Below are positions 1 to 42,015 of a DNA stretch of 42,015 bases, in pieces (within the stretch, counting starts at the first letter, position 1; each line of letters starts with the position of its first letter). A model generated the notes under the pieces. The model did no database searches and was not told the DNA's origin. It saw nothing but the letters and a program-made list of their open reading frames with translations. This DNA comes from a virus. The stretch spans positions 1 through 42,015 of IMG/VR virus record IMGVR_UViG_3300029914_000061. One strand, given 5' to 3'. The translations under genes were made by a program, and so were the position numbers.

Positions 1-254
1 GTTTCCCCGTGCTCTTCCAAAATCTTTTCCGCACATGCGTCGGCGTGATTAATAAAATCGCCTTCGGCGCGCTTGTTCCGGTCAAGATCAAAGCTCGTTA
101 TTCTTATGCCAACATGCGCGGCATCGTCATACGTGCTTTGCCACCATTCATTGTCAAAAGCTCCTTCTAAATACCAATTAAGCGCGCGCTCTTTGGCCTT
201 TTCAGTTGGCAATTCGTCATATTCATAAACCGTTTTTGTGATTGTTTTAGGCAT
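1..254 (-). CDS. Partial copy (N-terminal half) of 170-aa phage protein
   Basis: This is the first 84 codons of the gene that is complete at 39684-40196, cut by the left end of the window. The start ATG at 254 follows the ribosome site AAAGGAAAGTACC; an in-frame ATG at 281 also has a possible site (AAGGGG). If the genome is linear with terminal repeats, this copy is a truncated gene at the end of the DNA. If it is circular, it is simply the continuation of the right-hand gene. Function unknown. Confidence 0.8.
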   Translation of the reverse strand, partial: MPKTITKTVYEYDELPTEKAKERALNWYLEGAFDNEWWQSTYDDAAHVGIRITSFDLDRNKRAEGDFINHADACAEKILEEHGE

Positions 255-295
255 GGTACTTTCCTTTTTTTGTGTGGTCATGATCTTTGCCCCTT

Positions 296-382
296 TTAGT
301 TTGAGTAAACCGCGCGTAGCACTGTGGCCACAAACACGATCAAGAAAGTAATCCCGCCCGCTAGGGCTTCGCCGCGCGTCAT
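296..382 (-). CDS. 28-aa single-membrane-helix microprotein
   Basis: The start ATG at 382 overlaps the TGA stop of the 80-aa gene (ATGA), the usual sign of translational coupling. The product begins MTRGEALAGG and continues with a hydrophobic stretch of about 20 residues (residues 6-25, rich in I, F, L, V, A), then VYSN. It therefore looks like a single-pass membrane peptide with almost no soluble part. It lies between the 80-aa gene and the 170-aa gene in the leftward unit. No function can be assigned; a small membrane effector such as an exclusion or lysis-timing peptide is only a guess. Confidence 0.65.
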   Translation of the reverse strand: MTRGEALAGGITFLIVFVATVLRAVYSN

Positions 383-621
383 ATTACTTTACCAGTGCTG
401 AAAACTTCGATTGCGCTGCGCGGGCAGTGGTATGCTTTCTCAAGCTGTTCTTTCGCGTCCTCAATGCTTGCCGCCGCTAGGGACACTTTAAGCGCGGGCT
501 TGCCCGTACTGTCAGGAGGTATGAAGCCAATGAAGCGGTAGCACTGAAAGGCCACAGGCTTGCCCTTAGGCTTGCGGGCGTGGTAGACCATTGTTGCTTC
601 GTAATGGTTAGATGTTTTCAT
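379..621 (-). CDS. 80-aa phage protein of unknown function
   Basis: ATG at 621 is preceded by AAAGGTGCTAAA, a good ribosome site. The protein (MKTSNHYEATMVYHARKP...) is small and mixed alpha/beta in appearance, with no motif I recognise. It is the first gene after a promoter-like region (622-706) that carries two copies of the TGCATAGTG motif, so it is probably controlled separately from the regulator genes upstream. Its stop codon overlaps the start of the 28-aa membrane peptide. An identical copy is at 40321-40563. Confidence 0.75.
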   Translation of the reverse strand: MKTSNHYEATMVYHARKPKGKPVAFQCYRFIGFIPPDSTGKPALKVSLAAASIEDAKEQLEKAYHCPRSAIEVFSTGKVI

Positions 622-706
622 TTTAGCACCTTTTGTTACCTTTTAGTGTACTTGTTACCGTTCACTATGCAAGGATCATAGTTTATAGCTATTCACTATG
701 CAAGGA
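622..706 (-). promoter_or_regulatory. Leftward promoter with two TTGCATAGTGAA operator-like sites
   Basis: On the minus strand there is TTGCAT, 17 bp, TATGAT: a strong sigma70-like promoter pointing at the 80-aa gene. The -35 hexamer is the start of the sequence TCCTTGCATAGTGAA (692-706), and a second identical 15-mer lies 31 bp further on (661-675), followed 16 bp later by TACACT. The repeat spacing is three helical turns, which suits cooperative binding of a regulator. The upstream site overlaps the last codons of the HTH gene (SLHSE and stop). The right copy is at 40564-40648. Confidence 0.6.
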
Positions 707-988
707 CATAATGGGTAATTTTATTGCTTTTTGCAAAATATCCCGCGAGGCCCGCGCTATGGCCGGATAAGCTTCGCGCGGTATCATGCGCCGCCCTGTC
801 GCGCACTGGTAGACCATAGCAGGGCTAAGCGCCACGATGTTCTCAAGCTCGCGCACACTTAGCCCCTTGCTATGCGGCAGGTCAAGGTCACTAAGAGCAA
901 GCAACACGCGCCGATACAGCTCGTTTGTAGGGTTATTCGTTCGCCAGCTCAACAGTTGCTTGGCCCGCTGCCGCTTAGTTTTGACCAT
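689..988 (-). CDS. 99-aa helix-turn-helix-like regulator
   Basis: ATG at 988 follows AAAGGTTAGCCA; the gene overlaps the end of the 64-aa HTH gene by 14 bp. Residues about 43-75 read LSVRELENIVALSPAMVYQC, then ATGRRMIP, the pattern of a Cro/XRE-type helix-turn-helix with a recognition helix that ends in a basic segment. The N-terminus is strongly basic. It is probably a DNA-binding regulator of the phage. Together with the two preceding genes it forms a cluster of three small putative DNA-binding proteins next to the control region. The last codons contain an operator-like sequence. The duplicate is at 40631-40930. Confidence 0.6.
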   Translation of the reverse strand: MVKTKRQRAKQLLSWRTNNPTNELYRRVLLALSDLDLPHSKGLSVRELENIVALSPAMVYQCATGRRMIPREAYPAIARASRDILQKAIKLPIMSLHSE

Positions 989-1169
989 TGGCTAACCTTT
1001 CAACCCAGCGCTCTATTTCCGGCCAGTGCTTGGACGGGATAGGATATTTATGCCGGAACCAGTTGCACACGTTCGGCTGTGTTGTGCCAAGGTATGCGGC
1101 AATATCCCCTTGCGTCCTGCCAGTTTGCACCAACAAGGCTAAATATTTATTGCTGATTTGCATGCTCAT
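975..1169 (-). CDS. 64-aa Cro/YdaS-like helix-turn-helix protein
   Basis: The chosen ATG at 1169 overlaps the TGA of the upstream 94-aa gene (ATGA), which implies coupled translation; a GTG at 1181 and an ATG at 1163 are in frame too. The segment TQGDIAAYLGTTQPNVCNWF is a clear helix-turn-helix (A-x-x-LG-x-x-x-x-x-V-x-x-W), followed by IPSKHWPEIERWV, as in Cro/YdaS-type regulators where the C-terminal helix supports dimers. It is likely a small repressor or antirepressor acting on the neighbouring operators. The duplicate is at 40917-41111. Confidence 0.75.
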   Translation of the reverse strand: MSMQISNKYLALLVQTGRTQGDIAAYLGTTQPNVCNWFRHKYPIPSKHWPEIERWVERLANGQN

Positions 1170-1450
1170 GGCTTTAGCCACGGCAGCTGGGCGTCAAACT
1201 CTTTGCCAAGCGGAACAGATATGTCAATTTCTCCCAGCTGCGCAGCTTCCGCCGCCAGCTTTTTGTCCATGGGCGTTTGCTTGTATGTAGCCTCCCGCGT
1301 AACTGGCAGTTTATTTTGTGCCAAGTGCTCTACTAACACAAGGCGGGCGTATGCGGCGGGCTTCATAAATTTTTGAGCTGCAAGGCTTTCAAATTCACTT
1401 AGCCACGTCGGCGCTACGGTAATCACTAATTTAACGCTGTTTTTTTCCAT
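1166..1450 (-). CDS. 94-aa ribbon-helix-helix-like regulator
   Basis: The ATG at 1450 has an excellent ribosome site, AAAAGGAG with 7-8 bp spacing. A TTG-started longer form from 1513 would put the ribosome site directly against its start, so I reject it. Residues 4-45 (SVKLVITVAPTWLSEFESLA, then KFMKPAAYARLVLVEHL) fit a beta strand followed by two helices, the Arc/MetJ fold. The C-terminal half is of unknown structure. It is the first gene of the leftward unit and lies directly behind an inverted repeat (1480-1538) that overlaps its promoter, which suggests autoregulation. The duplicate is at 41108-41392. Confidence 0.6.
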   Translation of the reverse strand: MEKNSVKLVITVAPTWLSEFESLAAQKFMKPAAYARLVLVEHLAQNKLPVTREATYKQTPMDKKLAAEAAQLGEIDISVPLGKEFDAQLPWLKP

Positions 1451-1479
1451 TTTTACTACTCCTTTTTGGGGTTGATTTG

Positions 1480-1538
1480 AATACGTTTTATACTGGTTTT
1501 GAGTACGCTGCAACTCCTTTTTGTATACAAAACGTATT
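1480..1538 (-). promoter_or_regulatory. Inverted-repeat operator over promoter of the RHH-like gene
   Basis: AATACGTTTTATAC (1480-1493, plus strand) faces AATACGTTTTGTATAC (1523-1538, minus strand), giving an inverted repeat whose centres are about 44 bp apart. The second arm contains a perfect 14-bp palindrome, TTTTGTATACAAAA (1519-1532). On the minus strand the first arm contains TATAAA, 15 bp after TTGCAG (1508-1513), a possible -10/-35 pair with short spacing. A protein bound here would block transcription of the 94-aa gene. The right copy is at 41422-41480. Confidence 0.55.
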
Positions 1539-1552
1539 GTTTTTTACCACGG

Positions 1553-1629
1553 CACTTTGCATGAATGCGTGTTTTTTAGCTCAAAATGCCTGTTTTTAGC
1601 CCATGAGTGCATGTTTTTGCAAAGTGACT
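1553..1629. promoter_or_regulatory. Pair of TGCAAAGTG operator-like sites upstream of leftward unit
   Basis: CACTTTGCAT at 1553-1562 (minus-strand motif ATGCAAAGTG) and TTGCAAAGTG at 1617-1626 (plus-strand) lie about 65 bp apart in opposite orientation, upstream of the leftward 94-aa gene. Both match the motif found over other promoters in this genome. The plus-strand one may double as a -35 (TTGCAA), but the best -10 (AATAAT) is 19 bp away, so I do not call a promoter. Between them GTTTTTAGC occurs twice. Confidence 0.45.
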
Positions 1630-1978
1630 ACGCGAGCATGGAATAATGTAACCCATTGATTTTGCTATTGGGTAATTTTATTGCGGGTATGTGTCATAGT
1701 GAGAGGTTGCACGCATGGGCATTGAATTGTTTGGCAAATTCGCCATGAAGTACTGATTTATAACTGAATTCAAAAACAGGGGTACCCTGCACAGAAAGAA
1801 ATTGCAGAAAAAGAGAAAAACAAAATTTCTCTAGTATATATGTTTTAGGATTTAGTTATTATTATAGACATCATGGTCACACCACCACCAAAAAACTAAA
1901 CAATTCAACGCCTTAAAGCCTAACACAAATAAACATTGGGCATACCCCACTTAACCCCTTGAAACAAAACAATTTCCT

Positions 1979-2037
1979 TTGCGTGCATATTGAATGTAGT
2001 TAACAAAAGGTTAACAGCATTCATGCAAAGTGCATGG
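1979..2037. promoter_or_regulatory. Large dyad: GTTAAC pair flanked by motif half-sites
   Basis: GTTAAC-AAAAG-GTTAAC (1999-2015) is a pair of identical 6-bp palindromes. It is flanked on the left by CTTTGCGTGCATATTGAATG and on the right by CATTCATGCAAAG, which are imperfect reverse complements, so the whole element has two-fold symmetry around 2007. The right arm is a TGCAAAGTG site (2024-2032). It resembles a complex operator or origin site. The right copy of the repeat also contains it (41921-41979). Confidence 0.5.
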
Positions 2038-2072
2038 TTATATTTTTATTTTAAAAAACACCATAAAATAGC

Positions 2073-2118
2073 TTAACACCTCACTATGATATTAGTATTA
2101 TAGCCATGCAAAGTGAAT
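2073..2118 (+). promoter_or_regulatory. Rightward promoter with operator-like site at its start point
   Basis: TTAACA (2073-2078), 17 bp, TATTAT (2096-2101) is a strong sigma70-like promoter pointing at the virion genes. The motif ATGCAAAGTGAATG (2105-2118) covers the expected transcription start, so a bound protein would block it. The 5' leader to the first gene would be about 575 nt. The right copy of the repeat ends at the base that begins the -35, so only the left end has the whole promoter. Confidence 0.6.
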
Positions 2119-2214
2119 GAGGCGCCGCGCGGCTAAATTATAAGGAGGCAAGATACAAGGCAGTTAAAATTAAGTTGACTTAGGGCTAAGGCGTTTTAGG
2201 TTTAAGGCGCGAGG

Positions 2215-2234
2215 CTGCATAGTGACTAGTCACG
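2215..2234 (+). promoter_or_regulatory. TGCATAGTG site merged with 12-bp palindrome
   Basis: TGCATAGTG (2216-2224) runs into the perfect palindrome GTGACTAGTCAC (2222-2233). This is the only copy of the motif with an obvious full dyad. It lies about 110 bp downstream of the rightward promoter start. It may be a second operator in the leader; the link to regulation is inferred. Confidence 0.4.
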
Positions 2235-2344
2235 GCAGGGCAGTTTAATTTTATTGCTTTATAACTGTGCAACTTGGGGGATAGGGCTCGAGGGGATTGA
2301 ACTTTTTAAATTTGCGGAGATCAGTCCCAAACTGCAAAATTTTC

Positions 2345-2434
2345 GGGAATTTTTTGCCAAAAATTAAATTCCCTAACTCCTTAACCCTCCCCAACCAATA
2401 TCGTAATTCCGACATCGTAATTCCCTAACTCCTT
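2345..2434. repeat. AT-rich hairpin and short direct repeats (origin-like)
   Basis: GGGAATTT (2345-2352) and AAATTCCC (2366-2373) form a perfect 8-bp inverted repeat around an A/T-rich centre. Just after it, AATTCCCTAACTCCTT occurs twice (2367-2382 and 2419-2434), and ATCGTAATTCC occurs twice (2400-2410 and 2414-2424). Short iterated elements beside an AT-rich unwinding-type sequence are typical of phage replication origins, but no initiator is recognisable, so this is a candidate only. Confidence 0.4.
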
Positions 2435-2487
2435 CTCAAACAACATAACCCCATTGCCAAACCCCGCCGCCTCATAGTACACTTCGT

Positions 2488-2563
2488 GGCGGAACCGGCC
2501 CGGGGCCTCCTTGCCGGGACGCAAAGCCCGGTGGATCGCACCCTGCCGGAGGATGGCGCCACC
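2488..2563 (+). ncRNA. Structured leader RNA with a GEMM (c-di-GMP-I)-like core, tentative
   Basis: The plus strand contains GGGACGCAAAGCC (2516-2528), the highly conserved segment of the GEMM/c-di-GMP-I riboswitch. It fits the family's first hairpin: GGC (2488-2490), a short purine bulge, CCGGC (2495-2499), a loop, GCCGG (2513-2517), GACGCAAA, GCC (2526-2528). A second helix follows: GGTGG (2530-2534) with CCACC (2559-2563). Against it: the usual AAA after the first GGC is GGAA, the loop is not GNRA, and the conserved 3' segment is not evident. It lies in the 5' leader of the virion operon, about 120 nt before the first gene. Confidence 0.3.
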
Positions 2564-2682
2564 CTGCTGGGGAATTGGTCTCTGCCGCTTTGAAACAGCC
2601 CGGCTTCCGCTTACTGCTTGCGCGCGCCATAGTGCTGTGCCATAGTGTGGTCTGAAATTTCCCCTTTTGCATGGAGGATACC

Positions 2683-2868
2683 ATGGGCTCAGAAGTCAAC
2701 ACCCCGACCACTGCTTCGCTGATCCAGAACGCGCAATGCCTTCTGTTGGTGTTCAGCACGGCGCTGACAAACCTGAACACGGCGCTGACCTCGATCGGTG
2801 TGACGAACATCACCGCGTCGCCGACGGTGGCGGCCACCGCGACGAGCATCGCTGCAACCACCCTATAA
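2683..2868 (+). CDS. 61-aa hypothetical protein, first gene of rightward unit
   Basis: The ATG at 2683 has GGAGGA five bases upstream; an in-frame ATG at 2671 lies on that ribosome site and is rejected. The product (MGSEVNTPTTASLIQNAQCL...) is rich in A, T, S and N with a hydrophobic middle (LLLVFSTALTNLNTALTSIG). Small proteins of this composition are common next to phage fibre genes, but I do not recognise the family. It starts a run of three genes (this, 94 aa, 628 aa) with short spacers, probably one adsorption-related cluster. Confidence 0.7.
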   Translation: MGSEVNTPTTASLIQNAQCLLLVFSTALTNLNTALTSIGVTNITASPTVAATATSIAATTL

Positions 2869-2883
2869 CCCGAGGACAAGATC

Positions 2884-3168
2884 ATGGGCATCTCTCCACA
2901 AACTGTCGAGAGCGGCGTGCCGGGGCAATTGTCCAGCACGGGCGGTGTGTTGAAAAAGGGGAGCGGAGTGCTGACCGGCATTTTTGTTTCGTCGGCATCT
3001 GCCACTCCGACGATCACGGTGTACGACAATACGACGGGCACCGGAAATCCGATCATCCCGACTTTCACTCCGGCGGCAGCCACATACTATGAGTTCCGGG
3101 CCTATTTCCAGAATGGGCTGAATGTTGTGCTTGGTGGGACGGTGACCGGCGCGGCGATGTACATTTAA
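2884..3168 (+). CDS. 94-aa hypothetical, beta-rich virion-like protein
   Basis: ATG at 2884 follows GAGGACAAGATC. The sequence is rich in G, T, S and V with alternating hydrophobics (GVLTGIFVSSASATPTITVYD..., ending GGTVTGAAMYI) and predicts beta strands, like decoration, fibre-tip or head-fibre proteins of phages. No catalytic motif is visible. It lies between the 61-aa gene and the large fibre-like gene and is likely part of the same cluster. Role inferred only from composition and position. Confidence 0.65.
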   Translation: MGISPQTVESGVPGQLSSTGGVLKKGSGVLTGIFVSSASATPTITVYDNTTGTGNPIIPTFTPAAATYYEFRAYFQNGLNVVLGGTVTGAAMYI

Positions 3169-3179
3169 GCGAGGGCACG

Positions 3180-5066
3180 ATGTTCAAGAAAAATTTGTGG
3201 CTGATTTCCTTGGCGCTGTCTTCTCTGACAGTGTTTTCGTGCCAGCCTGCTTTTGCGCAGATTGCACCCGCGCCAAACCCCTTGTTGTCTGCCTCAAGCT
3301 CGGGGATCAACAACGAGAACCAGATTATCCAGTACGTCAATAACATCGACTATTATTTGCAAGGTGTTTTTGGTTCGGGAAATTCTCCCGTGCTTACTTG
3401 GGCGTCGGCTGGTGTCCAACAGATCATGGGCGGGTCTGACCAGTCAACCTTTACGGTCTTTGGGGAACAAGGAACGGGCGGCACGCTTCAAACTCTGATT
3501 ACGAATTATGAAGGCACGTCCGATTTCGCGCACTATGCATTCTGTCATAATGTCCTGTGGACGGGGACAACTGCCACATCGACCTACGACCACACATCGA
3601 CGAATTACTGCTGGGCGTACACCGATAACGGCTATGTCATGGCATTCTATGCGCCTGCGACGGGTGGTTCTGGCGCGCCCGCATTTGTGGCGACGCCTTC
3701 CTATTCGTTGAATTTAATGAATGGCACGACCACACTGGCAACGCCTTTGGCAGTGGCGAACGGCGGGACGGGCGCATCGGCGTTTACGCAAAATAGCATT
3801 CCCTTCATGGGTGCTTCTGGTGCTCTGACACAAGATAACGCGAACCTGAATTGGAATGACAGCACCTTGGCTATGACCTTGGGTGGAACATTGACTGAAA
3901 CCAATACTCTTGCGCTCGGTGCATCTAATATCCTTGCCAATTCGTTCATCACCACTTCTTCCACCAACGCATCGGCGGCTGGCGGGGCGGTAACGAATCT
4001 GCTTGGCGAAATAATTGTTACTGGCAGTGGAACCCCAACATCAGGGGGACATCAGGTCGGGTTGAAGGGTTGGCATAGAACTGCGATCACCGCAGGGAAT
4101 GTACCAGAAGCTATCGCCAATGAAGGGCAACTCGACCTGACCGGACAGACTGGCGGTTCGATTACCGATGCTTATGCTTATCAGGCATATCTCTCTATTG
4201 GCGGTAATGCGTCAGCAAACGCGACGAATATCTACGGCTTTGCTGTCCTTCAAGATTCTCAGTACACGGGGACGGTATCGAACCTCTATGGTGTCTATGT
4301 CGGACCTCTATCGTCCGTAAGCGGTACGGTCTATTCATTCTACGCTTATGGTACACTCAATTCCAGCACACCGATTATGTATCAACCAGGCCCGTCGCAA
4401 TTTGGTTCTGGAATGTCAATCGGGACGAGTTCTGCTGGGATTTATGATCTTTCTATTGGTGCCAGCGGTACGGCGGGGGTGCGCCTTAATGTCGGAAACG
4501 GCGGTTCTGGTGTTTCCAATTACATGTCCTTCAACGGCAATCGGGCATATGTGGGTTATAATGACACAAGTTCTGATGCTGTAGTTCAAGGCATTTCAGG
4601 ACGCGGAATAGAATTAAACGTAAACAATAACACGCTTGGTTCAGGAACCGCCCTTAAAATTACAACGACTGGCGCAGTAGGTATCGGAACTACATCACCG
4701 ACGACAAATACCTTGCTTGATGTTCGCGGTGCTGTTTCTTCATATGGACTTGTTATAAATGCATCTGCACGAGCAGTTAACAATGCGACAACTTCTGACA
4801 CCATAGCGGCGGGGATAGCCTCAACTTATGAGTCTACGAACTCGGCTACTATCACACTGACATTCGCGGCACCAACCATAGACGGAGAACGCCGTCGTGT
4901 TTGTTTGAAGAATGCATCTACTGTCACATGGGCGGTGACGTCTCCAGCAACAGCCGTGGCGGGCTTGCCTACTACGTTCCTTGCGGGTCAATGCGTGGAA
5001 GCAATCTATAACTCAGCTTCTGGGACTCCAACAAATTCCCCTGCAACGACATGGATTGTCTATTGA
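3180..5066 (+). CDS. Fibre-like virion protein with N-terminal Sec signal peptide
   Basis: The 628-aa product starts after GAGGGCACG at 3180. Residues 1-26 (MFKKNLWLISLALSSLTVFS followed by CQPAFA) are a textbook signal peptide: basic start, hydrophobic core, AFA before the likely cleavage site. The rest is a repetitive G/S/T/N-rich beta-type protein with the tail-fibre motif NGGTG (about residue 197) and GIGTTSP (about 502), usual in trimeric phage fibres and S74-type tips; I see no S74 catalytic domain. It is probably a receptor-binding or surface protein. The signal peptide is odd for a virion protein and could mean that it is secreted. Its stop lies at the edge of a 55-bp repeat. Confidence 0.7.
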   Translation: MFKKNLWLISLALSSLTVFSCQPAFAQIAPAPNPLLSASSSGINNENQIIQYVNNIDYYLQGVFGSGNSPVLTWASAGVQQIMGGSDQSTFTVFGEQGTGGTLQTLITNYEGTSDFAHYAFCHNVLWTGTTATSTYDHTSTNYCWAYTDNGYVMAFYAPATGGSGAPAFVATPSYSLNLMNGTTTLATPLAVANGGTGASAFTQNSIPFMGASGALTQDNANLNWNDSTLAMTLGGTLTETNTLALGASNILANSFITTSSTNASAAGGAVTNLLGEIIVTGSGTPTSGGHQVGLKGWHRTAITAGNVPEAIANEGQLDLTGQTGGSITDAYAYQAYLSIGGNASANATNIYGFAVLQDSQYTGTVSNLYGVYVGPLSSVSGTVYSFYAYGTLNSSTPIMYQPGPSQFGSGMSIGTSSAGIYDLSIGASGTAGVRLNVGNGGSGVSNYMSFNGNRAYVGYNDTSSDAVVQGISGRGIELNVNNNTLGSGTALKITTTGAVGIGTTSPTTNTLLDVRGAVSSYGLVINASARAVNNATTSDTIAAGIASTYESTNSATITLTFAAPTIDGERRRVCLKNASTVTWAVTSPATAVAGLPTTFLAGQCVEAIYNSASGTPTNSPATTWIVY

Positions 5067-5091
5067 ATTTGATTTTGGGGAATGACACGAA

Positions 5092-5391
5092 ATGCAGGCC
5101 TTAAATAATTCTAACATAGGGGGATCGCTCAGTCTTGGTGGTGCGATCCCTACCGCTTCTGCAGGAACAATCGACACGGGATCAACATCCAACGCAGGAA
5201 AAGTTACAGGTTTATCTGGCGCCACGACGCTAACACTGACTTGGAATGCAGCATCTCCCACGGCAGGCCTTGCTTGCAATTTCACGGGGAGCGCAGCCTT
5301 GGCAACACCGGCGATCACGGCACTATCTACGGCGGCAGTTACAGTGACCATGACGGCGTTTACGGGAACTCTGTATTACGTTTGCTTCTAA
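5092..5391 (+). CDS. 99-aa hypothetical beta-rich protein
   Basis: ATG at 5092 lies inside the first 55-bp repeat, with GGGGAA nine bases upstream. The sequence (MQALNNSNIGGSLSLGGAIP...) is rich in A, T, S and G with alternating strands and few charges, like small fibre-associated or decoration proteins. The first ten codons are shared with the second repeat copy, where they do not form a gene. It may have been gained by insertion. Function unknown. Confidence 0.65.
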   Translation: MQALNNSNIGGSLSLGGAIPTASAGTIDTGSTSNAGKVTGLSGATTLTLTWNAASPTAGLACNFTGSAALATPAITALSTAAVTVTMTAFTGTLYYVCF

Positions 5392-5410
5392 ATAAGGAGT
5401 ACGGTGTTTA

Positions 5411-5620
5411 ATGCCCGACCTAACCCAACAATTCTCGCAAAACAGAGACGAACTCTGCGACAAGATTGTTGAATTGGATCAGGCTTTGCAGTTTATGATC
5501 GGCGACATGGGAAAGATTGCGTTAGGCGAAGTCAATCCCCGCGCCATGCGCAGGTTCGCGGTGCAGAGCTTGCGGGGGCTTAATTTGATTTTGGGGAATG
5601 ACACGAAATGCAGGCCTTAA
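5411..5620 (+). CDS. 69-aa hypothetical helical protein
   Basis: ATG at 5411 with AAGGAG about 11 bases upstream. The product (MPDLTQQFSQNRDELCDKIV...) looks all-helical and amphipathic. Its last residues (LILGNDTKCRP) are encoded by the second 55-bp repeat. A small helical gene shortly before the large terminase could be a terminase small subunit, but it lacks a recognisable DNA-binding motif and is shorter than usual, so this is left open. Confidence 0.65.
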   Translation: MPDLTQQFSQNRDELCDKIVELDQALQFMIGDMGKIALGEVNPRAMRRFAVQSLRGLNLILGNDTKCRP

Positions 5621-5645
5621 ATAATTCTAACATAGGAGGTGCGCT

Positions 5646-6086
5646 ATGGGCTTGGTAAACACTTTGAGTACGCTTACAGGACAAAGAGCTGTGGGGCCGA
5701 GCCATTCGATTGAAGATCCCGGCCATAACCACGGGCTTCCTGAATTGCTGCCAGAACGCGAAGTTGGCCCGGACGATCCAGAAGACGAAGGTGAGTTTGA
5801 CCGCGACGGCAACGAAGATCCCGGCACAAATCAGCCGCCCGCGCCGGAGGAAGATTTATTTCCTGAGATGCTTCCGAAGCCGGCAGCGGAAGAACAAGTT
5901 CCGCATTCTGTGCTTGTGACAGAGTTTAACTATTTGTCTATCGGGGGCCGCACGGGGCGGCTGCGCGCAGTGGGCACAACAGCCAAGGGTGCGGCATTCA
6001 GTCTTACGGAAGAAGTGCCGCCGAATGTCCCTCTGCAGGTCCTGCTGGGCTTTGTGGAAGACTTGCGCCGCAGGTTTGGCCAATGA
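5646..6086 (+). CDS. 146-aa acidic hypothetical protein
   Basis: ATG at 5646 follows TAGGAGGTGCGCT. Residues about 25-80 are extremely acidic and proline-rich (PDDPEDEGEFDRDGNEDPG) and likely disordered; the C-terminal part (about 85-146) has alternating strands and a final amphipathic helix. Its stop overlaps the KTSC gene start (ATGA), so it is translated with the KTSC and terminase genes. Function unknown; it does not resemble a small terminase subunit. Confidence 0.7.
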   Translation: MGLVNTLSTLTGQRAVGPSHSIEDPGHNHGLPELLPEREVGPDDPEDEGEFDRDGNEDPGTNQPPAPEEDLFPEMLPKPAAEEQVPHSVLVTEFNYLSIGGRTGRLRAVGTTAKGAAFSLTEEVPPNVPLQVLLGFVEDLRRRFGQ

Positions 6087-6301
6087 TCCCCGAAGAATGG
6101 TCTTCAGTCCAGAGCACGAATATCGACCAAGTCAAGTATGACCTGTCGGCCCATGAGCTGCACGTTCAATTCAAGAATGGCGGGTATTATATTTACACAG
6201 GTGTGCCGGTTGAAGATGCAGAAGAAATTTATCATGCCTCGTCCCCCGGATCGTATCTGCGTAGCAACATCATTGGCGTGTACCCTCATCGGAGGGCCTA
6301 A
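6083..6301 (+). CDS. KTSC-domain protein
   Basis: The 72-residue protein is essentially one KTSC domain: VQSTNIDQVKYDLSAHELHV (residues 9-28), then FKNGGYYIYTGVP, and SPGSYLRSNIIGVY near the end, matching the family pattern of S-S-N-I, F-x-x-G, Y-x-Y-x-x-V-P and G-S-Y. KTSC domains are known from the C-terminus of some lysyl-tRNA synthetases and as stand-alone proteins in many phages; the stand-alone function is unknown, with nucleic-acid binding suggested. ATGA overlap with the gene before and TAATG overlap with terminase. Confidence 0.85.
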   Translation: MIPEEWSSVQSTNIDQVKYDLSAHELHVQFKNGGYYIYTGVPVEDAEEIYHASSPGSYLRSNIIGVYPHRRA

Positions 6302-8283
6302 TGGGACAGCGCGAAGAACTATTAAAGATTTTCAACGAAGACCGCGTTTATGCGCACGAGATTTTGTTTGCGCACCGACATAAGGACACAACCCCTGAGT
6401 TTCATCGGCAAACGCTACTTAATTTTTATTCTTCGCACCCGCGCGTGGCAGAAGAGGCTTTTCGCGGCGGTGCAAAATCAACGCTGATCGAGGAATATGT
6501 GATCCTCTCCGCGCTGTTCCGCGAGTTTGAATTTGCCGTGTTCATCGGTAACGCCTATGGCATGGCCTGCGAGCGGCTTTCTGCTGTCAAGCAGGAGCTC
6601 ACAAACAACGACGGCCTGATCGAGTTGTTCGGGGACCAGCACGGTCCTACATGGGCAGAGGGTGAAATCGTCTTGGCCAACGGGCGCAAGATCCAAGCCC
6701 TCGGCGCGCGCCAGTCTATGCGCGGCGTCAAGCATAACGACGAGCGCCCTGACTTGGCCGTGGTTGACGATCTTGAAGACGAAGACATGGTCTCGTCAAA
6801 GGAAGCCATTCTCAAGAACAAGCGGTGGTTTAACGGTGTGCTTCGTCCCGCACTCAATCCCAAAACAGGGCGGATCCGCGCGCTGGGCACGCCACTTCAC
6901 CCGGAAGCGCTAATCGAGCAGTTGATGAATAATCCCGAGTGGCTTTCCGCCCGCTTCCCGATTTGTTACATTGACGAGAACGGGATTGAGCAGTCCACGT
7001 GGCCTTCCCGCTTCCCCATGGAGTGGATCAATAAGCTGCGGCAGGACTATATCACCGACGGCGCGCTGACAGAATTCGAGCAAGAGTATATGTGCCGCAG
7101 CGAGAGTGCCGCTTTGAAGCCGTTCAAGGCCGACATGATCGTTACCGCGCAGGTGCGCCAGACGTGGGTTGCCAAGAAGCTGATCGTGGATCCGGCTCGT
7201 ACCGTCAACGAGCGCAAGTCGGCGCAGACTGGTTATGTCGTGCAAAGCTGGATAGGCAACAAGTTAATCGTGCACGAAGCTTTCGGGGCCTTCCATCGAC
7301 CGGATGAAATCGTGGACACTATTTTCAAGCTGGACGAAGAACATCGCCCTGTCGAGATTGCGGTTGAAGTCGATGGGCTCGAAGAATTCCTTATGCAGCC
7401 TTTGCGTAACGAGATGCTCAAACGTGGGCGCAGCTTGCCGATTATCCCTATCCGCGCGCCGAAAAATAAAATATCCTTCATTACGGGCTTGCAGCCGTTC
7501 TATATCGCCCACGAGGTGGTACATGCAAAGCATTTACCCGAGTTGGATGCTCAACTCCTTCAATTTCCAAAGGGCCGGATGGACATCCTTAATGCTGAAG
7601 CATATTCAGTTCGCCTTCGTTCAGGACATCCTGTGTACGAGGATTTTCAAGACGCGAACGTTGCCGAGGTATTGGAACTCGATAGAAAGCGTCCGGTCTT
7701 TCTTCTCATGTCTGCGCGACCGGCAATTACGGCAGGGGTGCTCTTGCAATACATCGACGGATGTGTTCGCATTTTCAACGATTGGGTCGTGCAGTTACCC
7801 CCCGTCGAAGCCTTCCGTCAAATCGTGGACGACGCCGTGCTATTTGCTGGTCGAAAGGTTGACATCGTGGTGCCGATGGAGCAGTTCGAGAAATACACCG
7901 GATACGGATTACCCGGTGCTGCGCGCGCCAACCGAATAGAGGTCAGGCCTGCCGCGATGGCAGGAGCATGCGAAGGCAACTTGAAAGACTATTTGCGCAA
8001 GACCATACGGGGAGAACCAGCCTTTCTGATTGATATGGAGGCCCGCTGGGTTGTTAACGGTTTTGCTGGTGGGTACGGCAGAAAGTTAAATTCTGCCGGT
8101 GTTTTGCAGGGGCAGACGGAGGACAACCAATATCGCATAGTGATTGAGGCTATTGAGGCCTTCATCGGGTGGTTTGGCAATAACGAGAGTGTTATTGATA
8201 AAGACCCGAACAAGCGGTATGCTCAGACTTCAGATGGCCGCACTTATCAGACCACTTTGCCGAGTAGGAACTCTCATGCCTAA
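6301..8283 (+). CDS. terL: Terminase large subunit
   Basis: 660 aa. This ATP-driven motor packages DNA into the prohead and cuts concatemers. Walker A is RGGAKST (residues 55-61), Walker B is LAVVDDLED (152-160), and LGTP (195-198) fits the coupling motif. The nuclease domain follows, with VDPAR (Asp about 297) and VEVDG (356-359) as candidate metal-binding acidic residues. The last 200 residues are an extra C-terminal region that I cannot assign. ATG at 6301 overlaps the previous stop (TAATG) behind GGAGG. The 3' end overlaps the portal start by 8 bp. The type of terminase is consistent with podovirus packaging, but the cutting mode cannot be read from it. Confidence 0.92.
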   Translation: MGQREELLKIFNEDRVYAHEILFAHRHKDTTPEFHRQTLLNFYSSHPRVAEEAFRGGAKSTLIEEYVILSALFREFEFAVFIGNAYGMACERLSAVKQELTNNDGLIELFGDQHGPTWAEGEIVLANGRKIQALGARQSMRGVKHNDERPDLAVVDDLEDEDMVSSKEAILKNKRWFNGVLRPALNPKTGRIRALGTPLHPEALIEQLMNNPEWLSARFPICYIDENGIEQSTWPSRFPMEWINKLRQDYITDGALTEFEQEYMCRSESAALKPFKADMIVTAQVRQTWVAKKLIVDPARTVNERKSAQTGYVVQSWIGNKLIVHEAFGAFHRPDEIVDTIFKLDEEHRPVEIAVEVDGLEEFLMQPLRNEMLKRGRSLPIIPIRAPKNKISFITGLQPFYIAHEVVHAKHLPELDAQLLQFPKGRMDILNAEAYSVRLRSGHPVYEDFQDANVAEVLELDRKRPVFLLMSARPAITAGVLLQYIDGCVRIFNDWVVQLPPVEAFRQIVDDAVLFAGRKVDIVVPMEQFEKYTGYGLPGAARANRIEVRPAAMAGACEGNLKDYLRKTIRGEPAFLIDMEARWVVNGFAGGYGRKLNSAGVLQGQTEDNQYRIVIEAIEAFIGWFGNNESVIDKDPNKRYAQTSDGRTYQTTLPSRNSHA

Positions 8284-10441
8284 TGAAATTAAAAAGCCCG
8301 TTAGTGCGGAAGATCCGGCAATGACTGGCATGCCAGAAGAACTTGAAGAGGAAGAAGTTTCCGATGTCGAAGACAGGAAAAAAGAATTTTCTACTTCGAA
8401 AAAGGTTAGGGTTCAGCTTGAAGAGCTTTATGATACGGTTGTGGCCGGTTTTGATGACAAGCAAGATCAGACCGAGGATATCGAGCGTTTTTGGGACATT
8501 TACAACTGTGTGCTCAATGAAAATCAGGCATATTTTGGCAATTCTCAAATCTATGTATCCGCCGTCGCCGACGCCGTGGACGCTCTTACGACGCGCGACA
8601 ATAATTCTTTGTTCCCTATCAACGGACGCTATGCTACGGCAGTGGGCCCCAATGGCACTGTTCCTTATGACGTTATCGCAATCTTAGACCATTACGCGCG
8701 CCAGACAAAGATGCGCGAAAACATTGTCCCTTGTCTGCTGCGAACGGGCAAGGTGACGGGGCACTATATTTTATCTGTGGGCTGGAAAGAAGAAACGTTC
8801 CACACGATCCGCAAGAAGAAAACAGCGACGATCGAAGATGATCAGGGCGTGCCGGTCGAAGGGGCTGACGAAGTTGACGACATCGAAGAAGAAGAGATTA
8901 AGTCAGGTGGCCCGACGCTTCAAGTTTTGGATCCTCGCAACGTTTGTCTGTTGCCTGCCACCGTTGACAATATAAGCGATTGCTCGATTGTTGCAGAGCG
9001 GCTGCACTTTTCAAAAGAAGGCGTGCAGGATGCCATTGACGACGGAACGTTTGACGAGGAAGCGGGCGAACTGCTTCTGGAGAACTTCGGCACCGCAAAC
9101 AGTCCGAATGAAACGGACACAACTAAAAAGTCGGCTTCCGCTGCCGGCATAAAGCTGAACAGTAAAGGCAATAAAGTCGCGGTGATTTACCGTGTGTGGT
9201 CAACGCTAAAGCTAAAGGGCAAAGCGCGCCGCAAGTGTGTGAGCTATTTTGGCGGCGGGAAGATTATTTTGTCCTGCAAGCGTAACCCTTACTGGAATGA
9301 CAAGATCCCCCTGCTTGCGCAGCCTGCGCGCAAAATGGAAGGCACGATCTGGGGAAAGAGCGTGTTTTATAAGGTTGAAGGGCTGCAATACGCGCTGAAC
9401 GACGTAACTAACGAGGGCTTGGATAGCTCACAGTATTCCTTGATGCCGATTACCGCGACGGATCCTGCCAAGAACCCGCGCACAGGTTCGATGGTGCTGT
9501 CCATGGGCGCGCTGTGGGAAGTGGACCCGAACAGCACTAAATTCATGGAGTTCCCCCAGCTTTGGAAAGATGCCTTTGCCATGGCCGGCACGCTCGGCGA
9601 CAAGATCATGCAGAGCATAGGCATCAATCCCGCGTTGCTGCCGCACGGGAATGCCGGCAAGAAACCTACCCAAGCACAGGTCGCGCAGGAACAGCAGGTC
9701 GCGCAGGAAAGCGTTGCAGATAACATCGCAATTCTCGAAACCGGCATTTTTAACGAGCTGCTGGGCTGGTTTTACGATCTGGATTATCAATTCCGCACTA
9801 AAGCGGTCGAAGTAAAACAATTCGGCCAACTCGGAATGCAGGCAAAGATGCAGGAAGTTGAGCCTTTCGAGACCTATACCGCTAATACCTTCCTTTGGTA
9901 CGGGTCTGAAGGCACAAAGGCCACACAGCAGGTGCAGCAACAGATTGCGGCCCTGAATGTTCTGCGTGGCATGCCCCCAGAGTTATTGAACGGTCGAAAA
10001 ATCGACATTGGTCCGATTATCGAGCACCTTGCCGAAGTTGCTTTCGGTCCGCGCATCGCGCCATTCGTGTTGATTGATCAGCGCCACCAGCTAAGCATCA
10101 ACCCGATGGAAGAAAATGAGCTTATGCTGAATGGTTTCCCTGTGACTGTGCAGCAGATGGATAACGACGTCGAACACCTAAAGGCGCACATGGACGCCAT
10201 GAAAATGGCCCCGAATGCCGAGTTGTTAAAGCTGCACATTTTGGCGCACATGAACCAACTTCAGCACAAATCGCAACAGGCTGCCGGCGGTCCCGCGCCT
10301 AAGGGCCAGCCCGGCGTTGGCGCTTCTCCCCCGGGGCAGCCGCGTATCGGCGCACAGCCCGGTGCTCCACGTCCCGCGCAAGCCCCACCCGGCGCAATTC
10401 ACCAAGATGCAATCCAAGACCCAAACAGGATGCCAAGGTAA
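8276..10441 (+). CDS. Portal (head-tail connector) protein
   Basis: 721 aa from the ATG at 8276, which has AGGAA six bases upstream; the open frame extends further up to 8144 but only as a shadow of terminase. The portal ring sits at one capsid vertex, forms the DNA channel and docks the terminase. Evidence: position between terminase and scaffold/capsid genes, size, an acidic N-terminus (EELEEEEVSDVED), a long mixed core and a P/G/Q-rich C-terminal tail (PKGQPGVGASPPGQPRIG). It resembles portals found with N4gp56-type capsids. I rely on synteny more than on motifs. Confidence 0.85.
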   Translation: MPNEIKKPVSAEDPAMTGMPEELEEEEVSDVEDRKKEFSTSKKVRVQLEELYDTVVAGFDDKQDQTEDIERFWDIYNCVLNENQAYFGNSQIYVSAVADAVDALTTRDNNSLFPINGRYATAVGPNGTVPYDVIAILDHYARQTKMRENIVPCLLRTGKVTGHYILSVGWKEETFHTIRKKKTATIEDDQGVPVEGADEVDDIEEEEIKSGGPTLQVLDPRNVCLLPATVDNISDCSIVAERLHFSKEGVQDAIDDGTFDEEAGELLLENFGTANSPNETDTTKKSASAAGIKLNSKGNKVAVIYRVWSTLKLKGKARRKCVSYFGGGKIILSCKRNPYWNDKIPLLAQPARKMEGTIWGKSVFYKVEGLQYALNDVTNEGLDSSQYSLMPITATDPAKNPRTGSMVLSMGALWEVDPNSTKFMEFPQLWKDAFAMAGTLGDKIMQSIGINPALLPHGNAGKKPTQAQVAQEQQVAQESVADNIAILETGIFNELLGWFYDLDYQFRTKAVEVKQFGQLGMQAKMQEVEPFETYTANTFLWYGSEGTKATQQVQQQIAALNVLRGMPPELLNGRKIDIGPIIEHLAEVAFGPRIAPFVLIDQRHQLSINPMEENELMLNGFPVTVQQMDNDVEHLKAHMDAMKMAPNAELLKLHILAHMNQLQHKSQQAAGGPAPKGQPGVGASPPGQPRIGAQPGAPRPAQAPPGAIHQDAIQDPNRMPR

Positions 10442-10449
10442 GATGGGAC

Positions 10450-10552
10450 TTGCCACGCAAAGTGAAATAACATAATATCAACCCGTTAACTTTCGAGTTG
10501 TTCCCGGAAGGAACTTTTCGAGTTGTGACCGATAGCCACAAAGGAGAGACAG
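10450..10552 (+). promoter_or_regulatory. Promoter-like gap before scaffold/capsid with TGCAAAGTG-type site
   Basis: TTGCCA (10450-10455), 17 bp, TAATAT (10473-10478) is a good sigma70-like promoter. The spacer contains ACGCAAAGTGAAA, which matches the control-region motif except for T to C at one position. Downstream, TTTCGAGTTGT is present twice (10491-10501 and 10516-10526) with a small hairpin, GTTCC/GGAAC (10500-10504/10510-10514), between them. The scaffold gene begins at 10553 behind AAAGGAGAGACAG. This is the largest gap in the packaging/head cluster. Confidence 0.55.
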
Positions 10553-11311
10553 ATGAGCGACGACGAAACCGAAAACCAAGGCGCAGCACAAGAACTGGAA
10601 ACAAACACGGGCGTAGGCGATCCTGCCGATGATGAGGATGATCTATTACCGCTTGATCCAGAAGACGACGGAAGTGAAGAGCAAGAACCTGAAGTCGAAG
10701 GCGTTGCAGATACCGCTGCCGCAAGTGTGCAGCCGAGCCGCAGCACCGCACGCATTCAGAAGCTTGCGAAAGAGCGAGACGATGCCAAAGCGAACGAAGA
10801 AGCCCTTCGCAAGCAGTTGGCAGAAGTTCAGGCCCAAAATCGCTACAATCCGCAAGCGGAAGCAGCGAGACAAGCCGAGGCAGCCCGAGTTGCCGCAATG
10901 GATCCCATGGAGCGGGAACGTTACGAAGACAAGCAAAAGGTTGCTGCTCTTGAAGCCCAAGTCGCAAATCTTGGGTTTGCACAGTCCGACGGTCTTGATC
11001 GTGCAAGGTTTGAGGCAAAAGCGGAGCTAAATCCTGTCTACAAGAAATACGCCGCAGGTGTTGAAGCCACTTTGCAGGAAATGCGGGCCAAAGGCGTCAA
11101 TAGCACGCGTGAGGCCATCTTGACCTACAAGCTGGGCGAAGCCGCGCGGAAGAAATTGGAAGGCGGTTCGGCAGCAGGGCAGCGCACAAGACAAGCAGCC
11201 CAGAACCGGGTCGAAAATGTGAGGGGAAGGCCTGCAAATCTGCGGGGGGACTCTTCAGGATCAAAACAAGGCAAAACCGAGGAAGATCGTCTTCGCGGTG
11301 TTCAAATCTAA
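10553..11311 (+). CDS. Putative capsid scaffolding protein
   Basis: 252 aa; ATG at 10553 behind AAAGGAG. The first 55 residues are very acidic (GDPADDEDDLLPLDPEDDGS), then comes a long charged helical region (about 65-180: KLAKERDDAKANEEALRKQL) with coiled-coil character, and a basic C-terminus. Acidic-plus-coiled-coil composition directly before the major capsid gene is typical of phage scaffolds, which shape the prohead and are then removed. It has no protease motif. Function inferred from position and composition. Confidence 0.75.
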   Translation: MSDDETENQGAAQELETNTGVGDPADDEDDLLPLDPEDDGSEEQEPEVEGVADTAAASVQPSRSTARIQKLAKERDDAKANEEALRKQLAEVQAQNRYNPQAEAARQAEAARVAAMDPMERERYEDKQKVAALEAQVANLGFAQSDGLDRARFEAKAELNPVYKKYAAGVEATLQEMRAKGVNSTREAILTYKLGEAARKKLEGGSAAGQRTRQAAQNRVENVRGRPANLRGDSSGSKQGKTEEDRLRGVQI

Positions 11312-11335
11312 GGTTCGGGGGATCGCCCTGACCTT
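11310..11335 (+). other. RNA hairpin between scaffold and capsid genes
   Basis: AAGGTTCGGG (11310-11319) can pair with CCCTGACCTT (11326-11335), ten positions with one mismatch and one G-T pair, leaving a 6-base loop. No T-run follows, so it is not a standard terminator. It ends eight bases before the capsid ribosome site (GGAGG, 11343-11347). It could be a processing or stability element that sets the capsid to scaffold ratio; this is inference. Confidence 0.35.
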
Positions 11336-11352
11336 GCAACTTGGAGGTTAAC

Positions 11353-12729
11353 ATGGCTAACGTAAACGTATCCCCCACCTTTTCTGCTGATATTAGTAAC
11401 TTTATTCAGAAGAAAACCCTGCCGCTGGTTCAGCGCCAGCTTATTGCCTATCAGTTTGGCGAAAAGCTGCGCCTGCCCAAAAATCGCGGTACGGTCTATA
11501 CCGCCTCGCGGTACGATCGTATTAACCTGCCTTTCGCTCCTTTGAGCGAAGGTATCCCGCCCGTCGGCGAAAGCCTCGTGCTGGTGCAGGTCAACGCCGT
11601 TGCCCAACAGTGGGGCGACACGGTTACCGTTACCGACGTGGCCGATTTCACCATCGACCATCCGCTCTTCAAGAAGGCCATTGAGTTGGTCGCCATGCAG
11701 ATGTCGGAAACGCTGGAACGCAACACGTTCAACAACCTTATGGCCGGCACGCAGATCAATTACGTCAACACTCGTGGCACGCGCGCCAATCTGGTATCGA
11801 CGGACGTTCTGAACCCGCACGAAATCAACCGGGTGTACGGTTCACTGGTTACGATCGGGGCCCCTCTCTTCAACGGTCAGTTGGAAGAAGATGCCAAAAT
11901 CGACGCCGGTAAGCCTGCAATGGCTTCGAAAGATCCGCGCGGCGCAGAACATTTCGTCGCTATGATCCACCCTTTGGTGGCTCAGGACATGCGTGAAAAT
12001 CCCACGGTTGTTACCGCGTGGAGCCGTTCGGACATCAACCGCTTGTATAATAACGAGCTTGGTGAATGGGGCGGTATGCGCTTTGCTCAATCCAACATGA
12101 TCCCCTACTTCACCGGCGTTACCGCTCCGACGACGGCGGCCAATACGACCAACGGCTCTTATGCGACAAGCACAACCGGCGGATCGCTTGCTGCTGGCAC
12201 GTATTACCTCGTCATCACCGGCTCGGTTACTCAGAACGGTTATGAGCAGCGTATCAGCTTGACATCGGGCGCGATTACGGTTGGCGGTTCGGGCTTCGGC
12301 TCCATCGTCGTTACCACCCCGAGCGTTGCGGGCTATACGTGGAACGTCTATCTGGACACGGCTGCTTCTCCGGCCCATCTGGGTACGACCTCCGGCGGCC
12401 CGAACTCCGGCCCGTTGGCTGGTCAGGCTGTTCTGCTCACGGGCGGCACCGCTTACACGATCACTTCGGTGGGCTCGGCTCGTGTTCCTCCTGCGGCTCC
12501 GGCTGCGGGCGTGACCGTGTTCCCGACCTTTATTTTCGGTAAGGGCGCTTACGGGCAAGTCGTTCTGGATGATCCGAAGTTCAGCTACCTGTCCGGTGGC
12601 GACAAAGCGGATCCTCTGAACCAGCTGCGCGTATGCGGGTGGAAGGCGTTTTACGGCACCATTTTGCTTAATCAGAACTTTTTTGCCCGCATCGAAAGCT
12701 CAAGCGCTTTCAGTGCAACTTTCGGCTAA
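11353..12729 (+). CDS. Major capsid protein, N4gp56 family
   Basis: 458 aa from ATG at 11353 with GGAGG five bases upstream (a TTG at 11341 is rejected). The N-terminal part (FIQKKTLPLVQRQLIAYQFG, then LPKNRGTVYTASRYDRI, then GDTVTVTDVADFTIDHPLF) matches the N4gp56-type HK97-fold capsid proteins. Residues about 257-390 form a T/G/S-rich insert (GSLAAGTYYLVITGSV, GYTWNVYLDT) that looks like an immunoglobulin-like or bacterial surface domain, probably exposed on the head. The C-terminus returns to capsid-type sequence (FGKGAYGQVVLDDPKFSYLS). A hairpin terminator follows at 12770. Confidence 0.9.
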   Translation: MANVNVSPTFSADISNFIQKKTLPLVQRQLIAYQFGEKLRLPKNRGTVYTASRYDRINLPFAPLSEGIPPVGESLVLVQVNAVAQQWGDTVTVTDVADFTIDHPLFKKAIELVAMQMSETLERNTFNNLMAGTQINYVNTRGTRANLVSTDVLNPHEINRVYGSLVTIGAPLFNGQLEEDAKIDAGKPAMASKDPRGAEHFVAMIHPLVAQDMRENPTVVTAWSRSDINRLYNNELGEWGGMRFAQSNMIPYFTGVTAPTTAANTTNGSYATSTTGGSLAAGTYYLVITGSVTQNGYEQRISLTSGAITVGGSGFGSIVVTTPSVAGYTWNVYLDTAASPAHLGTTSGGPNSGPLAGQAVLLTGGTAYTITSVGSARVPPAAPAAGVTVFPTFIFGKGAYGQVVLDDPKFSYLSGGDKADPLNQLRVCGWKAFYGTILLNQNFFARIESSSAFSATFG

Positions 12730-12769
12730 GTAGCTGACAGTTAAAGAAGTTCTACAGAGTGTTTGAATT

Positions 12770-12817
12770 GTCCGAGGCCCATATTGCAATAGGTGCAAAG
12801 CAAGCCTCGGACTTTTT
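12770..12817 (+). terminator. Rho-independent-type terminator after capsid gene
   Basis: GTCCGAGGC (12770-12778) pairs perfectly with GCCTCGGAC (12804-12812), and TTTTT follows at 12813-12817. The 25-base loop is long but contains its own palindrome, TATTGCAATA. The gene at 12833 begins only 15 bases later, so read-through must occur. The element probably makes capsid mRNA more abundant than downstream mRNA. Confidence 0.7.
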
Positions 12818-12832
12818 CAGGGAGTATAGTGA

Positions 12833-13141
12833 ATGTCCACAAAGACCCTCGGTACGACTGCGCAGACCTCACTGGTTGCGCTGCAATTCCAGCCCTATTT
12901 GGCTCCGGCTGATCTGGCCACGATCAATGCCGACATTTATCAGGACAGCAATCCGGCGAACAACACGACGCCAACCGCTGCTCCTACCTCGCTGAGCACC
13001 AGCGGGATTTTGACTTTCCCCGGTCGGGACGGTTATATTCAATTGCTACCCGGCGATTATATCGCCGTTGATCCGACGACCGGCTGGCCGATTGTCGTAT
13101 CTGCTAACTGTGCCGCGAACGGGGCGATCGTTCACTCTTGA
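12833..13141 (+). CDS. 102-aa putative head decoration or capsid-associated protein
   Basis: ATG at 12833 behind AGGGAGTATAGTGA. The protein is G/T/A-rich and beta-type (LTFPGRDGYIQLLPGDYIAV), with few charges, and directly follows the capsid gene across the terminator. Small proteins in this place are often decoration or head-completion proteins. No family is recognised, so the role is inferred from position. A competing open frame at 12759-12995 spans the terminator and lacks a ribosome site. Confidence 0.65.
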   Translation: MSTKTLGTTAQTSLVALQFQPYLAPADLATINADIYQDSNPANNTTPTAAPTSLSTSGILTFPGRDGYIQLLPGDYIAVDPTTGWPIVVSANCAANGAIVHS

Positions 13142-13153
13142 TAGGAGATAAAT

Positions 13154-13639
13154 ATGGGCCGCAAGAAATCTACCGATCTGCATATTGACCTTGGCGCTAT
13201 GCCTGAGCCTACGCCCGTAAGTGCGTTGTCCCATGATGCCGAGTTGCCGACGTTGACCATGGACGAAATGAAAGAAATTCAGGCGCAGGCGCGCGCTGAA
13301 GTCGATGCAGAACTGAAAGCTAAATTGCGGTCTGATTTTCTTGCAAAGACCAAGTCCGACATGAAAAAGAAGGCCCTTTTTGTTGAGGGCTCCGGCGATC
13401 GCGGGCAGTTTGTTGAGCGCATTCGTATTGACCTGCCCAAGTTTTCTGACCGCATTACGCTGGATGGCACTATCTACTTCCACGGCGCGACATACCCCTT
13501 TGCTCCCGCAACAGCGGCTGTTGTCAAAGAAGTTATGAACCGCCAGTGGCTGCATCATGCCGAGATCAACGGCCTCGACATGAATGACTACGTGGGAATG
13601 AAACCCCACAACGCCGTTTTAACTCAACGATCAGTGTAG
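13154..13639 (+). CDS. 161-aa hypothetical head-module protein
   Basis: ATG at 13154 behind TAGGAGATAAAT. Residues about 35-75 are a charged helix (MKEIQAQARAEVDAELKAKL), followed by a compact domain (FVERIRIDLPKFSDRITLDG, TIYFHGATYPFAPATAAVV). This arrangement is seen in unassigned phage head genes. It lies between the decoration-like gene and a coiled-coil gene. Function unknown; virion assembly is likely from context. Confidence 0.7.
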   Translation: MGRKKSTDLHIDLGAMPEPTPVSALSHDAELPTLTMDEMKEIQAQARAEVDAELKAKLRSDFLAKTKSDMKKKALFVEGSGDRGQFVERIRIDLPKFSDRITLDGTIYFHGATYPFAPATAAVVKEVMNRQWLHHAEINGLDMNDYVGMKPHNAVLTQRSV

Positions 13640-13646
13640 GTGCAAA

Positions 13647-14057
13647 ATGAATACCGATGGTGCAAAAGATAATGTGGGCGAAAAGCCGGGTTACATCTAT
13701 GAAATTTCTGCCGAGTTGGGAAACCAGCGGAATTTCTCTGTGCGCGGCAATTTCCCCGTGGGGGCTACGGCAGGATATATCAACGTTGAGCTGGACAAGT
13801 TGCTGAAGGCTATTGGCCGCCAGCAGGCGCGTTCTTGCTTGGCGGCTGAAAAGTCCAAGCTGTCCCAGATGGAACGGCAGGCTCTGGCTTTTGAAAAGCG
13901 CATGGCCGTGGACTTTGAAAAGTATAAGGGACACAAAACTTTGCCCCAACAGGCTAAGCTTGACCAAGAAACGGTCAGCGTAAATCTGGCCGAACAGCGC
14001 AGCCAGCTTCTTGAGCAGAAGGCTCGCATTTCTGAGCTCGAAAAAGAAGCGGAGTAA
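13647..14057 (+). CDS. 136-aa coiled-coil protein of the head-tail region
   Basis: ATG at 13647 behind TAGGTGCAAA. The first 40 residues include strands; from about residue 55 to the end the sequence is a long charged helix (CLAAEKSKLSQMERQALAFE ... SQLLEQKARISELEKEAE) with heptad character. It is followed after three bases by the tail adaptor gene, whose ribosome site lies in its last codons. Function unknown; a virion assembly role is inferred. Confidence 0.7.
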   Translation: MNTDGAKDNVGEKPGYIYEISAELGNQRNFSVRGNFPVGATAGYINVELDKLLKAIGRQQARSCLAAEKSKLSQMERQALAFEKRMAVDFEKYKGHKTLPQQAKLDQETVSVNLAEQRSQLLEQKARISELEKEAE

Positions 14058-14060
14058 AAT

Positions 14061-14762
14061 GTGGCATATACCTCACAGCAGATCGTCCAAAGAGCTTGTG
14101 CAATAGCCAAGGCTCCGGGGTTTCTTACCCAAGCCGGACAGTATTTGAACATGATCTTGGCCGATCTCTGTGAGACTTATGACTTCGATTTTATTCGTGA
14201 GACGCAGGTTATTCAGGCTTCGCCCGTTGTGGCATCCGGTGATGGGGCTCTCCCCACAGGTTATGCGCTTGCTGCAGACCATCTTCGCACCCGCGAAGTT
14301 TTTTACTATGTCAACGGCGTTGTGTTTTATCTGACCCAGATGCCGATCGAGAGATACGATCAGCTCCCCCAATCCTCTGGCGTGACGAATTATCCGTGCA
14401 ATTACGCCATCCGCACCGAGACTTCGCCCTACACGATTTATTTTTACCAGCCGCTTGTGACGCCGCTGACGATCTTTATTCGATACCAGCCGCAGATGCC
14501 GGACATTACAAGCCCCGAAACGAGCAGCGTTGTTCCGTGGTTTACCAACCAACGCTATCTTTTGAAGAAGCTTGCTGCCGACCTCATGGCCGAAACGGAT
14601 GATGAACGCGAGCTGAAATATAAAGTTGAAGCTGAGCGCATGCTTTCCTTGTTCCTCGAAATGAAGGACGACAAGGAAAACTATGCACAAACGATCAAGC
14701 TGGATCGGAATGTTTTCCGTGGTGGGGGCAACCTGAAGGCAACCAAGCAACAGCCGCTGTAA
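14061..14762 (+). CDS. Head-tail adaptor, P22 gp4-like / tail tubular protein A type
   Basis: 233 aa. Start is GTG at 14061, with GGAG six bases upstream; the overlapping ATG at 14059 is out of frame. The sequence (IVQRACAIAKAPGFLTQAGQ, YLNMILADLCETYDFDF; later FTNQRYLLKKLAADLMAETD) has the helical N- and C-terminal parts with a central beta section typical of gp4-like proteins, which extend the portal and close the DNA channel. The next gene is gp10-like, as in P22, where gp4 and gp10 act in sequence. Assigned from pattern and synteny. Confidence 0.72.
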   Translation: MAYTSQQIVQRACAIAKAPGFLTQAGQYLNMILADLCETYDFDFIRETQVIQASPVVASGDGALPTGYALAADHLRTREVFYYVNGVVFYLTQMPIERYDQLPQSSGVTNYPCNYAIRTETSPYTIYFYQPLVTPLTIFIRYQPQMPDITSPETSSVVPWFTNQRYLLKKLAADLMAETDDERELKYKVEAERMLSLFLEMKDDKENYAQTIKLDRNVFRGGGNLKATKQQPL

Positions 14763-14772
14763 GGAATACGTT

Positions 14773-16812
14773 ATGCCCTTGGTAAATGGCCATACAATGC
14801 GGTTTCGCCCGCGAAGCTTGTCGGACACTCTGGACGGCGACAACGTGGCAGCGGGGGCTTGTAGCGCGCTTACCAACCTTATCAAAGATCCTGCCACCCC
14901 GATGTGTCTGCAGTGCCGCCCTGCGGCAATTCCTTTATCAGTATTTGCCGGCTTTTCGACGCCGGGCGTTGTTTCAGCGGCTTATCAGGTAAACAATCTT
15001 GTTTATGGTTTGATCGGATCGGCGCGCAACACGGGCAACGACGAGCCTTTTTGTTATAACCTGACGACGGCGACCTTTGTTACTGTCTCGGGCATAACGG
15101 CAGCAAACACGCCAGCCACTCAGGCAACGACCGGCGACTGGACACCCCCCTCTATGGAAATGGTGGGCACCCGCGTGATTGTCACGCATCCGGGCTTCCC
15201 CGGCGGCACGAGCGCATATTTTGGTTATTTTGACGTGTCTGGCTATACTGAGACGACGACCGGCAACATCACCGCTGGCAGCCCGACCATTACGGGGAAC
15301 ATTCCTATTACGGGTTTGGGGCCGGGTTATACGGTTTCCGGCACCGGAATTCCTACTAATTCCACAGTGCTTAACACGACGCAAGTGACGCCGCAGAGCA
15401 CGGGAAACATACACTCGAACACGACACTCGATAGTGTGGCCAATATCGCTGGGTTTGCGCCCGGCCAGCCGATCGTAGGGCTGGGCATTCCTTCCGGGAC
15501 GACGATTGCAAGCATTTCCGGCACAACGATTACGCTGTCCCAAGCAGCTACGGCTACGACGACGGGCATTACGATCTCCGCGACGGGCACCGTGATCACG
15601 ATCTCTGCGAACGCTACGGCCACAACGGTTGGGCTTTCGATAACGTTGGCTGGCGGGACAACCGCTGCCCCCCTGTGGGCCGCTGGCAATACCACTAATA
15701 TCCCGCTTATCGCAGTCCCGCAGCAGATAGCGCAGTTTAATAATCGTCCTTATTTTGCGGTCAAGCAGTATCTGGTTTTCTGTGATGCTTTGACGCTCAA
15801 CATATCTTCGGCTACTAACGCCTTGACTGTGGGAGATACTTCGCCAATCACCTGTTTGCAGCCTCTGACGATTATCAACGCTGCTACGGCGGCACCCGTA
15901 TCTGGGCTGCTGGCTTTTAAAGAAAACCTGATCAATCTCATAAACGGCGACCCCACAACCAGCAACTTGACCAATTCAAACCTGTCAGCGTCGGGCATCG
16001 GCACCACTTCTCCAAACGCGGTCAGTGCCACTCAGGTTGGTGTGTTTTTTCCTGCAACGGACGGCATACGCTGTGTAGAGTTGTCAGGAACCATTTCTGA
16101 CCCGTTGCCCGATCTTCAGGTGCCTATTCAGAATGCCCTTTATCGCACGCGCATGAGTTCGGCATATAATAATGGCGTCTATCGGATATGTTTGCAGAAC
16201 GGTGCCGTTGCCAGCACGCCGTGGCAGGAATTTTGGTTTGATCTGAAGAGTAAAATGTGGACTGGTCCGCACACCTTCCAGCAAGACTTGGCCGTGGGCT
16301 GGAACGCAACGTTTATTTGTTTCTCGCATCTTTACCCCGCGAAAATGTATCAGGCCGACGTCGTGCAGGGGGCAACTGCCTCCTTTGTTGAGAATGGCGC
16401 GGCTTTGAGCTGGAATTATACAACCAGCACAACGGGGGCCGGTGATGAAGACATTACAATGAATTCTCTTGTGCTAAGCACTATCAATGTGGCTTTTAAG
16501 GCCGGTAATCCACAAATTCAATGTGTTGCGGCTGATCAAAACGGCACAATCGTCGGACAGGCAATACTTAGTCCACCGGCTGTCGCGGCAATATGGGGCG
16601 CTTTTACGTGGGGAAACGGGACTTTGTGGTATGGGGCTCAGTACGGGCTACAGCCGCGTGTAATCCCGTGGACATCCCCTGTTGTTTTTAGTAAGTTTGT
16701 TTTGGGCATTTCGGGACAAAGTGCCTTGGGCTTTTCGATTAGCAATTTCCAAGCCCTTTACCAGCCTCTTGGTTATCCTAGCACCGCGATCGCGGGCGTA
16801 TCCACTACATAG
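14773..16812 (+). CDS. P22 gp10-like DNA-stabilization / tail hub protein
   Basis: 679 aa from ATG at 14773 behind AAGGAATACGTT. N-terminal (1-150) and C-terminal (300-679) parts look like the beta-rich gp10-type tail hub: PQQIAQFNNRPYFAVKQYLV, and DGIRCVELSGTISDPLPDL. Between about 155 and 300 there is a T/G/S-rich segment with degenerate repeats (GLGIPSGTTIASISGTTITL; ATATTTGITISATGTVITIS) that looks like an added beta-solenoid or surface domain. gp10-type proteins seal the portal tail and carry the fibres. The collar fibre follows. Confidence 0.65.
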   Translation: MPLVNGHTMRFRPRSLSDTLDGDNVAAGACSALTNLIKDPATPMCLQCRPAAIPLSVFAGFSTPGVVSAAYQVNNLVYGLIGSARNTGNDEPFCYNLTTATFVTVSGITAANTPATQATTGDWTPPSMEMVGTRVIVTHPGFPGGTSAYFGYFDVSGYTETTTGNITAGSPTITGNIPITGLGPGYTVSGTGIPTNSTVLNTTQVTPQSTGNIHSNTTLDSVANIAGFAPGQPIVGLGIPSGTTIASISGTTITLSQAATATTTGITISATGTVITISANATATTVGLSITLAGGTTAAPLWAAGNTTNIPLIAVPQQIAQFNNRPYFAVKQYLVFCDALTLNISSATNALTVGDTSPITCLQPLTIINAATAAPVSGLLAFKENLINLINGDPTTSNLTNSNLSASGIGTTSPNAVSATQVGVFFPATDGIRCVELSGTISDPLPDLQVPIQNALYRTRMSSAYNNGVYRICLQNGAVASTPWQEFWFDLKSKMWTGPHTFQQDLAVGWNATFICFSHLYPAKMYQADVVQGATASFVENGAALSWNYTTSTTGAGDEDITMNSLVLSTINVAFKAGNPQIQCVAADQNGTIVGQAILSPPAVAAIWGAFTWGNGTLWYGAQYGLQPRVIPWTSPVVFSKFVLGISGQSALGFSISNFQALYQPLGYPSTAIAGVSTT

Positions 16813-16820
16813 GAGATATA

Positions 16821-17552
16821 ATGTCAGTCATCCCCTCATTGCCCGTTAACATCTTAAATGGCACGGTTGCCGATGCGACACAGGTGATGGCAAATTTTAA
16901 TGCTATTGTCACTAGCGTTAATGCAAACGCGGCAAATAATGGGCTCAATTCAAACATTACTGTTCTGACAGGTTTGACCACCGCGCTATCTTCTTCGCAG
17001 GGGGGCCTTGGTGTTGCCTCGCCAACTGCGCATGCGGTTTTGGTTGGGGAAGGGTCTTCGGCTGTTGTCTCTGTTGGTCCGGGCACAGCTGGACAGGTTT
17101 TGACAAGCCAAGGCGCAGGAGCAGATCCTGCGTTTGTGTCAATGTACCCGGTAGGCAGCCTATATTTCAACGCTTCGAATGCGACGAACCCCGCAACGCT
17201 TTTAGGCTTCGGAACGTGGACGGCCATTGCAGGGCTTTGCCTTGTAGGTGTTGGTACCGGAACGGACTCAAACAGTAATACGCAAACTTTCACTGCGGGC
17301 ACACAGGTAGGTGAATATACACATACGCTTACAACTCCAGAAATGCCCAGCCATACTCATGCGGATGGAGGGCACTTTCATGGGTCTAATCTGTGGAGGG
17401 CTACTGGCGGCCCGGGAATAAGCGGGTCCGGACAATCAAACCCCGGCAATACAGATGTTGGATACGCTAATATCCAGAACACTGGTGGCGGATTATCACA
17501 TAACAACGTGCAACCAAGCATCGGGATTTATATCTGGCAAAGGACAGCTTAG
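16821..17552 (+). CDS. Tail fibre with phage collar domain
   Basis: 243 aa from ATG at 16821 behind AGGAGATATA. Residues 1-100 are a fibre stalk-type region (VADATQVMANFNAIVTSVNA). From about 109 (YPVGSLYFN) to the end is a phage tail-collar domain: FGTWTAIAG, then EMPSHTHADGGHFHG with four histidines (178, 180, 185, 187) able to bind a metal as in fibre tips, and the usual ending NNVQPSIGIYIWQRTA. Such domains bind the cell surface. It lies between the tail hub and the lysis genes. Confidence 0.85.
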   Translation: MSVIPSLPVNILNGTVADATQVMANFNAIVTSVNANAANNGLNSNITVLTGLTTALSSSQGGLGVASPTAHAVLVGEGSSAVVSVGPGTAGQVLTSQGAGADPAFVSMYPVGSLYFNASNATNPATLLGFGTWTAIAGLCLVGVGTGTDSNSNTQTFTAGTQVGEYTHTLTTPEMPSHTHADGGHFHGSNLWRATGGPGISGSGQSNPGNTDVGYANIQNTGGGLSHNNVQPSIGIYIWQRTA

Positions 17553-17560
17553 GAGTAAAA

Positions 17561-17677
17561 ATGTTTGTGCAAATTACCGATATGACGCCGGTACAGAAAT
17601 TCCACAATCAGAAGCTGAGGGATATATGGGACAGAAAGCGCACCAAGAAGCGGTTGATATTGTCAAAGAGGCAATAA
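17561..17677 (+). CDS. 38-aa basic mini-gene before the holin-like gene
   Basis: ATG at 17561 is preceded by AGGAGTAAAA, one of the best ribosome sites in the region. The product (MFVQITDMTPVQKFHNQKLR, then DIWDRKRTKKRLILSKRQ) is strongly basic at its C-terminus. It overlaps the 75-aa membrane gene by 52 bp in another frame, so its translation probably feeds the internal start. Function unknown; it could be a lysis regulator or just a coupling leader. Confidence 0.6.
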   Translation: MFVQITDMTPVQKFHNQKLRDIWDRKRTKKRLILSKRQ

Positions 17678-17853
17678 AAGAAAGCATTTCCGAGTGGCTT
17701 GACGCCAAGTATGCAACGGTGGGGAAATGGACACTGCGGGGGATTTTCTGTTTTGTGTTTTCTTTTTTTGCCCACGCCTACATCACTTTGCACGCTGCCG
17801 AGATCAAAGCTGGGTTCGTGGCCACTATAGACCGGATTGGAGCACTAAAATGA
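17626..17853 (+). CDS. 75-aa single-TM protein, holin-like
   Basis: ATG at 17626 behind GAGGGATAT. A charged amphipathic N-terminus (1-33) is followed by one membrane segment (about 34-57: WTLRGIFCFVFSFFAHAYIT) and a short tail. Placed directly before the lysin, with which it shares an ATGA overlap, it is the best candidate for a holin or pinholin that permeabilises the inner membrane. The open frame extends upstream to 17455, but that part shadows the fibre gene. Confidence 0.65.
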   Translation: MGQKAHQEAVDIVKEAIKESISEWLDAKYATVGKWTLRGIFCFVFSFFAHAYITLHAAEIKAGFVATIDRIGALK

Positions 17854-18281
17854 GCCGTGGCATTGACCTGAATAACCCGCTGGATCTGGAAATAAACCCA
17901 CAATTCACTTGGCAGGGCCAGATCCCTACGACGGATCCCAAGGGTGTTTTGTGCAAATTCGACTTGCCGGTTAACGGTATCCGAGCCGGCGCGCGCAACC
18001 TGCGCAATCAGCAGCTCCTTCATGGGCTAAAAAACTGGACAGACATCATAACCAAGTATGCGCCTCCGAGCGAGAATGATACGGAAGCCTATATCACAGC
18101 GGTGTGCAAGGGCACTGGCGTAAGCCCGTGGGACACAATCAATCTTTCCGATCCTACCTTCCTTGCCAATTCGGTAAAATGTGTTATTGTGCAGGAGCAG
18201 GGTATGAACCCTTATAGTGATGCGTTAATTAACCAAGCCATAGCCAATGAGCTAGGCATAACCACAGGAGCGAACACATGA
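17850..18281 (+). CDS. Putative peptidoglycan-degrading lysin (structural protein P5-like)
   Basis: 143 aa from the ATG at 17850 (ATGA overlap with the holin-like gene; GGAG upstream). The N-terminus MSRGIDLNNP, then WQGQ, then NGIRAGARNLRNQQLLHGLK, YAPPSENDTEAYITAV and IVQEQGMNPYSDALI follow the pattern of the phage muramidase-type proteins annotated as structural protein P5 (M-x-R-G-I-x-x-N-N-P; GIRA-x-AR-x-L; APP-x-END-T-x-x-Y). These act on the cell wall in lysis or entry. The usual NNPGNI near the start is degenerate here (NNPLDL). Confidence 0.7.
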   Translation: MSRGIDLNNPLDLEINPQFTWQGQIPTTDPKGVLCKFDLPVNGIRAGARNLRNQQLLHGLKNWTDIITKYAPPSENDTEAYITAVCKGTGVSPWDTINLSDPTFLANSVKCVIVQEQGMNPYSDALINQAIANELGITTGANT

Positions 18282-18628
18282 GCATTCTTAGTGATCTCGG
18301 AGCTTTCTTTCTCGGCATCAGTGCGGCTACTTTGAACTTTCTGAAGGGTGCGGCAGCGGCATTGGAGGCTAATCCGCAAGTGCAGGCTATCGCCACTCAA
18401 GAAGTTCAAGCGGCTGAAACGGCCATTATCGCTGGCGTCGAAGCCGGCAGCGTTGCTACTGGCGCACAGAAGTTCGCCACGGCCCAAGCCGGCGTTGTCT
18501 CGCAGCTTGCCGCTGCGGGCATTCCGGTTGTCATGAACCAAGTTAATTTGGCCATCGAAGGCGCGGTCGCTAACTTGGTCAAGCCGGTGGCTGTTTCGGA
18601 AGCGCCTGTCGAAACTTCTGCTTCGTAA
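18278..18628 (+). CDS. 116-aa hydrophobic/alanine-rich protein near lysis genes
   Basis: ATG at 18278 overlaps the lysin stop (ATGA), so it belongs to the same translation unit. The N-terminus has a hydrophobic stretch (LGAFFLGISAATLNFLKGAA), and the rest is a long Ala/Val/Gln-rich helix region (AIATQEVQAAETAIIAGVEA). It could be a second lysis or membrane-associated protein, or a virion component. I do not recognise the family. Confidence 0.65.
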   Translation: MSILSDLGAFFLGISAATLNFLKGAAAALEANPQVQAIATQEVQAAETAIIAGVEAGSVATGAQKFATAQAGVVSQLAAAGIPVVMNQVNLAIEGAVANLVKPVAVSEAPVETSAS

Positions 18629-18638
18629 GGAAAACAGC

Positions 18639-18869
18639 ATGCCCATTTGGCTGTCGGTTGTTTTGTGGAAATTGGTTCTCCCTGTTGTGATCTCTTGGTT
18701 GCAAAAGGAAGGATATGTCAATGCCGCAGAAGCACTGGCAGCCAAAGGGACTGTTGCTTTGGTAAACGAGGTCAAGTCGCTAAAGACCTATGATCAATAT
18801 CCGGGGGATGCTCCCGCGCCGCCGGTTACGACAAATCTAACGTCGGGCGACGGAAATCCGGTGACTTGA
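18639..18869 (+). CDS. 76-aa small membrane-anchored protein
   Basis: ATG at 18639 follows AAGGAAAACAGC. Residues 3-20 (IWLSVVLWKLVLPVVISW) form one membrane helix, followed by a short helical part and a proline-rich, extended tail (YPGDAPAPPVTTNLTSG). A membrane anchor plus an extended tail is compatible with an outer-membrane disruption role (spanin-like), but there is no lipobox and no partner gene, so this is speculative. It lies between the alanine-rich protein and the GNAT-like gene. Confidence 0.6.
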   Translation: MPIWLSVVLWKLVLPVVISWLQKEGYVNAAEALAAKGTVALVNEVKSLKTYDQYPGDAPAPPVTTNLTSGDGNPVT

Positions 18870-18870
18870 T

Positions 18871-19335
18871 ATGGCTTTGACCTACCAGCGCGAGCGTTTT
18901 GTTGATTTAATGCCAGAACTGCCGGAGATTTTTTACAAGCATTGGCAGGACATAGCTCTTAACAAAGACGCCATTCCCCTTGATCCCGCATGGAAAGAGT
19001 ACATGCGTCTGGAAACGATTGGGGTGCTCCATGTCACTACTGCACGCGACGGAGAAAAACTGGCAGGCTATATCTTTTCTCTTGTTACCCCCCATCTTCA
19101 CTATGCTAAATCCCTAACTGCTTACACCGACCTAATGTATCTCCGACGCGAATATACCCGTGGTTTTGCTTGGATCCCCAGATACCGCAACTTGATTAGG
19201 GCAAGTGAGAATATGTTGCGTGACATGGGAGTTCAAAAGCGGTATCTTATGACGAAGGTTTACCATGATATGACCCCGCTTTTTGAGCGTCTGGGGTATA
19301 AATTCATCGAGAAAATCTCCGCCAAACTTTTGTAG
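18871..19335 (+). CDS. GNAT-like acetyltransferase-fold virion-region protein
   Basis: 154 aa; ATG at 18871, one base after the previous stop, with only a weak ribosome site (GGTGA), so coupling is likely. The order of strands and helices (LAGYIFSLVTPHLHYAKSLT, LMYLRREYTRGF, NLIRASENMLRDMGVQKRYL, LFERLGYKFIEK) is that of GNAT N-acetyltransferases; F-E-R-L-G-Y-K near the end is a typical GNAT signature. Related proteins occur in the internal-virion gene block of podoviruses (T7 gp13 position). Whether it is an enzyme or a structural relative is not known. Confidence 0.7.
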   Translation: MALTYQRERFVDLMPELPEIFYKHWQDIALNKDAIPLDPAWKEYMRLETIGVLHVTTARDGEKLAGYIFSLVTPHLHYAKSLTAYTDLMYLRREYTRGFAWIPRYRNLIRASENMLRDMGVQKRYLMTKVYHDMTPLFERLGYKFIEKISAKLL

Positions 19336-19343
19336 GGGCTAAG

Positions 19344-20342
19344 ATGGGCAGTTCCATATCGAGCTTAATTGGGGGATCTCCTTCTACTCCCAATTTGCAG
19401 ACCTATCAGCCGCAGTACACTTCGCAGGCGGATACGGGTGCGTTTACGGGCATCCAGAGCATTGCCAATAACAACCCCTATTTGCAAAACCAGGGGGCTT
19501 ATCAGGCAACCCTGCAAGCCGGCTTAAATGACCCATACGCGGCGGGCGTCCAGACTGCGGCAAACACGGCGGGCCAGCAGTATGCCGCACTGGGTACGCA
19601 AGGCATGGCCGACAGCACTGCTTTGAATGCGGGTGCGATGTCGCTTCTTCCTTACGTCTCGCAGGTGGAAAACACCGCGATGGATCCGCAGAATGCGCTT
19701 TATAACCAGAACCTGACAGCGGTGCAAAATCAGGCCAACGTTTCAAACGCGCAGAACGGTCTTACCGGATCTCCGTTTGGCGCGGGGAATACCAACCAAG
19801 CAACGACGAATTACAACATTGACTGGAACGCTGCGAAGCTGGCAAATCAGACATCCGGCTTGGCTTCTGCGTCGTCTGGGATCAACTCGGCAGGTGCCGG
19901 CATGACGACGGCGGCCAACTTGGGCGGGACTGCGGCCACCAATACGGCGCTGTCCGGCGCTGTGCCGAATGTTGCTTATCAGTCCAATTTGACTAACCAG
20001 AACAACGCGTTGAACACTTATGGCACTGCCATGACAAACGCGAATAACAATACAAACACGGCGGTGCAGGATTTCTTGGCATATATGGGCCAAGGCGAAA
20101 ACCAAGCAAATGTTCAGGCTAGCTTGAACCAGACGAATTACACAAACCAGTTGGCCGCTTCCGCTGCACAAAACCAATCAATCGACAATTTGACGAGCGC
20201 GGGGCTGAACGGGATATTGGGTGCTACTGGAGCCTCGTCTCCGGTGACTACCAGCACGACGGGCGGAACCACGACTTCGACGCCTGCAGCCGGCTCAACG
20301 GCAAATCAGATCGGCGCTTGGCTGGCAACACTTTTCAAGTAA
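19344..20342 (+). CDS. Internal virion (ejection)-type protein, N/Q/A-rich
   Basis: 332 aa from ATG at 19344 behind AGGGGCTAAG. It is dominated by Asn, Gln, Ala and Thr (QNNALNTYGTAMTNANNNTN) with helical repeats and few charged residues. It is the first of three consecutive large proteins without enzymatic motifs placed after the tail and lysis genes, the position of P22 gp7/gp20/gp16 and T7 gp14-16, which leave the head with the DNA and cross the envelope. Assigned by synteny and composition. Confidence 0.6.
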   Translation: MGSSISSLIGGSPSTPNLQTYQPQYTSQADTGAFTGIQSIANNNPYLQNQGAYQATLQAGLNDPYAAGVQTAANTAGQQYAALGTQGMADSTALNAGAMSLLPYVSQVENTAMDPQNALYNQNLTAVQNQANVSNAQNGLTGSPFGAGNTNQATTNYNIDWNAAKLANQTSGLASASSGINSAGAGMTTAANLGGTAATNTALSGAVPNVAYQSNLTNQNNALNTYGTAMTNANNNTNTAVQDFLAYMGQGENQANVQASLNQTNYTNQLAASAAQNQSIDNLTSAGLNGILGATGASSPVTTSTTGGTTTSTPAAGSTANQIGAWLATLFK

Positions 20343-20351
20343 GGATAGACC

Positions 20352-21650
20352 ATGGACCCCACGCTGGCTCAAATTTTGAATACCCTAGCGGGCAACTCGT
20401 CGCCGAACGTGCAGCCCGGCGGGGTGTCCGGCGCGCGGCTTGCTTTTATGCAGGGGCAAAATCCGATTGCCAACCAAAAGATGGCTGGAGATGTTTTGTC
20501 GCAAAACCAGAACCAGCAAGCATTGGCCGGTATGGGCAACATCAATCCTTCGACGCTTTACCCGCAGGCAGGAAACCAAAACGCTCCGCAGGTAAGCCCC
20601 ATGCCCGGCCAACAGGTTGGCGGCGGATCTCCCGCACCTAATCCGCCCCCTGTGCAGTCGCAGCCTTTGCCGACGCCGGGTTCTGATATGGCAAACGTCC
20701 CTATGCCCGGCGCTACGCCCATGCCGCAGGTTAACGCTTCTGTGTTGCAGCCCGGCGCGGGAAATGCCCCCTCTGGCCCCGTTCCTCCCCCGCCTAGCCC
20801 CGCGCAGATGCCGCAGCAAGGACAACAGGCCGCCGCACCCCAAGCGTCGCAGGTTGACCCCCAAGTGGCGCAGGACATCCACCAGAACATGCTTGGCCCC
20901 CATGCTCCGCAGTACACCAACGTGATTGCAGCCGTTAAACAGGCCATGCCTAATGCGACGCCGCAAGCTCGCGCCTTGGCCGTGTCCGAGATTATGAAAG
21001 ATGTGAACTCGCAAACCAATGAAGTTTTGAAACAGTACCAGCAAGCCATTTTAACGCAGCGCCTTGGACAATCTCAAGAGCGCATGGGCATAAATGAGCA
21101 GCGGCTTGACCTTGCAAAAGACAAAGCCGGACTTGGCGGCGGAGGGGCAACAGATAAAATTTTAGATTTCAGTGCTAAAAATGCTCAGGCCAAAGCCGCA
21201 GGTAACGTCGGTGGCCGCACAAATGTTGCTCGAGCCGATGCCGAAAAAGTTCTTAACGGCCCCGCATTAAAAGCGGCTATGGCTTATTTGCCGCCAGACC
21301 AAAATGCGCTTGAGGGCTGGATACAGAAGCAAGGGGCCAATTTTGAAAACAGCCCGCAGTTTAAAGCATTTAAAGCCAGTAACACGTCTGCGGCAGGAGA
21401 AATAGCGCGGGCACTTGCCGGCGGCGGCTTGCCTAAAGCAGGGTTGACGACTGAAATTGAAGGCGAACTAAATAATGCCACCGACCAAAAATCTTACATG
21501 GCTGTTGTGCAGTCTTACCTAGCCACTACCGGAGCGGCGGCAGGTGCTACCGAAGACGTTGTTAAACAGGGTGGCAACACGCCATCTGCCGGTATTGAAT
21601 TGCCTACACAAGGCAGTAACGAAGGCTGGAAATTTGAAAAGGTGGAATAA
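20352..21650 (+). CDS. Internal virion (ejection)-type protein, Pro/Gln-rich
   Basis: 432 aa from ATG at 20352 behind AAGGATAGACC. Residues about 75-180 are a low-complexity P/Q/G/A stretch (PGQQVGGGSPAPNPPPVQSQ), followed by a helical domain (about 195-270) and a compact C-terminal domain. It is the second of three ejection-type proteins. The gene ends on TAATG shared with the next start, giving coupled translation of the pair. Confidence 0.6.
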   Translation: MDPTLAQILNTLAGNSSPNVQPGGVSGARLAFMQGQNPIANQKMAGDVLSQNQNQQALAGMGNINPSTLYPQAGNQNAPQVSPMPGQQVGGGSPAPNPPPVQSQPLPTPGSDMANVPMPGATPMPQVNASVLQPGAGNAPSGPVPPPPSPAQMPQQGQQAAAPQASQVDPQVAQDIHQNMLGPHAPQYTNVIAAVKQAMPNATPQARALAVSEIMKDVNSQTNEVLKQYQQAILTQRLGQSQERMGINEQRLDLAKDKAGLGGGGATDKILDFSAKNAQAKAAGNVGGRTNVARADAEKVLNGPALKAAMAYLPPDQNALEGWIQKQGANFENSPQFKAFKASNTSAAGEIARALAGGGLPKAGLTTEIEGELNNATDQKSYMAVVQSYLATTGAAAGATEDVVKQGGNTPSAGIELPTQGSNEGWKFEKVE

Positions 21651-23551
21651 TGGCTACCTACATGGCAACCGCTCCTGATGGAAGCAAATATAAGATCACC
21701 GCGCCGGATAACGCCACGCCAGAACAATTAACGGCTTACGCGCAGAAGAATTTTGCTCCTGCGCCGAAAGCACCGGAAACGGACGATAGCTATACGAGTA
21801 GCATATTGCCTATTTCAAAAGATAAGAGTGGGCTACATCTGGCCGTGCCCGGCATAGTCAAAGGCGCGTATGAAGGCATAAGAGACGCCAACCGATTCAC
21901 CAACGATATTCTATCTGGCAAACTTCAGCCCGGCACTGAAGCAGCAGAAAGTGCGGCGCGCAACGTGGCTTTGATATTCGCCGGTGGTGGCGCGGGCAGA
22001 GCATTGAAGAGTGCTAAACCAGCAGCCACCGCCTTTGATCGGCTAGGCGTTGATTTATCTAAGGCGAAAGATGCGGATTTGGTACAGTCGGCCATTAAGG
22101 GGGGTGTCGAAAGGGCAAGGAGTGATATTGCCAGTGCCCCGGGGGTTGCTCCGAGCGCGACCGAACGCCAATCCACGCAAGCTGCAGCGGAAAGCTTAGG
22201 ACAAGCCCATGCAACGCAAAAGGCCGCCGAACAGCAACGGTGGCAGCACGCGCGCAACATCGGATCCTCGATCACTGTTGACGGCGTTTCGAACATCCAG
22301 AATTTGCAACGGATCATCGGCGAAGATGTCGCGGGCCTAAAGGGTCAAGGTGTGAAATCTGTTCAGGATTTAAAGGCCCAACGCTTGCGTGGAGAAGGAG
22401 AGGTTCTCGATGCGCGGGACAAAGTATTTGAATTGGAGCAAGCTCATACGGCAGGTGAGGATGTGGGGCCGCTCATGCAAGCTAAGGCCGATCTTAAAGG
22501 CAAAAGACTTGAAAACGCCCGAGCAATACTAGAGAAAAAAATAACGGCTAATGCGGATTTAGATGCCCAGATTGCTGAGGCAGAAAAGGCAGCCAAAGAA
22601 CCGCGCAAAGGCGGGATGCCCACGCAGATTAAAACGGCTGAAGATCTGATCGACCTGAAGCAGCACCTGAACAAGATCAACACGACTAATTTCTCGTCGC
22701 AGGAACTGTCTAGGCACCAAGCCGCCAAGGCCGAAGTTGACGCGGCACTGCAGGAGATTGCCGAGCGCAAGCCGGATATGAAGGGGCTTCGCAACTCGAA
22801 ACTTCCTTTGCAGGATCCGAACAAGCTGGATTTTGGCGATGCTCTAAAGAAGGCAAACGCGCAGACCGAACTGGTCAAAACTCGCTATGAGGGCGATGCC
22901 GCGAAGCAGCTCGGTGTTGACAAAGATCTGTTGGCGTCTCTGAAGAAAACAGGCAGCAGCACAGTGGGCAAGGATGCGGCAACCAACGCGATCGCGGGCA
23001 CCACGGGTATTGTTAATCGGATAAAGAGTACGGCCCATGTGGATTGGCTGAAAGATAATATGTCGGCGCGCGGATTTAACCAGCTTATGTCCGATAAAAT
23101 AAAAAGCATCCTTGCCGATGTGGGTACAGATCCCGAAGCATTGCGTGACAGCCGCGAACTCGTGGACCATATTCTGAAAGAGGGCGTAGGGCTAAAAGGC
23201 ACCAACGTAACGGCAAAGCTGGACGATCTTCAGGCCGTGCTAGATAAGCTTTCTCCGCAGCAGGCCGGCGCCTCCTTGAAAATGGCTCCCAAGGGTTATC
23301 GCGGATCCGACCCTGCCATTACTCGGGCGCTAAATGCCGCCAAGGCTGCCGCTGCGACGGTTGCAGGCCACGGGAAGCCTTCGACCTATAGCATCGCTAA
23401 GGGGGCTGAAGCTTTCGCCCCCGGCGGCACCGCAGAGGCCAAACGGCTTATGAAGCTGCGCAAAGAGTTGTATAAAAAGCCGCCACAGGATATTACTGGC
23501 CCCGCGATCGGCGCTTTCGTGGGAGGCAACGCCGGCGATAATTCCCGCTAA
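21650..23551 (+). CDS. Large internal virion (ejection)-type protein
   Basis: 633 aa from ATG at 21650. The N-terminal segment (MATYMATAPDGSKYKITAPD, then ATPEQLTAYAQ) is a short domain often seen at the start of phage internal virion proteins. The remainder is long alpha-helical with coiled-coil character (LEQAHTAGEDVGPLMQAKAD; ARAILEKKITANADLDAQIA). No transglycosylase motif is visible. Third and largest of the ejection block; probably ejected with the DNA. Confidence 0.65.
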   Translation: MATYMATAPDGSKYKITAPDNATPEQLTAYAQKNFAPAPKAPETDDSYTSSILPISKDKSGLHLAVPGIVKGAYEGIRDANRFTNDILSGKLQPGTEAAESAARNVALIFAGGGAGRALKSAKPAATAFDRLGVDLSKAKDADLVQSAIKGGVERARSDIASAPGVAPSATERQSTQAAAESLGQAHATQKAAEQQRWQHARNIGSSITVDGVSNIQNLQRIIGEDVAGLKGQGVKSVQDLKAQRLRGEGEVLDARDKVFELEQAHTAGEDVGPLMQAKADLKGKRLENARAILEKKITANADLDAQIAEAEKAAKEPRKGGMPTQIKTAEDLIDLKQHLNKINTTNFSSQELSRHQAAKAEVDAALQEIAERKPDMKGLRNSKLPLQDPNKLDFGDALKKANAQTELVKTRYEGDAAKQLGVDKDLLASLKKTGSSTVGKDAATNAIAGTTGIVNRIKSTAHVDWLKDNMSARGFNQLMSDKIKSILADVGTDPEALRDSRELVDHILKEGVGLKGTNVTAKLDDLQAVLDKLSPQQAGASLKMAPKGYRGSDPAITRALNAAKAAAATVAGHGKPSTYSIAKGAEAFAPGGTAEAKRLMKLRKELYKKPPQDITGPAIGAFVGGNAGDNSR

Positions 23552-23568
23552 ACGAAAAGGATCACGCC

Positions 23569-24879
23569 TTGAAAATCCTCGTCATTGATAAATTCGCCGG
23601 CTCCCTCGACTGGACAATGCGATGCATCGCCGACGGCCACCAAGTCAAGTGGTACGTTCCTAACGATGAGAAAGTCGCATTGGTTGGCAAAGGCATCGTG
23701 GAGCGCATCTCCGATCCACGCGAGTGGTATCGTTGGGCCGACATGATTATGTTTACTGACAATACCAAGTGGATGCACGAAGCCGCCTCTTGGCGCGCTG
23801 CCGGCTGGCCGGTTATCTCTGCGGGCATCGCGGGGGCTGATTGGGAACTGAAGCGGGCCGTTGGCATGGACGTGCTCAAAAAGGCCGGCATAAAAGTTGC
23901 CGACAGTAAGCCGTTCACCACCTACGATCCGGCCATTGCCTACGTCAAAAAAGAGATGCGGAGGTTTGTTTCGAAGCCGGACAGCGATGACAACAAAGCC
24001 CTGTCGTATTGCGCCAAGACGCCAGCCGATATGGTTTACATGCTCGAACGGTGGAAACGCAACAAGACGCTGAAGGGCAATTTTATCCTTCAGGAATTTA
24101 CCAGCGGCACCGAGATGGCCGTCGGCGGCTGGTTTGGCCCCGGCGGGTTCAATCGTGGCTGGTGCGAGAATTTCGAGTTTAAAAAGCTTATGAACGGGGA
24201 TCTTGGCGTCGCTACGGGCGAGCAGGGCACTGTCGTTCGGCATGTGGCTAAGTCCTTATTGGCAGACAAAGTTTTGAAGCCAGTCGAAAGTCAACTGGAA
24301 AAAATCAACTACGTGGGGTATATTGACGTTAATTGCATTATTGACGAAGAAGGCACCCCTTGGCCACTAGAATTTACGATGCGCCCGGGCTGGCCGCTTT
24401 TCAATATACAGCAAGCGGTGCACAAGGGAGATCACGCAGAATGGTTGCTGCAACTGTACGAGGGCAAGGACGCTCGGAACTTCGAGCTGGACACGGTGAC
24501 GGTCGGGGTGGTGATGTCGATCCCGGATTACCCTTACAGCCATTTGACGCGGAAGGAAGTGAACGGAGTGCCGCTGTATGGAATGACGCCATCAATCGAG
24601 CCCTCGGTGCATCCGTGCGAGATGATGTTGACCGATGCACCTCACGAGGTGAATGGCAAGATCGTGACGAGGGAATGCCTAGCGTCGGCGGGGGATTATG
24701 TGCTGGTGACGACGGGTACGGGGGATACGATAACGGAGGCTCAAAAAGGAGCCTATCGGGTCTTGAAGAAATTGAGCATGCCCAACTCCCCGATGTATCG
24801 AACCGACATTGGGCAGCGCCTGAAGAAGCAACTGCCGGGGATACAGAGCTTAGGGTACGCCGCGAATTTGAAGTTTTAG
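23569..24879 (+). CDS. PurD-like ATP-grasp enzyme (phosphoribosylamine-glycine ligase family)
   Basis: 436 aa; start TTG at 23569 with AAAAGGATCACGCC upstream. The N-terminus MKILVIDKFAGSLDW is the Rossmann-like start of PurD-type ligases. ATP-grasp elements are visible: FVSKPDSDDNKAL (about 135-147; candidate ATP-binding lysine), FILQEFTSGTEMAVGGWF (about 170-187; PurD has EEFLxGxE), and GYIDVNCIIDEEGTPWPLEF (about 253-272), the metal-binding strand pair, followed by T-M-R-P-G-W-P. PurD joins phosphoribosylamine and glycine in purine synthesis; a phage relative could instead ligate another amine and acid. It sits at the end of the virion block. The substrate is unknown. Confidence 0.72.
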   Translation: MKILVIDKFAGSLDWTMRCIADGHQVKWYVPNDEKVALVGKGIVERISDPREWYRWADMIMFTDNTKWMHEAASWRAAGWPVISAGIAGADWELKRAVGMDVLKKAGIKVADSKPFTTYDPAIAYVKKEMRRFVSKPDSDDNKALSYCAKTPADMVYMLERWKRNKTLKGNFILQEFTSGTEMAVGGWFGPGGFNRGWCENFEFKKLMNGDLGVATGEQGTVVRHVAKSLLADKVLKPVESQLEKINYVGYIDVNCIIDEEGTPWPLEFTMRPGWPLFNIQQAVHKGDHAEWLLQLYEGKDARNFELDTVTVGVVMSIPDYPYSHLTRKEVNGVPLYGMTPSIEPSVHPCEMMLTDAPHEVNGKIVTRECLASAGDYVLVTTGTGDTITEAQKGAYRVLKKLSMPNSPMYRTDIGQRLKKQLPGIQSLGYAANLKF

Positions 24880-24947
24880 AGGCGGATCCTAACAAACTCG
24901 ACAAGGCGGTAGACCTCTCGCTGGACACCGCTCTGGATATTCTGGAA

Positions 24948-25139
24948 ATGGAATATCTGCCCACGTCACACAGCGATTACATGAAGCAGCTAACCCTGAA
25001 GAAGGACACTGCTGTGGCCCTTATAGGCGCAGGGCTGAAGGCCGACGAGAACCGCTTCCGTCGCAAACAGCAGGACGTGATCGCACGGCTCTTTGAAGCT
25101 GTGCAGCGGGACAATAAACTCATTACCATTGACCAATAA
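24948..25139 (+). CDS. Small helical protein at the end of the rightward unit, start unresolved
   Basis: The reading frame is protein-like from about 24855 (EFEVLEADPNKLDKAVDLSL) to the stop at 25139, all helical and charged (KKDTAVALIGAGLKADENRF). In that frame no ATG, GTG or TTG lies between 24677 and 24948, so I give the ATG at 24948 (63 aa, weak ribosome site). Translation may begin upstream within the PurD-like gene (ATG 24675) or by a shift at its end. A helical protein of this kind might be a terminase small subunit, which is otherwise not identified; this is a guess. A strong terminator follows immediately. Confidence 0.5.
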   Translation: MEYLPTSHSDYMKQLTLKKDTAVALIGAGLKADENRFRRKQQDVIARLFEAVQRDNKLITIDQ

Positions 25140-25171
25140 AAATCCCCGGGAACTTTCGCGCCCGGGGATTT
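25140..25171. terminator. Bidirectional terminator between convergent units
   Basis: AAATCCCCGGG (25140-25150) and CCCGGGGATTT (25161-25171) form a perfect 11-bp stem with a 10-base loop. An A-tract on the left (CAATAAAAAT) gives a T-run for leftward transcripts, and ATTTCGTTCT gives a weaker one for rightward transcripts. It starts one base after the last rightward stop and lies 25 bp beyond the last leftward stop, so it ends both units. Confidence 0.92.
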
Positions 25172-25195
25172 CGTTCTGCTTAAATGAAGCAGATA

Positions 25196-25894
25196 TCACG
25201 TACCAAGAGCAATCAAGGGGATTGCCAAGGCGGTATTGAGTGCGAAGCCTGCCGAGGGGAAAGCTGCCGGCAGGGCCGCGTAAGTGAACGTGGCAGTCAC
25301 ACCCGAAGTTTCTTCCGCCGAAGTAGCGTAGAAGTTCGACAACGAAGCGGAACCAACGTTGGCATTGAGCGCAGGCGTATAACTCGCGGCAACCGCACCG
25401 ACGGTAGGCATGGTCGATGAAGCTGAAAACGTGGAAGCCGCCCAATACCAGCCGGGAGCCAGATTGAGTGCCGTCGCATAGGTTGCGGTAATAGCTGTGG
25501 TGGAGGCCGTAGCCGCCAGAGCGCCGCTATCAGAGCCAGTAACCAAGACGCCGGGAGCGCCGTTCACGTCGGTATAGAGACCAACGTGCGCCGCGCCGCC
25601 TGTTTGGCCCGTGCCGCTGTAGAACGAGATCGTTTTGATCGCGGCATTGCCGGGGATGTAAACAGGATAGGCATAGATCGTGGAAGCGGTGGTCAGCAAA
25701 GTGCCGGGCGTAGCGCCGGGAGGCAAACCATAGAAGCGGCTGGCCGCGAACGGCGTAGCTTGGCCCGTGCTTTCGGGATTGGCCACAGCAGCGAGATTGG
25801 CATTAAACTGGTTGATGACGTTGTTGAATTCGTTCAACACATCAAAGCCGGGGATTGGCGTCGTGTATACGGGTACGGGGGTATAAACCAACAT
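25196..25894 (-). CDS. Beta-rich virion- or lectin-like protein at end of leftward unit
   Basis: 232 aa from ATG at 25894 behind AAAGGAAATAATC. A short N-terminal helical part (FDVLNEFNNVINQFNANLAA) is followed by a sandwich-like domain rich in T, A, S and G (IPGNAAIKTISFYSGTGQTG; HVGLYTDVNGAPGVLVTG; LNLAPGWYWAASTF). This pattern recalls carbohydrate-binding or fibre-tip domains of phage virions. It is the only such protein encoded in the leftward, replication-type unit, just downstream of the primase. A fibre accessory or receptor-binding role is likely but unproven. Confidence 0.6.
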   Translation of the reverse strand: MLVYTPVPVYTTPIPGFDVLNEFNNVINQFNANLAAVANPESTGQATPFAASRFYGLPPGATPGTLLTTASTIYAYPVYIPGNAAIKTISFYSGTGQTGGAAHVGLYTDVNGAPGVLVTGSDSGALAATASTTAITATYATALNLAPGWYWAASTFSASSTMPTVGAVAASYTPALNANVGSASLSNFYATSAEETSGVTATFTYAALPAAFPSAGFALNTALAIPLIALGT

Positions 25895-25943
25895 GATTAT
25901 TTCCTTTGGTTAGGGTGGCCTTGCAAGATGCACCTTCAGCACT

Positions 25944-28787
25944 TTACACGGCTTTGGCATGCAAGGGAAGCACCTCTTTTAGGAAGACGTCGCCCACTTG
26001 CGGGTGGCTCATATCGACCTCCCAACAAGGCACTTTGCCGCCCGGAACATCCAAGCCGGCATTAAGCGAGGTGCGGCGCGCGCGATCGAGCAAGATCTGT
26101 TGTGCCTCCAATTCGTTAACAACCATTTGATAGGGTTGCCCCAATTCGTTAAGTTTGTTGCGGATCCAGTTGGTGGACACATAAAGGCGCTTTCCGGCGA
26201 TTTCATATCGCATGTGTGTCTCGCGGGTAGGCCGCTGGCAGACAATGGTTTGCTGGCGCGGGTGGAAGGGCTTATCAACGATCAAGCAATCGCTGATATA
26301 GCTCTCATAGATGATTTCGAGCAACGACTGGACAGGCTCGAAGCGGGTAACGCCCTTGGCCAACTGCATGACCTCTTTAAGCGCCCACTCGATGATCCGC
26401 TCGACCGAGAATTCCATCAGGCCCATGTGCTTGCAGATCATGCCGGCCACGGCCACGGAAGCCACGAGGCGGATCACGTAACGGTGGGAGGTTTGGGCAC
26501 TCGTAACGGAGGTGTAATGCTCGATCAGGCGCTTAATCTGTGTGCGACAGTAATCAATCACGCCCGGCTGCAGCAGATAAGAAATATAGGCACGGCCCGC
26601 ATAGCCCCGGTTCATAATCAAGCTGTCGCCAAGATCACCGTCGATCGCAAACACGACGTCCTTGGGAACCTTCATCTCGACTTCAAACACGCGGTTGGAT
26701 AAGGGATCATCGCCCGCGCGCTGGCAGCAGTTGATCGCATCAACCAGCGACTTATTGGATGCCGAGATCAGGATGTTTTTCCACGTCAAGTCGATCGGGT
26801 TTACGGAGCCATCAACGCGGCCACGGTGTTTGTCGCGCCCGCCGGTATAGCTTTCCACGAATTCAGCGATCAGTTCAGGGTGCCGGCTGCGCAACTCGTC
26901 AAAATTTACCGGAATGTTATTCAGTACGCCGATGGTACGGAATTTAGCGACTTGGGTATCCGACGACAGCAGCCGGATTGCATCGAGCTCTCCCCAAACG
27001 CTGGCAATGGCCGTCAGCGCGGTTGACTTACCCTTACCGCCTTCGGGGCTGACAAGAGAAAGAATGGCACCACCTTCGCCGGGAGGCGTGACAAGGGCGA
27101 TCAGCGGAGAGGCAAAGGAGGCCAAAAGCGCGAAACTCTGGGCTTCGCAGCCATCGACAAACAGGCGATTGGCCACCGCGCTCCACTTGGTCAAACTGCC
27201 CATGCGGCTGGGTTGTAGCTTTTTGCCGCGCAGGGTGCACTCATTGTTGCCCGCTGCCGACTCCTTGCTGCCGTCGGACTTATAAACAGTGCCCGCTAAA
27301 TAAAATGCCGAGAAGTCGTCTTTCCAGCCAAACTGGTCATATCGCATGGCTCGATCCTTTCCTACGAGTTGGGTATATGCCGCACCAACATACCTTAAAA
27401 ATAATTTGCGCGTTTCTGGGTCAAGCATGACCGCACCGTGTTCAGCAAGTTCGCCCCACGAGCCCATGCTTGTCAGTGTCTTTGCGCTAAGCTCGAACTC
27501 AACCCATCCAGCGAATGGCTCCCATTGGCGGAAGAAAAGGCCCTGCTTGCGCTCTGTCTCTCCATCGCGCACTTCCGAGAGGTAAATGGGATGGTTGGTA
27601 AAAGGCTTGTGGTAAGACTTTTCCGTGCCCTTTTCGTCTTTGTATTTTATCTCGATAGTAATTTGGTATTTAGCATTCATCCCATAGCCGGGCGGCAGAG
27701 GCGGAAATGTCTCGCCTGCACCGGCGGCCACTGTTGCTGCTGCTTCCTTTTGGACGCGCCCCAACACGATAGGGCTGGTAACCGCAAACGGGCAGCCCGC
27801 ACAGCCGGAAGGATTTAGGGACTTAAATCGTTCGCAGGTTGTAGGCCCGCTCGCTGCTTTAGCCTGACTAAACTTCCGATCAGTTTCGTCGGGTGTATAG
27901 GAAGGGTACCCTGAAGACCACTCGTGAGCACATGAATGCCCGTCTGCGCAGTGGGCGAGCACTCCCAGCCCTGCATACCATAAAGGCTCTGAGATATTCC
28001 CCCGCGCGTCCCTAAAACCGCGTAGCTGTGCGCATTGAGAAACAGCGACATTTGCATTGGATGGCTCCGCGTTTGTGTAAATCGCACTGGCGGCTTTGCC
28101 TATGTCCCCGAATTCTGAGAAGGAGGGAATTTCTGCTGCCGCAGAAGTTCCGATAAAACTGCTTTCTGTTCCGGCGACATTCTCATTTGCACTTGCGCCG
28201 GAGAAAGCATGGGTGTCGGGCATGAGTTCAAGGCACTCAACAGGGCGGGGATTGTTTTGTATTTTATAGTTGTACGTTCCCGGAGCCCGAAGGATAGAAC
28301 TGACATCCGAAGTTCTGCTGCTGTCAGCGTCAAGTCCGTTAGTTGCAGCGAGAACTTTGAAAGCCTTTGCCTTGGCTGTCCATTCGGACGCTGCAAAGCA
28401 TCTATCATTCCGCCAATAGCAGTGAACACCCCCACCGGAATATACGATCGTGGGGTAAGGCAGTTGTACCTTGTCGCAAAACACATCAACCGCTGCGCAC
28501 GCAGCGTCAGCATTCGGATACGGCTTTCCTTCTCCCGCGTCGATGTCCAGCCAAAAGCTTTGAACAAACTGCGCATTTTCCTGCCTCCTGTTGCCCGGCT
28601 CTTTATACGTCGCACACGCAAAATAGGCATCCCACCCCAACGCATCAATGCGTTGCAGGACTTCCGCCATATTTTCAACCGACTGTGTAAAGCCTTGCTG
28701 AGGGCGCTCGCCCTTTTTCAGCGCAACCCAACACTTATACCCGTCGCTTGGAAGAACGTGCCTTAGAAACTCTACCAGAGACACCAT
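25944..28787 (-). CDS. Primase-helicase fusion (AEP-type primase, PriCT-like zinc region, DUF927-like ATPase)
   Basis: 947 aa from ATG at 28787 (start MVSLVEFLRHVLPSDGY; the frame is open further but shadows the neighbour). Primase part: WLDID with the DxD pair (81, 83), then SGGGVHCYW (117-125) and RTSDVSSILRAPG (159-170), the three motifs of archaeo-eukaryotic-type primases. Residues 318-332 hold C-x10-C-x2-C ahead of TSPIVLG, as in PriCT-type phage primases. The C-terminal half is a DUF927-like helicase with Walker A PEGGKGKST (581-589) and Walker B-like IPVNFDE (625-631). It would unwind and prime DNA at the phage fork. It overlaps the upstream HTH-like gene by 53 bp. Confidence 0.85.
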   Translation of the reverse strand: MVSLVEFLRHVLPSDGYKCWVALKKGERPQQGFTQSVENMAEVLQRIDALGWDAYFACATYKEPGNRRQENAQFVQSFWLDIDAGEGKPYPNADAACAAVDVFCDKVQLPYPTIVYSGGGVHCYWRNDRCFAASEWTAKAKAFKVLAATNGLDADSSRTSDVSSILRAPGTYNYKIQNNPRPVECLELMPDTHAFSGASANENVAGTESSFIGTSAAAEIPSFSEFGDIGKAASAIYTNAEPSNANVAVSQCAQLRGFRDARGNISEPLWYAGLGVLAHCADGHSCAHEWSSGYPSYTPDETDRKFSQAKAASGPTTCERFKSLNPSGCAGCPFAVTSPIVLGRVQKEAAATVAAGAGETFPPLPPGYGMNAKYQITIEIKYKDEKGTEKSYHKPFTNHPIYLSEVRDGETERKQGLFFRQWEPFAGWVEFELSAKTLTSMGSWGELAEHGAVMLDPETRKLFLRYVGAAYTQLVGKDRAMRYDQFGWKDDFSAFYLAGTVYKSDGSKESAAGNNECTLRGKKLQPSRMGSLTKWSAVANRLFVDGCEAQSFALLASFASPLIALVTPPGEGGAILSLVSPEGGKGKSTALTAIASVWGELDAIRLLSSDTQVAKFRTIGVLNNIPVNFDELRSRHPELIAEFVESYTGGRDKHRGRVDGSVNPIDLTWKNILISASNKSLVDAINCCQRAGDDPLSNRVFEVEMKVPKDVVFAIDGDLGDSLIMNRGYAGRAYISYLLQPGVIDYCRTQIKRLIEHYTSVTSAQTSHRYVIRLVASVAVAGMICKHMGLMEFSVERIIEWALKEVMQLAKGVTRFEPVQSLLEIIYESYISDCLIVDKPFHPRQQTIVCQRPTRETHMRYEIAGKRLYVSTNWIRNKLNELGQPYQMVVNELEAQQILLDRARRTSLNAGLDVPGGKVPCWEVDMSHPQVGDVFLKEVLPLHAKAV

Positions 28788-29043
28788 CGAGAACCTGCTG
28801 CAAATAGTTTTTACGTTCGTACTGAGTAATGGAGATCGGGACGGGGAAGTTCTTCCCGGCTTTGATCGCCTTTTCCAGCAGGTCAAGCTTCGTGATGATC
28901 TGAGAGTGGCGGCATTCATGGGGGGTTACCCCATGAAGCCACGTCTCCATGGTACGACGCTGGATGCCAAACCAGTGTCCCATATCAGCGATCGAAAGCT
29001 CGGCCTTACCCTTGGCTGAGATTAAACGGTCGTTGATGTCCAT
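28735..29043 (-). CDS. 102-aa HTH-like protein before primase
   Basis: ATG at 29043 overlaps the stop of the SSB-like gene. The segment ELSIADMGHWFGIQRRTMET then WLHG resembles a helix-turn-helix (A-D-M-x-x-W-F-G-x-x-x-x-T-x-x-x-W), followed by basic helical sequence and a strongly basic C-terminus (VSKARSSKRRV). It probably binds DNA and, from its place between SSB-like and primase-helicase genes, could be a replication loader or initiator as well as a regulator. Function not settled. Confidence 0.6.
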   Translation of the reverse strand: MDINDRLISAKGKAELSIADMGHWFGIQRRTMETWLHGVTPHECRHSQIITKLDLLEKAIKAGKNFPVPISITQYERKNYLQQVLDGVSGRVSKARSSKRRV

Positions 29044-30305
29044 TATCTCACCATTGCACTTCCCAAAATGGCATCAAGCGCGCCATCCGTGGGCTGAGGT
29101 TGCAGAGGAACCGATGCCGCCGCAGTCTGCGCGCCGGGAACATCGCGGGTCGCAGCTTGCAGGAACTGAGGGATCGGCGGAAGTTCGAAGGCCGGTGCCG
29201 GCGCAGGAGCGGGGGCCACGGGCTGTTGTGGCGTCGTAAACTGCGGAGCAGGACGTTCGAAAGCTGGTGCCGCAGGAGCATACTGCGGAACAGGCTGCGC
29301 AGGTTGGAAAGCCGCTTGTTGTTCGGCGGCGATCTGCGCCTTGGTGCGCCGCGTGCGCTTTGCTGGCGCTGCAGCTTCCTGTGTCGCCTCGGGAGCTTGC
29401 ATGGGATTGTATGCAGGAGCCAGAGGCTGTTGTGCAGCGAATTGAGGCGGCTGCGGGGCAACGGGGTATGCCGGAGCGGTAAACTGCGGTTGCGGCGGCA
29501 AAGAAGGAGCCACCTGAGCAGCAGGCTGCATGATAGGCGCAGTTGCAGGGGGGACAGCCATCGGAGCGCCTTGGGCGATCAACGGCTGGTTAGGATCCCT
29601 AACCTTGTCCTTCTTGCCGACAGCTTCCTCGACTTCTTCGCCATTCAGCACTTCCAGCACAGCAGCTTTCTGTTCTGGCGTGATGTAGCTAACGGGGGCG
29701 AAGATCAGCTTAGGATACGAGGTATTGGCATCGAAGGTCAGCTTCAACACGATGGACGGCAGCGGAGCCCCACGAAGACTGTCAATGACACCCTTCAGGT
29801 TTTCCATGCTCGCAGCCGGCACGCGCAACTCATAAACCGCACCGTTCGCGTTGTTGGCCAGAACAACGGCCAGCTTTTTGCTGTCCGAGCAAGCCTTTAC
29901 TTTAGTGCCCGAGGGCGTAACCTTTGATCCCCACGCAGCATGCGGGCAGCCCGAGCAGGTCGCGCACTGCGGAGTTGTAGAGCGTTCAGACGGTCCAACA
30001 CCGTTATCCGAGAAACAAGTCGGTGCGGGCGGTTCAGGATCCGCAGGATCGAAGGCCTTTGCATAATAAAGCTTCGACACATAATCGTTCGCTCCGACCA
30101 CGATGATGTCAAGGTCAAGCGCGGGAACGACATATTCCTGCCCTTGTTCATCAAGCAGCCGGAAACGGTTCTGCTTGATGGAAATGCGCGGATGCGATTG
30201 GCCGACATTAATGCCGCCGATGGCGCTGGCACCGATATTGGCAAGACCGCCGAAGTCCATCAGATGGGCAGGAAGCTGCGGCGCGGTTGGTACTGGCATA
30301 TTCAT
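29043..30305 (-). CDS. Putative single-stranded DNA-binding / replication accessory protein
   Basis: 420 aa from ATG at 30305. N-terminal domain (about 1-225): beta-rich with a cysteine set C97, C114, C117, C120, C139 (PQCATCSGCPHAAWGS) that would bind zinc; the combination C-x2-C-x2-C-P-x4-W-G-S is recurrent in phage replication-region proteins thought to bind ssDNA. The second half (about 245-400) is a Pro/Ala/Gln-rich flexible tail (PQFTAPAYPVAPQPPQFAAQ). An SSB or recombination mediator fits position and architecture, but the classic acidic tip is missing. Confidence 0.55.
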   Translation of the reverse strand: MNMPVPTAPQLPAHLMDFGGLANIGASAIGGINVGQSHPRISIKQNRFRLLDEQGQEYVVPALDLDIIVVGANDYVSKLYYAKAFDPADPEPPAPTCFSDNGVGPSERSTTPQCATCSGCPHAAWGSKVTPSGTKVKACSDSKKLAVVLANNANGAVYELRVPAASMENLKGVIDSLRGAPLPSIVLKLTFDANTSYPKLIFAPVSYITPEQKAAVLEVLNGEEVEEAVGKKDKVRDPNQPLIAQGAPMAVPPATAPIMQPAAQVAPSLPPQPQFTAPAYPVAPQPPQFAAQQPLAPAYNPMQAPEATQEAAAPAKRTRRTKAQIAAEQQAAFQPAQPVPQYAPAAPAFERPAPQFTTPQQPVAPAPAPAPAFELPPIPQFLQAATRDVPGAQTAAASVPLQPQPTDGALDAILGSAMVR

Positions 30306-30306
30306 A

Positions 30307-30792
30307 TTAAGATCCCCTTACGTTGACGTTGACGATTTCAGTTAGCGATACGCCCGGCACCTGCTGGTTCGTATCTTCTTGGTATTTCAGGATGCCCTTT
30401 TTGCCCGGCCTGAAGTCGGCCAGATCCCACAACGATAGCTTGCTTATGAGATTAAGTACACCTTCCGCCTCAGCTTCACGGTTGGTTACGCGTCCGCCCA
30501 TCACAGATACTGCATCTATGATGCTCAGGGCTGCGGGACGCAATATGTAGTTCCTGAACTCGATAGGGTCCTCTTGTTTAATAGAGGTTAACCGAGACTG
30601 GTAAGCCGTGCCAAAAGAAGTTTTGTAGTTAACAACGCCCTCTTGGTTCATCTTGGCCAGAAGCCAAGCTTCGATCGCTTTCAGGCTCGCTTGGTGCGGC
30701 CCGAGCTCCTGCGCGTGCCGCTGCGAGATTACAGCGATCTCAGCCGTTAATTCCCTGTGGCGCTTGACCACATCTTCGACTGTGTATGCCAT
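30307..30792 (-). CDS. 161-aa conserved-looking replication-region protein
   Basis: ATG at 30792 behind CAGGAGGGTTAAATTA, a very good ribosome site (the frame is open eight codons further). The N-terminal 65 residues are a helical, coiled-coil-like region (VVKRHRELTAEIAVISQRHA), followed by GVVNYKTSFGTAYQSRLTSI, a pattern I associate with unassigned phage replication proteins. No catalytic motif. It lies between the SSB-like gene and a 95-aa gene, with ATG/stop overlap. Confidence 0.65.
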   Translation of the reverse strand: MAYTVEDVVKRHRELTAEIAVISQRHAQELGPHQASLKAIEAWLLAKMNQEGVVNYKTSFGTAYQSRLTSIKQEDPIEFRNYILRPAALSIIDAVSVMGGRVTNREAEAEGVLNLISKLSLWDLADFRPGKKGILKYQEDTNQQVPGVSLTEIVNVNVRGS

Positions 30793-31079
30793 TAATTTAA
30801 CCCTCCTGTGGGCCAATGCGTTATGCGGGCCATGTCTTTATACGCCTTCAAAGTGGTGATCAGCCCCTGCTTCACCATTTCGCCTACGACTTCACCTTTA
30901 TCAATGTTTCCGCCGCAAGAGAGAAACACCTGAGCAACCACCGAGATTGCAAGAGACATGGAATGGGTAAAACCCTCGGGCTTACCTTTGCCCTGCTCGG
31001 CCAGAACTTTGACAATGTTCACTATGTAATCGTTTAGTTTTTCATCGGCAACGCAAAGTGCAGTTTTGAATTCGGACAT
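30792..31079 (-). CDS. 95-aa hypothetical protein
   Basis: ATG at 31079 directly follows the helicase stop (31081), and the 3' end overlaps the next gene's start. The product (MSEFKTALCVADEKLNDYIV...) is mostly helical with one cysteine-glycine turn (FLSCGGNIDKGE). Nothing identifies a function. The N-terminal codons contain ACGCAAAGTGCA on the plus strand, close to the operator motif, but within coding sequence this may be chance. Confidence 0.65.
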   Translation of the reverse strand: MSEFKTALCVADEKLNDYIVNIVKVLAEQGKGKPEGFTHSMSLAISVVAQVFLSCGGNIDKGEVVGEMVKQGLITTLKAYKDMARITHWPTGGLN

Positions 31080-31080
31080 A

Positions 31081-32667
31081 TCAATCTTCCCCTCTTATGA
31101 TGTCAAGCATCAGACCCTGAAGCCCGTGTTTGCCGTCCAGTCTTTTGTATATCTCGCGCTCGATCGGCGTAGATATAAGCCTCACGACCAGCATGGATTT
31201 CCTTTGCCCCGGCCTGTTAATTCGTCCATTAGCCTGTGTATAAATTTCTGGCTGGTCTGTTGGTCCATACCAGATAATAGTAGATGCCGCTGTAAGGGTG
31301 AGCCCGTGCGCCATTGTTCTAGGATCGGCGACAATGATCCTAGGATTAGATCCCTGTTGGAAGTCTCTAAAGACCTCACTTCTTTTACCCGCAGACACCG
31401 AGCCATTGATAACCTCCACTGAATAGTCTTTCGATAATTCCGAGGATACCATACTTACCACACTTGTCAATGGGGCAAAAATAATTATTTTCTCGTTACA
31501 TTGTTCGATAAATTCGCGCAAAACAGCAATGCGCGGCGCGGCGTCAATCTTGTGCACTTCGTGTTGCTCGCCATAAATTGCCCCGCAGGAAATCTGAATA
31601 AGCTTCATGCGCAGCGCAGCCTCGTTTACCGCCGTAATGTTGCCGTCCTTCAGAACCAAGCGAAGCTGTTTTTTTAATTCGTCATAGGCTTTTTTCTGAT
31701 TGGGCGACAGTTCCACGGCACGATCGACGGTCATAAGCGGGGGCAAGTCGATGCAGTCTTCGCGCTTATAACGAATGGCCGGCTGCAAAACTTCGGCAAC
31801 AGTTTGTGGCGCCGTCTTGCGGGCCACCCACTTAAACGTTGAGACACGAAACATGGTGCGGTCTTTGAAGTTCTTTTGGCTCTCCTGATAGTCGCGCCGG
31901 ATCAGCCGCGCTTGCGACCACGCGTCCGTTGGCTCATTCGGAGTAGGAGTTCCGGTAAGCCCCCAGATGTAAGGTTTGTCAGATATAGCCGCCTTGGCAA
32001 TTTTATAGCGATTAGTCCCACTATCTTTGTAGACGGATAATTCGTCCAAGACGACGGCATTGAAATCGGGATCGTCTCGGATGGTTTGAGCGACTTCACC
32101 CAACGCAAGCGCACGATTGCGCTCACTGCGCTCAGATCCAACTCCGAGGCCGTCGTGATTAATAATAAAGAAGTCTGCGTTTGTTTTAAGTAAGCGTTCT
32201 CTCTTCGCTCGGTCGCCATAGACCACAACGCATTTGCGACGTGACAGAAAGTTATCAAAGATTTCATTTTCCCAGACCGTTGTTAAAGTGGAGAGTGGCG
32301 ACGAGATTAGCGCCTTTTTGACGAGCCCTTTAAGCATTAAGTAATCGAGCGCCCATAGTACGGCCAGCGTCTTGCCGGTGCCGATGTCGTTCAGATTAAA
32401 GCAGCGGGGGTGCAACGTCATAAACGCGGCTGTGGCCCGCTGGTGGTCAAACGGAGAATAGGGTGGCCGCAGCGGCCAGTCGTAATCCACGAGAATGGGG
32501 GACATGGCTTGATAGCCCAGATAGCGCATTATTTGCATGTTGTGTATGCTGCAAGGCACGGCGACCTTTTCGGGGGCGATCTGCCGCGCTTCGGGAACAG
32601 CAGCAAGCACGCGCGCGGGCACTTCCACGTCATAGACGCAGAGCTTGTATTGGGCACTATATTGCAT
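31081..32667 (-). CDS. SF2 (SNF2/DEAD-like) helicase
   Basis: 528 aa from ATG at 32667. Superfamily 2 motifs in order: Q-like FDHQRATAAFM (73-83), Walker A DIGTGKT (94-100), motif Ia SSPLSTLTTVW, Walker B VVLDEL (205-210), motif III LTGTPTPN (237-244), and in the second RecA domain HGLTLTAAS and QANGRINRPGQ (about 479-489, arginine fingers). This is the SNF2-like helicase typical of podovirus replication modules; it likely remodels DNA at forks or during recombination. It overlaps the VRR-NUC gene by 11 bp, and the pair is often found together in phages. Confidence 0.9.
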   Translation of the reverse strand: MQYSAQYKLCVYDVEVPARVLAAVPEARQIAPEKVAVPCSIHNMQIMRYLGYQAMSPILVDYDWPLRPPYSPFDHQRATAAFMTLHPRCFNLNDIGTGKTLAVLWALDYLMLKGLVKKALISSPLSTLTTVWENEIFDNFLSRRKCVVVYGDRAKRERLLKTNADFFIINHDGLGVGSERSERNRALALGEVAQTIRDDPDFNAVVLDELSVYKDSGTNRYKIAKAAISDKPYIWGLTGTPTPNEPTDAWSQARLIRRDYQESQKNFKDRTMFRVSTFKWVARKTAPQTVAEVLQPAIRYKREDCIDLPPLMTVDRAVELSPNQKKAYDELKKQLRLVLKDGNITAVNEAALRMKLIQISCGAIYGEQHEVHKIDAAPRIAVLREFIEQCNEKIIIFAPLTSVVSMVSSELSKDYSVEVINGSVSAGKRSEVFRDFQQGSNPRIIVADPRTMAHGLTLTAASTIIWYGPTDQPEIYTQANGRINRPGQRKSMLVVRLISTPIEREIYKRLDGKHGLQGLMLDIIRGED

Positions 32668-32956
32668 TGCTAAGGGCCTCGAACATTTCTTTTACAGGTC
32701 GAAGATCATCCGCCACTATGGCAATGCCGCCGGCCTTCTGAATGCGGCCCATGATCATTTCCTGCCACGGCTTCGGCTTGCCGCCGGGGGCTTTTACCTC
32801 AATGGCAAAAAAGTGACCGTTGTAAACACCGATAATATCAGGGATGCCTCGCACCCCATAGCCGCCCATATAGGGCATAAAGAACCAGAGGGCTTCGCCA
32901 AACGAAGCGAGATAAGCTTTGATCTTCAGTTTGACGTTACCCTCTGGTGTTGACAT
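32657..32956 (-). CDS. VRR-NUC domain nuclease
   Basis: 99 aa from ATG at 32956. It is a minimal VRR-NUC nuclease: E5 near the start, GIPDIIGVYNGHFFAIEVKA (residues 37-56) with the PD...ExK active site (D40, E53, K55), and KPWQ with Q65. VRR-NUC enzymes cut branched DNA, acting as Holliday junction or flap nucleases. With the adjacent SNF2 helicase it probably resolves replication or recombination intermediates before packaging. Confidence 0.88.
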   Translation of the reverse strand: MSTPEGNVKLKIKAYLASFGEALWFFMPYMGGYGVRGIPDIIGVYNGHFFAIEVKAPGGKPKPWQEMIMGRIQKAGGIAIVADDLRPVKEMFEALSNAI

Positions 32957-32957
32957 T

Positions 32958-33320
32958 TTAGACTGCCTTTTCTTCGGTTACTTGCCCTGCTTTTTCATCG
33001 GCATCCCCGCCGACTTCTTGCCCTGTGGCATTGGCTTCTTGCTGGACTTCTCCGGCGCTGCTTTGACCTTGCTCATTTTTCACTCCACTGTATTTAGCCG
33101 TCAAATTTTCAAGGCTGGTGATGGCGGCTTCCACCAGATCAGGATGGAAAGCTTCGAGCCGATGCTGTCCTTCCTTAATGGGCTTGACTTCCATTAAATC
33201 TTTGAGGGGCGTGTCGATAATCCCCAAGTCGTGATTAACGGCCACACCGTTAGCTTGGATCAGTGTGCGAAACTGGATCAAGCCTTCGGGAGCGGTTTGG
33301 ATAATTTGCGTCGGTTGCAT
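32958..33320 (-). CDS. 120-aa hypothetical protein with acidic tail
   Basis: ATG at 33320. The first 80 residues are a small mixed domain (MQPTQIIQTAPEGLIQFRTL...; LEAFHPDLVEAAITSLENL); the last 40 are Q/E/G-rich and disordered (EVQQEANATGQEVGGDADEK). It lies between VRR-NUC and the Cas4/RecB-like nuclease with gaps of one to two bases. An acidic tail is typical of SSB-type partner-binding proteins, but there is no OB-fold evidence. Function unknown. Confidence 0.65.
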   Translation of the reverse strand: MQPTQIIQTAPEGLIQFRTLIQANGVAVNHDLGIIDTPLKDLMEVKPIKEGQHRLEAFHPDLVEAAITSLENLTAKYSGVKNEQGQSSAGEVQQEANATGQEVGGDADEKAGQVTEEKAV

Positions 33321-33322
33321 TT

Positions 33323-34012
33323 TTAGCCTTTCTTGCGGTTAAATTCACAGTCTTTTACGGGGCACCACGCACAAAGGGGAGACTGTCGTTTAACCCAGTT
33401 GTCGCTCGCAGCGGCCATTTCCATGGCCGACAGCTTGATATAGATTTCAGCCCAGATGGTTGGCATATCTTCGCGGAAAAACTTATAGGCTTCGCCGGGC
33501 TTCTTCGTTGGTAACCAGATGTTGCACGCACTCACTCGTTTCAGTGTCGGATAAGTGATAAACCCGAAGAAGGCGAATATCTTAACCTGAAAATCCTTCT
33601 CGCGGGTCTTGCCTGTCTTCCAATCGCCGATCCACGCAAACTCTGGCGCACGCTCCGGCGACAGCAAAGCTACGTCAAGCGCGCCTCGCCCGTACACGTC
33701 TTTTCCAAAGAAATCACACGCCTTCAGTTCACGGTTAACGCCAACTTTCAGTTCGGTGCGGATCGTCGCGCCGCTGCTTTGTGCCATCTGCACGACGGAA
33801 TTGGCAAGCGGCTCATAAGCGGCGTACATGGGCGGAAGCACGACGTTGGCGGCCACGCGCTTTTCGAGGGCATCGTGCGTTTTGCGCCCCTCTTCCATTT
33901 CCTTAGTCGCTGGCTCCTTGTTTTTAAGGATGTATTTCCAGTGGTACTGAAACGGGCAGTTATCAAATGTGTCGATGTGCGTGTACGACCACGGGGGCAA
34001 GCTTACTGGCAT
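33323..34012 (-). CDS. PD-(D/E)XK exonuclease with Cas4/AddB-type iron-sulphur cysteines
   Basis: 229 aa from ATG at 34012 with TTGGAG upstream; a TTG start at 34024 is rejected. RecB-type motifs: H46 (GRKTHDALE), D113 (GALDVALL) and D130-x-K132 (GDWKTGK). One cysteine near the N-terminus (C19, DNCPFQYHWKYI) and three near the C-terminus (C214, C217, C222; CAWCPVKDC) form the four-cysteine set of Fe-S nucleases such as Cas4 and AddB. Stand-alone phage Cas4-like nucleases make 3' ends for recombination and replication. No CRISPR is nearby. Confidence 0.88.
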   Translation of the reverse strand: MPVSLPPWSYTHIDTFDNCPFQYHWKYILKNKEPATKEMEEGRKTHDALEKRVAANVVLPPMYAAYEPLANSVVQMAQSSGATIRTELKVGVNRELKACDFFGKDVYGRGALDVALLSPERAPEFAWIGDWKTGKTREKDFQVKIFAFFGFITYPTLKRVSACNIWLPTKKPGEAYKFFREDMPTIWAEIYIKLSAMEMAAASDNWVKRQSPLCAWCPVKDCEFNRKKG

Positions 34013-34197
34013 TCTAATCTCCAAGCGGCAAACATGCAGCGCATTTGATTACGCGCTGCTTTGGTCATGCCATTGACCGTTCTTTCCATCTTAAACACCT
34101 TCCCGTACAGCTCGGCAGCCAAACGGTAATCGCGGTCTTCTTCTGCGGCTTCAGCCTTAGAACGGAGAAGCTCTTTTTCTGCGGCGACTAATTGCAT
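34003..34197 (-). CDS. 64-aa small helical protein
   Basis: ATG at 34197 behind CAGGAGTGAATT. The whole product is charged helix (EKELLRSKAEAAEEDRDYRL) with a TPR-like look (AAELYGKVFKMERTVNGM) and a basic end. It overlaps the upstream membrane microprotein in another frame and the nuclease gene downstream. Function unknown; possibly a partner of one of the replication proteins. Confidence 0.65.
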   Translation of the reverse strand: MQLVAAEKELLRSKAEAAEEDRDYRLAAELYGKVFKMERTVNGMTKAARNQMRCMFAAWRLECQ

Positions 34198-34261
34198 AAT
34201 TCACTCCTGCTACAAACAAAACGTTAAGCCCAAGCCAAACCCCAAGTATCCACCAGATCAT
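34157..34261 (-). CDS. 34-aa single-membrane-helix microprotein coupled to DNA polymerase
   Basis: The start ATG at 34261 overlaps the stop of the DNA polymerase gene (ATGA). The product is one hydrophobic helix (WWILGVWLGLNVLFVAGVNY, residues 3-22) with a basic tail (SRRRKRASPF), which predicts a single-pass membrane protein with the tail in the cytoplasm. It carries the ribosome site and start of the 64-aa gene within its frame. It may tether a phage complex to the membrane or act as a toxin-like microprotein; neither is shown. Confidence 0.6.
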   Translation of the reverse strand: MIWWILGVWLGLNVLFVAGVNYAISRRRKRASPF

Positions 34262-36096
34262 TTTATGTACCTCACGTTATAGTCCACTTCACATTCCAGC
34301 GGAAGGTTGCTGCACCATGCCGGAGGTGTTGTCATAAGCTTTTCCAGATAAGCCTTGGCTTCCTCGGCTTCGGCCTCTGGGACAACGAAGACGCCCTCAT
34401 CGTGGGTTTGCATTACTGCCCGATATTTCTTGCTCATTTCAAGCATCGCACCTTCCAGCACGAGACGGCTTAGGGCTTCGATCACGTTCTGAATAAACTT
34501 CGATCCATAAATCCGGCTCTCGCCCTGTCGGCGCTGTACCGCGAAGTCAGGCTTGCCCCATGAGTTCGATCCTTTATAAACCAAGTTCGAGTAATCAAGC
34601 CATACCCCGTTTGGAAGATACAGCCGCTTGCCCCGCACCTGCATGCACTTCCACTCGATCTGCGCGCCATTAAACAGGTGCAACATAATCTCGCTGCCCT
34701 GCTGCCACAGCCCGCCTTTTCCGCAGATATGCGGATGTCGTGTACGATAATGGTCCCGCCAGCGCGTGCCTTCCTCGTTCGTTATGATAACCGGCGGCCC
34801 ATAAGTCCCTCTGCGCGCCGTAATGGCAATCTTGGGGCCCCCTGAGCCAAAACCACACGACAATTCTACTTGCTTGCCCATGCCGCGCTCGGCTTTGTCA
34901 GCCTTCGTTATCGTGCGCTGATAGAATTGGCTTGCCCCTTCGCTGTATAGATCGCGCTTATCGCGGAAGGCTTCCAGCACCCATTCTTCGCCAGCAAGCC
35001 AATTTAGCATGCGGCACTCGATCTGTGACAAATCCCCAACCATCAGGGCGTGGCCGGGCGGGGCCATTATACACTTGCGGATTTCGCCAGATCTTGGAAA
35101 GTTTTGAAAATTAACTTTGTCTTCCCCCGAGAAACGACCACTCGCGCCTGCGCCGTAGTACCGCAAAGGTACTGTGAGATTGCCTCTCTCGCACATGCGC
35201 AGAAGTCGCTCACATCTCGTTTCGTTGAGGGTAGATTTTTGTCCAAGTCTTGCGTTACACAGTGCACTAACTCGATCATCTTCGTCATCACATAGCTCCT
35301 TCATCTCATCATCGGTCTTTGCGAAAGCGTATATTCTCTTGCTCGGGTCTTTAGGGCTTGGCTTTGTTGGAGGCTCAACCCCGAGCGCCGTAAGCACTTC
35401 AGCAAACTTAGCAGAGCTTTGTAAGTCTGATTTTGCCACCCCAAGGTCTTGCAGAACTTTTTCCTTATCCAGTTTAACCTTATCATAGTATTTTTCCATC
35501 CCTTCGTAATCTAGCCGCAGCGTAGGCTCGGTGAACATCCTGACCGTCATGTCGATGATGCGGAGCTCTTCCCTTGGCACGAGTGGTAATAAGTTTCTGA
35601 AAACGAGATAGGTAAGTTCAACGTCATGGGCACAACCGGCGGCGAGCTTAGCGTAAAGATCCGGCGACAGGTCATGCACTCCACGGAATTCGTTGTACGG
35701 GACGGTTTTAGGGGGATAGCCGAACTTAGCAGCGAGGCTTTCGAGAGAGTGGGATTTGTTGTGTGGAAAGACGAGCCGAGCCATAGAGAGGGTATCGAAC
35801 CAGAAAGCAGGTCTTGCATTGTAATGGTGGCCGTATATAAGCCCGTCGAAGCTCGCTTTGTGGCAGACCATGGCGTATTCGCCCATGAGGGGGGCAACTT
35901 GCCGGAAAGCGTCATGGTTGAACACCTGTGTCTGGATTGAGGGGTTTTCCCCTATAGGGGGAAGTGCATCGAGAACCTTCACGGCACAGCAATGCAGCTT
36001 GAAGCGCGGGTCGCGCACGTAAGCTTCTGTCGTCATGGACTTCAACGTGTAGTCCTGACTATAGAACGTTTCTGTGTCGGATACGGCGAATTTCAT
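34258..36096 (-). CDS. DNA polymerase, family A (T7-like, with 3'-5' exonuclease)
   Basis: 612 aa from ATG at 36096 behind GCAGGAGCAATTAAA; an in-frame ATG at 36198 adds 34 residues but has no ribosome site. Exonuclease: D7-x-E9 (SDTET), D84, and HD at 157-158. Polymerase: motif A VGDLSQIECR (353-362; D355), motif B R404-x3-K408, motif C HDE (565-567). No 5' nuclease domain. At the position equivalent to E. coli Pol I residue 762 (four after the motif B lysine) it has leucine (L412), not the Phe or Tyr of virulent T7-type enzymes. This is the phage replicase. Confidence 0.93.
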   Translation of the reverse strand: MKFAVSDTETFYSQDYTLKSMTTEAYVRDPRFKLHCCAVKVLDALPPIGENPSIQTQVFNHDAFRQVAPLMGEYAMVCHKASFDGLIYGHHYNARPAFWFDTLSMARLVFPHNKSHSLESLAAKFGYPPKTVPYNEFRGVHDLSPDLYAKLAAGCAHDVELTYLVFRNLLPLVPREELRIIDMTVRMFTEPTLRLDYEGMEKYYDKVKLDKEKVLQDLGVAKSDLQSSAKFAEVLTALGVEPPTKPSPKDPSKRIYAFAKTDDEMKELCDDEDDRVSALCNARLGQKSTLNETRCERLLRMCERGNLTVPLRYYGAGASGRFSGEDKVNFQNFPRSGEIRKCIMAPPGHALMVGDLSQIECRMLNWLAGEEWVLEAFRDKRDLYSEGASQFYQRTITKADKAERGMGKQVELSCGFGSGGPKIAITARRGTYGPPVIITNEEGTRWRDHYRTRHPHICGKGGLWQQGSEIMLHLFNGAQIEWKCMQVRGKRLYLPNGVWLDYSNLVYKGSNSWGKPDFAVQRRQGESRIYGSKFIQNVIEALSRLVLEGAMLEMSKKYRAVMQTHDEGVFVVPEAEAEEAKAYLEKLMTTPPAWCSNLPLECEVDYNVRYIK

Positions 36097-36217
36097 TTTA
36101 ATTGCTCCTGCAGGGCATTTTCCGCGTTCGTCATTATGATATTGCCGCACAATTTCCTCCCTTATAATCGGAGTTAGCTTGGCGGCTATCTGTTCCATAA
36201 GGGGCGTGGTTTGTGAT

Positions 36218-36418
36218 TCAGGCCTGTGTCGCCTCCTTTGGAAAAACAGGTTCGAGCGCGAAGTTTAAAGCGTTCCGTAATTCTCTCGCTTCTTCAATCT
36301 CCAAAACGTAGTCAGTCCCCGGCATCTTCACCAGAATGCAGTCCTCACCACTAATGGAGTGCTTTAAAAGACGACTAGCCTTCTTTGGCGTGGTTTGTGA
36401 ATCAGAACGGGAGGTCAT
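36218..36418 (-). CDS. 66-aa hypothetical protein
   Basis: ATG at 36418 behind GAAGGGACACAAA; overlaps the end of the nucleotidyltransferase-like gene by 17 bp. The product (MTSRSDSQTTPKKASRLLKH, ...) has a short strand-rich core (DCILVKMPGTDYVLEIEEA) and a final helix. It is followed by a 120-bp stretch before DNA polymerase that is open in the polymerase frame. A 19-bp sequence (GGCGTGGTTTGTGAATCAG) at 36388-36406 recurs with one change at 36203-36221, bracketing this gene. Confidence 0.6.
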   Translation of the reverse strand: MTSRSDSQTTPKKASRLLKHSISGEDCILVKMPGTDYVLEIEEARELRNALNFALEPVFPKEATQA

Positions 36419-36881
36419 TTTGTGTCCCTTCAAAGTGAAAGCCAACGAGTTGAAATAGGGAATTGAAAAAGTGCTTCACGCCGTTGCAGAAAATTGGGTC
36501 AGCGATATTGTTGTCCCGAAGCGGCGATGATTTCCACAGATATTTGACGTACATATCCGCGCTGATTATCTCGAAGGCTTGTGTGTATTTTTCAACATCC
36601 TTGCGAACAAGAATTTCAATCTCTGGGTTATCTTCGCTTTTCCAGATACCAATAAGCATGTCATCCCAATAGTTGTGATGCTGCCAAGCTACCTCGGAAA
36701 AACCATGTGCCTTCATCACCTCAACAAACTCCGGCTCGTTCGGGCAATATAGGTCATAATCTGTTTCGGCTTTCACCGTGACCCGATCTGGGTATTTCTG
36801 CGCCATGCGACGACTACCGCCTAGGCGAAAGCCAAGGGCAATTAATTCATCGGCTTTTGTCGTTTGAGAGTCTTCATTCAT
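36402..36881 (-). CDS. Nucleotidyltransferase-fold protein
   Basis: 159 aa; the ATG at 36881 overlaps the previous stop (ATGA). LGGSRRMA (20-27) followed by TDYDLY (40-45) matches the polymerase-beta-type nucleotidyltransferase signature, hG-G/S then D-x-D, with a longer than usual gap. Later EIEILVRKD (82-90) could supply the third acidic strand. Members modify RNA, proteins or nucleotides; small ones in phages are often unassigned, and some are toxins. Its substrate cannot be read. It is the largest gene of a train of small coupled genes. Confidence 0.6.
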   Translation of the reverse strand: MNEDSQTTKADELIALGFRLGGSRRMAQKYPDRVTVKAETDYDLYCPNEPEFVEVMKAHGFSEVAWQHHNYWDDMLIGIWKSEDNPEIEILVRKDVEKYTQAFEIISADMYVKYLWKSSPLRDNNIADPIFCNGVKHFFNSLFQLVGFHFEGTQNDLPF

Positions 36882-37186
36882 TTCTTGTCTCCATCAATTA
36901 CGCCTAACGTGTCTCTCGTTGTATATGGAATATCTAATTGGACATTGCGGTATTTCCAATTAAGAATTTTGTTCATCAGTGGTGACCAAAGTGTGATGTT
37001 TATTTTTAGCCCACGCCAAAATGTTCCGCCTAGAGCCATGTTGCCCTTCCAGTATCTCCATGGGCTATCCCATAACTCTATGGGCTTCCATTCATCCCAA
37101 AGACGAACCCATTTGTTATATTTCTCACGGCGATATTTAATGCATATGTTTGGTTCTGTGGTTTTAGTTTTCTGATTCTCCATCAT
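36878..37186 (-). CDS. 102-aa hypothetical Trp-rich protein
   Basis: ATG at 37186 overlaps the stop of the 64-aa gene (ATGA); GAGGAAAAGA precedes it. The product is strikingly rich in tryptophan and tyrosine (KWVRLWDEWKPIELWDSPWR, YWKGNMALGG). Aromatic-rich phage proteins of this type are common but unassigned. Its stop overlaps the nucleotidyltransferase-like gene, so the two are translationally coupled. Confidence 0.65.
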   Translation of the reverse strand: MMENQKTKTTEPNICIKYRREKYNKWVRLWDEWKPIELWDSPWRYWKGNMALGGTFWRGLKINITLWSPLMNKILNWKYRNVQLDIPYTTRDTLGVIDGDKK

Positions 37187-37377
37187 TCTTTTCCTCTGCT
37201 CGTTAAATGTATGCCGCGACAGACGGAGCATTCATAAGGCGATTGCCACTTGAATCCGTTCATCGAATAGACAGCCGCAGCCTTAACCGCCTCCCAAGGT
37301 GTCGCATAGACTTTCTTCTTGGCGCATGTACGTTCTGGCTGTCGCTCTTTGCGATTAGGCTTGCCATCTAGTCTCAT
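37183..37377 (-). CDS. 64-aa putative zinc-finger protein
   Basis: ATG at 37377 overlaps the stop of the 23-aa gene (ATGA). C18, C50, C53 and H57 (YECSVCRGIHLTS) can form a small zinc-binding site; the N-terminus is very basic (KPNRKERQPERTCAKKK). It probably binds nucleic acid or a protein partner. It is part of the coupled mini-gene train. Confidence 0.65.
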   Translation of the reverse strand: MRLDGKPNRKERQPERTCAKKKVYATPWEAVKAAAVYSMNGFKWQSPYECSVCRGIHLTSRGKE

Positions 37378-37445
37378 GGGGCTGCCTTTCGGAAGAATAT
37401 CCAGTTAAGCAATTTCCAGAACGGTCTAAATTCATATTTGCTCAT
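37374..37445 (-). CDS. 23-aa aromatic mini-gene
   Basis: ATG at 37445 has GGAGAAACTCA upstream, and its TGA overlaps the next ATG. The product is MSKYEFRPFWKLLNWIFFRK then AAP: amphipathic, aromatic and basic. The frame is too short for gene finders, but the ribosome site and both overlaps support translation. It starts inside the 54-aa gene in another frame. It may be only a coupling leader or a membrane-active peptide. Confidence 0.5.
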   Translation of the reverse strand: MSKYEFRPFWKLLNWIFFRKAAP

Positions 37446-37596
37446 TGAGTTTCTCCAATGCTGCGTTTATCTGCCAAATTCTTACTTCATCTGTGCTGCC
37501 ATTGCGCTTCAGAAGTTCCTTCTTACGCAAGATGAGACAGGTTTTTATGACCTTAATATCTGTCTTGGAGAGAGTCGTTAGAGTTTCTTTGGACAT
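37432..37596 (-). CDS. 54-aa helical mini-gene
   Basis: ATG at 37596 behind GGAGGCACA, overlapping the end of the 55-aa gene by 19 bp. The product (MSKETLTTLSKTDIKVIKTC, LILRKKELLKRNG, STDEVRIWQINAALEKLNEQ, I) is helical and basic with a helix-loop-helix look. Function unknown. It is missed by a 60-residue cut-off. Confidence 0.6.
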   Translation of the reverse strand: MSKETLTTLSKTDIKVIKTCLILRKKELLKRNGSTDEVRIWQINAALEKLNEQI

Positions 37597-37745
37597 TGTG
37601 CCTCCAAAATAAAAATAAGGGCTTCAGCAATCTTTCTGACACATGCTTCGATCGGCGTAACATGGGCCATCTGGTCGCTGACTTCCTGCAAGCCCTCAAG
37701 AATTTCTTTTCTCTTGGCTTCTCGCCGCTGCGGAGTATTTCTCAT
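37578..37745 (-). CDS. 55-aa basic helical protein
   Basis: ATG at 37745 overlaps the stop of the 35-aa gene (ATGA), so I prefer it to the TTG at 37766. The product (MRNTPQRREAKRKEILEGLQ, EVSDQMAHVTPIEACVRKIA...) is a basic amphipathic helix pair. It belongs to the coupled mini-gene train. Function unknown. Confidence 0.55.
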   Translation of the reverse strand: MRNTPQRREAKRKEILEGLQEVSDQMAHVTPIEACVRKIAEALIFILEAQCPKKL

Positions 37746-37849
37746 TTTGGCTTCTTTCTGATCCAACCCGTGTTATTGCACAGCGGGCAATTTTTTGGCT
37801 GGTCCGGCTTGCCCTCCGCCTTGGCACACAGACAGGGCTTCTTGCTCAT
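37742..37849 (-). CDS. 35-aa zinc-ribbon mini-gene
   Basis: ATG at 37849 behind AAGGAAGAAAAA. The product is MSKKPCLCAKAEGKPDQPKN then CPLCNNTGWIRKKPK: C6-x-C8 and C21-x2-C24 make a compact zinc ribbon, and CPLCNNTGWI resembles zinc-knuckle cores. Its start and stop each overlap a neighbour (ATGA at both ends). This is probably a real micro-protein, perhaps binding RNA polymerase or nucleic acid. Confidence 0.6.
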   Translation of the reverse strand: MSKKPCLCAKAEGKPDQPKNCPLCNNTGWIRKKPK

Positions 37850-38055
37850 TTTTTCTTCCTTGCTTTAGCCTTCAGCTTGCGATTTTGTGCCGCGAGGTTG
37901 TCCAGATTAGCGCGCAGAACTGCGTTTTCCATGTCTGCTGCGTAAAGGCGGCGCTCCGTATTGTGCATCTGGTGCAGCAAACCGAAAGCCGGATGGTTGG
38001 CAAAAACAGTTACCTGTTCCGGCTTTGCTACGCTAAGATCTTTCTGCTTTTCCAT
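37846..38055 (-). CDS. 69-aa coiled-coil protein
   Basis: ATG at 38055 behind TAGGAGCGGAATAAA. The second half is a long helix with heptads (DMENAVLRANLDNLAAQNRK) and a basic end. It is the first clear gene of the coupled mini-gene train that runs down to the nucleotidyltransferase-like gene. Function unknown. Confidence 0.65.
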   Translation of the reverse strand: MEKQKDLSVAKPEQVTVFANHPAFGLLHQMHNTERRLYAADMENAVLRANLDNLAAQNRKLKAKARKKK

Positions 38056-38056
38056 T

Positions 38057-38170
38057 TTATTCCGCTCCTATGTTTTCTAGCCACAAAATCCAACGAGCAA
38101 AGAACCCACGCCTGTGGTGAATGCGCGAGACTTGATTTGAAAGAGTAAGAAGGTGAAAATTAGGGATCAT
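38057..38170 (-). CDS. 37-aa possible mini-gene
   Basis: An ATG at 38170 opens a frame ending in TAA one base before the next gene's ATG (38055). The product (MIPNFHLLTLSNQVSRIHHR, RGFFARWILWLENIGAE) has an aromatic-hydrophobic C-terminal half. There is no good ribosome site, so support is only its fit into an otherwise unexplained 135-bp gap in a densely packed region. Confidence 0.35.
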   Translation of the reverse strand: MIPNFHLLTLSNQVSRIHHRRGFFARWILWLENIGAE

Positions 38171-38190
38171 CTAGTTTCTGAGGTTAGTGG

Positions 38191-38379
38191 TTAAGCGGCA
38201 CGACCTTCGATATAATCACGGATTTTACCTTCAACTTCATAAAGTTCTTTCTGAGCTTCAATCTGCCGAAGATTTAGCTTCACCATTTCTTCCACCTTAT
38301 CTGGAGTGCTGCACATCGCCAAAGCCCGAAGTGTTTGGCTAAGCTCTGTTTTGCGTTTTGCTAGTTCTTCTATGGTCAT
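38191..38379 (-). CDS. 62-aa helical hypothetical protein
   Basis: ATG at 38379, 14 bases after the stop of the Cro-like gene, with no strong ribosome site; the longer frame to 38553 shadows the Cro-like gene. The product (MTIEELAKRKTELSQTLRAL...) is an all-helical, coiled-coil-type protein (NLRQIEAQKELYEVEGKIRD). Possibly a partner of the regulator upstream; otherwise unknown. Confidence 0.6.
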   Translation of the reverse strand: MTIEELAKRKTELSQTLRALAMCSTPDKVEEMVKLNLRQIEAQKELYEVEGKIRDYIEGRAA

Positions 38380-38393
38380 TGGATTGCTCGGGG

Positions 38394-38600
38394 TTAGTGG
38401 TTCTGGTTGTAGATAAAGAGTTCTAGGCCGTAACACGCCCATTGCATTTCGAGGCTTGCTTGCCCGCTTGTTTCGATCCGCCATAGCTTCGACGTTGACA
38501 CTCCCAGCAATTGCGCGGCGCGCTCTTGTGTGAGACTGCAACGCTTGCGCCACGCTTCAAGATCGTAGGGCACTGTTGACGACTTAATTTGTTTTGGCAT
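38394..38600 (-). CDS. 68-aa Cro/XRE-type regulator
   Basis: ATG at 38600 behind AAGGTGCAAC. Residues 13-48 form an XRE helix-turn-helix: LEAWRKRCSLTQERAAQLLG then VSTSKLWRIETSG, with the S-L-T-Q-E-x-A-A-x-x-L-G core. The remaining C-terminal part (LEMQWACYGLELFIYNQNH) could dimerise. The gene lies directly downstream of a strong promoter with two palindromic operator-like sites, the arrangement of an autoregulated phage Cro or repressor. Confidence 0.82.
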   Translation of the reverse strand: MPKQIKSSTVPYDLEAWRKRCSLTQERAAQLLGVSTSKLWRIETSGQASLEMQWACYGLELFIYNQNH

Positions 38601-38619
38601 GTTGCACCTTGTGTTTTGT

Positions 38620-38670
38620 ATAATACCTAACTTGTCACACTTGACAAGCTTTATTTTTGACTTTTGTCAA
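38620..38670 (-). promoter_or_regulatory. Promoter with two palindromic operators before the Cro-like gene
   Basis: Minus strand: TTGTCA (38642-38647), 16 bp, TATTAT (38620-38625). Two perfect palindromes overlie or flank it: CTTGTCA-CACT-TGACAAG (38631-38648), covering the -35, and TTGAC-TTTT-GTCAA (38657-38670), just upstream. Both are built from TTGAC/GTCAA half-sites. This closely fits operators for the adjacent XRE-type protein, with one blocking the promoter. The second palindrome overlaps the stop of the upstream gene. Confidence 0.75.
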
Positions 38671-38894
38671 TCTTCTTTATTCCACCAGTATTCTGGCACG
38701 TTAACAGTTTTTATATACATCGTATCAGACCATTCTTGTGCCGTTGTGGCCTTGTTGACGCGCAAGCATACCTCGCAAGCTATTATGACGCCTTCGCTGT
38801 ATGGCTTCCCCGCTACCTTCAAGGCCTGCTCTTTAGCCCGCGCCGCTAGAACAGCCTCGCGGTCACTTTCCGTAAAGCAATTAGGATTTTTCAT
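38667..38894 (-). CDS. 75-aa CxxC protein
   Basis: ATG at 38894 behind AAGGGGAAAAGCCGG; the longer frame to 39038 shadows the next gene. IIACEVCLRV contains a C-x2-C pair, and C6 is another cysteine. The rest is a helix (TESDREAVLAARAKEQALKV) and a Trp-rich end (VPEYWWNKED). Possibly zinc-binding. Function unknown. Confidence 0.65.
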   Translation of the reverse strand: MKNPNCFTESDREAVLAARAKEQALKVAGKPYSEGVIIACEVCLRVNKATTAQEWSDTMYIKTVNVPEYWWNKED

Positions 38895-39096
38895 CCGGCT
38901 TTTCCCCTTCTGTTTCGGCGCGGAAGTTCCGACGCGCTTGGTTGGCAAGAGCGAGAAAATCCCAGCCGCGCAGTCGGCACAAGTGCATAAGATCACACAT
39001 AAAGTCCGAAGCCTCATCAGGATCAATAGGGCTTTCACTTTCTAGCCAATGCTGAATTGTGCGGGTAACCCATGCAGCCTTCTGTTCATTGGTCAT
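38881..39096 (-). CDS. 71-aa hypothetical protein
   Basis: ATG at 39096. The product (MTNEQKAAWVTRTIQHWLES...) is a small all-helical protein with two cysteines (DFMCDLMHLCRLRGWDFLAL) and a charged C-terminus. Starts and stops overlap both neighbours by 11 to 14 bp, so it is part of a tightly packed leftward run. Function unknown. Confidence 0.65.
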   Translation of the reverse strand: MTNEQKAAWVTRTIQHWLESESPIDPDEASDFMCDLMHLCRLRGWDFLALANQARRNFRAETEGEKPDEKS

Positions 39097-39304
39097 TGTT
39101 TACGGCCTCCCATAAAAATTGATGCAGCACTTCTCTAATTGTTAAACCTTCCACTTGCGCTAGTGCTTCAAAACATTCGGCATAAACGCTTCCGGCCTGA
39201 ATAGCCCCAAAATCAGAAGGAAACATACCTTCCGTATCAGACTTTAAGAGCCTTATAAGGGCATCGCGTAGGGCGTTTTCGTTAGCTGTGTATTGGGTTT
39301 TCAT
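39086..39304 (-). CDS. 72-aa hypothetical protein
   Basis: ATG at 39304 behind AAGGCTAAAACC, preferred over a start at 39349 that lies in the upstream gene. The product (MKTQYTANENALRDALIRLL...) is mostly helical with a short acidic loop. Only 4 bp separate it from the 123-aa gene. Function unknown. Confidence 0.6.
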   Translation of the reverse strand: MKTQYTANENALRDALIRLLKSDTEGMFPSDFGAIQAGSVYAECFEALAQVEGLTIREVLHQFLWEAVNNDQ

Positions 39305-39308
39305 GGTT

Positions 39309-39680
39309 TTAGCCTTCAAGATAAAGTTTACCGTTATTGCCCAAAACAAGCGACAGTTGCCCGAATGCTTCCGCCGCCTTTGTCAGGGCTTCGCCAACCT
39401 CTAGGGTATAGTCCCTATCCCAAAAGCCCGCGCCGTGATAGTTGCGAGTTAACCAAAAGTCGTGGCCGTTCTGGTCACATGTGCCCGCTTGATCAAGCAA
39501 GGCTTTGTTGACCAGTTCGAAGCATGCGCAGTCGGACACGATCTTATCGACCGTCTCGGGGGCGAAGTCAGGAAACGCCTTACCTTGTATGGCCTCGTCA
39601 GCGTCCGGCCCTGCATCGGTGAAGAAGATCGCATCAACATAGGCCCGCGTGAAAACACTTAAGTCTTTATGTTCAAGCAT
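39309..39680 (-). CDS. 123-aa phage protein, HDFxLTRxxHGxGFWDR type
   Basis: ATG at 39680. The stretch NGHDFWLTRNYHGAGFWDRD (residues 71-90) is a motif I associate with a widespread but unassigned family of small proteins in phage early regions. The N-terminal half (YVDAIFFTDAGPDADEAI) and C-terminal helix (EALTKAAEAFGQLSLVL) complete a compact domain. The His/Asp content could suggest catalysis, but nothing is proven. Confidence 0.7.
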   Translation of the reverse strand: MLEHKDLSVFTRAYVDAIFFTDAGPDADEAIQGKAFPDFAPETVDKIVSDCACFELVNKALLDQAGTCDQNGHDFWLTRNYHGAGFWDRDYTLEVGEALTKAAEAFGQLSLVLGNNGKLYLEG

Positions 39681-39683
39681 GGT

Positions 39684-40196
39684 TTAGCCCTCCCTCTTTC
39701 CGTTTTTGTCAAAGGTGTATTCGTTGGCCCGAATGCCTTCTTCCAAGTACTCGCGCGAGGACATATAATCGGCTTCCTTTTGCAACATGCTTGCATACTC
39801 TTCCAGAATGGCGCGGAGAAACTCGCTGGCCAGTTCCTCCAACTCGTCCTCTGTCTCGGAAAAATCGTCGCTGTCCGGCATGCCGTCAACGATAGCTTTA
39901 ACCTTGGCCAGATAATCCTTGGCTGTTTTATAGCTGCCGCAAGTTTCCCCGTGCTCTTCCAAAATCTTTTCCGCACATGCGTCGGCGTGATTAATAAAAT
40001 CGCCTTCGGCGCGCTTGTTCCGGTCAAGATCAAAGCTCGTTATTCTTATGCCAACATGCGCGGCATCGTCATACGTGCTTTGCCACCATTCATTGTCAAA
40101 AGCTCCTTCTAAATACCAATTAAGCGCGCGCTCTTTGGCCTTTTCAGTTGGCAATTCGTCATATTCATAAACCGTTTTTGTGATTGTTTTAGGCAT
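39684..40196 (-). CDS. 170-aa phage protein (antitoxin-like family of unknown function)
   Basis: ATG at 40196 behind AAAGGAAAGTACC; ATG at 40223 is a possible alternative. The start MPKTITKTVYEYDELPTEKA, then KERALNWYLEGAFDNEWW, fits a small-protein family common in phages that is sometimes labelled antitoxin without proof. The rest is a helical domain (DYLAKVKAIVDGMPDSDDFS) with acidic character. The left edge of the right-hand terminal repeat (39943) cuts through this gene, which is why the left copy is partial. Confidence 0.75.
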   Translation of the reverse strand: MPKTITKTVYEYDELPTEKAKERALNWYLEGAFDNEWWQSTYDDAAHVGIRITSFDLDRNKRAEGDFINHADACAEKILEEHGETCGSYKTAKDYLAKVKAIVDGMPDSDDFSETEDELEELASEFLRAILEEYASMLQKEADYMSSREYLEEGIRANEYTFDKNGKREG

Positions 40197-40237
40197 GGTA
40201 CTTTCCTTTTTTTGTGTGGTCATGATCTTTGCCCCTT

Positions 40238-40324
40238 TTAGTTTGAGTAAACCGCGCGTAGCACTGTGGCCACAAACACGATCAAGAAAGTAATCCCGCC
40301 CGCTAGGGCTTCGCCGCGCGTCAT
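40238..40324 (-). CDS. 28-aa single-membrane-helix microprotein (right copy)
   Basis: Right-hand copy of the gene at 296-382, with identical sequence. Here it connects the 80-aa gene to the complete 170-aa gene. Its ATG overlaps the TGA of the 80-aa gene. Confidence 0.65.
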   Translation of the reverse strand: MTRGEALAGGITFLIVFVATVLRAVYSN

Positions 40325-40563
40325 ATTACTTTACCAGTGCTGAAAACTTCGATTGCGCTGCGCGGGCAGTGGTATGCTTTCTCAAGCTGTTCTTTCGCGT
40401 CCTCAATGCTTGCCGCCGCTAGGGACACTTTAAGCGCGGGCTTGCCCGTACTGTCAGGAGGTATGAAGCCAATGAAGCGGTAGCACTGAAAGGCCACAGG
40501 CTTGCCCTTAGGCTTGCGGGCGTGGTAGACCATTGTTGCTTCGTAATGGTTAGATGTTTTCAT
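40321..40563 (-). CDS. 80-aa phage protein of unknown function (right copy)
   Basis: Right-hand copy of 379-621, identical, with the same upstream promoter and paired TTGCATAGTGAA sites at 40564-40648. In a linear genome this is the copy joined to the leftward transcription unit. Confidence 0.75.
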   Translation of the reverse strand: MKTSNHYEATMVYHARKPKGKPVAFQCYRFIGFIPPDSTGKPALKVSLAAASIEDAKEQLEKAYHCPRSAIEVFSTGKVI

Positions 40564-40648
40564 TTTAGCACCTTTTGTTACCTTTTAGTGTACTTGTTAC
40601 CGTTCACTATGCAAGGATCATAGTTTATAGCTATTCACTATGCAAGGA
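40564..40648 (-). promoter_or_regulatory. Right copy of promoter with paired operator-like sites
   Basis: Identical to 622-706: minus-strand TTGCAT, 17 bp, TATGAT, with TTGCATAGTGAA copies at 40603-40617 and 40634-40648. Confidence 0.6.
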
Positions 40649-40930
40649 CATAATGGGTAATTTTATTGCTTTTTGCAAAATATCCCGCGAGGCCCGCGCT
40701 ATGGCCGGATAAGCTTCGCGCGGTATCATGCGCCGCCCTGTCGCGCACTGGTAGACCATAGCAGGGCTAAGCGCCACGATGTTCTCAAGCTCGCGCACAC
40801 TTAGCCCCTTGCTATGCGGCAGGTCAAGGTCACTAAGAGCAAGCAACACGCGCCGATACAGCTCGTTTGTAGGGTTATTCGTTCGCCAGCTCAACAGTTG
40901 CTTGGCCCGCTGCCGCTTAGTTTTGACCAT
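40631..40930 (-). CDS. 99-aa helix-turn-helix-like regulator (right copy)
   Basis: Right-hand copy of 689-988, identical in protein sequence. It overlaps the 64-aa HTH gene by 14 bp as in the left copy. Confidence 0.6.
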   Translation of the reverse strand: MVKTKRQRAKQLLSWRTNNPTNELYRRVLLALSDLDLPHSKGLSVRELENIVALSPAMVYQCATGRRMIPREAYPAIARASRDILQKAIKLPIMSLHSE

Positions 40931-41111
40931 TGGCTAACCTTTCAACCCAGCGCTCTATTTCCGGCCAGTGCTTGGACGGGATAGGATATTTATGCCGGAA
41001 CCAGTTGCACACGTTCGGCTGTGTTGTGCCAAGGTATGCGGCAATATCCCCTTGCGTCCTGCCAGTTTGCACCAACAAGGCTAAATATTTATTGCTGATT
41101 TGCATGCTCAT
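40917..41111 (-). CDS. 64-aa Cro/YdaS-like HTH protein (right copy)
   Basis: Right-hand copy of 975-1169, identical. The ATG at 41111 overlaps the TGA of the 94-aa gene. Confidence 0.75.
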   Translation of the reverse strand: MSMQISNKYLALLVQTGRTQGDIAAYLGTTQPNVCNWFRHKYPIPSKHWPEIERWVERLANGQN

Positions 41112-41392
41112 GGCTTTAGCCACGGCAGCTGGGCGTCAAACTCTTTGCCAAGCGGAACAGATATGTCAATTTCTCCCAGCTGCGCAGCTTCCGCCGCCAG
41201 CTTTTTGTCCATGGGCGTTTGCTTGTATGTAGCCTCCCGCGTAACTGGCAGTTTATTTTGTGCCAAGTGCTCTACTAACACAAGGCGGGCGTATGCGGCG
41301 GGCTTCATAAATTTTTGAGCTGCAAGGCTTTCAAATTCACTTAGCCACGTCGGCGCTACGGTAATCACTAATTTAACGCTGTTTTTTTCCAT
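41108..41392 (-). CDS. 94-aa RHH-like regulator (right copy)
   Basis: Right-hand copy of 1166-1450, identical, including the AAAAGGAG ribosome site and the upstream inverted repeat (41422-41480). This is the start of the leftward unit as it appears in the linear map. Confidence 0.6.
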   Translation of the reverse strand: MEKNSVKLVITVAPTWLSEFESLAAQKFMKPAAYARLVLVEHLAQNKLPVTREATYKQTPMDKKLAAEAAQLGEIDISVPLGKEFDAQLPWLKP

Positions 41393-42015
41393 TTTTACTA
41401 CTCCTTTTTGGGGTTGATTTGAATACGTTTTATACTGGTTTTGAGTACGCTGCAACTCCTTTTTGTATACAAAACGTATTGTTTTTTACCACGGCACTTT
41501 GCATGAATGCGTGTTTTTTAGCTCAAAATGCCTGTTTTTAGCCCATGAGTGCATGTTTTTGCAAAGTGACTACGCGAGCATGGAATAATGTAACCCATTG
41601 ATTTTGCTATTGGGTAATTTTATTGCGGGTATGTGTCATAGTGAGAGGTTGCACGCATGGGCATTGAATTGTTTGGCAAATTCGCCATGAAGTACTGATT
41701 TATAACTGAATTCAAAAACAGGGGTACCCTGCACAGAAAGAAATTGCAGAAAAAGAGAAAAACAAAATTTCTCTAGTATATATGTTTTAGGATTTAGTTA
41801 TTATTATAGACATCATGGTCACACCACCACCAAAAAACTAAACAATTCAACGCCTTAAAGCCTAACACAAATAAACATTGGGCATACCCCGCTTAACCCC
41901 TTGAAACAAAACAATTTCCTTTGCGTGCATATTGAATGTAGTTAACAAAAGGTTAACAGCATTCATGCAAAGTGCATGGTTATATTTTTATTTTAAAAAA
42001 CACCATAAAATAGCT
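41393..42015. other. Right copy of the gene-free control region (partial)
   Basis: Repeats 1451-2073 with the one base change at 41891. It contains the operator pair, the AT-rich core and the GTTAAC dyad, but ends just before the rightward promoter. No gene is seen. Confidence 0.6.
41422..41480 (-). promoter_or_regulatory. Right copy of inverted-repeat operator
   Basis: Identical to 1480-1538: inverted AATACGTTTT arms and the 14-bp palindrome TTTTGTATACAAAA over the putative promoter of the RHH-like gene. Confidence 0.55.

Follow-up and report, generated by a model that had tools for sequence, protein, structure and literature searches.

Promoters of the uncultivated phage represented by the window (the whole stretch of DNA analyzed here, 42,015 nucleotides of IMG/VR record IMGVR_UViG_3300029914_000061) share the motif TGCAWAGTG, which is real and defines a family of regulatory sites (Table 1). 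A genome-wide scan, named in the first-pass annotation as the test that could overturn this proposal, revealed a strong excess of the motif in the control region and chance levels elsewhere. Within this 2.07-kb region, the boundaries of which (600 to 2670) were set after the data had been seen, there are 7 exact matches compared to a shuffle mean of 0.09 (maximum of 1 in 500 shuffles) and 10 matches with at most one mismatch compared to 1.58 (maximum of 6). The remaining 37.9 kb of unique genome is at about background, with 3 exact matches (mean, 1.00) and 23 matches with at most one mismatch (mean, 19.65; 20 shuffles), and the motif read backwards, used as a control, does not occur exactly anywhere in the window. 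All of the sites listed by the first-pass annotation are present in the sequence; the exact matches at 3531, 11068, and 17784, outside the control region, were absent from that list, and no one-mismatch site, 10456 included, reaches significance by itself. Sites at 40605, 40636, 41495, 41560, and 41966 are second copies rather than new sites, because positions 1 to 2073 recur at 39943 to 42015.

The word can be refined to TKCAWAGTGM. Its half-sites (TKCA-WAG-TGMA) surround an asymmetric center, and the core is pseudo-palindromic only, an arrangement that is unusual for a Cro-type dimer. All seven control-region sites in the window point outward along the divergent genes. No tRNAs, Rfam families, or DnaA boxes were found in the window control region, and a literature text search with TGCAAAGTG and four longer motif strings recovered no phage regulatory site in titles among the matches listed.

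Table 1. Motif sites, predicted promoters, and possible regulators in the window
Feature	Position	Strand	Remark
Site TTGCATAGTGAA	661-672 within 661-675	-	Around +1 of leftward promoter 703-675
Site TTGCATAGTGAA	692-703 within 692-706	-	TTGCAT is -35 of leftward promoter; overlaps last codons of HTH ORF 689-988
Predicted leftward promoter TTGCAT-17-TATGAT	675-703	-	Spacing identical in G003 and G004
99-aa weakly HTH-like protein	689-988	-	In repeat; candidate named by first-pass annotation
Small YdaS-like HTH protein	975-1181	-	In repeat; Pfam YdaS_toxin 26.7 bits, under cut-off of 30
94-aa protein	1166-1450	-	In repeat; no family match; candidate named by first-pass annotation
Inverted repeat AATACGTTTTATA / TACAAAACGTATT	1480-1538		Possibly a separate operator of a repeat-encoded regulator
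Site TGCAAAGTG	1553-1561	-	
Site TGCAAAGTG	1618-1626	+	
Site TGCAAAGTG	2024-2032	+	
Predicted rightward promoter TTAACA-17-TATTAT	2073-2101	+	CATAGTG in spacer (2082-2088, minus strand)
Site TGCAAAGTG	2107-2115	+	Around +1 of 2073-2101 promoter
Site TGCATAGTG	2216-2224	+	
TTGCGC-17-CATAGT before first rightward ORF	2618-2649	+	CATAGTG at 2628 and 2641; counterpart in G003/G004 TTGCAA-17-CATAGT
Predicted scaffold-gene promoter TTGCCA-17-TAATAT	10449-10477	+	One-mismatch site CGCAAAGTG (10456-10464) in spacer
68-aa Cro/CI-type HTH protein	38394-38600	-	Putative binder
Second copy of 1-2073	39943-42015		One mismatch; sites repeated there

Conservation among related phages

Two further lineages (G003 and G004; terminase 77 to 78% identical) carry 3 and 7 copies of TGCAWAGTG in the corresponding region, compared to 0.08 and 0.06 expected; independent lineages with the motif number three only, counted after setting aside G005 (a near copy of G004) and G001 and G002 (near copies of the window). 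The octamer ACTTTGCA is the top-ranking 8-mer common to the three control regions. Site orientation is mixed in G003 and G004, and the control region of each also contains distinct palindromes of its own (GTCATATGAC; TGTGATAATTATCACA-like). Over 18,280 bp, the near-identical contig G001 has only 3 differences from the window, 2 of which are the identical change at the equivalent position in both paired sites; if the motif is indeed bound, the matched substitutions would be an example from nature of operators that change in step. The G001 contig does not extend to the 68-aa gene.

The motif was not found in the control regions of G006, G008, and G009, and exact matches number 0 in G008 and 2 in G007, compared to 1 for the reversed control. 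The sister phages G006 and G007 each have their own repeated control-region word, which in G006 (its ends overlap, and it looks complete) is AAGCTATTGA, present in 4 copies. We rejected homology of the G006 and G007 words with the window word, as ATAG in common is too little, and also rejected the diverged word GCATAGTC as a motif counterpart in G008, where it is located away from the control region.

A paired-site scan of viral_contigs recovered 18 stretches, 3 of which belong to the known lineages and the others of which, judged by position, are lone pairs or closely spaced arrays; among these others, the sequence was read for L068 only. Contigs L011 to L013, L017, and L018 were covered by a word check only and L019 to L021 by an exact-motif check only. 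L068 is a different phage with other terminase and portal families, has 4 exact sites and one variant within 55 bp of noncoding DNA, and has the 13-mer AATCAATGGGTTA in common with the window. Its array resembles a short tandem repeat.

Sites on predicted promoters

Some of the sites sit on predicted sigma-70-like promoters. In all three lineages a site lies exactly on the -35 element of the leftward promoter (TTGCAW-17-TATRWT) with 17-bp spacing, and in the window the paired sites here form an exact 15-bp repeat (661-675 and 692-706), the second copy of which overlaps the end of ORF 689-988(-), as had been annotated. The AAATTAC-N9-CCTTGCAWAGTGM element occurs in only 5 contigs of viral_contigs, all belonging to these lineages. 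At two window promoters the site is around +1. The head-gene site was likewise present in the spacer where it had been placed; the scaffold-gene promoter carries a site in 2 of 3 lineages, G003 being the one without. In the scaffold-promoter gap, the three lineages have 1, 0, and 2 copies of CAWAGTGM, compared to 0.029, 0.025, and 0.025 expected (3 compared to 0.08 when pooled). The earlier proposal of a shared site linking promoters therefore stands for the early leftward and rightward promoters, with conservation in two other lineages, and for the scaffold-gene promoter in two of the three lineages.

Across 15 occurrences of TTGCAWA[GA]T, the mean best -10 score (spacing of 16 to 18) was 1.16, compared to -1.85 for the background (P = 0.0007), and 8 of the 15 scored above 2.5; these rows take in one non-site (731, TTGCAAAAT), the test partly overlaps itself in that the -10 CATAGT of 2 rows is part of a site, and scoring used an approximate Escherichia coli sigma-70 matrix. 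Many sites lie away from any promoter recognizable in the sigma-70 matrix scan.

A candidate repressor and alternative readings

The overlap of sites with -35, spacer, -10, and +1 positions fits a repressor, and we infer that the motif is bound by a protein whose probable effect is repression. Judged from sequence, the chances are about even that a phage-encoded repressor uses TKCAWAGTGM as its operator and thereby times several transcription units, with the 68-aa HTH protein as the candidate binder. Sitting on these elements of sigma-70-type promoters, such a repressor would stop host RNA polymerase from using the leftward early, rightward, and scaffold/head-gene promoters (the last in 2 of 3 lineages), allowing a single protein to time several transcription units.

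The 68-aa protein matches Pfam HTH_31 (31.6 bits; cut-off, 27), and its best PHROG matches are transcriptional repressors. Its structure model has an HTH fold (mean pLDDT of 88.9); the nearest solved folds, all with an E value above 0.001, are Cro/CI-type regulators, C.Kpn2I and C.EcoT38I among them. Identity is 68% in G003 and 76% in G004, with the recognition helix STSKLWRIE invariant, while the G007 and G008 homologs are 37% identical (42% over the core), with SRTQYWKLE and SREHYWKLE. A small XRE/Cro HTH protein is thus conserved together with the sites with the exception of G006, where no homolog was detectable (best E value of 0.20); G006 has a control-region motif of its own, which speaks against a simple pairing of protein and word. 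Relatives occur in 5 viral contigs, all already known; a search of 50,697 named phage records recovered none at an E value of ≤0.01, and a search of genome_contigs gave two weak partial matches and no host.

The first-pass annotation had instead sought the binder among small regulators that the terminal repeat encodes, such as the 99-aa or YdaS-like HTH protein. These adjoin the sites, one of which overlaps the final codons of the 99-aa ORF. At the position of this ORF, G003 and G004 each encode another HTH-looking protein (156 aa and 90 aa) from an ORF whose stop codon the motif word contains or touches in both, so the arrangement is conserved though the proteins differ. With a different HTH-looking gene carrying the word at its 3' end in each lineage, a variable regulator may yet be the binder. 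Still, tblastn (E value of ≤0.5) with ORFs 379-621, 689-988, 975-1181, and 1166-1450 found no match in 7 other genomes, three of which are records that share the motif in unchanged form. The 99-aa ORF has relatives in G001 and G002 only, and the lineage-specific palindromes of G003 and G004, together with the window inverted repeat at 1480-1538, suit variable regulators better. We consider a repeat-encoded binder improbable and depart from the earlier interpretation here: the 68-aa protein, encoded outside the repeat, is the better candidate because it is conserved in motif-bearing lineages where the repeat-encoded regulators have no detectable homolog. It is possible, if doubtful, that control has two layers: an HTH gene that evolves rapidly and has palindromic operators specific to each lineage, and an unchanging 68-aa single-domain HTH protein that recognizes a single pseudo-palindromic word at early, rightward, and head-gene promoters, the paired leftward operators evolving in concert as in G001.

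Binding of the motif by a host protein, either a transcription factor or a nucleoid protein, would account for the sites and 13-mer in the otherwise different L068, but the tandem-repeat look of that array weighs against it, as may the missing motif in the control regions of G006, G008, and G009, and we regard this reading as unlikely. It is more doubtful still that the sites are replication-origin repeats (iterons) for a replication protein: the repeated words do lie in an extensive stretch with few genes, flanked by leftward replication genes on one side and rightward virion genes on the other, and the control regions of G006 and G007 also have a repeated word, but the window control region lacks the tandem direct repeats and exact DnaA boxes of such origins. 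The sites are scattered over 1.1 to 1.6 kb in both orientations, the leftward-promoter site keeps a fixed phase to the -35 and -10 in three lineages, the scaffold promoter, 8 kb distant, also has sites, and the only exact DnaA box (TTWTNCACA) is at 31235, outside the control region. An equally slim chance attaches to the word serving a host sigma factor as a promoter element (a conserved -35 extension plus a -10 of CATAGT) without any regulator devoted to it. At several places TTGCAW acts as a putative -35 with a 17-bp spacer, and in all three lineages the putative -10 of the rightward promoter is CATAGT; however, other copies are at +1, in spacers, or off promoters. The conserved AGTGM portion maps to the spacer, and sigma-70 is not known to prefer such a sequence at that position.

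Relation to known systems

No RNA polymerase or sigma factor gene was found among the window ORFs scanned; how such a phage could time early and head genes via host polymerase becomes a concrete question, involving one 68-aa protein and three DNA fragments, and comparison of uncultivated relatives can separate a conserved operator from variable ones. Two papers (PMC9283540 and PMC6550527) describe the operators/stoperators of Cluster A mycobacteriophages (L5, Bxb1) as 13 to 14 bp, largely asymmetric, and repeated in noncoding DNA, including the early leftward promoter, with similar sites in related phages; in L5, more than twenty sites are distributed over the genome, oriented with transcription, and the 183-residue repressor has two DNA-binding domains and binds as a monomer. 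The site here is similar in being short (about 10 to 11 bp), largely asymmetric, and repeated in noncoding DNA that includes the early leftward promoter, and in having similar sites in related phages. It differs in number, with 6 to 10 sites mostly in one control region (in the window, 7 there, and the 3 exact matches elsewhere at background) rather than the 20 to 30 genome-wide copies, mostly intergenic, of an L5-type system. The L5 orientation rule is followed in the window but not in the mixed arrangements of G003 and G004, and the candidate binder has 68 residues and a single HTH domain rather than two DNA-binding domains.

As in Cro/CI-type switches, there is a small HTH protein (a candidate) with sites on the -35, spacer, and +1 of divergent promoters, and a subset of sites overlaps core elements of predicted promoters; the word itself is pseudo-palindromic only. 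The scan of 38 window ORFs turned up no integrase, so lysogeny is not indicated. No restriction-modification genes were recognized among the window ORFs scanned, which differs from C-protein systems, but the 68-aa protein resembles C.Kpn2I and C.EcoT38I in being small and single-domain with a Cro/CI-like fold, a likeness of fold only (E value of 0.03).

Distribution of the TGCAWAGTG word

All sites listed in the first-pass annotation were located in the window, and exact TGCAWAGTG is concentrated in the control region (600-2670), with 7 copies against a shuffle mean of 0.09 (maximum 1 in 500 shuffles) and 3 against 1.00 outside it; with up to one mismatch the counts were 10 versus 1.58 inside and 23 versus 19.65 outside, all of them leaving out sites at 39943-42015, the second copy of the repeat. 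The reversed word has no occurrence in the window.

We recovered 17 terminase-relative loci in viral_contigs; G001 and G002 are almost identical to the window, and terminase identity to it is 77 to 78% in G003 and in the near-twins G004 and G005 and about 50% or less in the remaining relatives. The corresponding control regions of G003 and G004 hold 3 and 7 exact copies (0.08 and 0.06 expected) and 10 and 13 with up to one mismatch (1.47 and 1.15 expected), with 1 and 0 exact copies beyond them, and ACTTTGCA is the commonest 8-mer common to the three control regions (15 copies). The exact word occurs in 8 of 13 records searched, with 0 to 2 copies in the ~50% relatives. Variants such as TTCAWAGTG and GTGC/GTGA lead to a refined word, TKCAWAGTGM, found 7, 5, and 8 times inside the control regions of the window, G003, and G004, and 3, 2, and 0 times outside. 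In a different phage (L068), CACTATGCA words are arrayed across non-coding DNA (7309-7363), and this phage has the 13-mer AATCAATGGGTTA in common with window 1649-1661.

The contig G001 has 3 differences from the window over 18,280 aligned bp (L005 versus the window), two of which are T>G changes at 662 and 693, the equivalent base of two paired sites; the two alleles, in which the refined word ends in TGA or TGC, are both used in other lineages as well. A coincidence of two independent changes is very unlikely; either repeat conversion or selection could account for them.

Predicted promoters carrying the sites

Three promoter arrangements (A, B, and C) recur among the three lineages. Promoter A is preceded by AAATTAC-N9-CC, and a scan of viral_contigs for this element gave 5 stretches, each from a contig of these lineages. 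A second site follows after 31 bp in the window, around +1, and lies 39 bp upstream in G004; in G003 CAAAGTGA lies 40 bp upstream. In promoter B, site-like words overlie both the -35 and the -10, and at promoter C, before the scaffold gene, the number of CAWAGTGM copies is one in the window, two in G004, and zero in G003 (0.025 to 0.029 expected in each).

Predicted promoters associated with the word
Promoter	Genome	Position	Strand	Elements	Placement of site
A, leftward	Window	703-675	-	TTGCAT-17-TATGAT	TTGCAW of site is -35
A	G003			TTGCAA-17-TATGTT	TTGCAW of site is -35
A	G004			TTGCAA-17-TATATT	TTGCAW of site is -35
B, before first rightward gene	G003, G004			TTGCAA-17-CATAGT	
B, before first rightward gene	Window			TTGCGC-17-CATAGT	
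Rightward	Window	2073-2101		TTAACA-17-TATTAT	CATAGTG in spacer, full site around +1

For 15 TTGCAWA[GA]T occurrences, one of them a non-site and two with -10s that are themselves site words, the -10 score at a spacing of 16 to 18 exceeds that of background positions (P = 0.0007; 8 of 15 above 2.5). Many sites have no predicted promoter nearby. Sites over the -35, spacer, -10, and +1 would be positioned for repressor action.

A candidate binder and its alternatives

The regulon proposed in the first-pass annotation is plausible; the part not supported is its proposed binder, a small regulator encoded in the repeat. In the seven other genomes tested, tblastn (E ≤ 0.5) matched none of the four ORFs in the repeat (379-621, 689-988, 975-1181, and 1166-1450), and since the word stays unchanged where they have no match, they are unlikely to read it. 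With moderate confidence, sequence comparison reassigns the binder to a 68-aa candidate (38394-38600, minus strand), an HTH protein of the Cro/CI type that scores 31.6 bits against Pfam HTH_31 (cut-off, 27) and matches PHROG repressors. Its identity is 68% in G003 and 76% in G004, with an invariant recognition segment, STSKLWRIE; its model has an HTH fold (mean pLDDT, 88.9), the nearest folds being small Cro/CI-type regulators (best E, 0.032).

Homologues in G007 and G008 have 37% identity, rising to 42% in the core, and carry SRTQYWKLE and SREHYWKLE. None was detectable in the apparently complete sister phage G006 (best E, 0.20), whose control region (2489-2875, turned coordinates) has its own repeated word, four copies of AAGCTATTGA; that of G007 (2671-3142, turned) likewise has four copies of AACCTATTGA, and the sister-phage word count in G008 was one. 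The protein-word pairing is thus a putative one, based on three lineages, and another conserved early protein without a recognised domain is a possible binder. The whole explanation, with TKCAWAGTGM as the operator of a phage-encoded repressor and the 68-aa HTH protein as the candidate, is about as likely as not.

Cluster A mycobacteriophage operators, described as short asymmetric sites that include the early leftward promoter (PMC9283540, PMC6550527), are the nearest working model. The number and distribution of the sites and the two-domain Cluster A repressor do not match, so the window's sites are not filed there and are best classed as a putative set of Cro/CI-like operators from a new group of phages.

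The G003 control region (3020-5010, turned) has its own palindrome, GTCATATGAC, and that of G004 (10600-12520, turned) a TGTGATAATTATCACA-like one, which resembles a CRP site; strong promoters are predicted at or near both. An inverted repeat (1480-1492/1526-1538) is present in the window. Upstream of promoter A, ORFs judged HTH-like by eye in G003 (156 aa) and G004 (90 aa) terminate inside the motif word, as does the window's 99-aa ORF. The picture suggested is one of variable regulators, each with operators of its own, alongside one fixed word.

Genome context

The 42,015-bp virus record carries a large direct repeat (1-2073 = 39943-42015, single mismatch at 1949), which could be a true terminal repeat or an assembly overlap, since contig G001 spans from window 39217 across one repeat copy and on into the genes at the right. 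Among the genes read rightward are terminase, portal, and major head protein; among those read leftward are primase/helicase, SNF2-type helicase, exonuclease, and DNA polymerase. Integrase, RNA polymerase, and sigma factor had no matches among the 38 different ORFs (a subset) scanned against PHROGs, and no tRNA or Rfam family was found in the window. Named phages are distant, with terminase identity below 60% in all 442 matched records. A 64-bp direct repeat (5066-5129 and 5582-5645, 95% identical) has copies 516 bp apart, and the start context AAGGTGCAAYM-ATG recurs before several leftward starts, both in G003 and G004 and at the window's 68-aa gene.

Follow-up and report, generated by a model that had tools for sequence, protein, structure and literature searches.

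A PurD-fold family of predicted ligases distinct from PurD in phage late gene blocks, with signatures of a second gene overlapping its 3' end

The window (the whole 42,015-nucleotide stretch of viral DNA analysed here) carries, toward the end of its late gene block, an ATP-grasp protein that has the predicted fold of PurD but is not PurD. We read the gene as encoding a late-expressed, ATP-dependent carboxylate-amine ligase that would not perform the PurD reaction, and as an accessory gene overlapped by the gene of a small helical protein; the probability that we assign to this reading is about 0.6. It draws on the computed fold, the conserved and changed residues, the separation of the family, its fixed slot in phage genomes and the signatures of overlap.

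Positions 1-2073 of the record are repeated directly at 39943-42015. Because these 2073-base ends match but for one mismatch, the record is probably a complete phage genome of ~39.9 kb (circular assembly) or one with a long terminal repeat. Genes for a large terminase, an SU10-type portal, a major head protein and an SU10-type adaptor lie in the late block, with tail genes and further late genes behind them. The replication genes, which encode a primase-helicase, an SNF2 helicase, a PDDEXK nuclease and a family A polymerase, point in the opposite direction. A helicase-based scan reached only five close relatives. The main features are listed in Table 1.

Table 1. Coordinates of the ligase gene, the candidate overlapping gene and the features around them
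Feature	Position	Strand	Basis or remark
Last large late-block protein, 633 aa	21650..23551	+	directly 5' of ligase gene
Shine-Dalgarno AAGGA of ligase gene	23557..23561	+	7 nt 5' of TTG; read from sequence
PurD-like ATP-grasp ligase (predicted), 436 aa, TTG start	23569..24879	+	open frame, profiles, predicted fold, alignment
Internal Shine-Dalgarno-like AAGGGAG, ligase codons 286-287	24424..24430	+	enriched vs synonymous shuffles
Candidate overlapping gene, 232 aa, -1 frame	24441..25139	+	open-frame, stop-depletion and start-site statistics
Hairpin, 11-bp, G+C-rich	25140..25171	+	directly 3' of overlapping gene; fold -20.3 kcal/mol, z -2.97
DUF927/primase-helicase gene, convergent	25944..28919	-	other boundary of slot in most genomes

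The first-pass annotation had put the ligase gene at the end of the virion block, behind three ejection-type proteins. The gene does lie where the late block ends, although not quite in the last position, as the candidate second gene overlaps its 3' end; the ejection-type assignment found no confirmation, since family searches gave no clear match. Two further late proteins upstream of the ligase (154 and 332 aa, at 18871-20342) have no family match and are conserved in 38 and 50, respectively, of the viral loci fetched. The hairpin lacks a long T run and was missed by a simple terminator scan; the late operon may end there. A 232-aa open frame on the minus strand (25196-25894) occupies the interval from the hairpin to the primase gene, and this interval looks like a variable site, because the cargo genes found there differ between genomes.

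The presence of an ATP-grasp protein in this frame, as first annotated, was confirmed by the open frame with its Shine-Dalgarno, by a Pfam GARS_A match (2.5e-6, above its cut-off) and by the predicted fold; relatives have an M at the place where the protein starts. The ATP-grasp domain covers residues 101-274, and a GARS_C-like domain covers residues 311-417, with a Pfam GARS_C match at 4.4e-8, just below its cut-off; GARS_N (PF02844) had no match in the window. The NCBIfam purD profile (TIGR00877; EC 6.3.4.13) matches the protein at 1e-19 with 70.7 bits versus 288 bits required, and the ten relatives tested score between 66 and 117 bits against the same cut-off. In the profile search that the first-pass annotation had proposed, the protein stays inside the ATP-grasp superfamily, in its PurD part. 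For most usable pairs dN/dS of the ligase is ~0.02-0.10 (0.18 in one distant pair); the gene is thus under strong purifying selection, which argues for a working protein.

The AF2 model of the ligase, computed from an alignment of phage and cellular relatives, has a mean pLDDT of 93.9 and predicts an ATP-grasp fold in which the catalytic Lys and the acidic metal ligands are present. Its best PDB matches are all PurD (Z 31-36), and the alignment to the PurD fold spans residues 1-422; the PurD-like layout noticed earlier is upheld from end to end in the predicted fold, with a PurD score far under the cut-off. PurK and PurT are the next nearest folds (Z about 23-25, none above 25), but they are smaller, structurally clearly further than PurD and have no Pfam or NCBIfam profile match to the ligase. 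Identity with either was rejected, as all listed PurD entries outrank both.

We compared the pockets of 60 phage and cellular members of the family to those of 14 true PurDs, the latter picked by score over the cut-off alone. Residues invariant in the 60 members include E93, R96, K136, E182, E203, K205, G217, E218, G220, N255, E268, T270, R272, G274, R411 and D413, among which E93, K136, E182, K205, E268, R272, G274, R411 and D413 are common to PurD and the ligase family. The likeness to PurD thus comprises the full-length fold, the ATP-grasp residues (K136, E182, K205 and E268), R272, whose PurD equivalent binds glycine, and a C-terminal R-x-D-I motif. Conversely, in 60/60 members a K of PurD is replaced by R96, D by E203, G by E218 and N by T270, and the D of the GDPE motif of PurD is changed as well, with the E of this motif lost. 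Moreover, a PurD E is Q or M at ligase position 175, Y-x-G of PurD is [DN]253-x-N255, TGGMG is TGE[MQ]G, and the N-terminal GxGGREH motif, which we take to be the ribose phosphate binder of PurD, is found in 14/14 PurDs and is absent from the ligase family. The metal site of the family is unusual, judging from the alignment, because the Asn that is the second Mg ligand of PurD is Thr (T270) and because position 253 is Asn instead of Asp in 10 of the 27 cellular members. PurK and PurT, likewise, are not known to have an Asn in the last metal-binding strand.

The glycine ligands of Aquifex PurD are D212, R287 and E292 (PMC8880213), corresponding by alignment to E203, R272 and the variable residue 277 of the ligase. 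Of these ligands, the Arg is retained, one of the two amine ligands has become longer (D to E) and the other is missing; because of these differences, together with the missing N-terminal motif, the ligase would be expected to use a different acid and a different amine than those used by PurD. Examination of the pocket, which the first-pass annotation had recommended, shows residues that differ from housekeeping PurD at fixed sites (60 versus 14), with the ATP site intact. Since the ATP site and the carboxylate-binding Arg are invariant, we infer an active carboxylate-amine ligase with a non-purine substrate.

The family is widespread. At least 169 relatives were found in viral contigs in one scan, the best 80 of the 169 being 53-100% identical over nearly full length, and a further 222 relatives came from bacterial and archaeal genomes searched with a profile; the latter include phage-like contigs and Paraburkholderia loci with phage structural genes nearby. 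The cellular family (~30% identity) occurs in DPANN archaea, candidate phyla, Methylocystis, Planctomycetota, Acidobacteriota, Gemmatimonadetes, Myxococcota and others. In the tree, PurD is separate (support 100), and the family consists of two cellular branches (100 and 96) and one branch with all phage loci (99); two loci labelled cellular, L092 and L093, fall inside the phage branch and lie in phage-like loci. True PurD, scoring over the cut-off, is also present in 14 of the 21 genomes with a ligase relative, and several of the other seven genomes are very small. Given the separation in the tree and this co-occurrence, the family is best read as a paralogue of PurD. A relative with 45% identity lies at the end of the structural block in a deposited phage genome, MW202796.1 (42140-43456; L081:20001-21317), where no gene is annotated. 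No description of the ligase family was found in the literature searched, which is itself only part of the literature.

It should be noted that one cellular branch adjoins genes for a Haem_oxygenas_2 (HDO-type) oxidase and an MTS methyltransferase in Methylocystis, Myxococcota, Planctomycetota and others. The oxidase was seen in 17 loci and the methyltransferase in 17 loci, mostly the same ones (for example, L107:8055-11359; related loci are L113, L128, L134, L155, L148, L111, L097, L137, L108, L103 and L115). These loci have the appearance of a biosynthetic cluster not described before. Clusters for natural products derived from amino acids, e.g., mangotoxin, are known to combine HDO enzymes with ATP-grasp ligases (PMC13185094), and the cellular sister branch resembles such clusters in its neighbours; however, these contexts are confined to the sister branches, and the phage ligase gene is without such neighbours.

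To describe the distribution among near relatives, we gathered terminase relatives irrespective of the ligase, keeping records of 40 kb or more (n = 21). The ligase gene is present in 14 and absent in 7 of them, and it is not essential, because it is missing from a third of these near relatives. Gene-order maps of 17 carriers and 7 non-carriers have one fixed slot, in which the last large late-block protein is followed by the ligase and then by the convergent replication genes. In 7/7 non-carriers the gene of the small helical protein directly follows the upstream late gene, and the absences are therefore real and clean. The portal tree requires about four gains or losses of the ligase gene, and ligase distances track terminase distances weakly (rho 0.40, versus 0.86 for terminase and portal), suggesting that the gene has been exchanged between phages into the same site. 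The upstream position is occupied elsewhere mostly by proteins of about 500-1150 aa, which belong to unrelated or remotely related families across carriers, and the same family also occurs without the ligase. A single upstream virion protein as an obligate partner is not supported on these grounds, and the variation of this neighbour among carriers does not point to any one partner protein.

The second component of our reading, which is absent from the first-pass annotation of this gene, is the frame that overlaps the last 438 nt of the ligase gene. The first ~146 codons of the predicted 232-aa protein are overprinted on the ligase C-terminal region, and the last ~86 aa form a conserved helical domain, predicted as two helices, for which no PHROG above noise and no significant Foldseek match were found. 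This conserved domain of ~85 aa, 3' of the ligase, is in the -1 frame in 70/70 loci counted, and most of these loci have no start codon near the junction between ligase and domain. In 91% of 56 dereplicated ligase genes, the 3' end has a -1 frame without stops over at least 270 nt, compared to 22% after synonymous shuffling, and the +1 frame of the same genes has no comparable openness. Stops are depleted in the -1 frame from about codon 291-300 of the ligase. A -1-frame ATG at codon 291-292 was found in 43 of the 51 open loci, with 18.8 expected (z 6.2), and Shine-Dalgarno-like motifs at codons 286 and 287 in 22/51 and 21/51 loci, with 3.9 and 7.7 expected from synonymous shuffles (z ~6). The last base of codon 291 is A in 46 of 52 cases versus 30% elsewhere (p ~3e-18, for related sequences that are not independent). 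Synonymous divergence dips modestly, to 0.75-0.9 of the expected value, at residues 330-389 and at the 3' end, and the overprinted part of the second protein has little amino-acid conservation of its own. The 47 cellular relatives have no excess of -1 openness (median 166 nt, shuffled mean 160); these relatives and the synonymous shuffles rule out the protein sequence or base composition as the source of the open frame. In Paraburkholderia prophage L087 the -1 frame is open for 445 nt, and in L089, L092 and L093 it is not open.

The alternative frame is kept open beyond expectation and has a conserved putative start site of its own. The simplest reading is a gene that starts inside the ligase gene and is probably translated as a separate protein. 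If the frame were instead read by programmed frameshifting, the product would be a fusion of the ligase and the helical domain, in line with the constant -1 frame and the frequent lack of a start codon near the junction. This is quite unlikely, because slippery heptamers are not enriched (20 found versus 34 expected); moreover, an internal ATG and Shine-Dalgarno are enriched at codon 291, about where stop depletion starts. Under the separate-gene reading, the helical C-terminal domain is most simply seen as ancestral, because non-carriers have the domain without this overlap, and the N-terminal ~146 residues would have arisen by overprinting. A few lineages are arranged otherwise, e.g., with a start codon that overlaps the ligase stop.

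We propose the following course for the reaction. ATP and Mg2+ would bind in the ATP-grasp cleft (K136, E182, K205, E268 and their neighbours), while R272 would hold a carboxylate substrate, most likely one resembling an amino acid, whose amine would lie close to E203. The carboxylate would be converted to an acyl phosphate, which would be attacked by an amine other than phosphoribosylamine to form an amide. As the acceptor, a small molecule or a peptide is most likely, and a virion or host protein less so. The gene itself would be an accessory gene, presumably expressed late, whose fixed insertion point lies between the genes of the last large late-block protein and the small helical protein. 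In most carriers, the start of the small protein would have shifted ~440 nt upstream into the ligase gene, producing the overlap in different frames.

Several other functions have to be weighed. An ordinary auxiliary metabolic gene, encoding a diverged PurD that raises purine synthesis in the infected host, would explain the PurD fold from end to end and the GARS_A and GARS_C matches. However, the GARS_N motif and the PF02844 match are absent, the equivalent of glycine ligand E292 and the GDPE motif are lost and TGGMG is changed (60/60 versus 14/14), the profile score is 70.7 of 288 bits, 14/21 genomes with a relative also hold a true PurD, and no other purine gene was recognised among the window proteins scanned. 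An auxiliary purine gene, one of the options of the first-pass annotation, is highly improbable on this evidence; the scores and the pocket motifs led us to reject an ordinary PurD. Another of its options, a repurposed ligase, is supported by the PurD fold, the intact ATP site and substrate residues that are fixed and different in 60/60 members; a modified nucleotide or a virion component as the target is less likely. Addition of an amino acid by the ligase to a modified nucleotide in phage DNA would have some precedent in the chemistry of PurD, which makes a glycinamide on a ribonucleotide. Such hypermodification is very unlikely. The window has no recognisable thymidylate synthase-like, base-modifying or deazaguanine gene, the proteins scanned include no evident nucleotide-modification partner, and the ligase gene lies among late genes and not among replication genes.

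A tentative possibility is that the ligase modifies a virion (or host) protein at a late stage of infection by attaching an amino acid or a short chain, as is known for RimK and S6 and predicted for the R2K ligases. Even in distant phages the ligase gene keeps its place immediately behind the last large late-block protein, which is consistent with such a role, and ATP-grasp peptide ligases have been predicted to modify proteins in other phages (PMC7824862, PMC4431377). The R2K ligases are also phage ATP-grasp enzymes with a sporadic distribution and a predicted amide-forming activity (PMC4431377), but ours is probably of a different family, having no Pfam R2K match at E 1. Against modification of proteins, the upstream neighbour is not constant between carriers, as described above, and the protein retains the C-terminal lid domain that belongs to the small-molecule PurD fold. 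A single functional module made up of the ligase and the overlapping gene is rather unlikely; in such a module, the helical late protein would have gained its long N-terminal tail by overprinting and would need, for itself or for its assembly step, an amide adduct made or attached by the ligase, which would represent ligase chemistry not described so far.

Under routine annotation this gene would be named purD and counted among the auxiliary genes of purine synthesis, probably wrongly. The ~440 nt that the two genes seem to share on the same strand would be a clear example of gene overlap in a dsDNA phage, and the origin of this overlap can be traced, because the second gene is free of it in relatives that lack the ligase. 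A PurD-fold family with a fixed but different pocket, common to many uncultivated phages, bacteria and archaea, represents an enzyme activity to be assigned.
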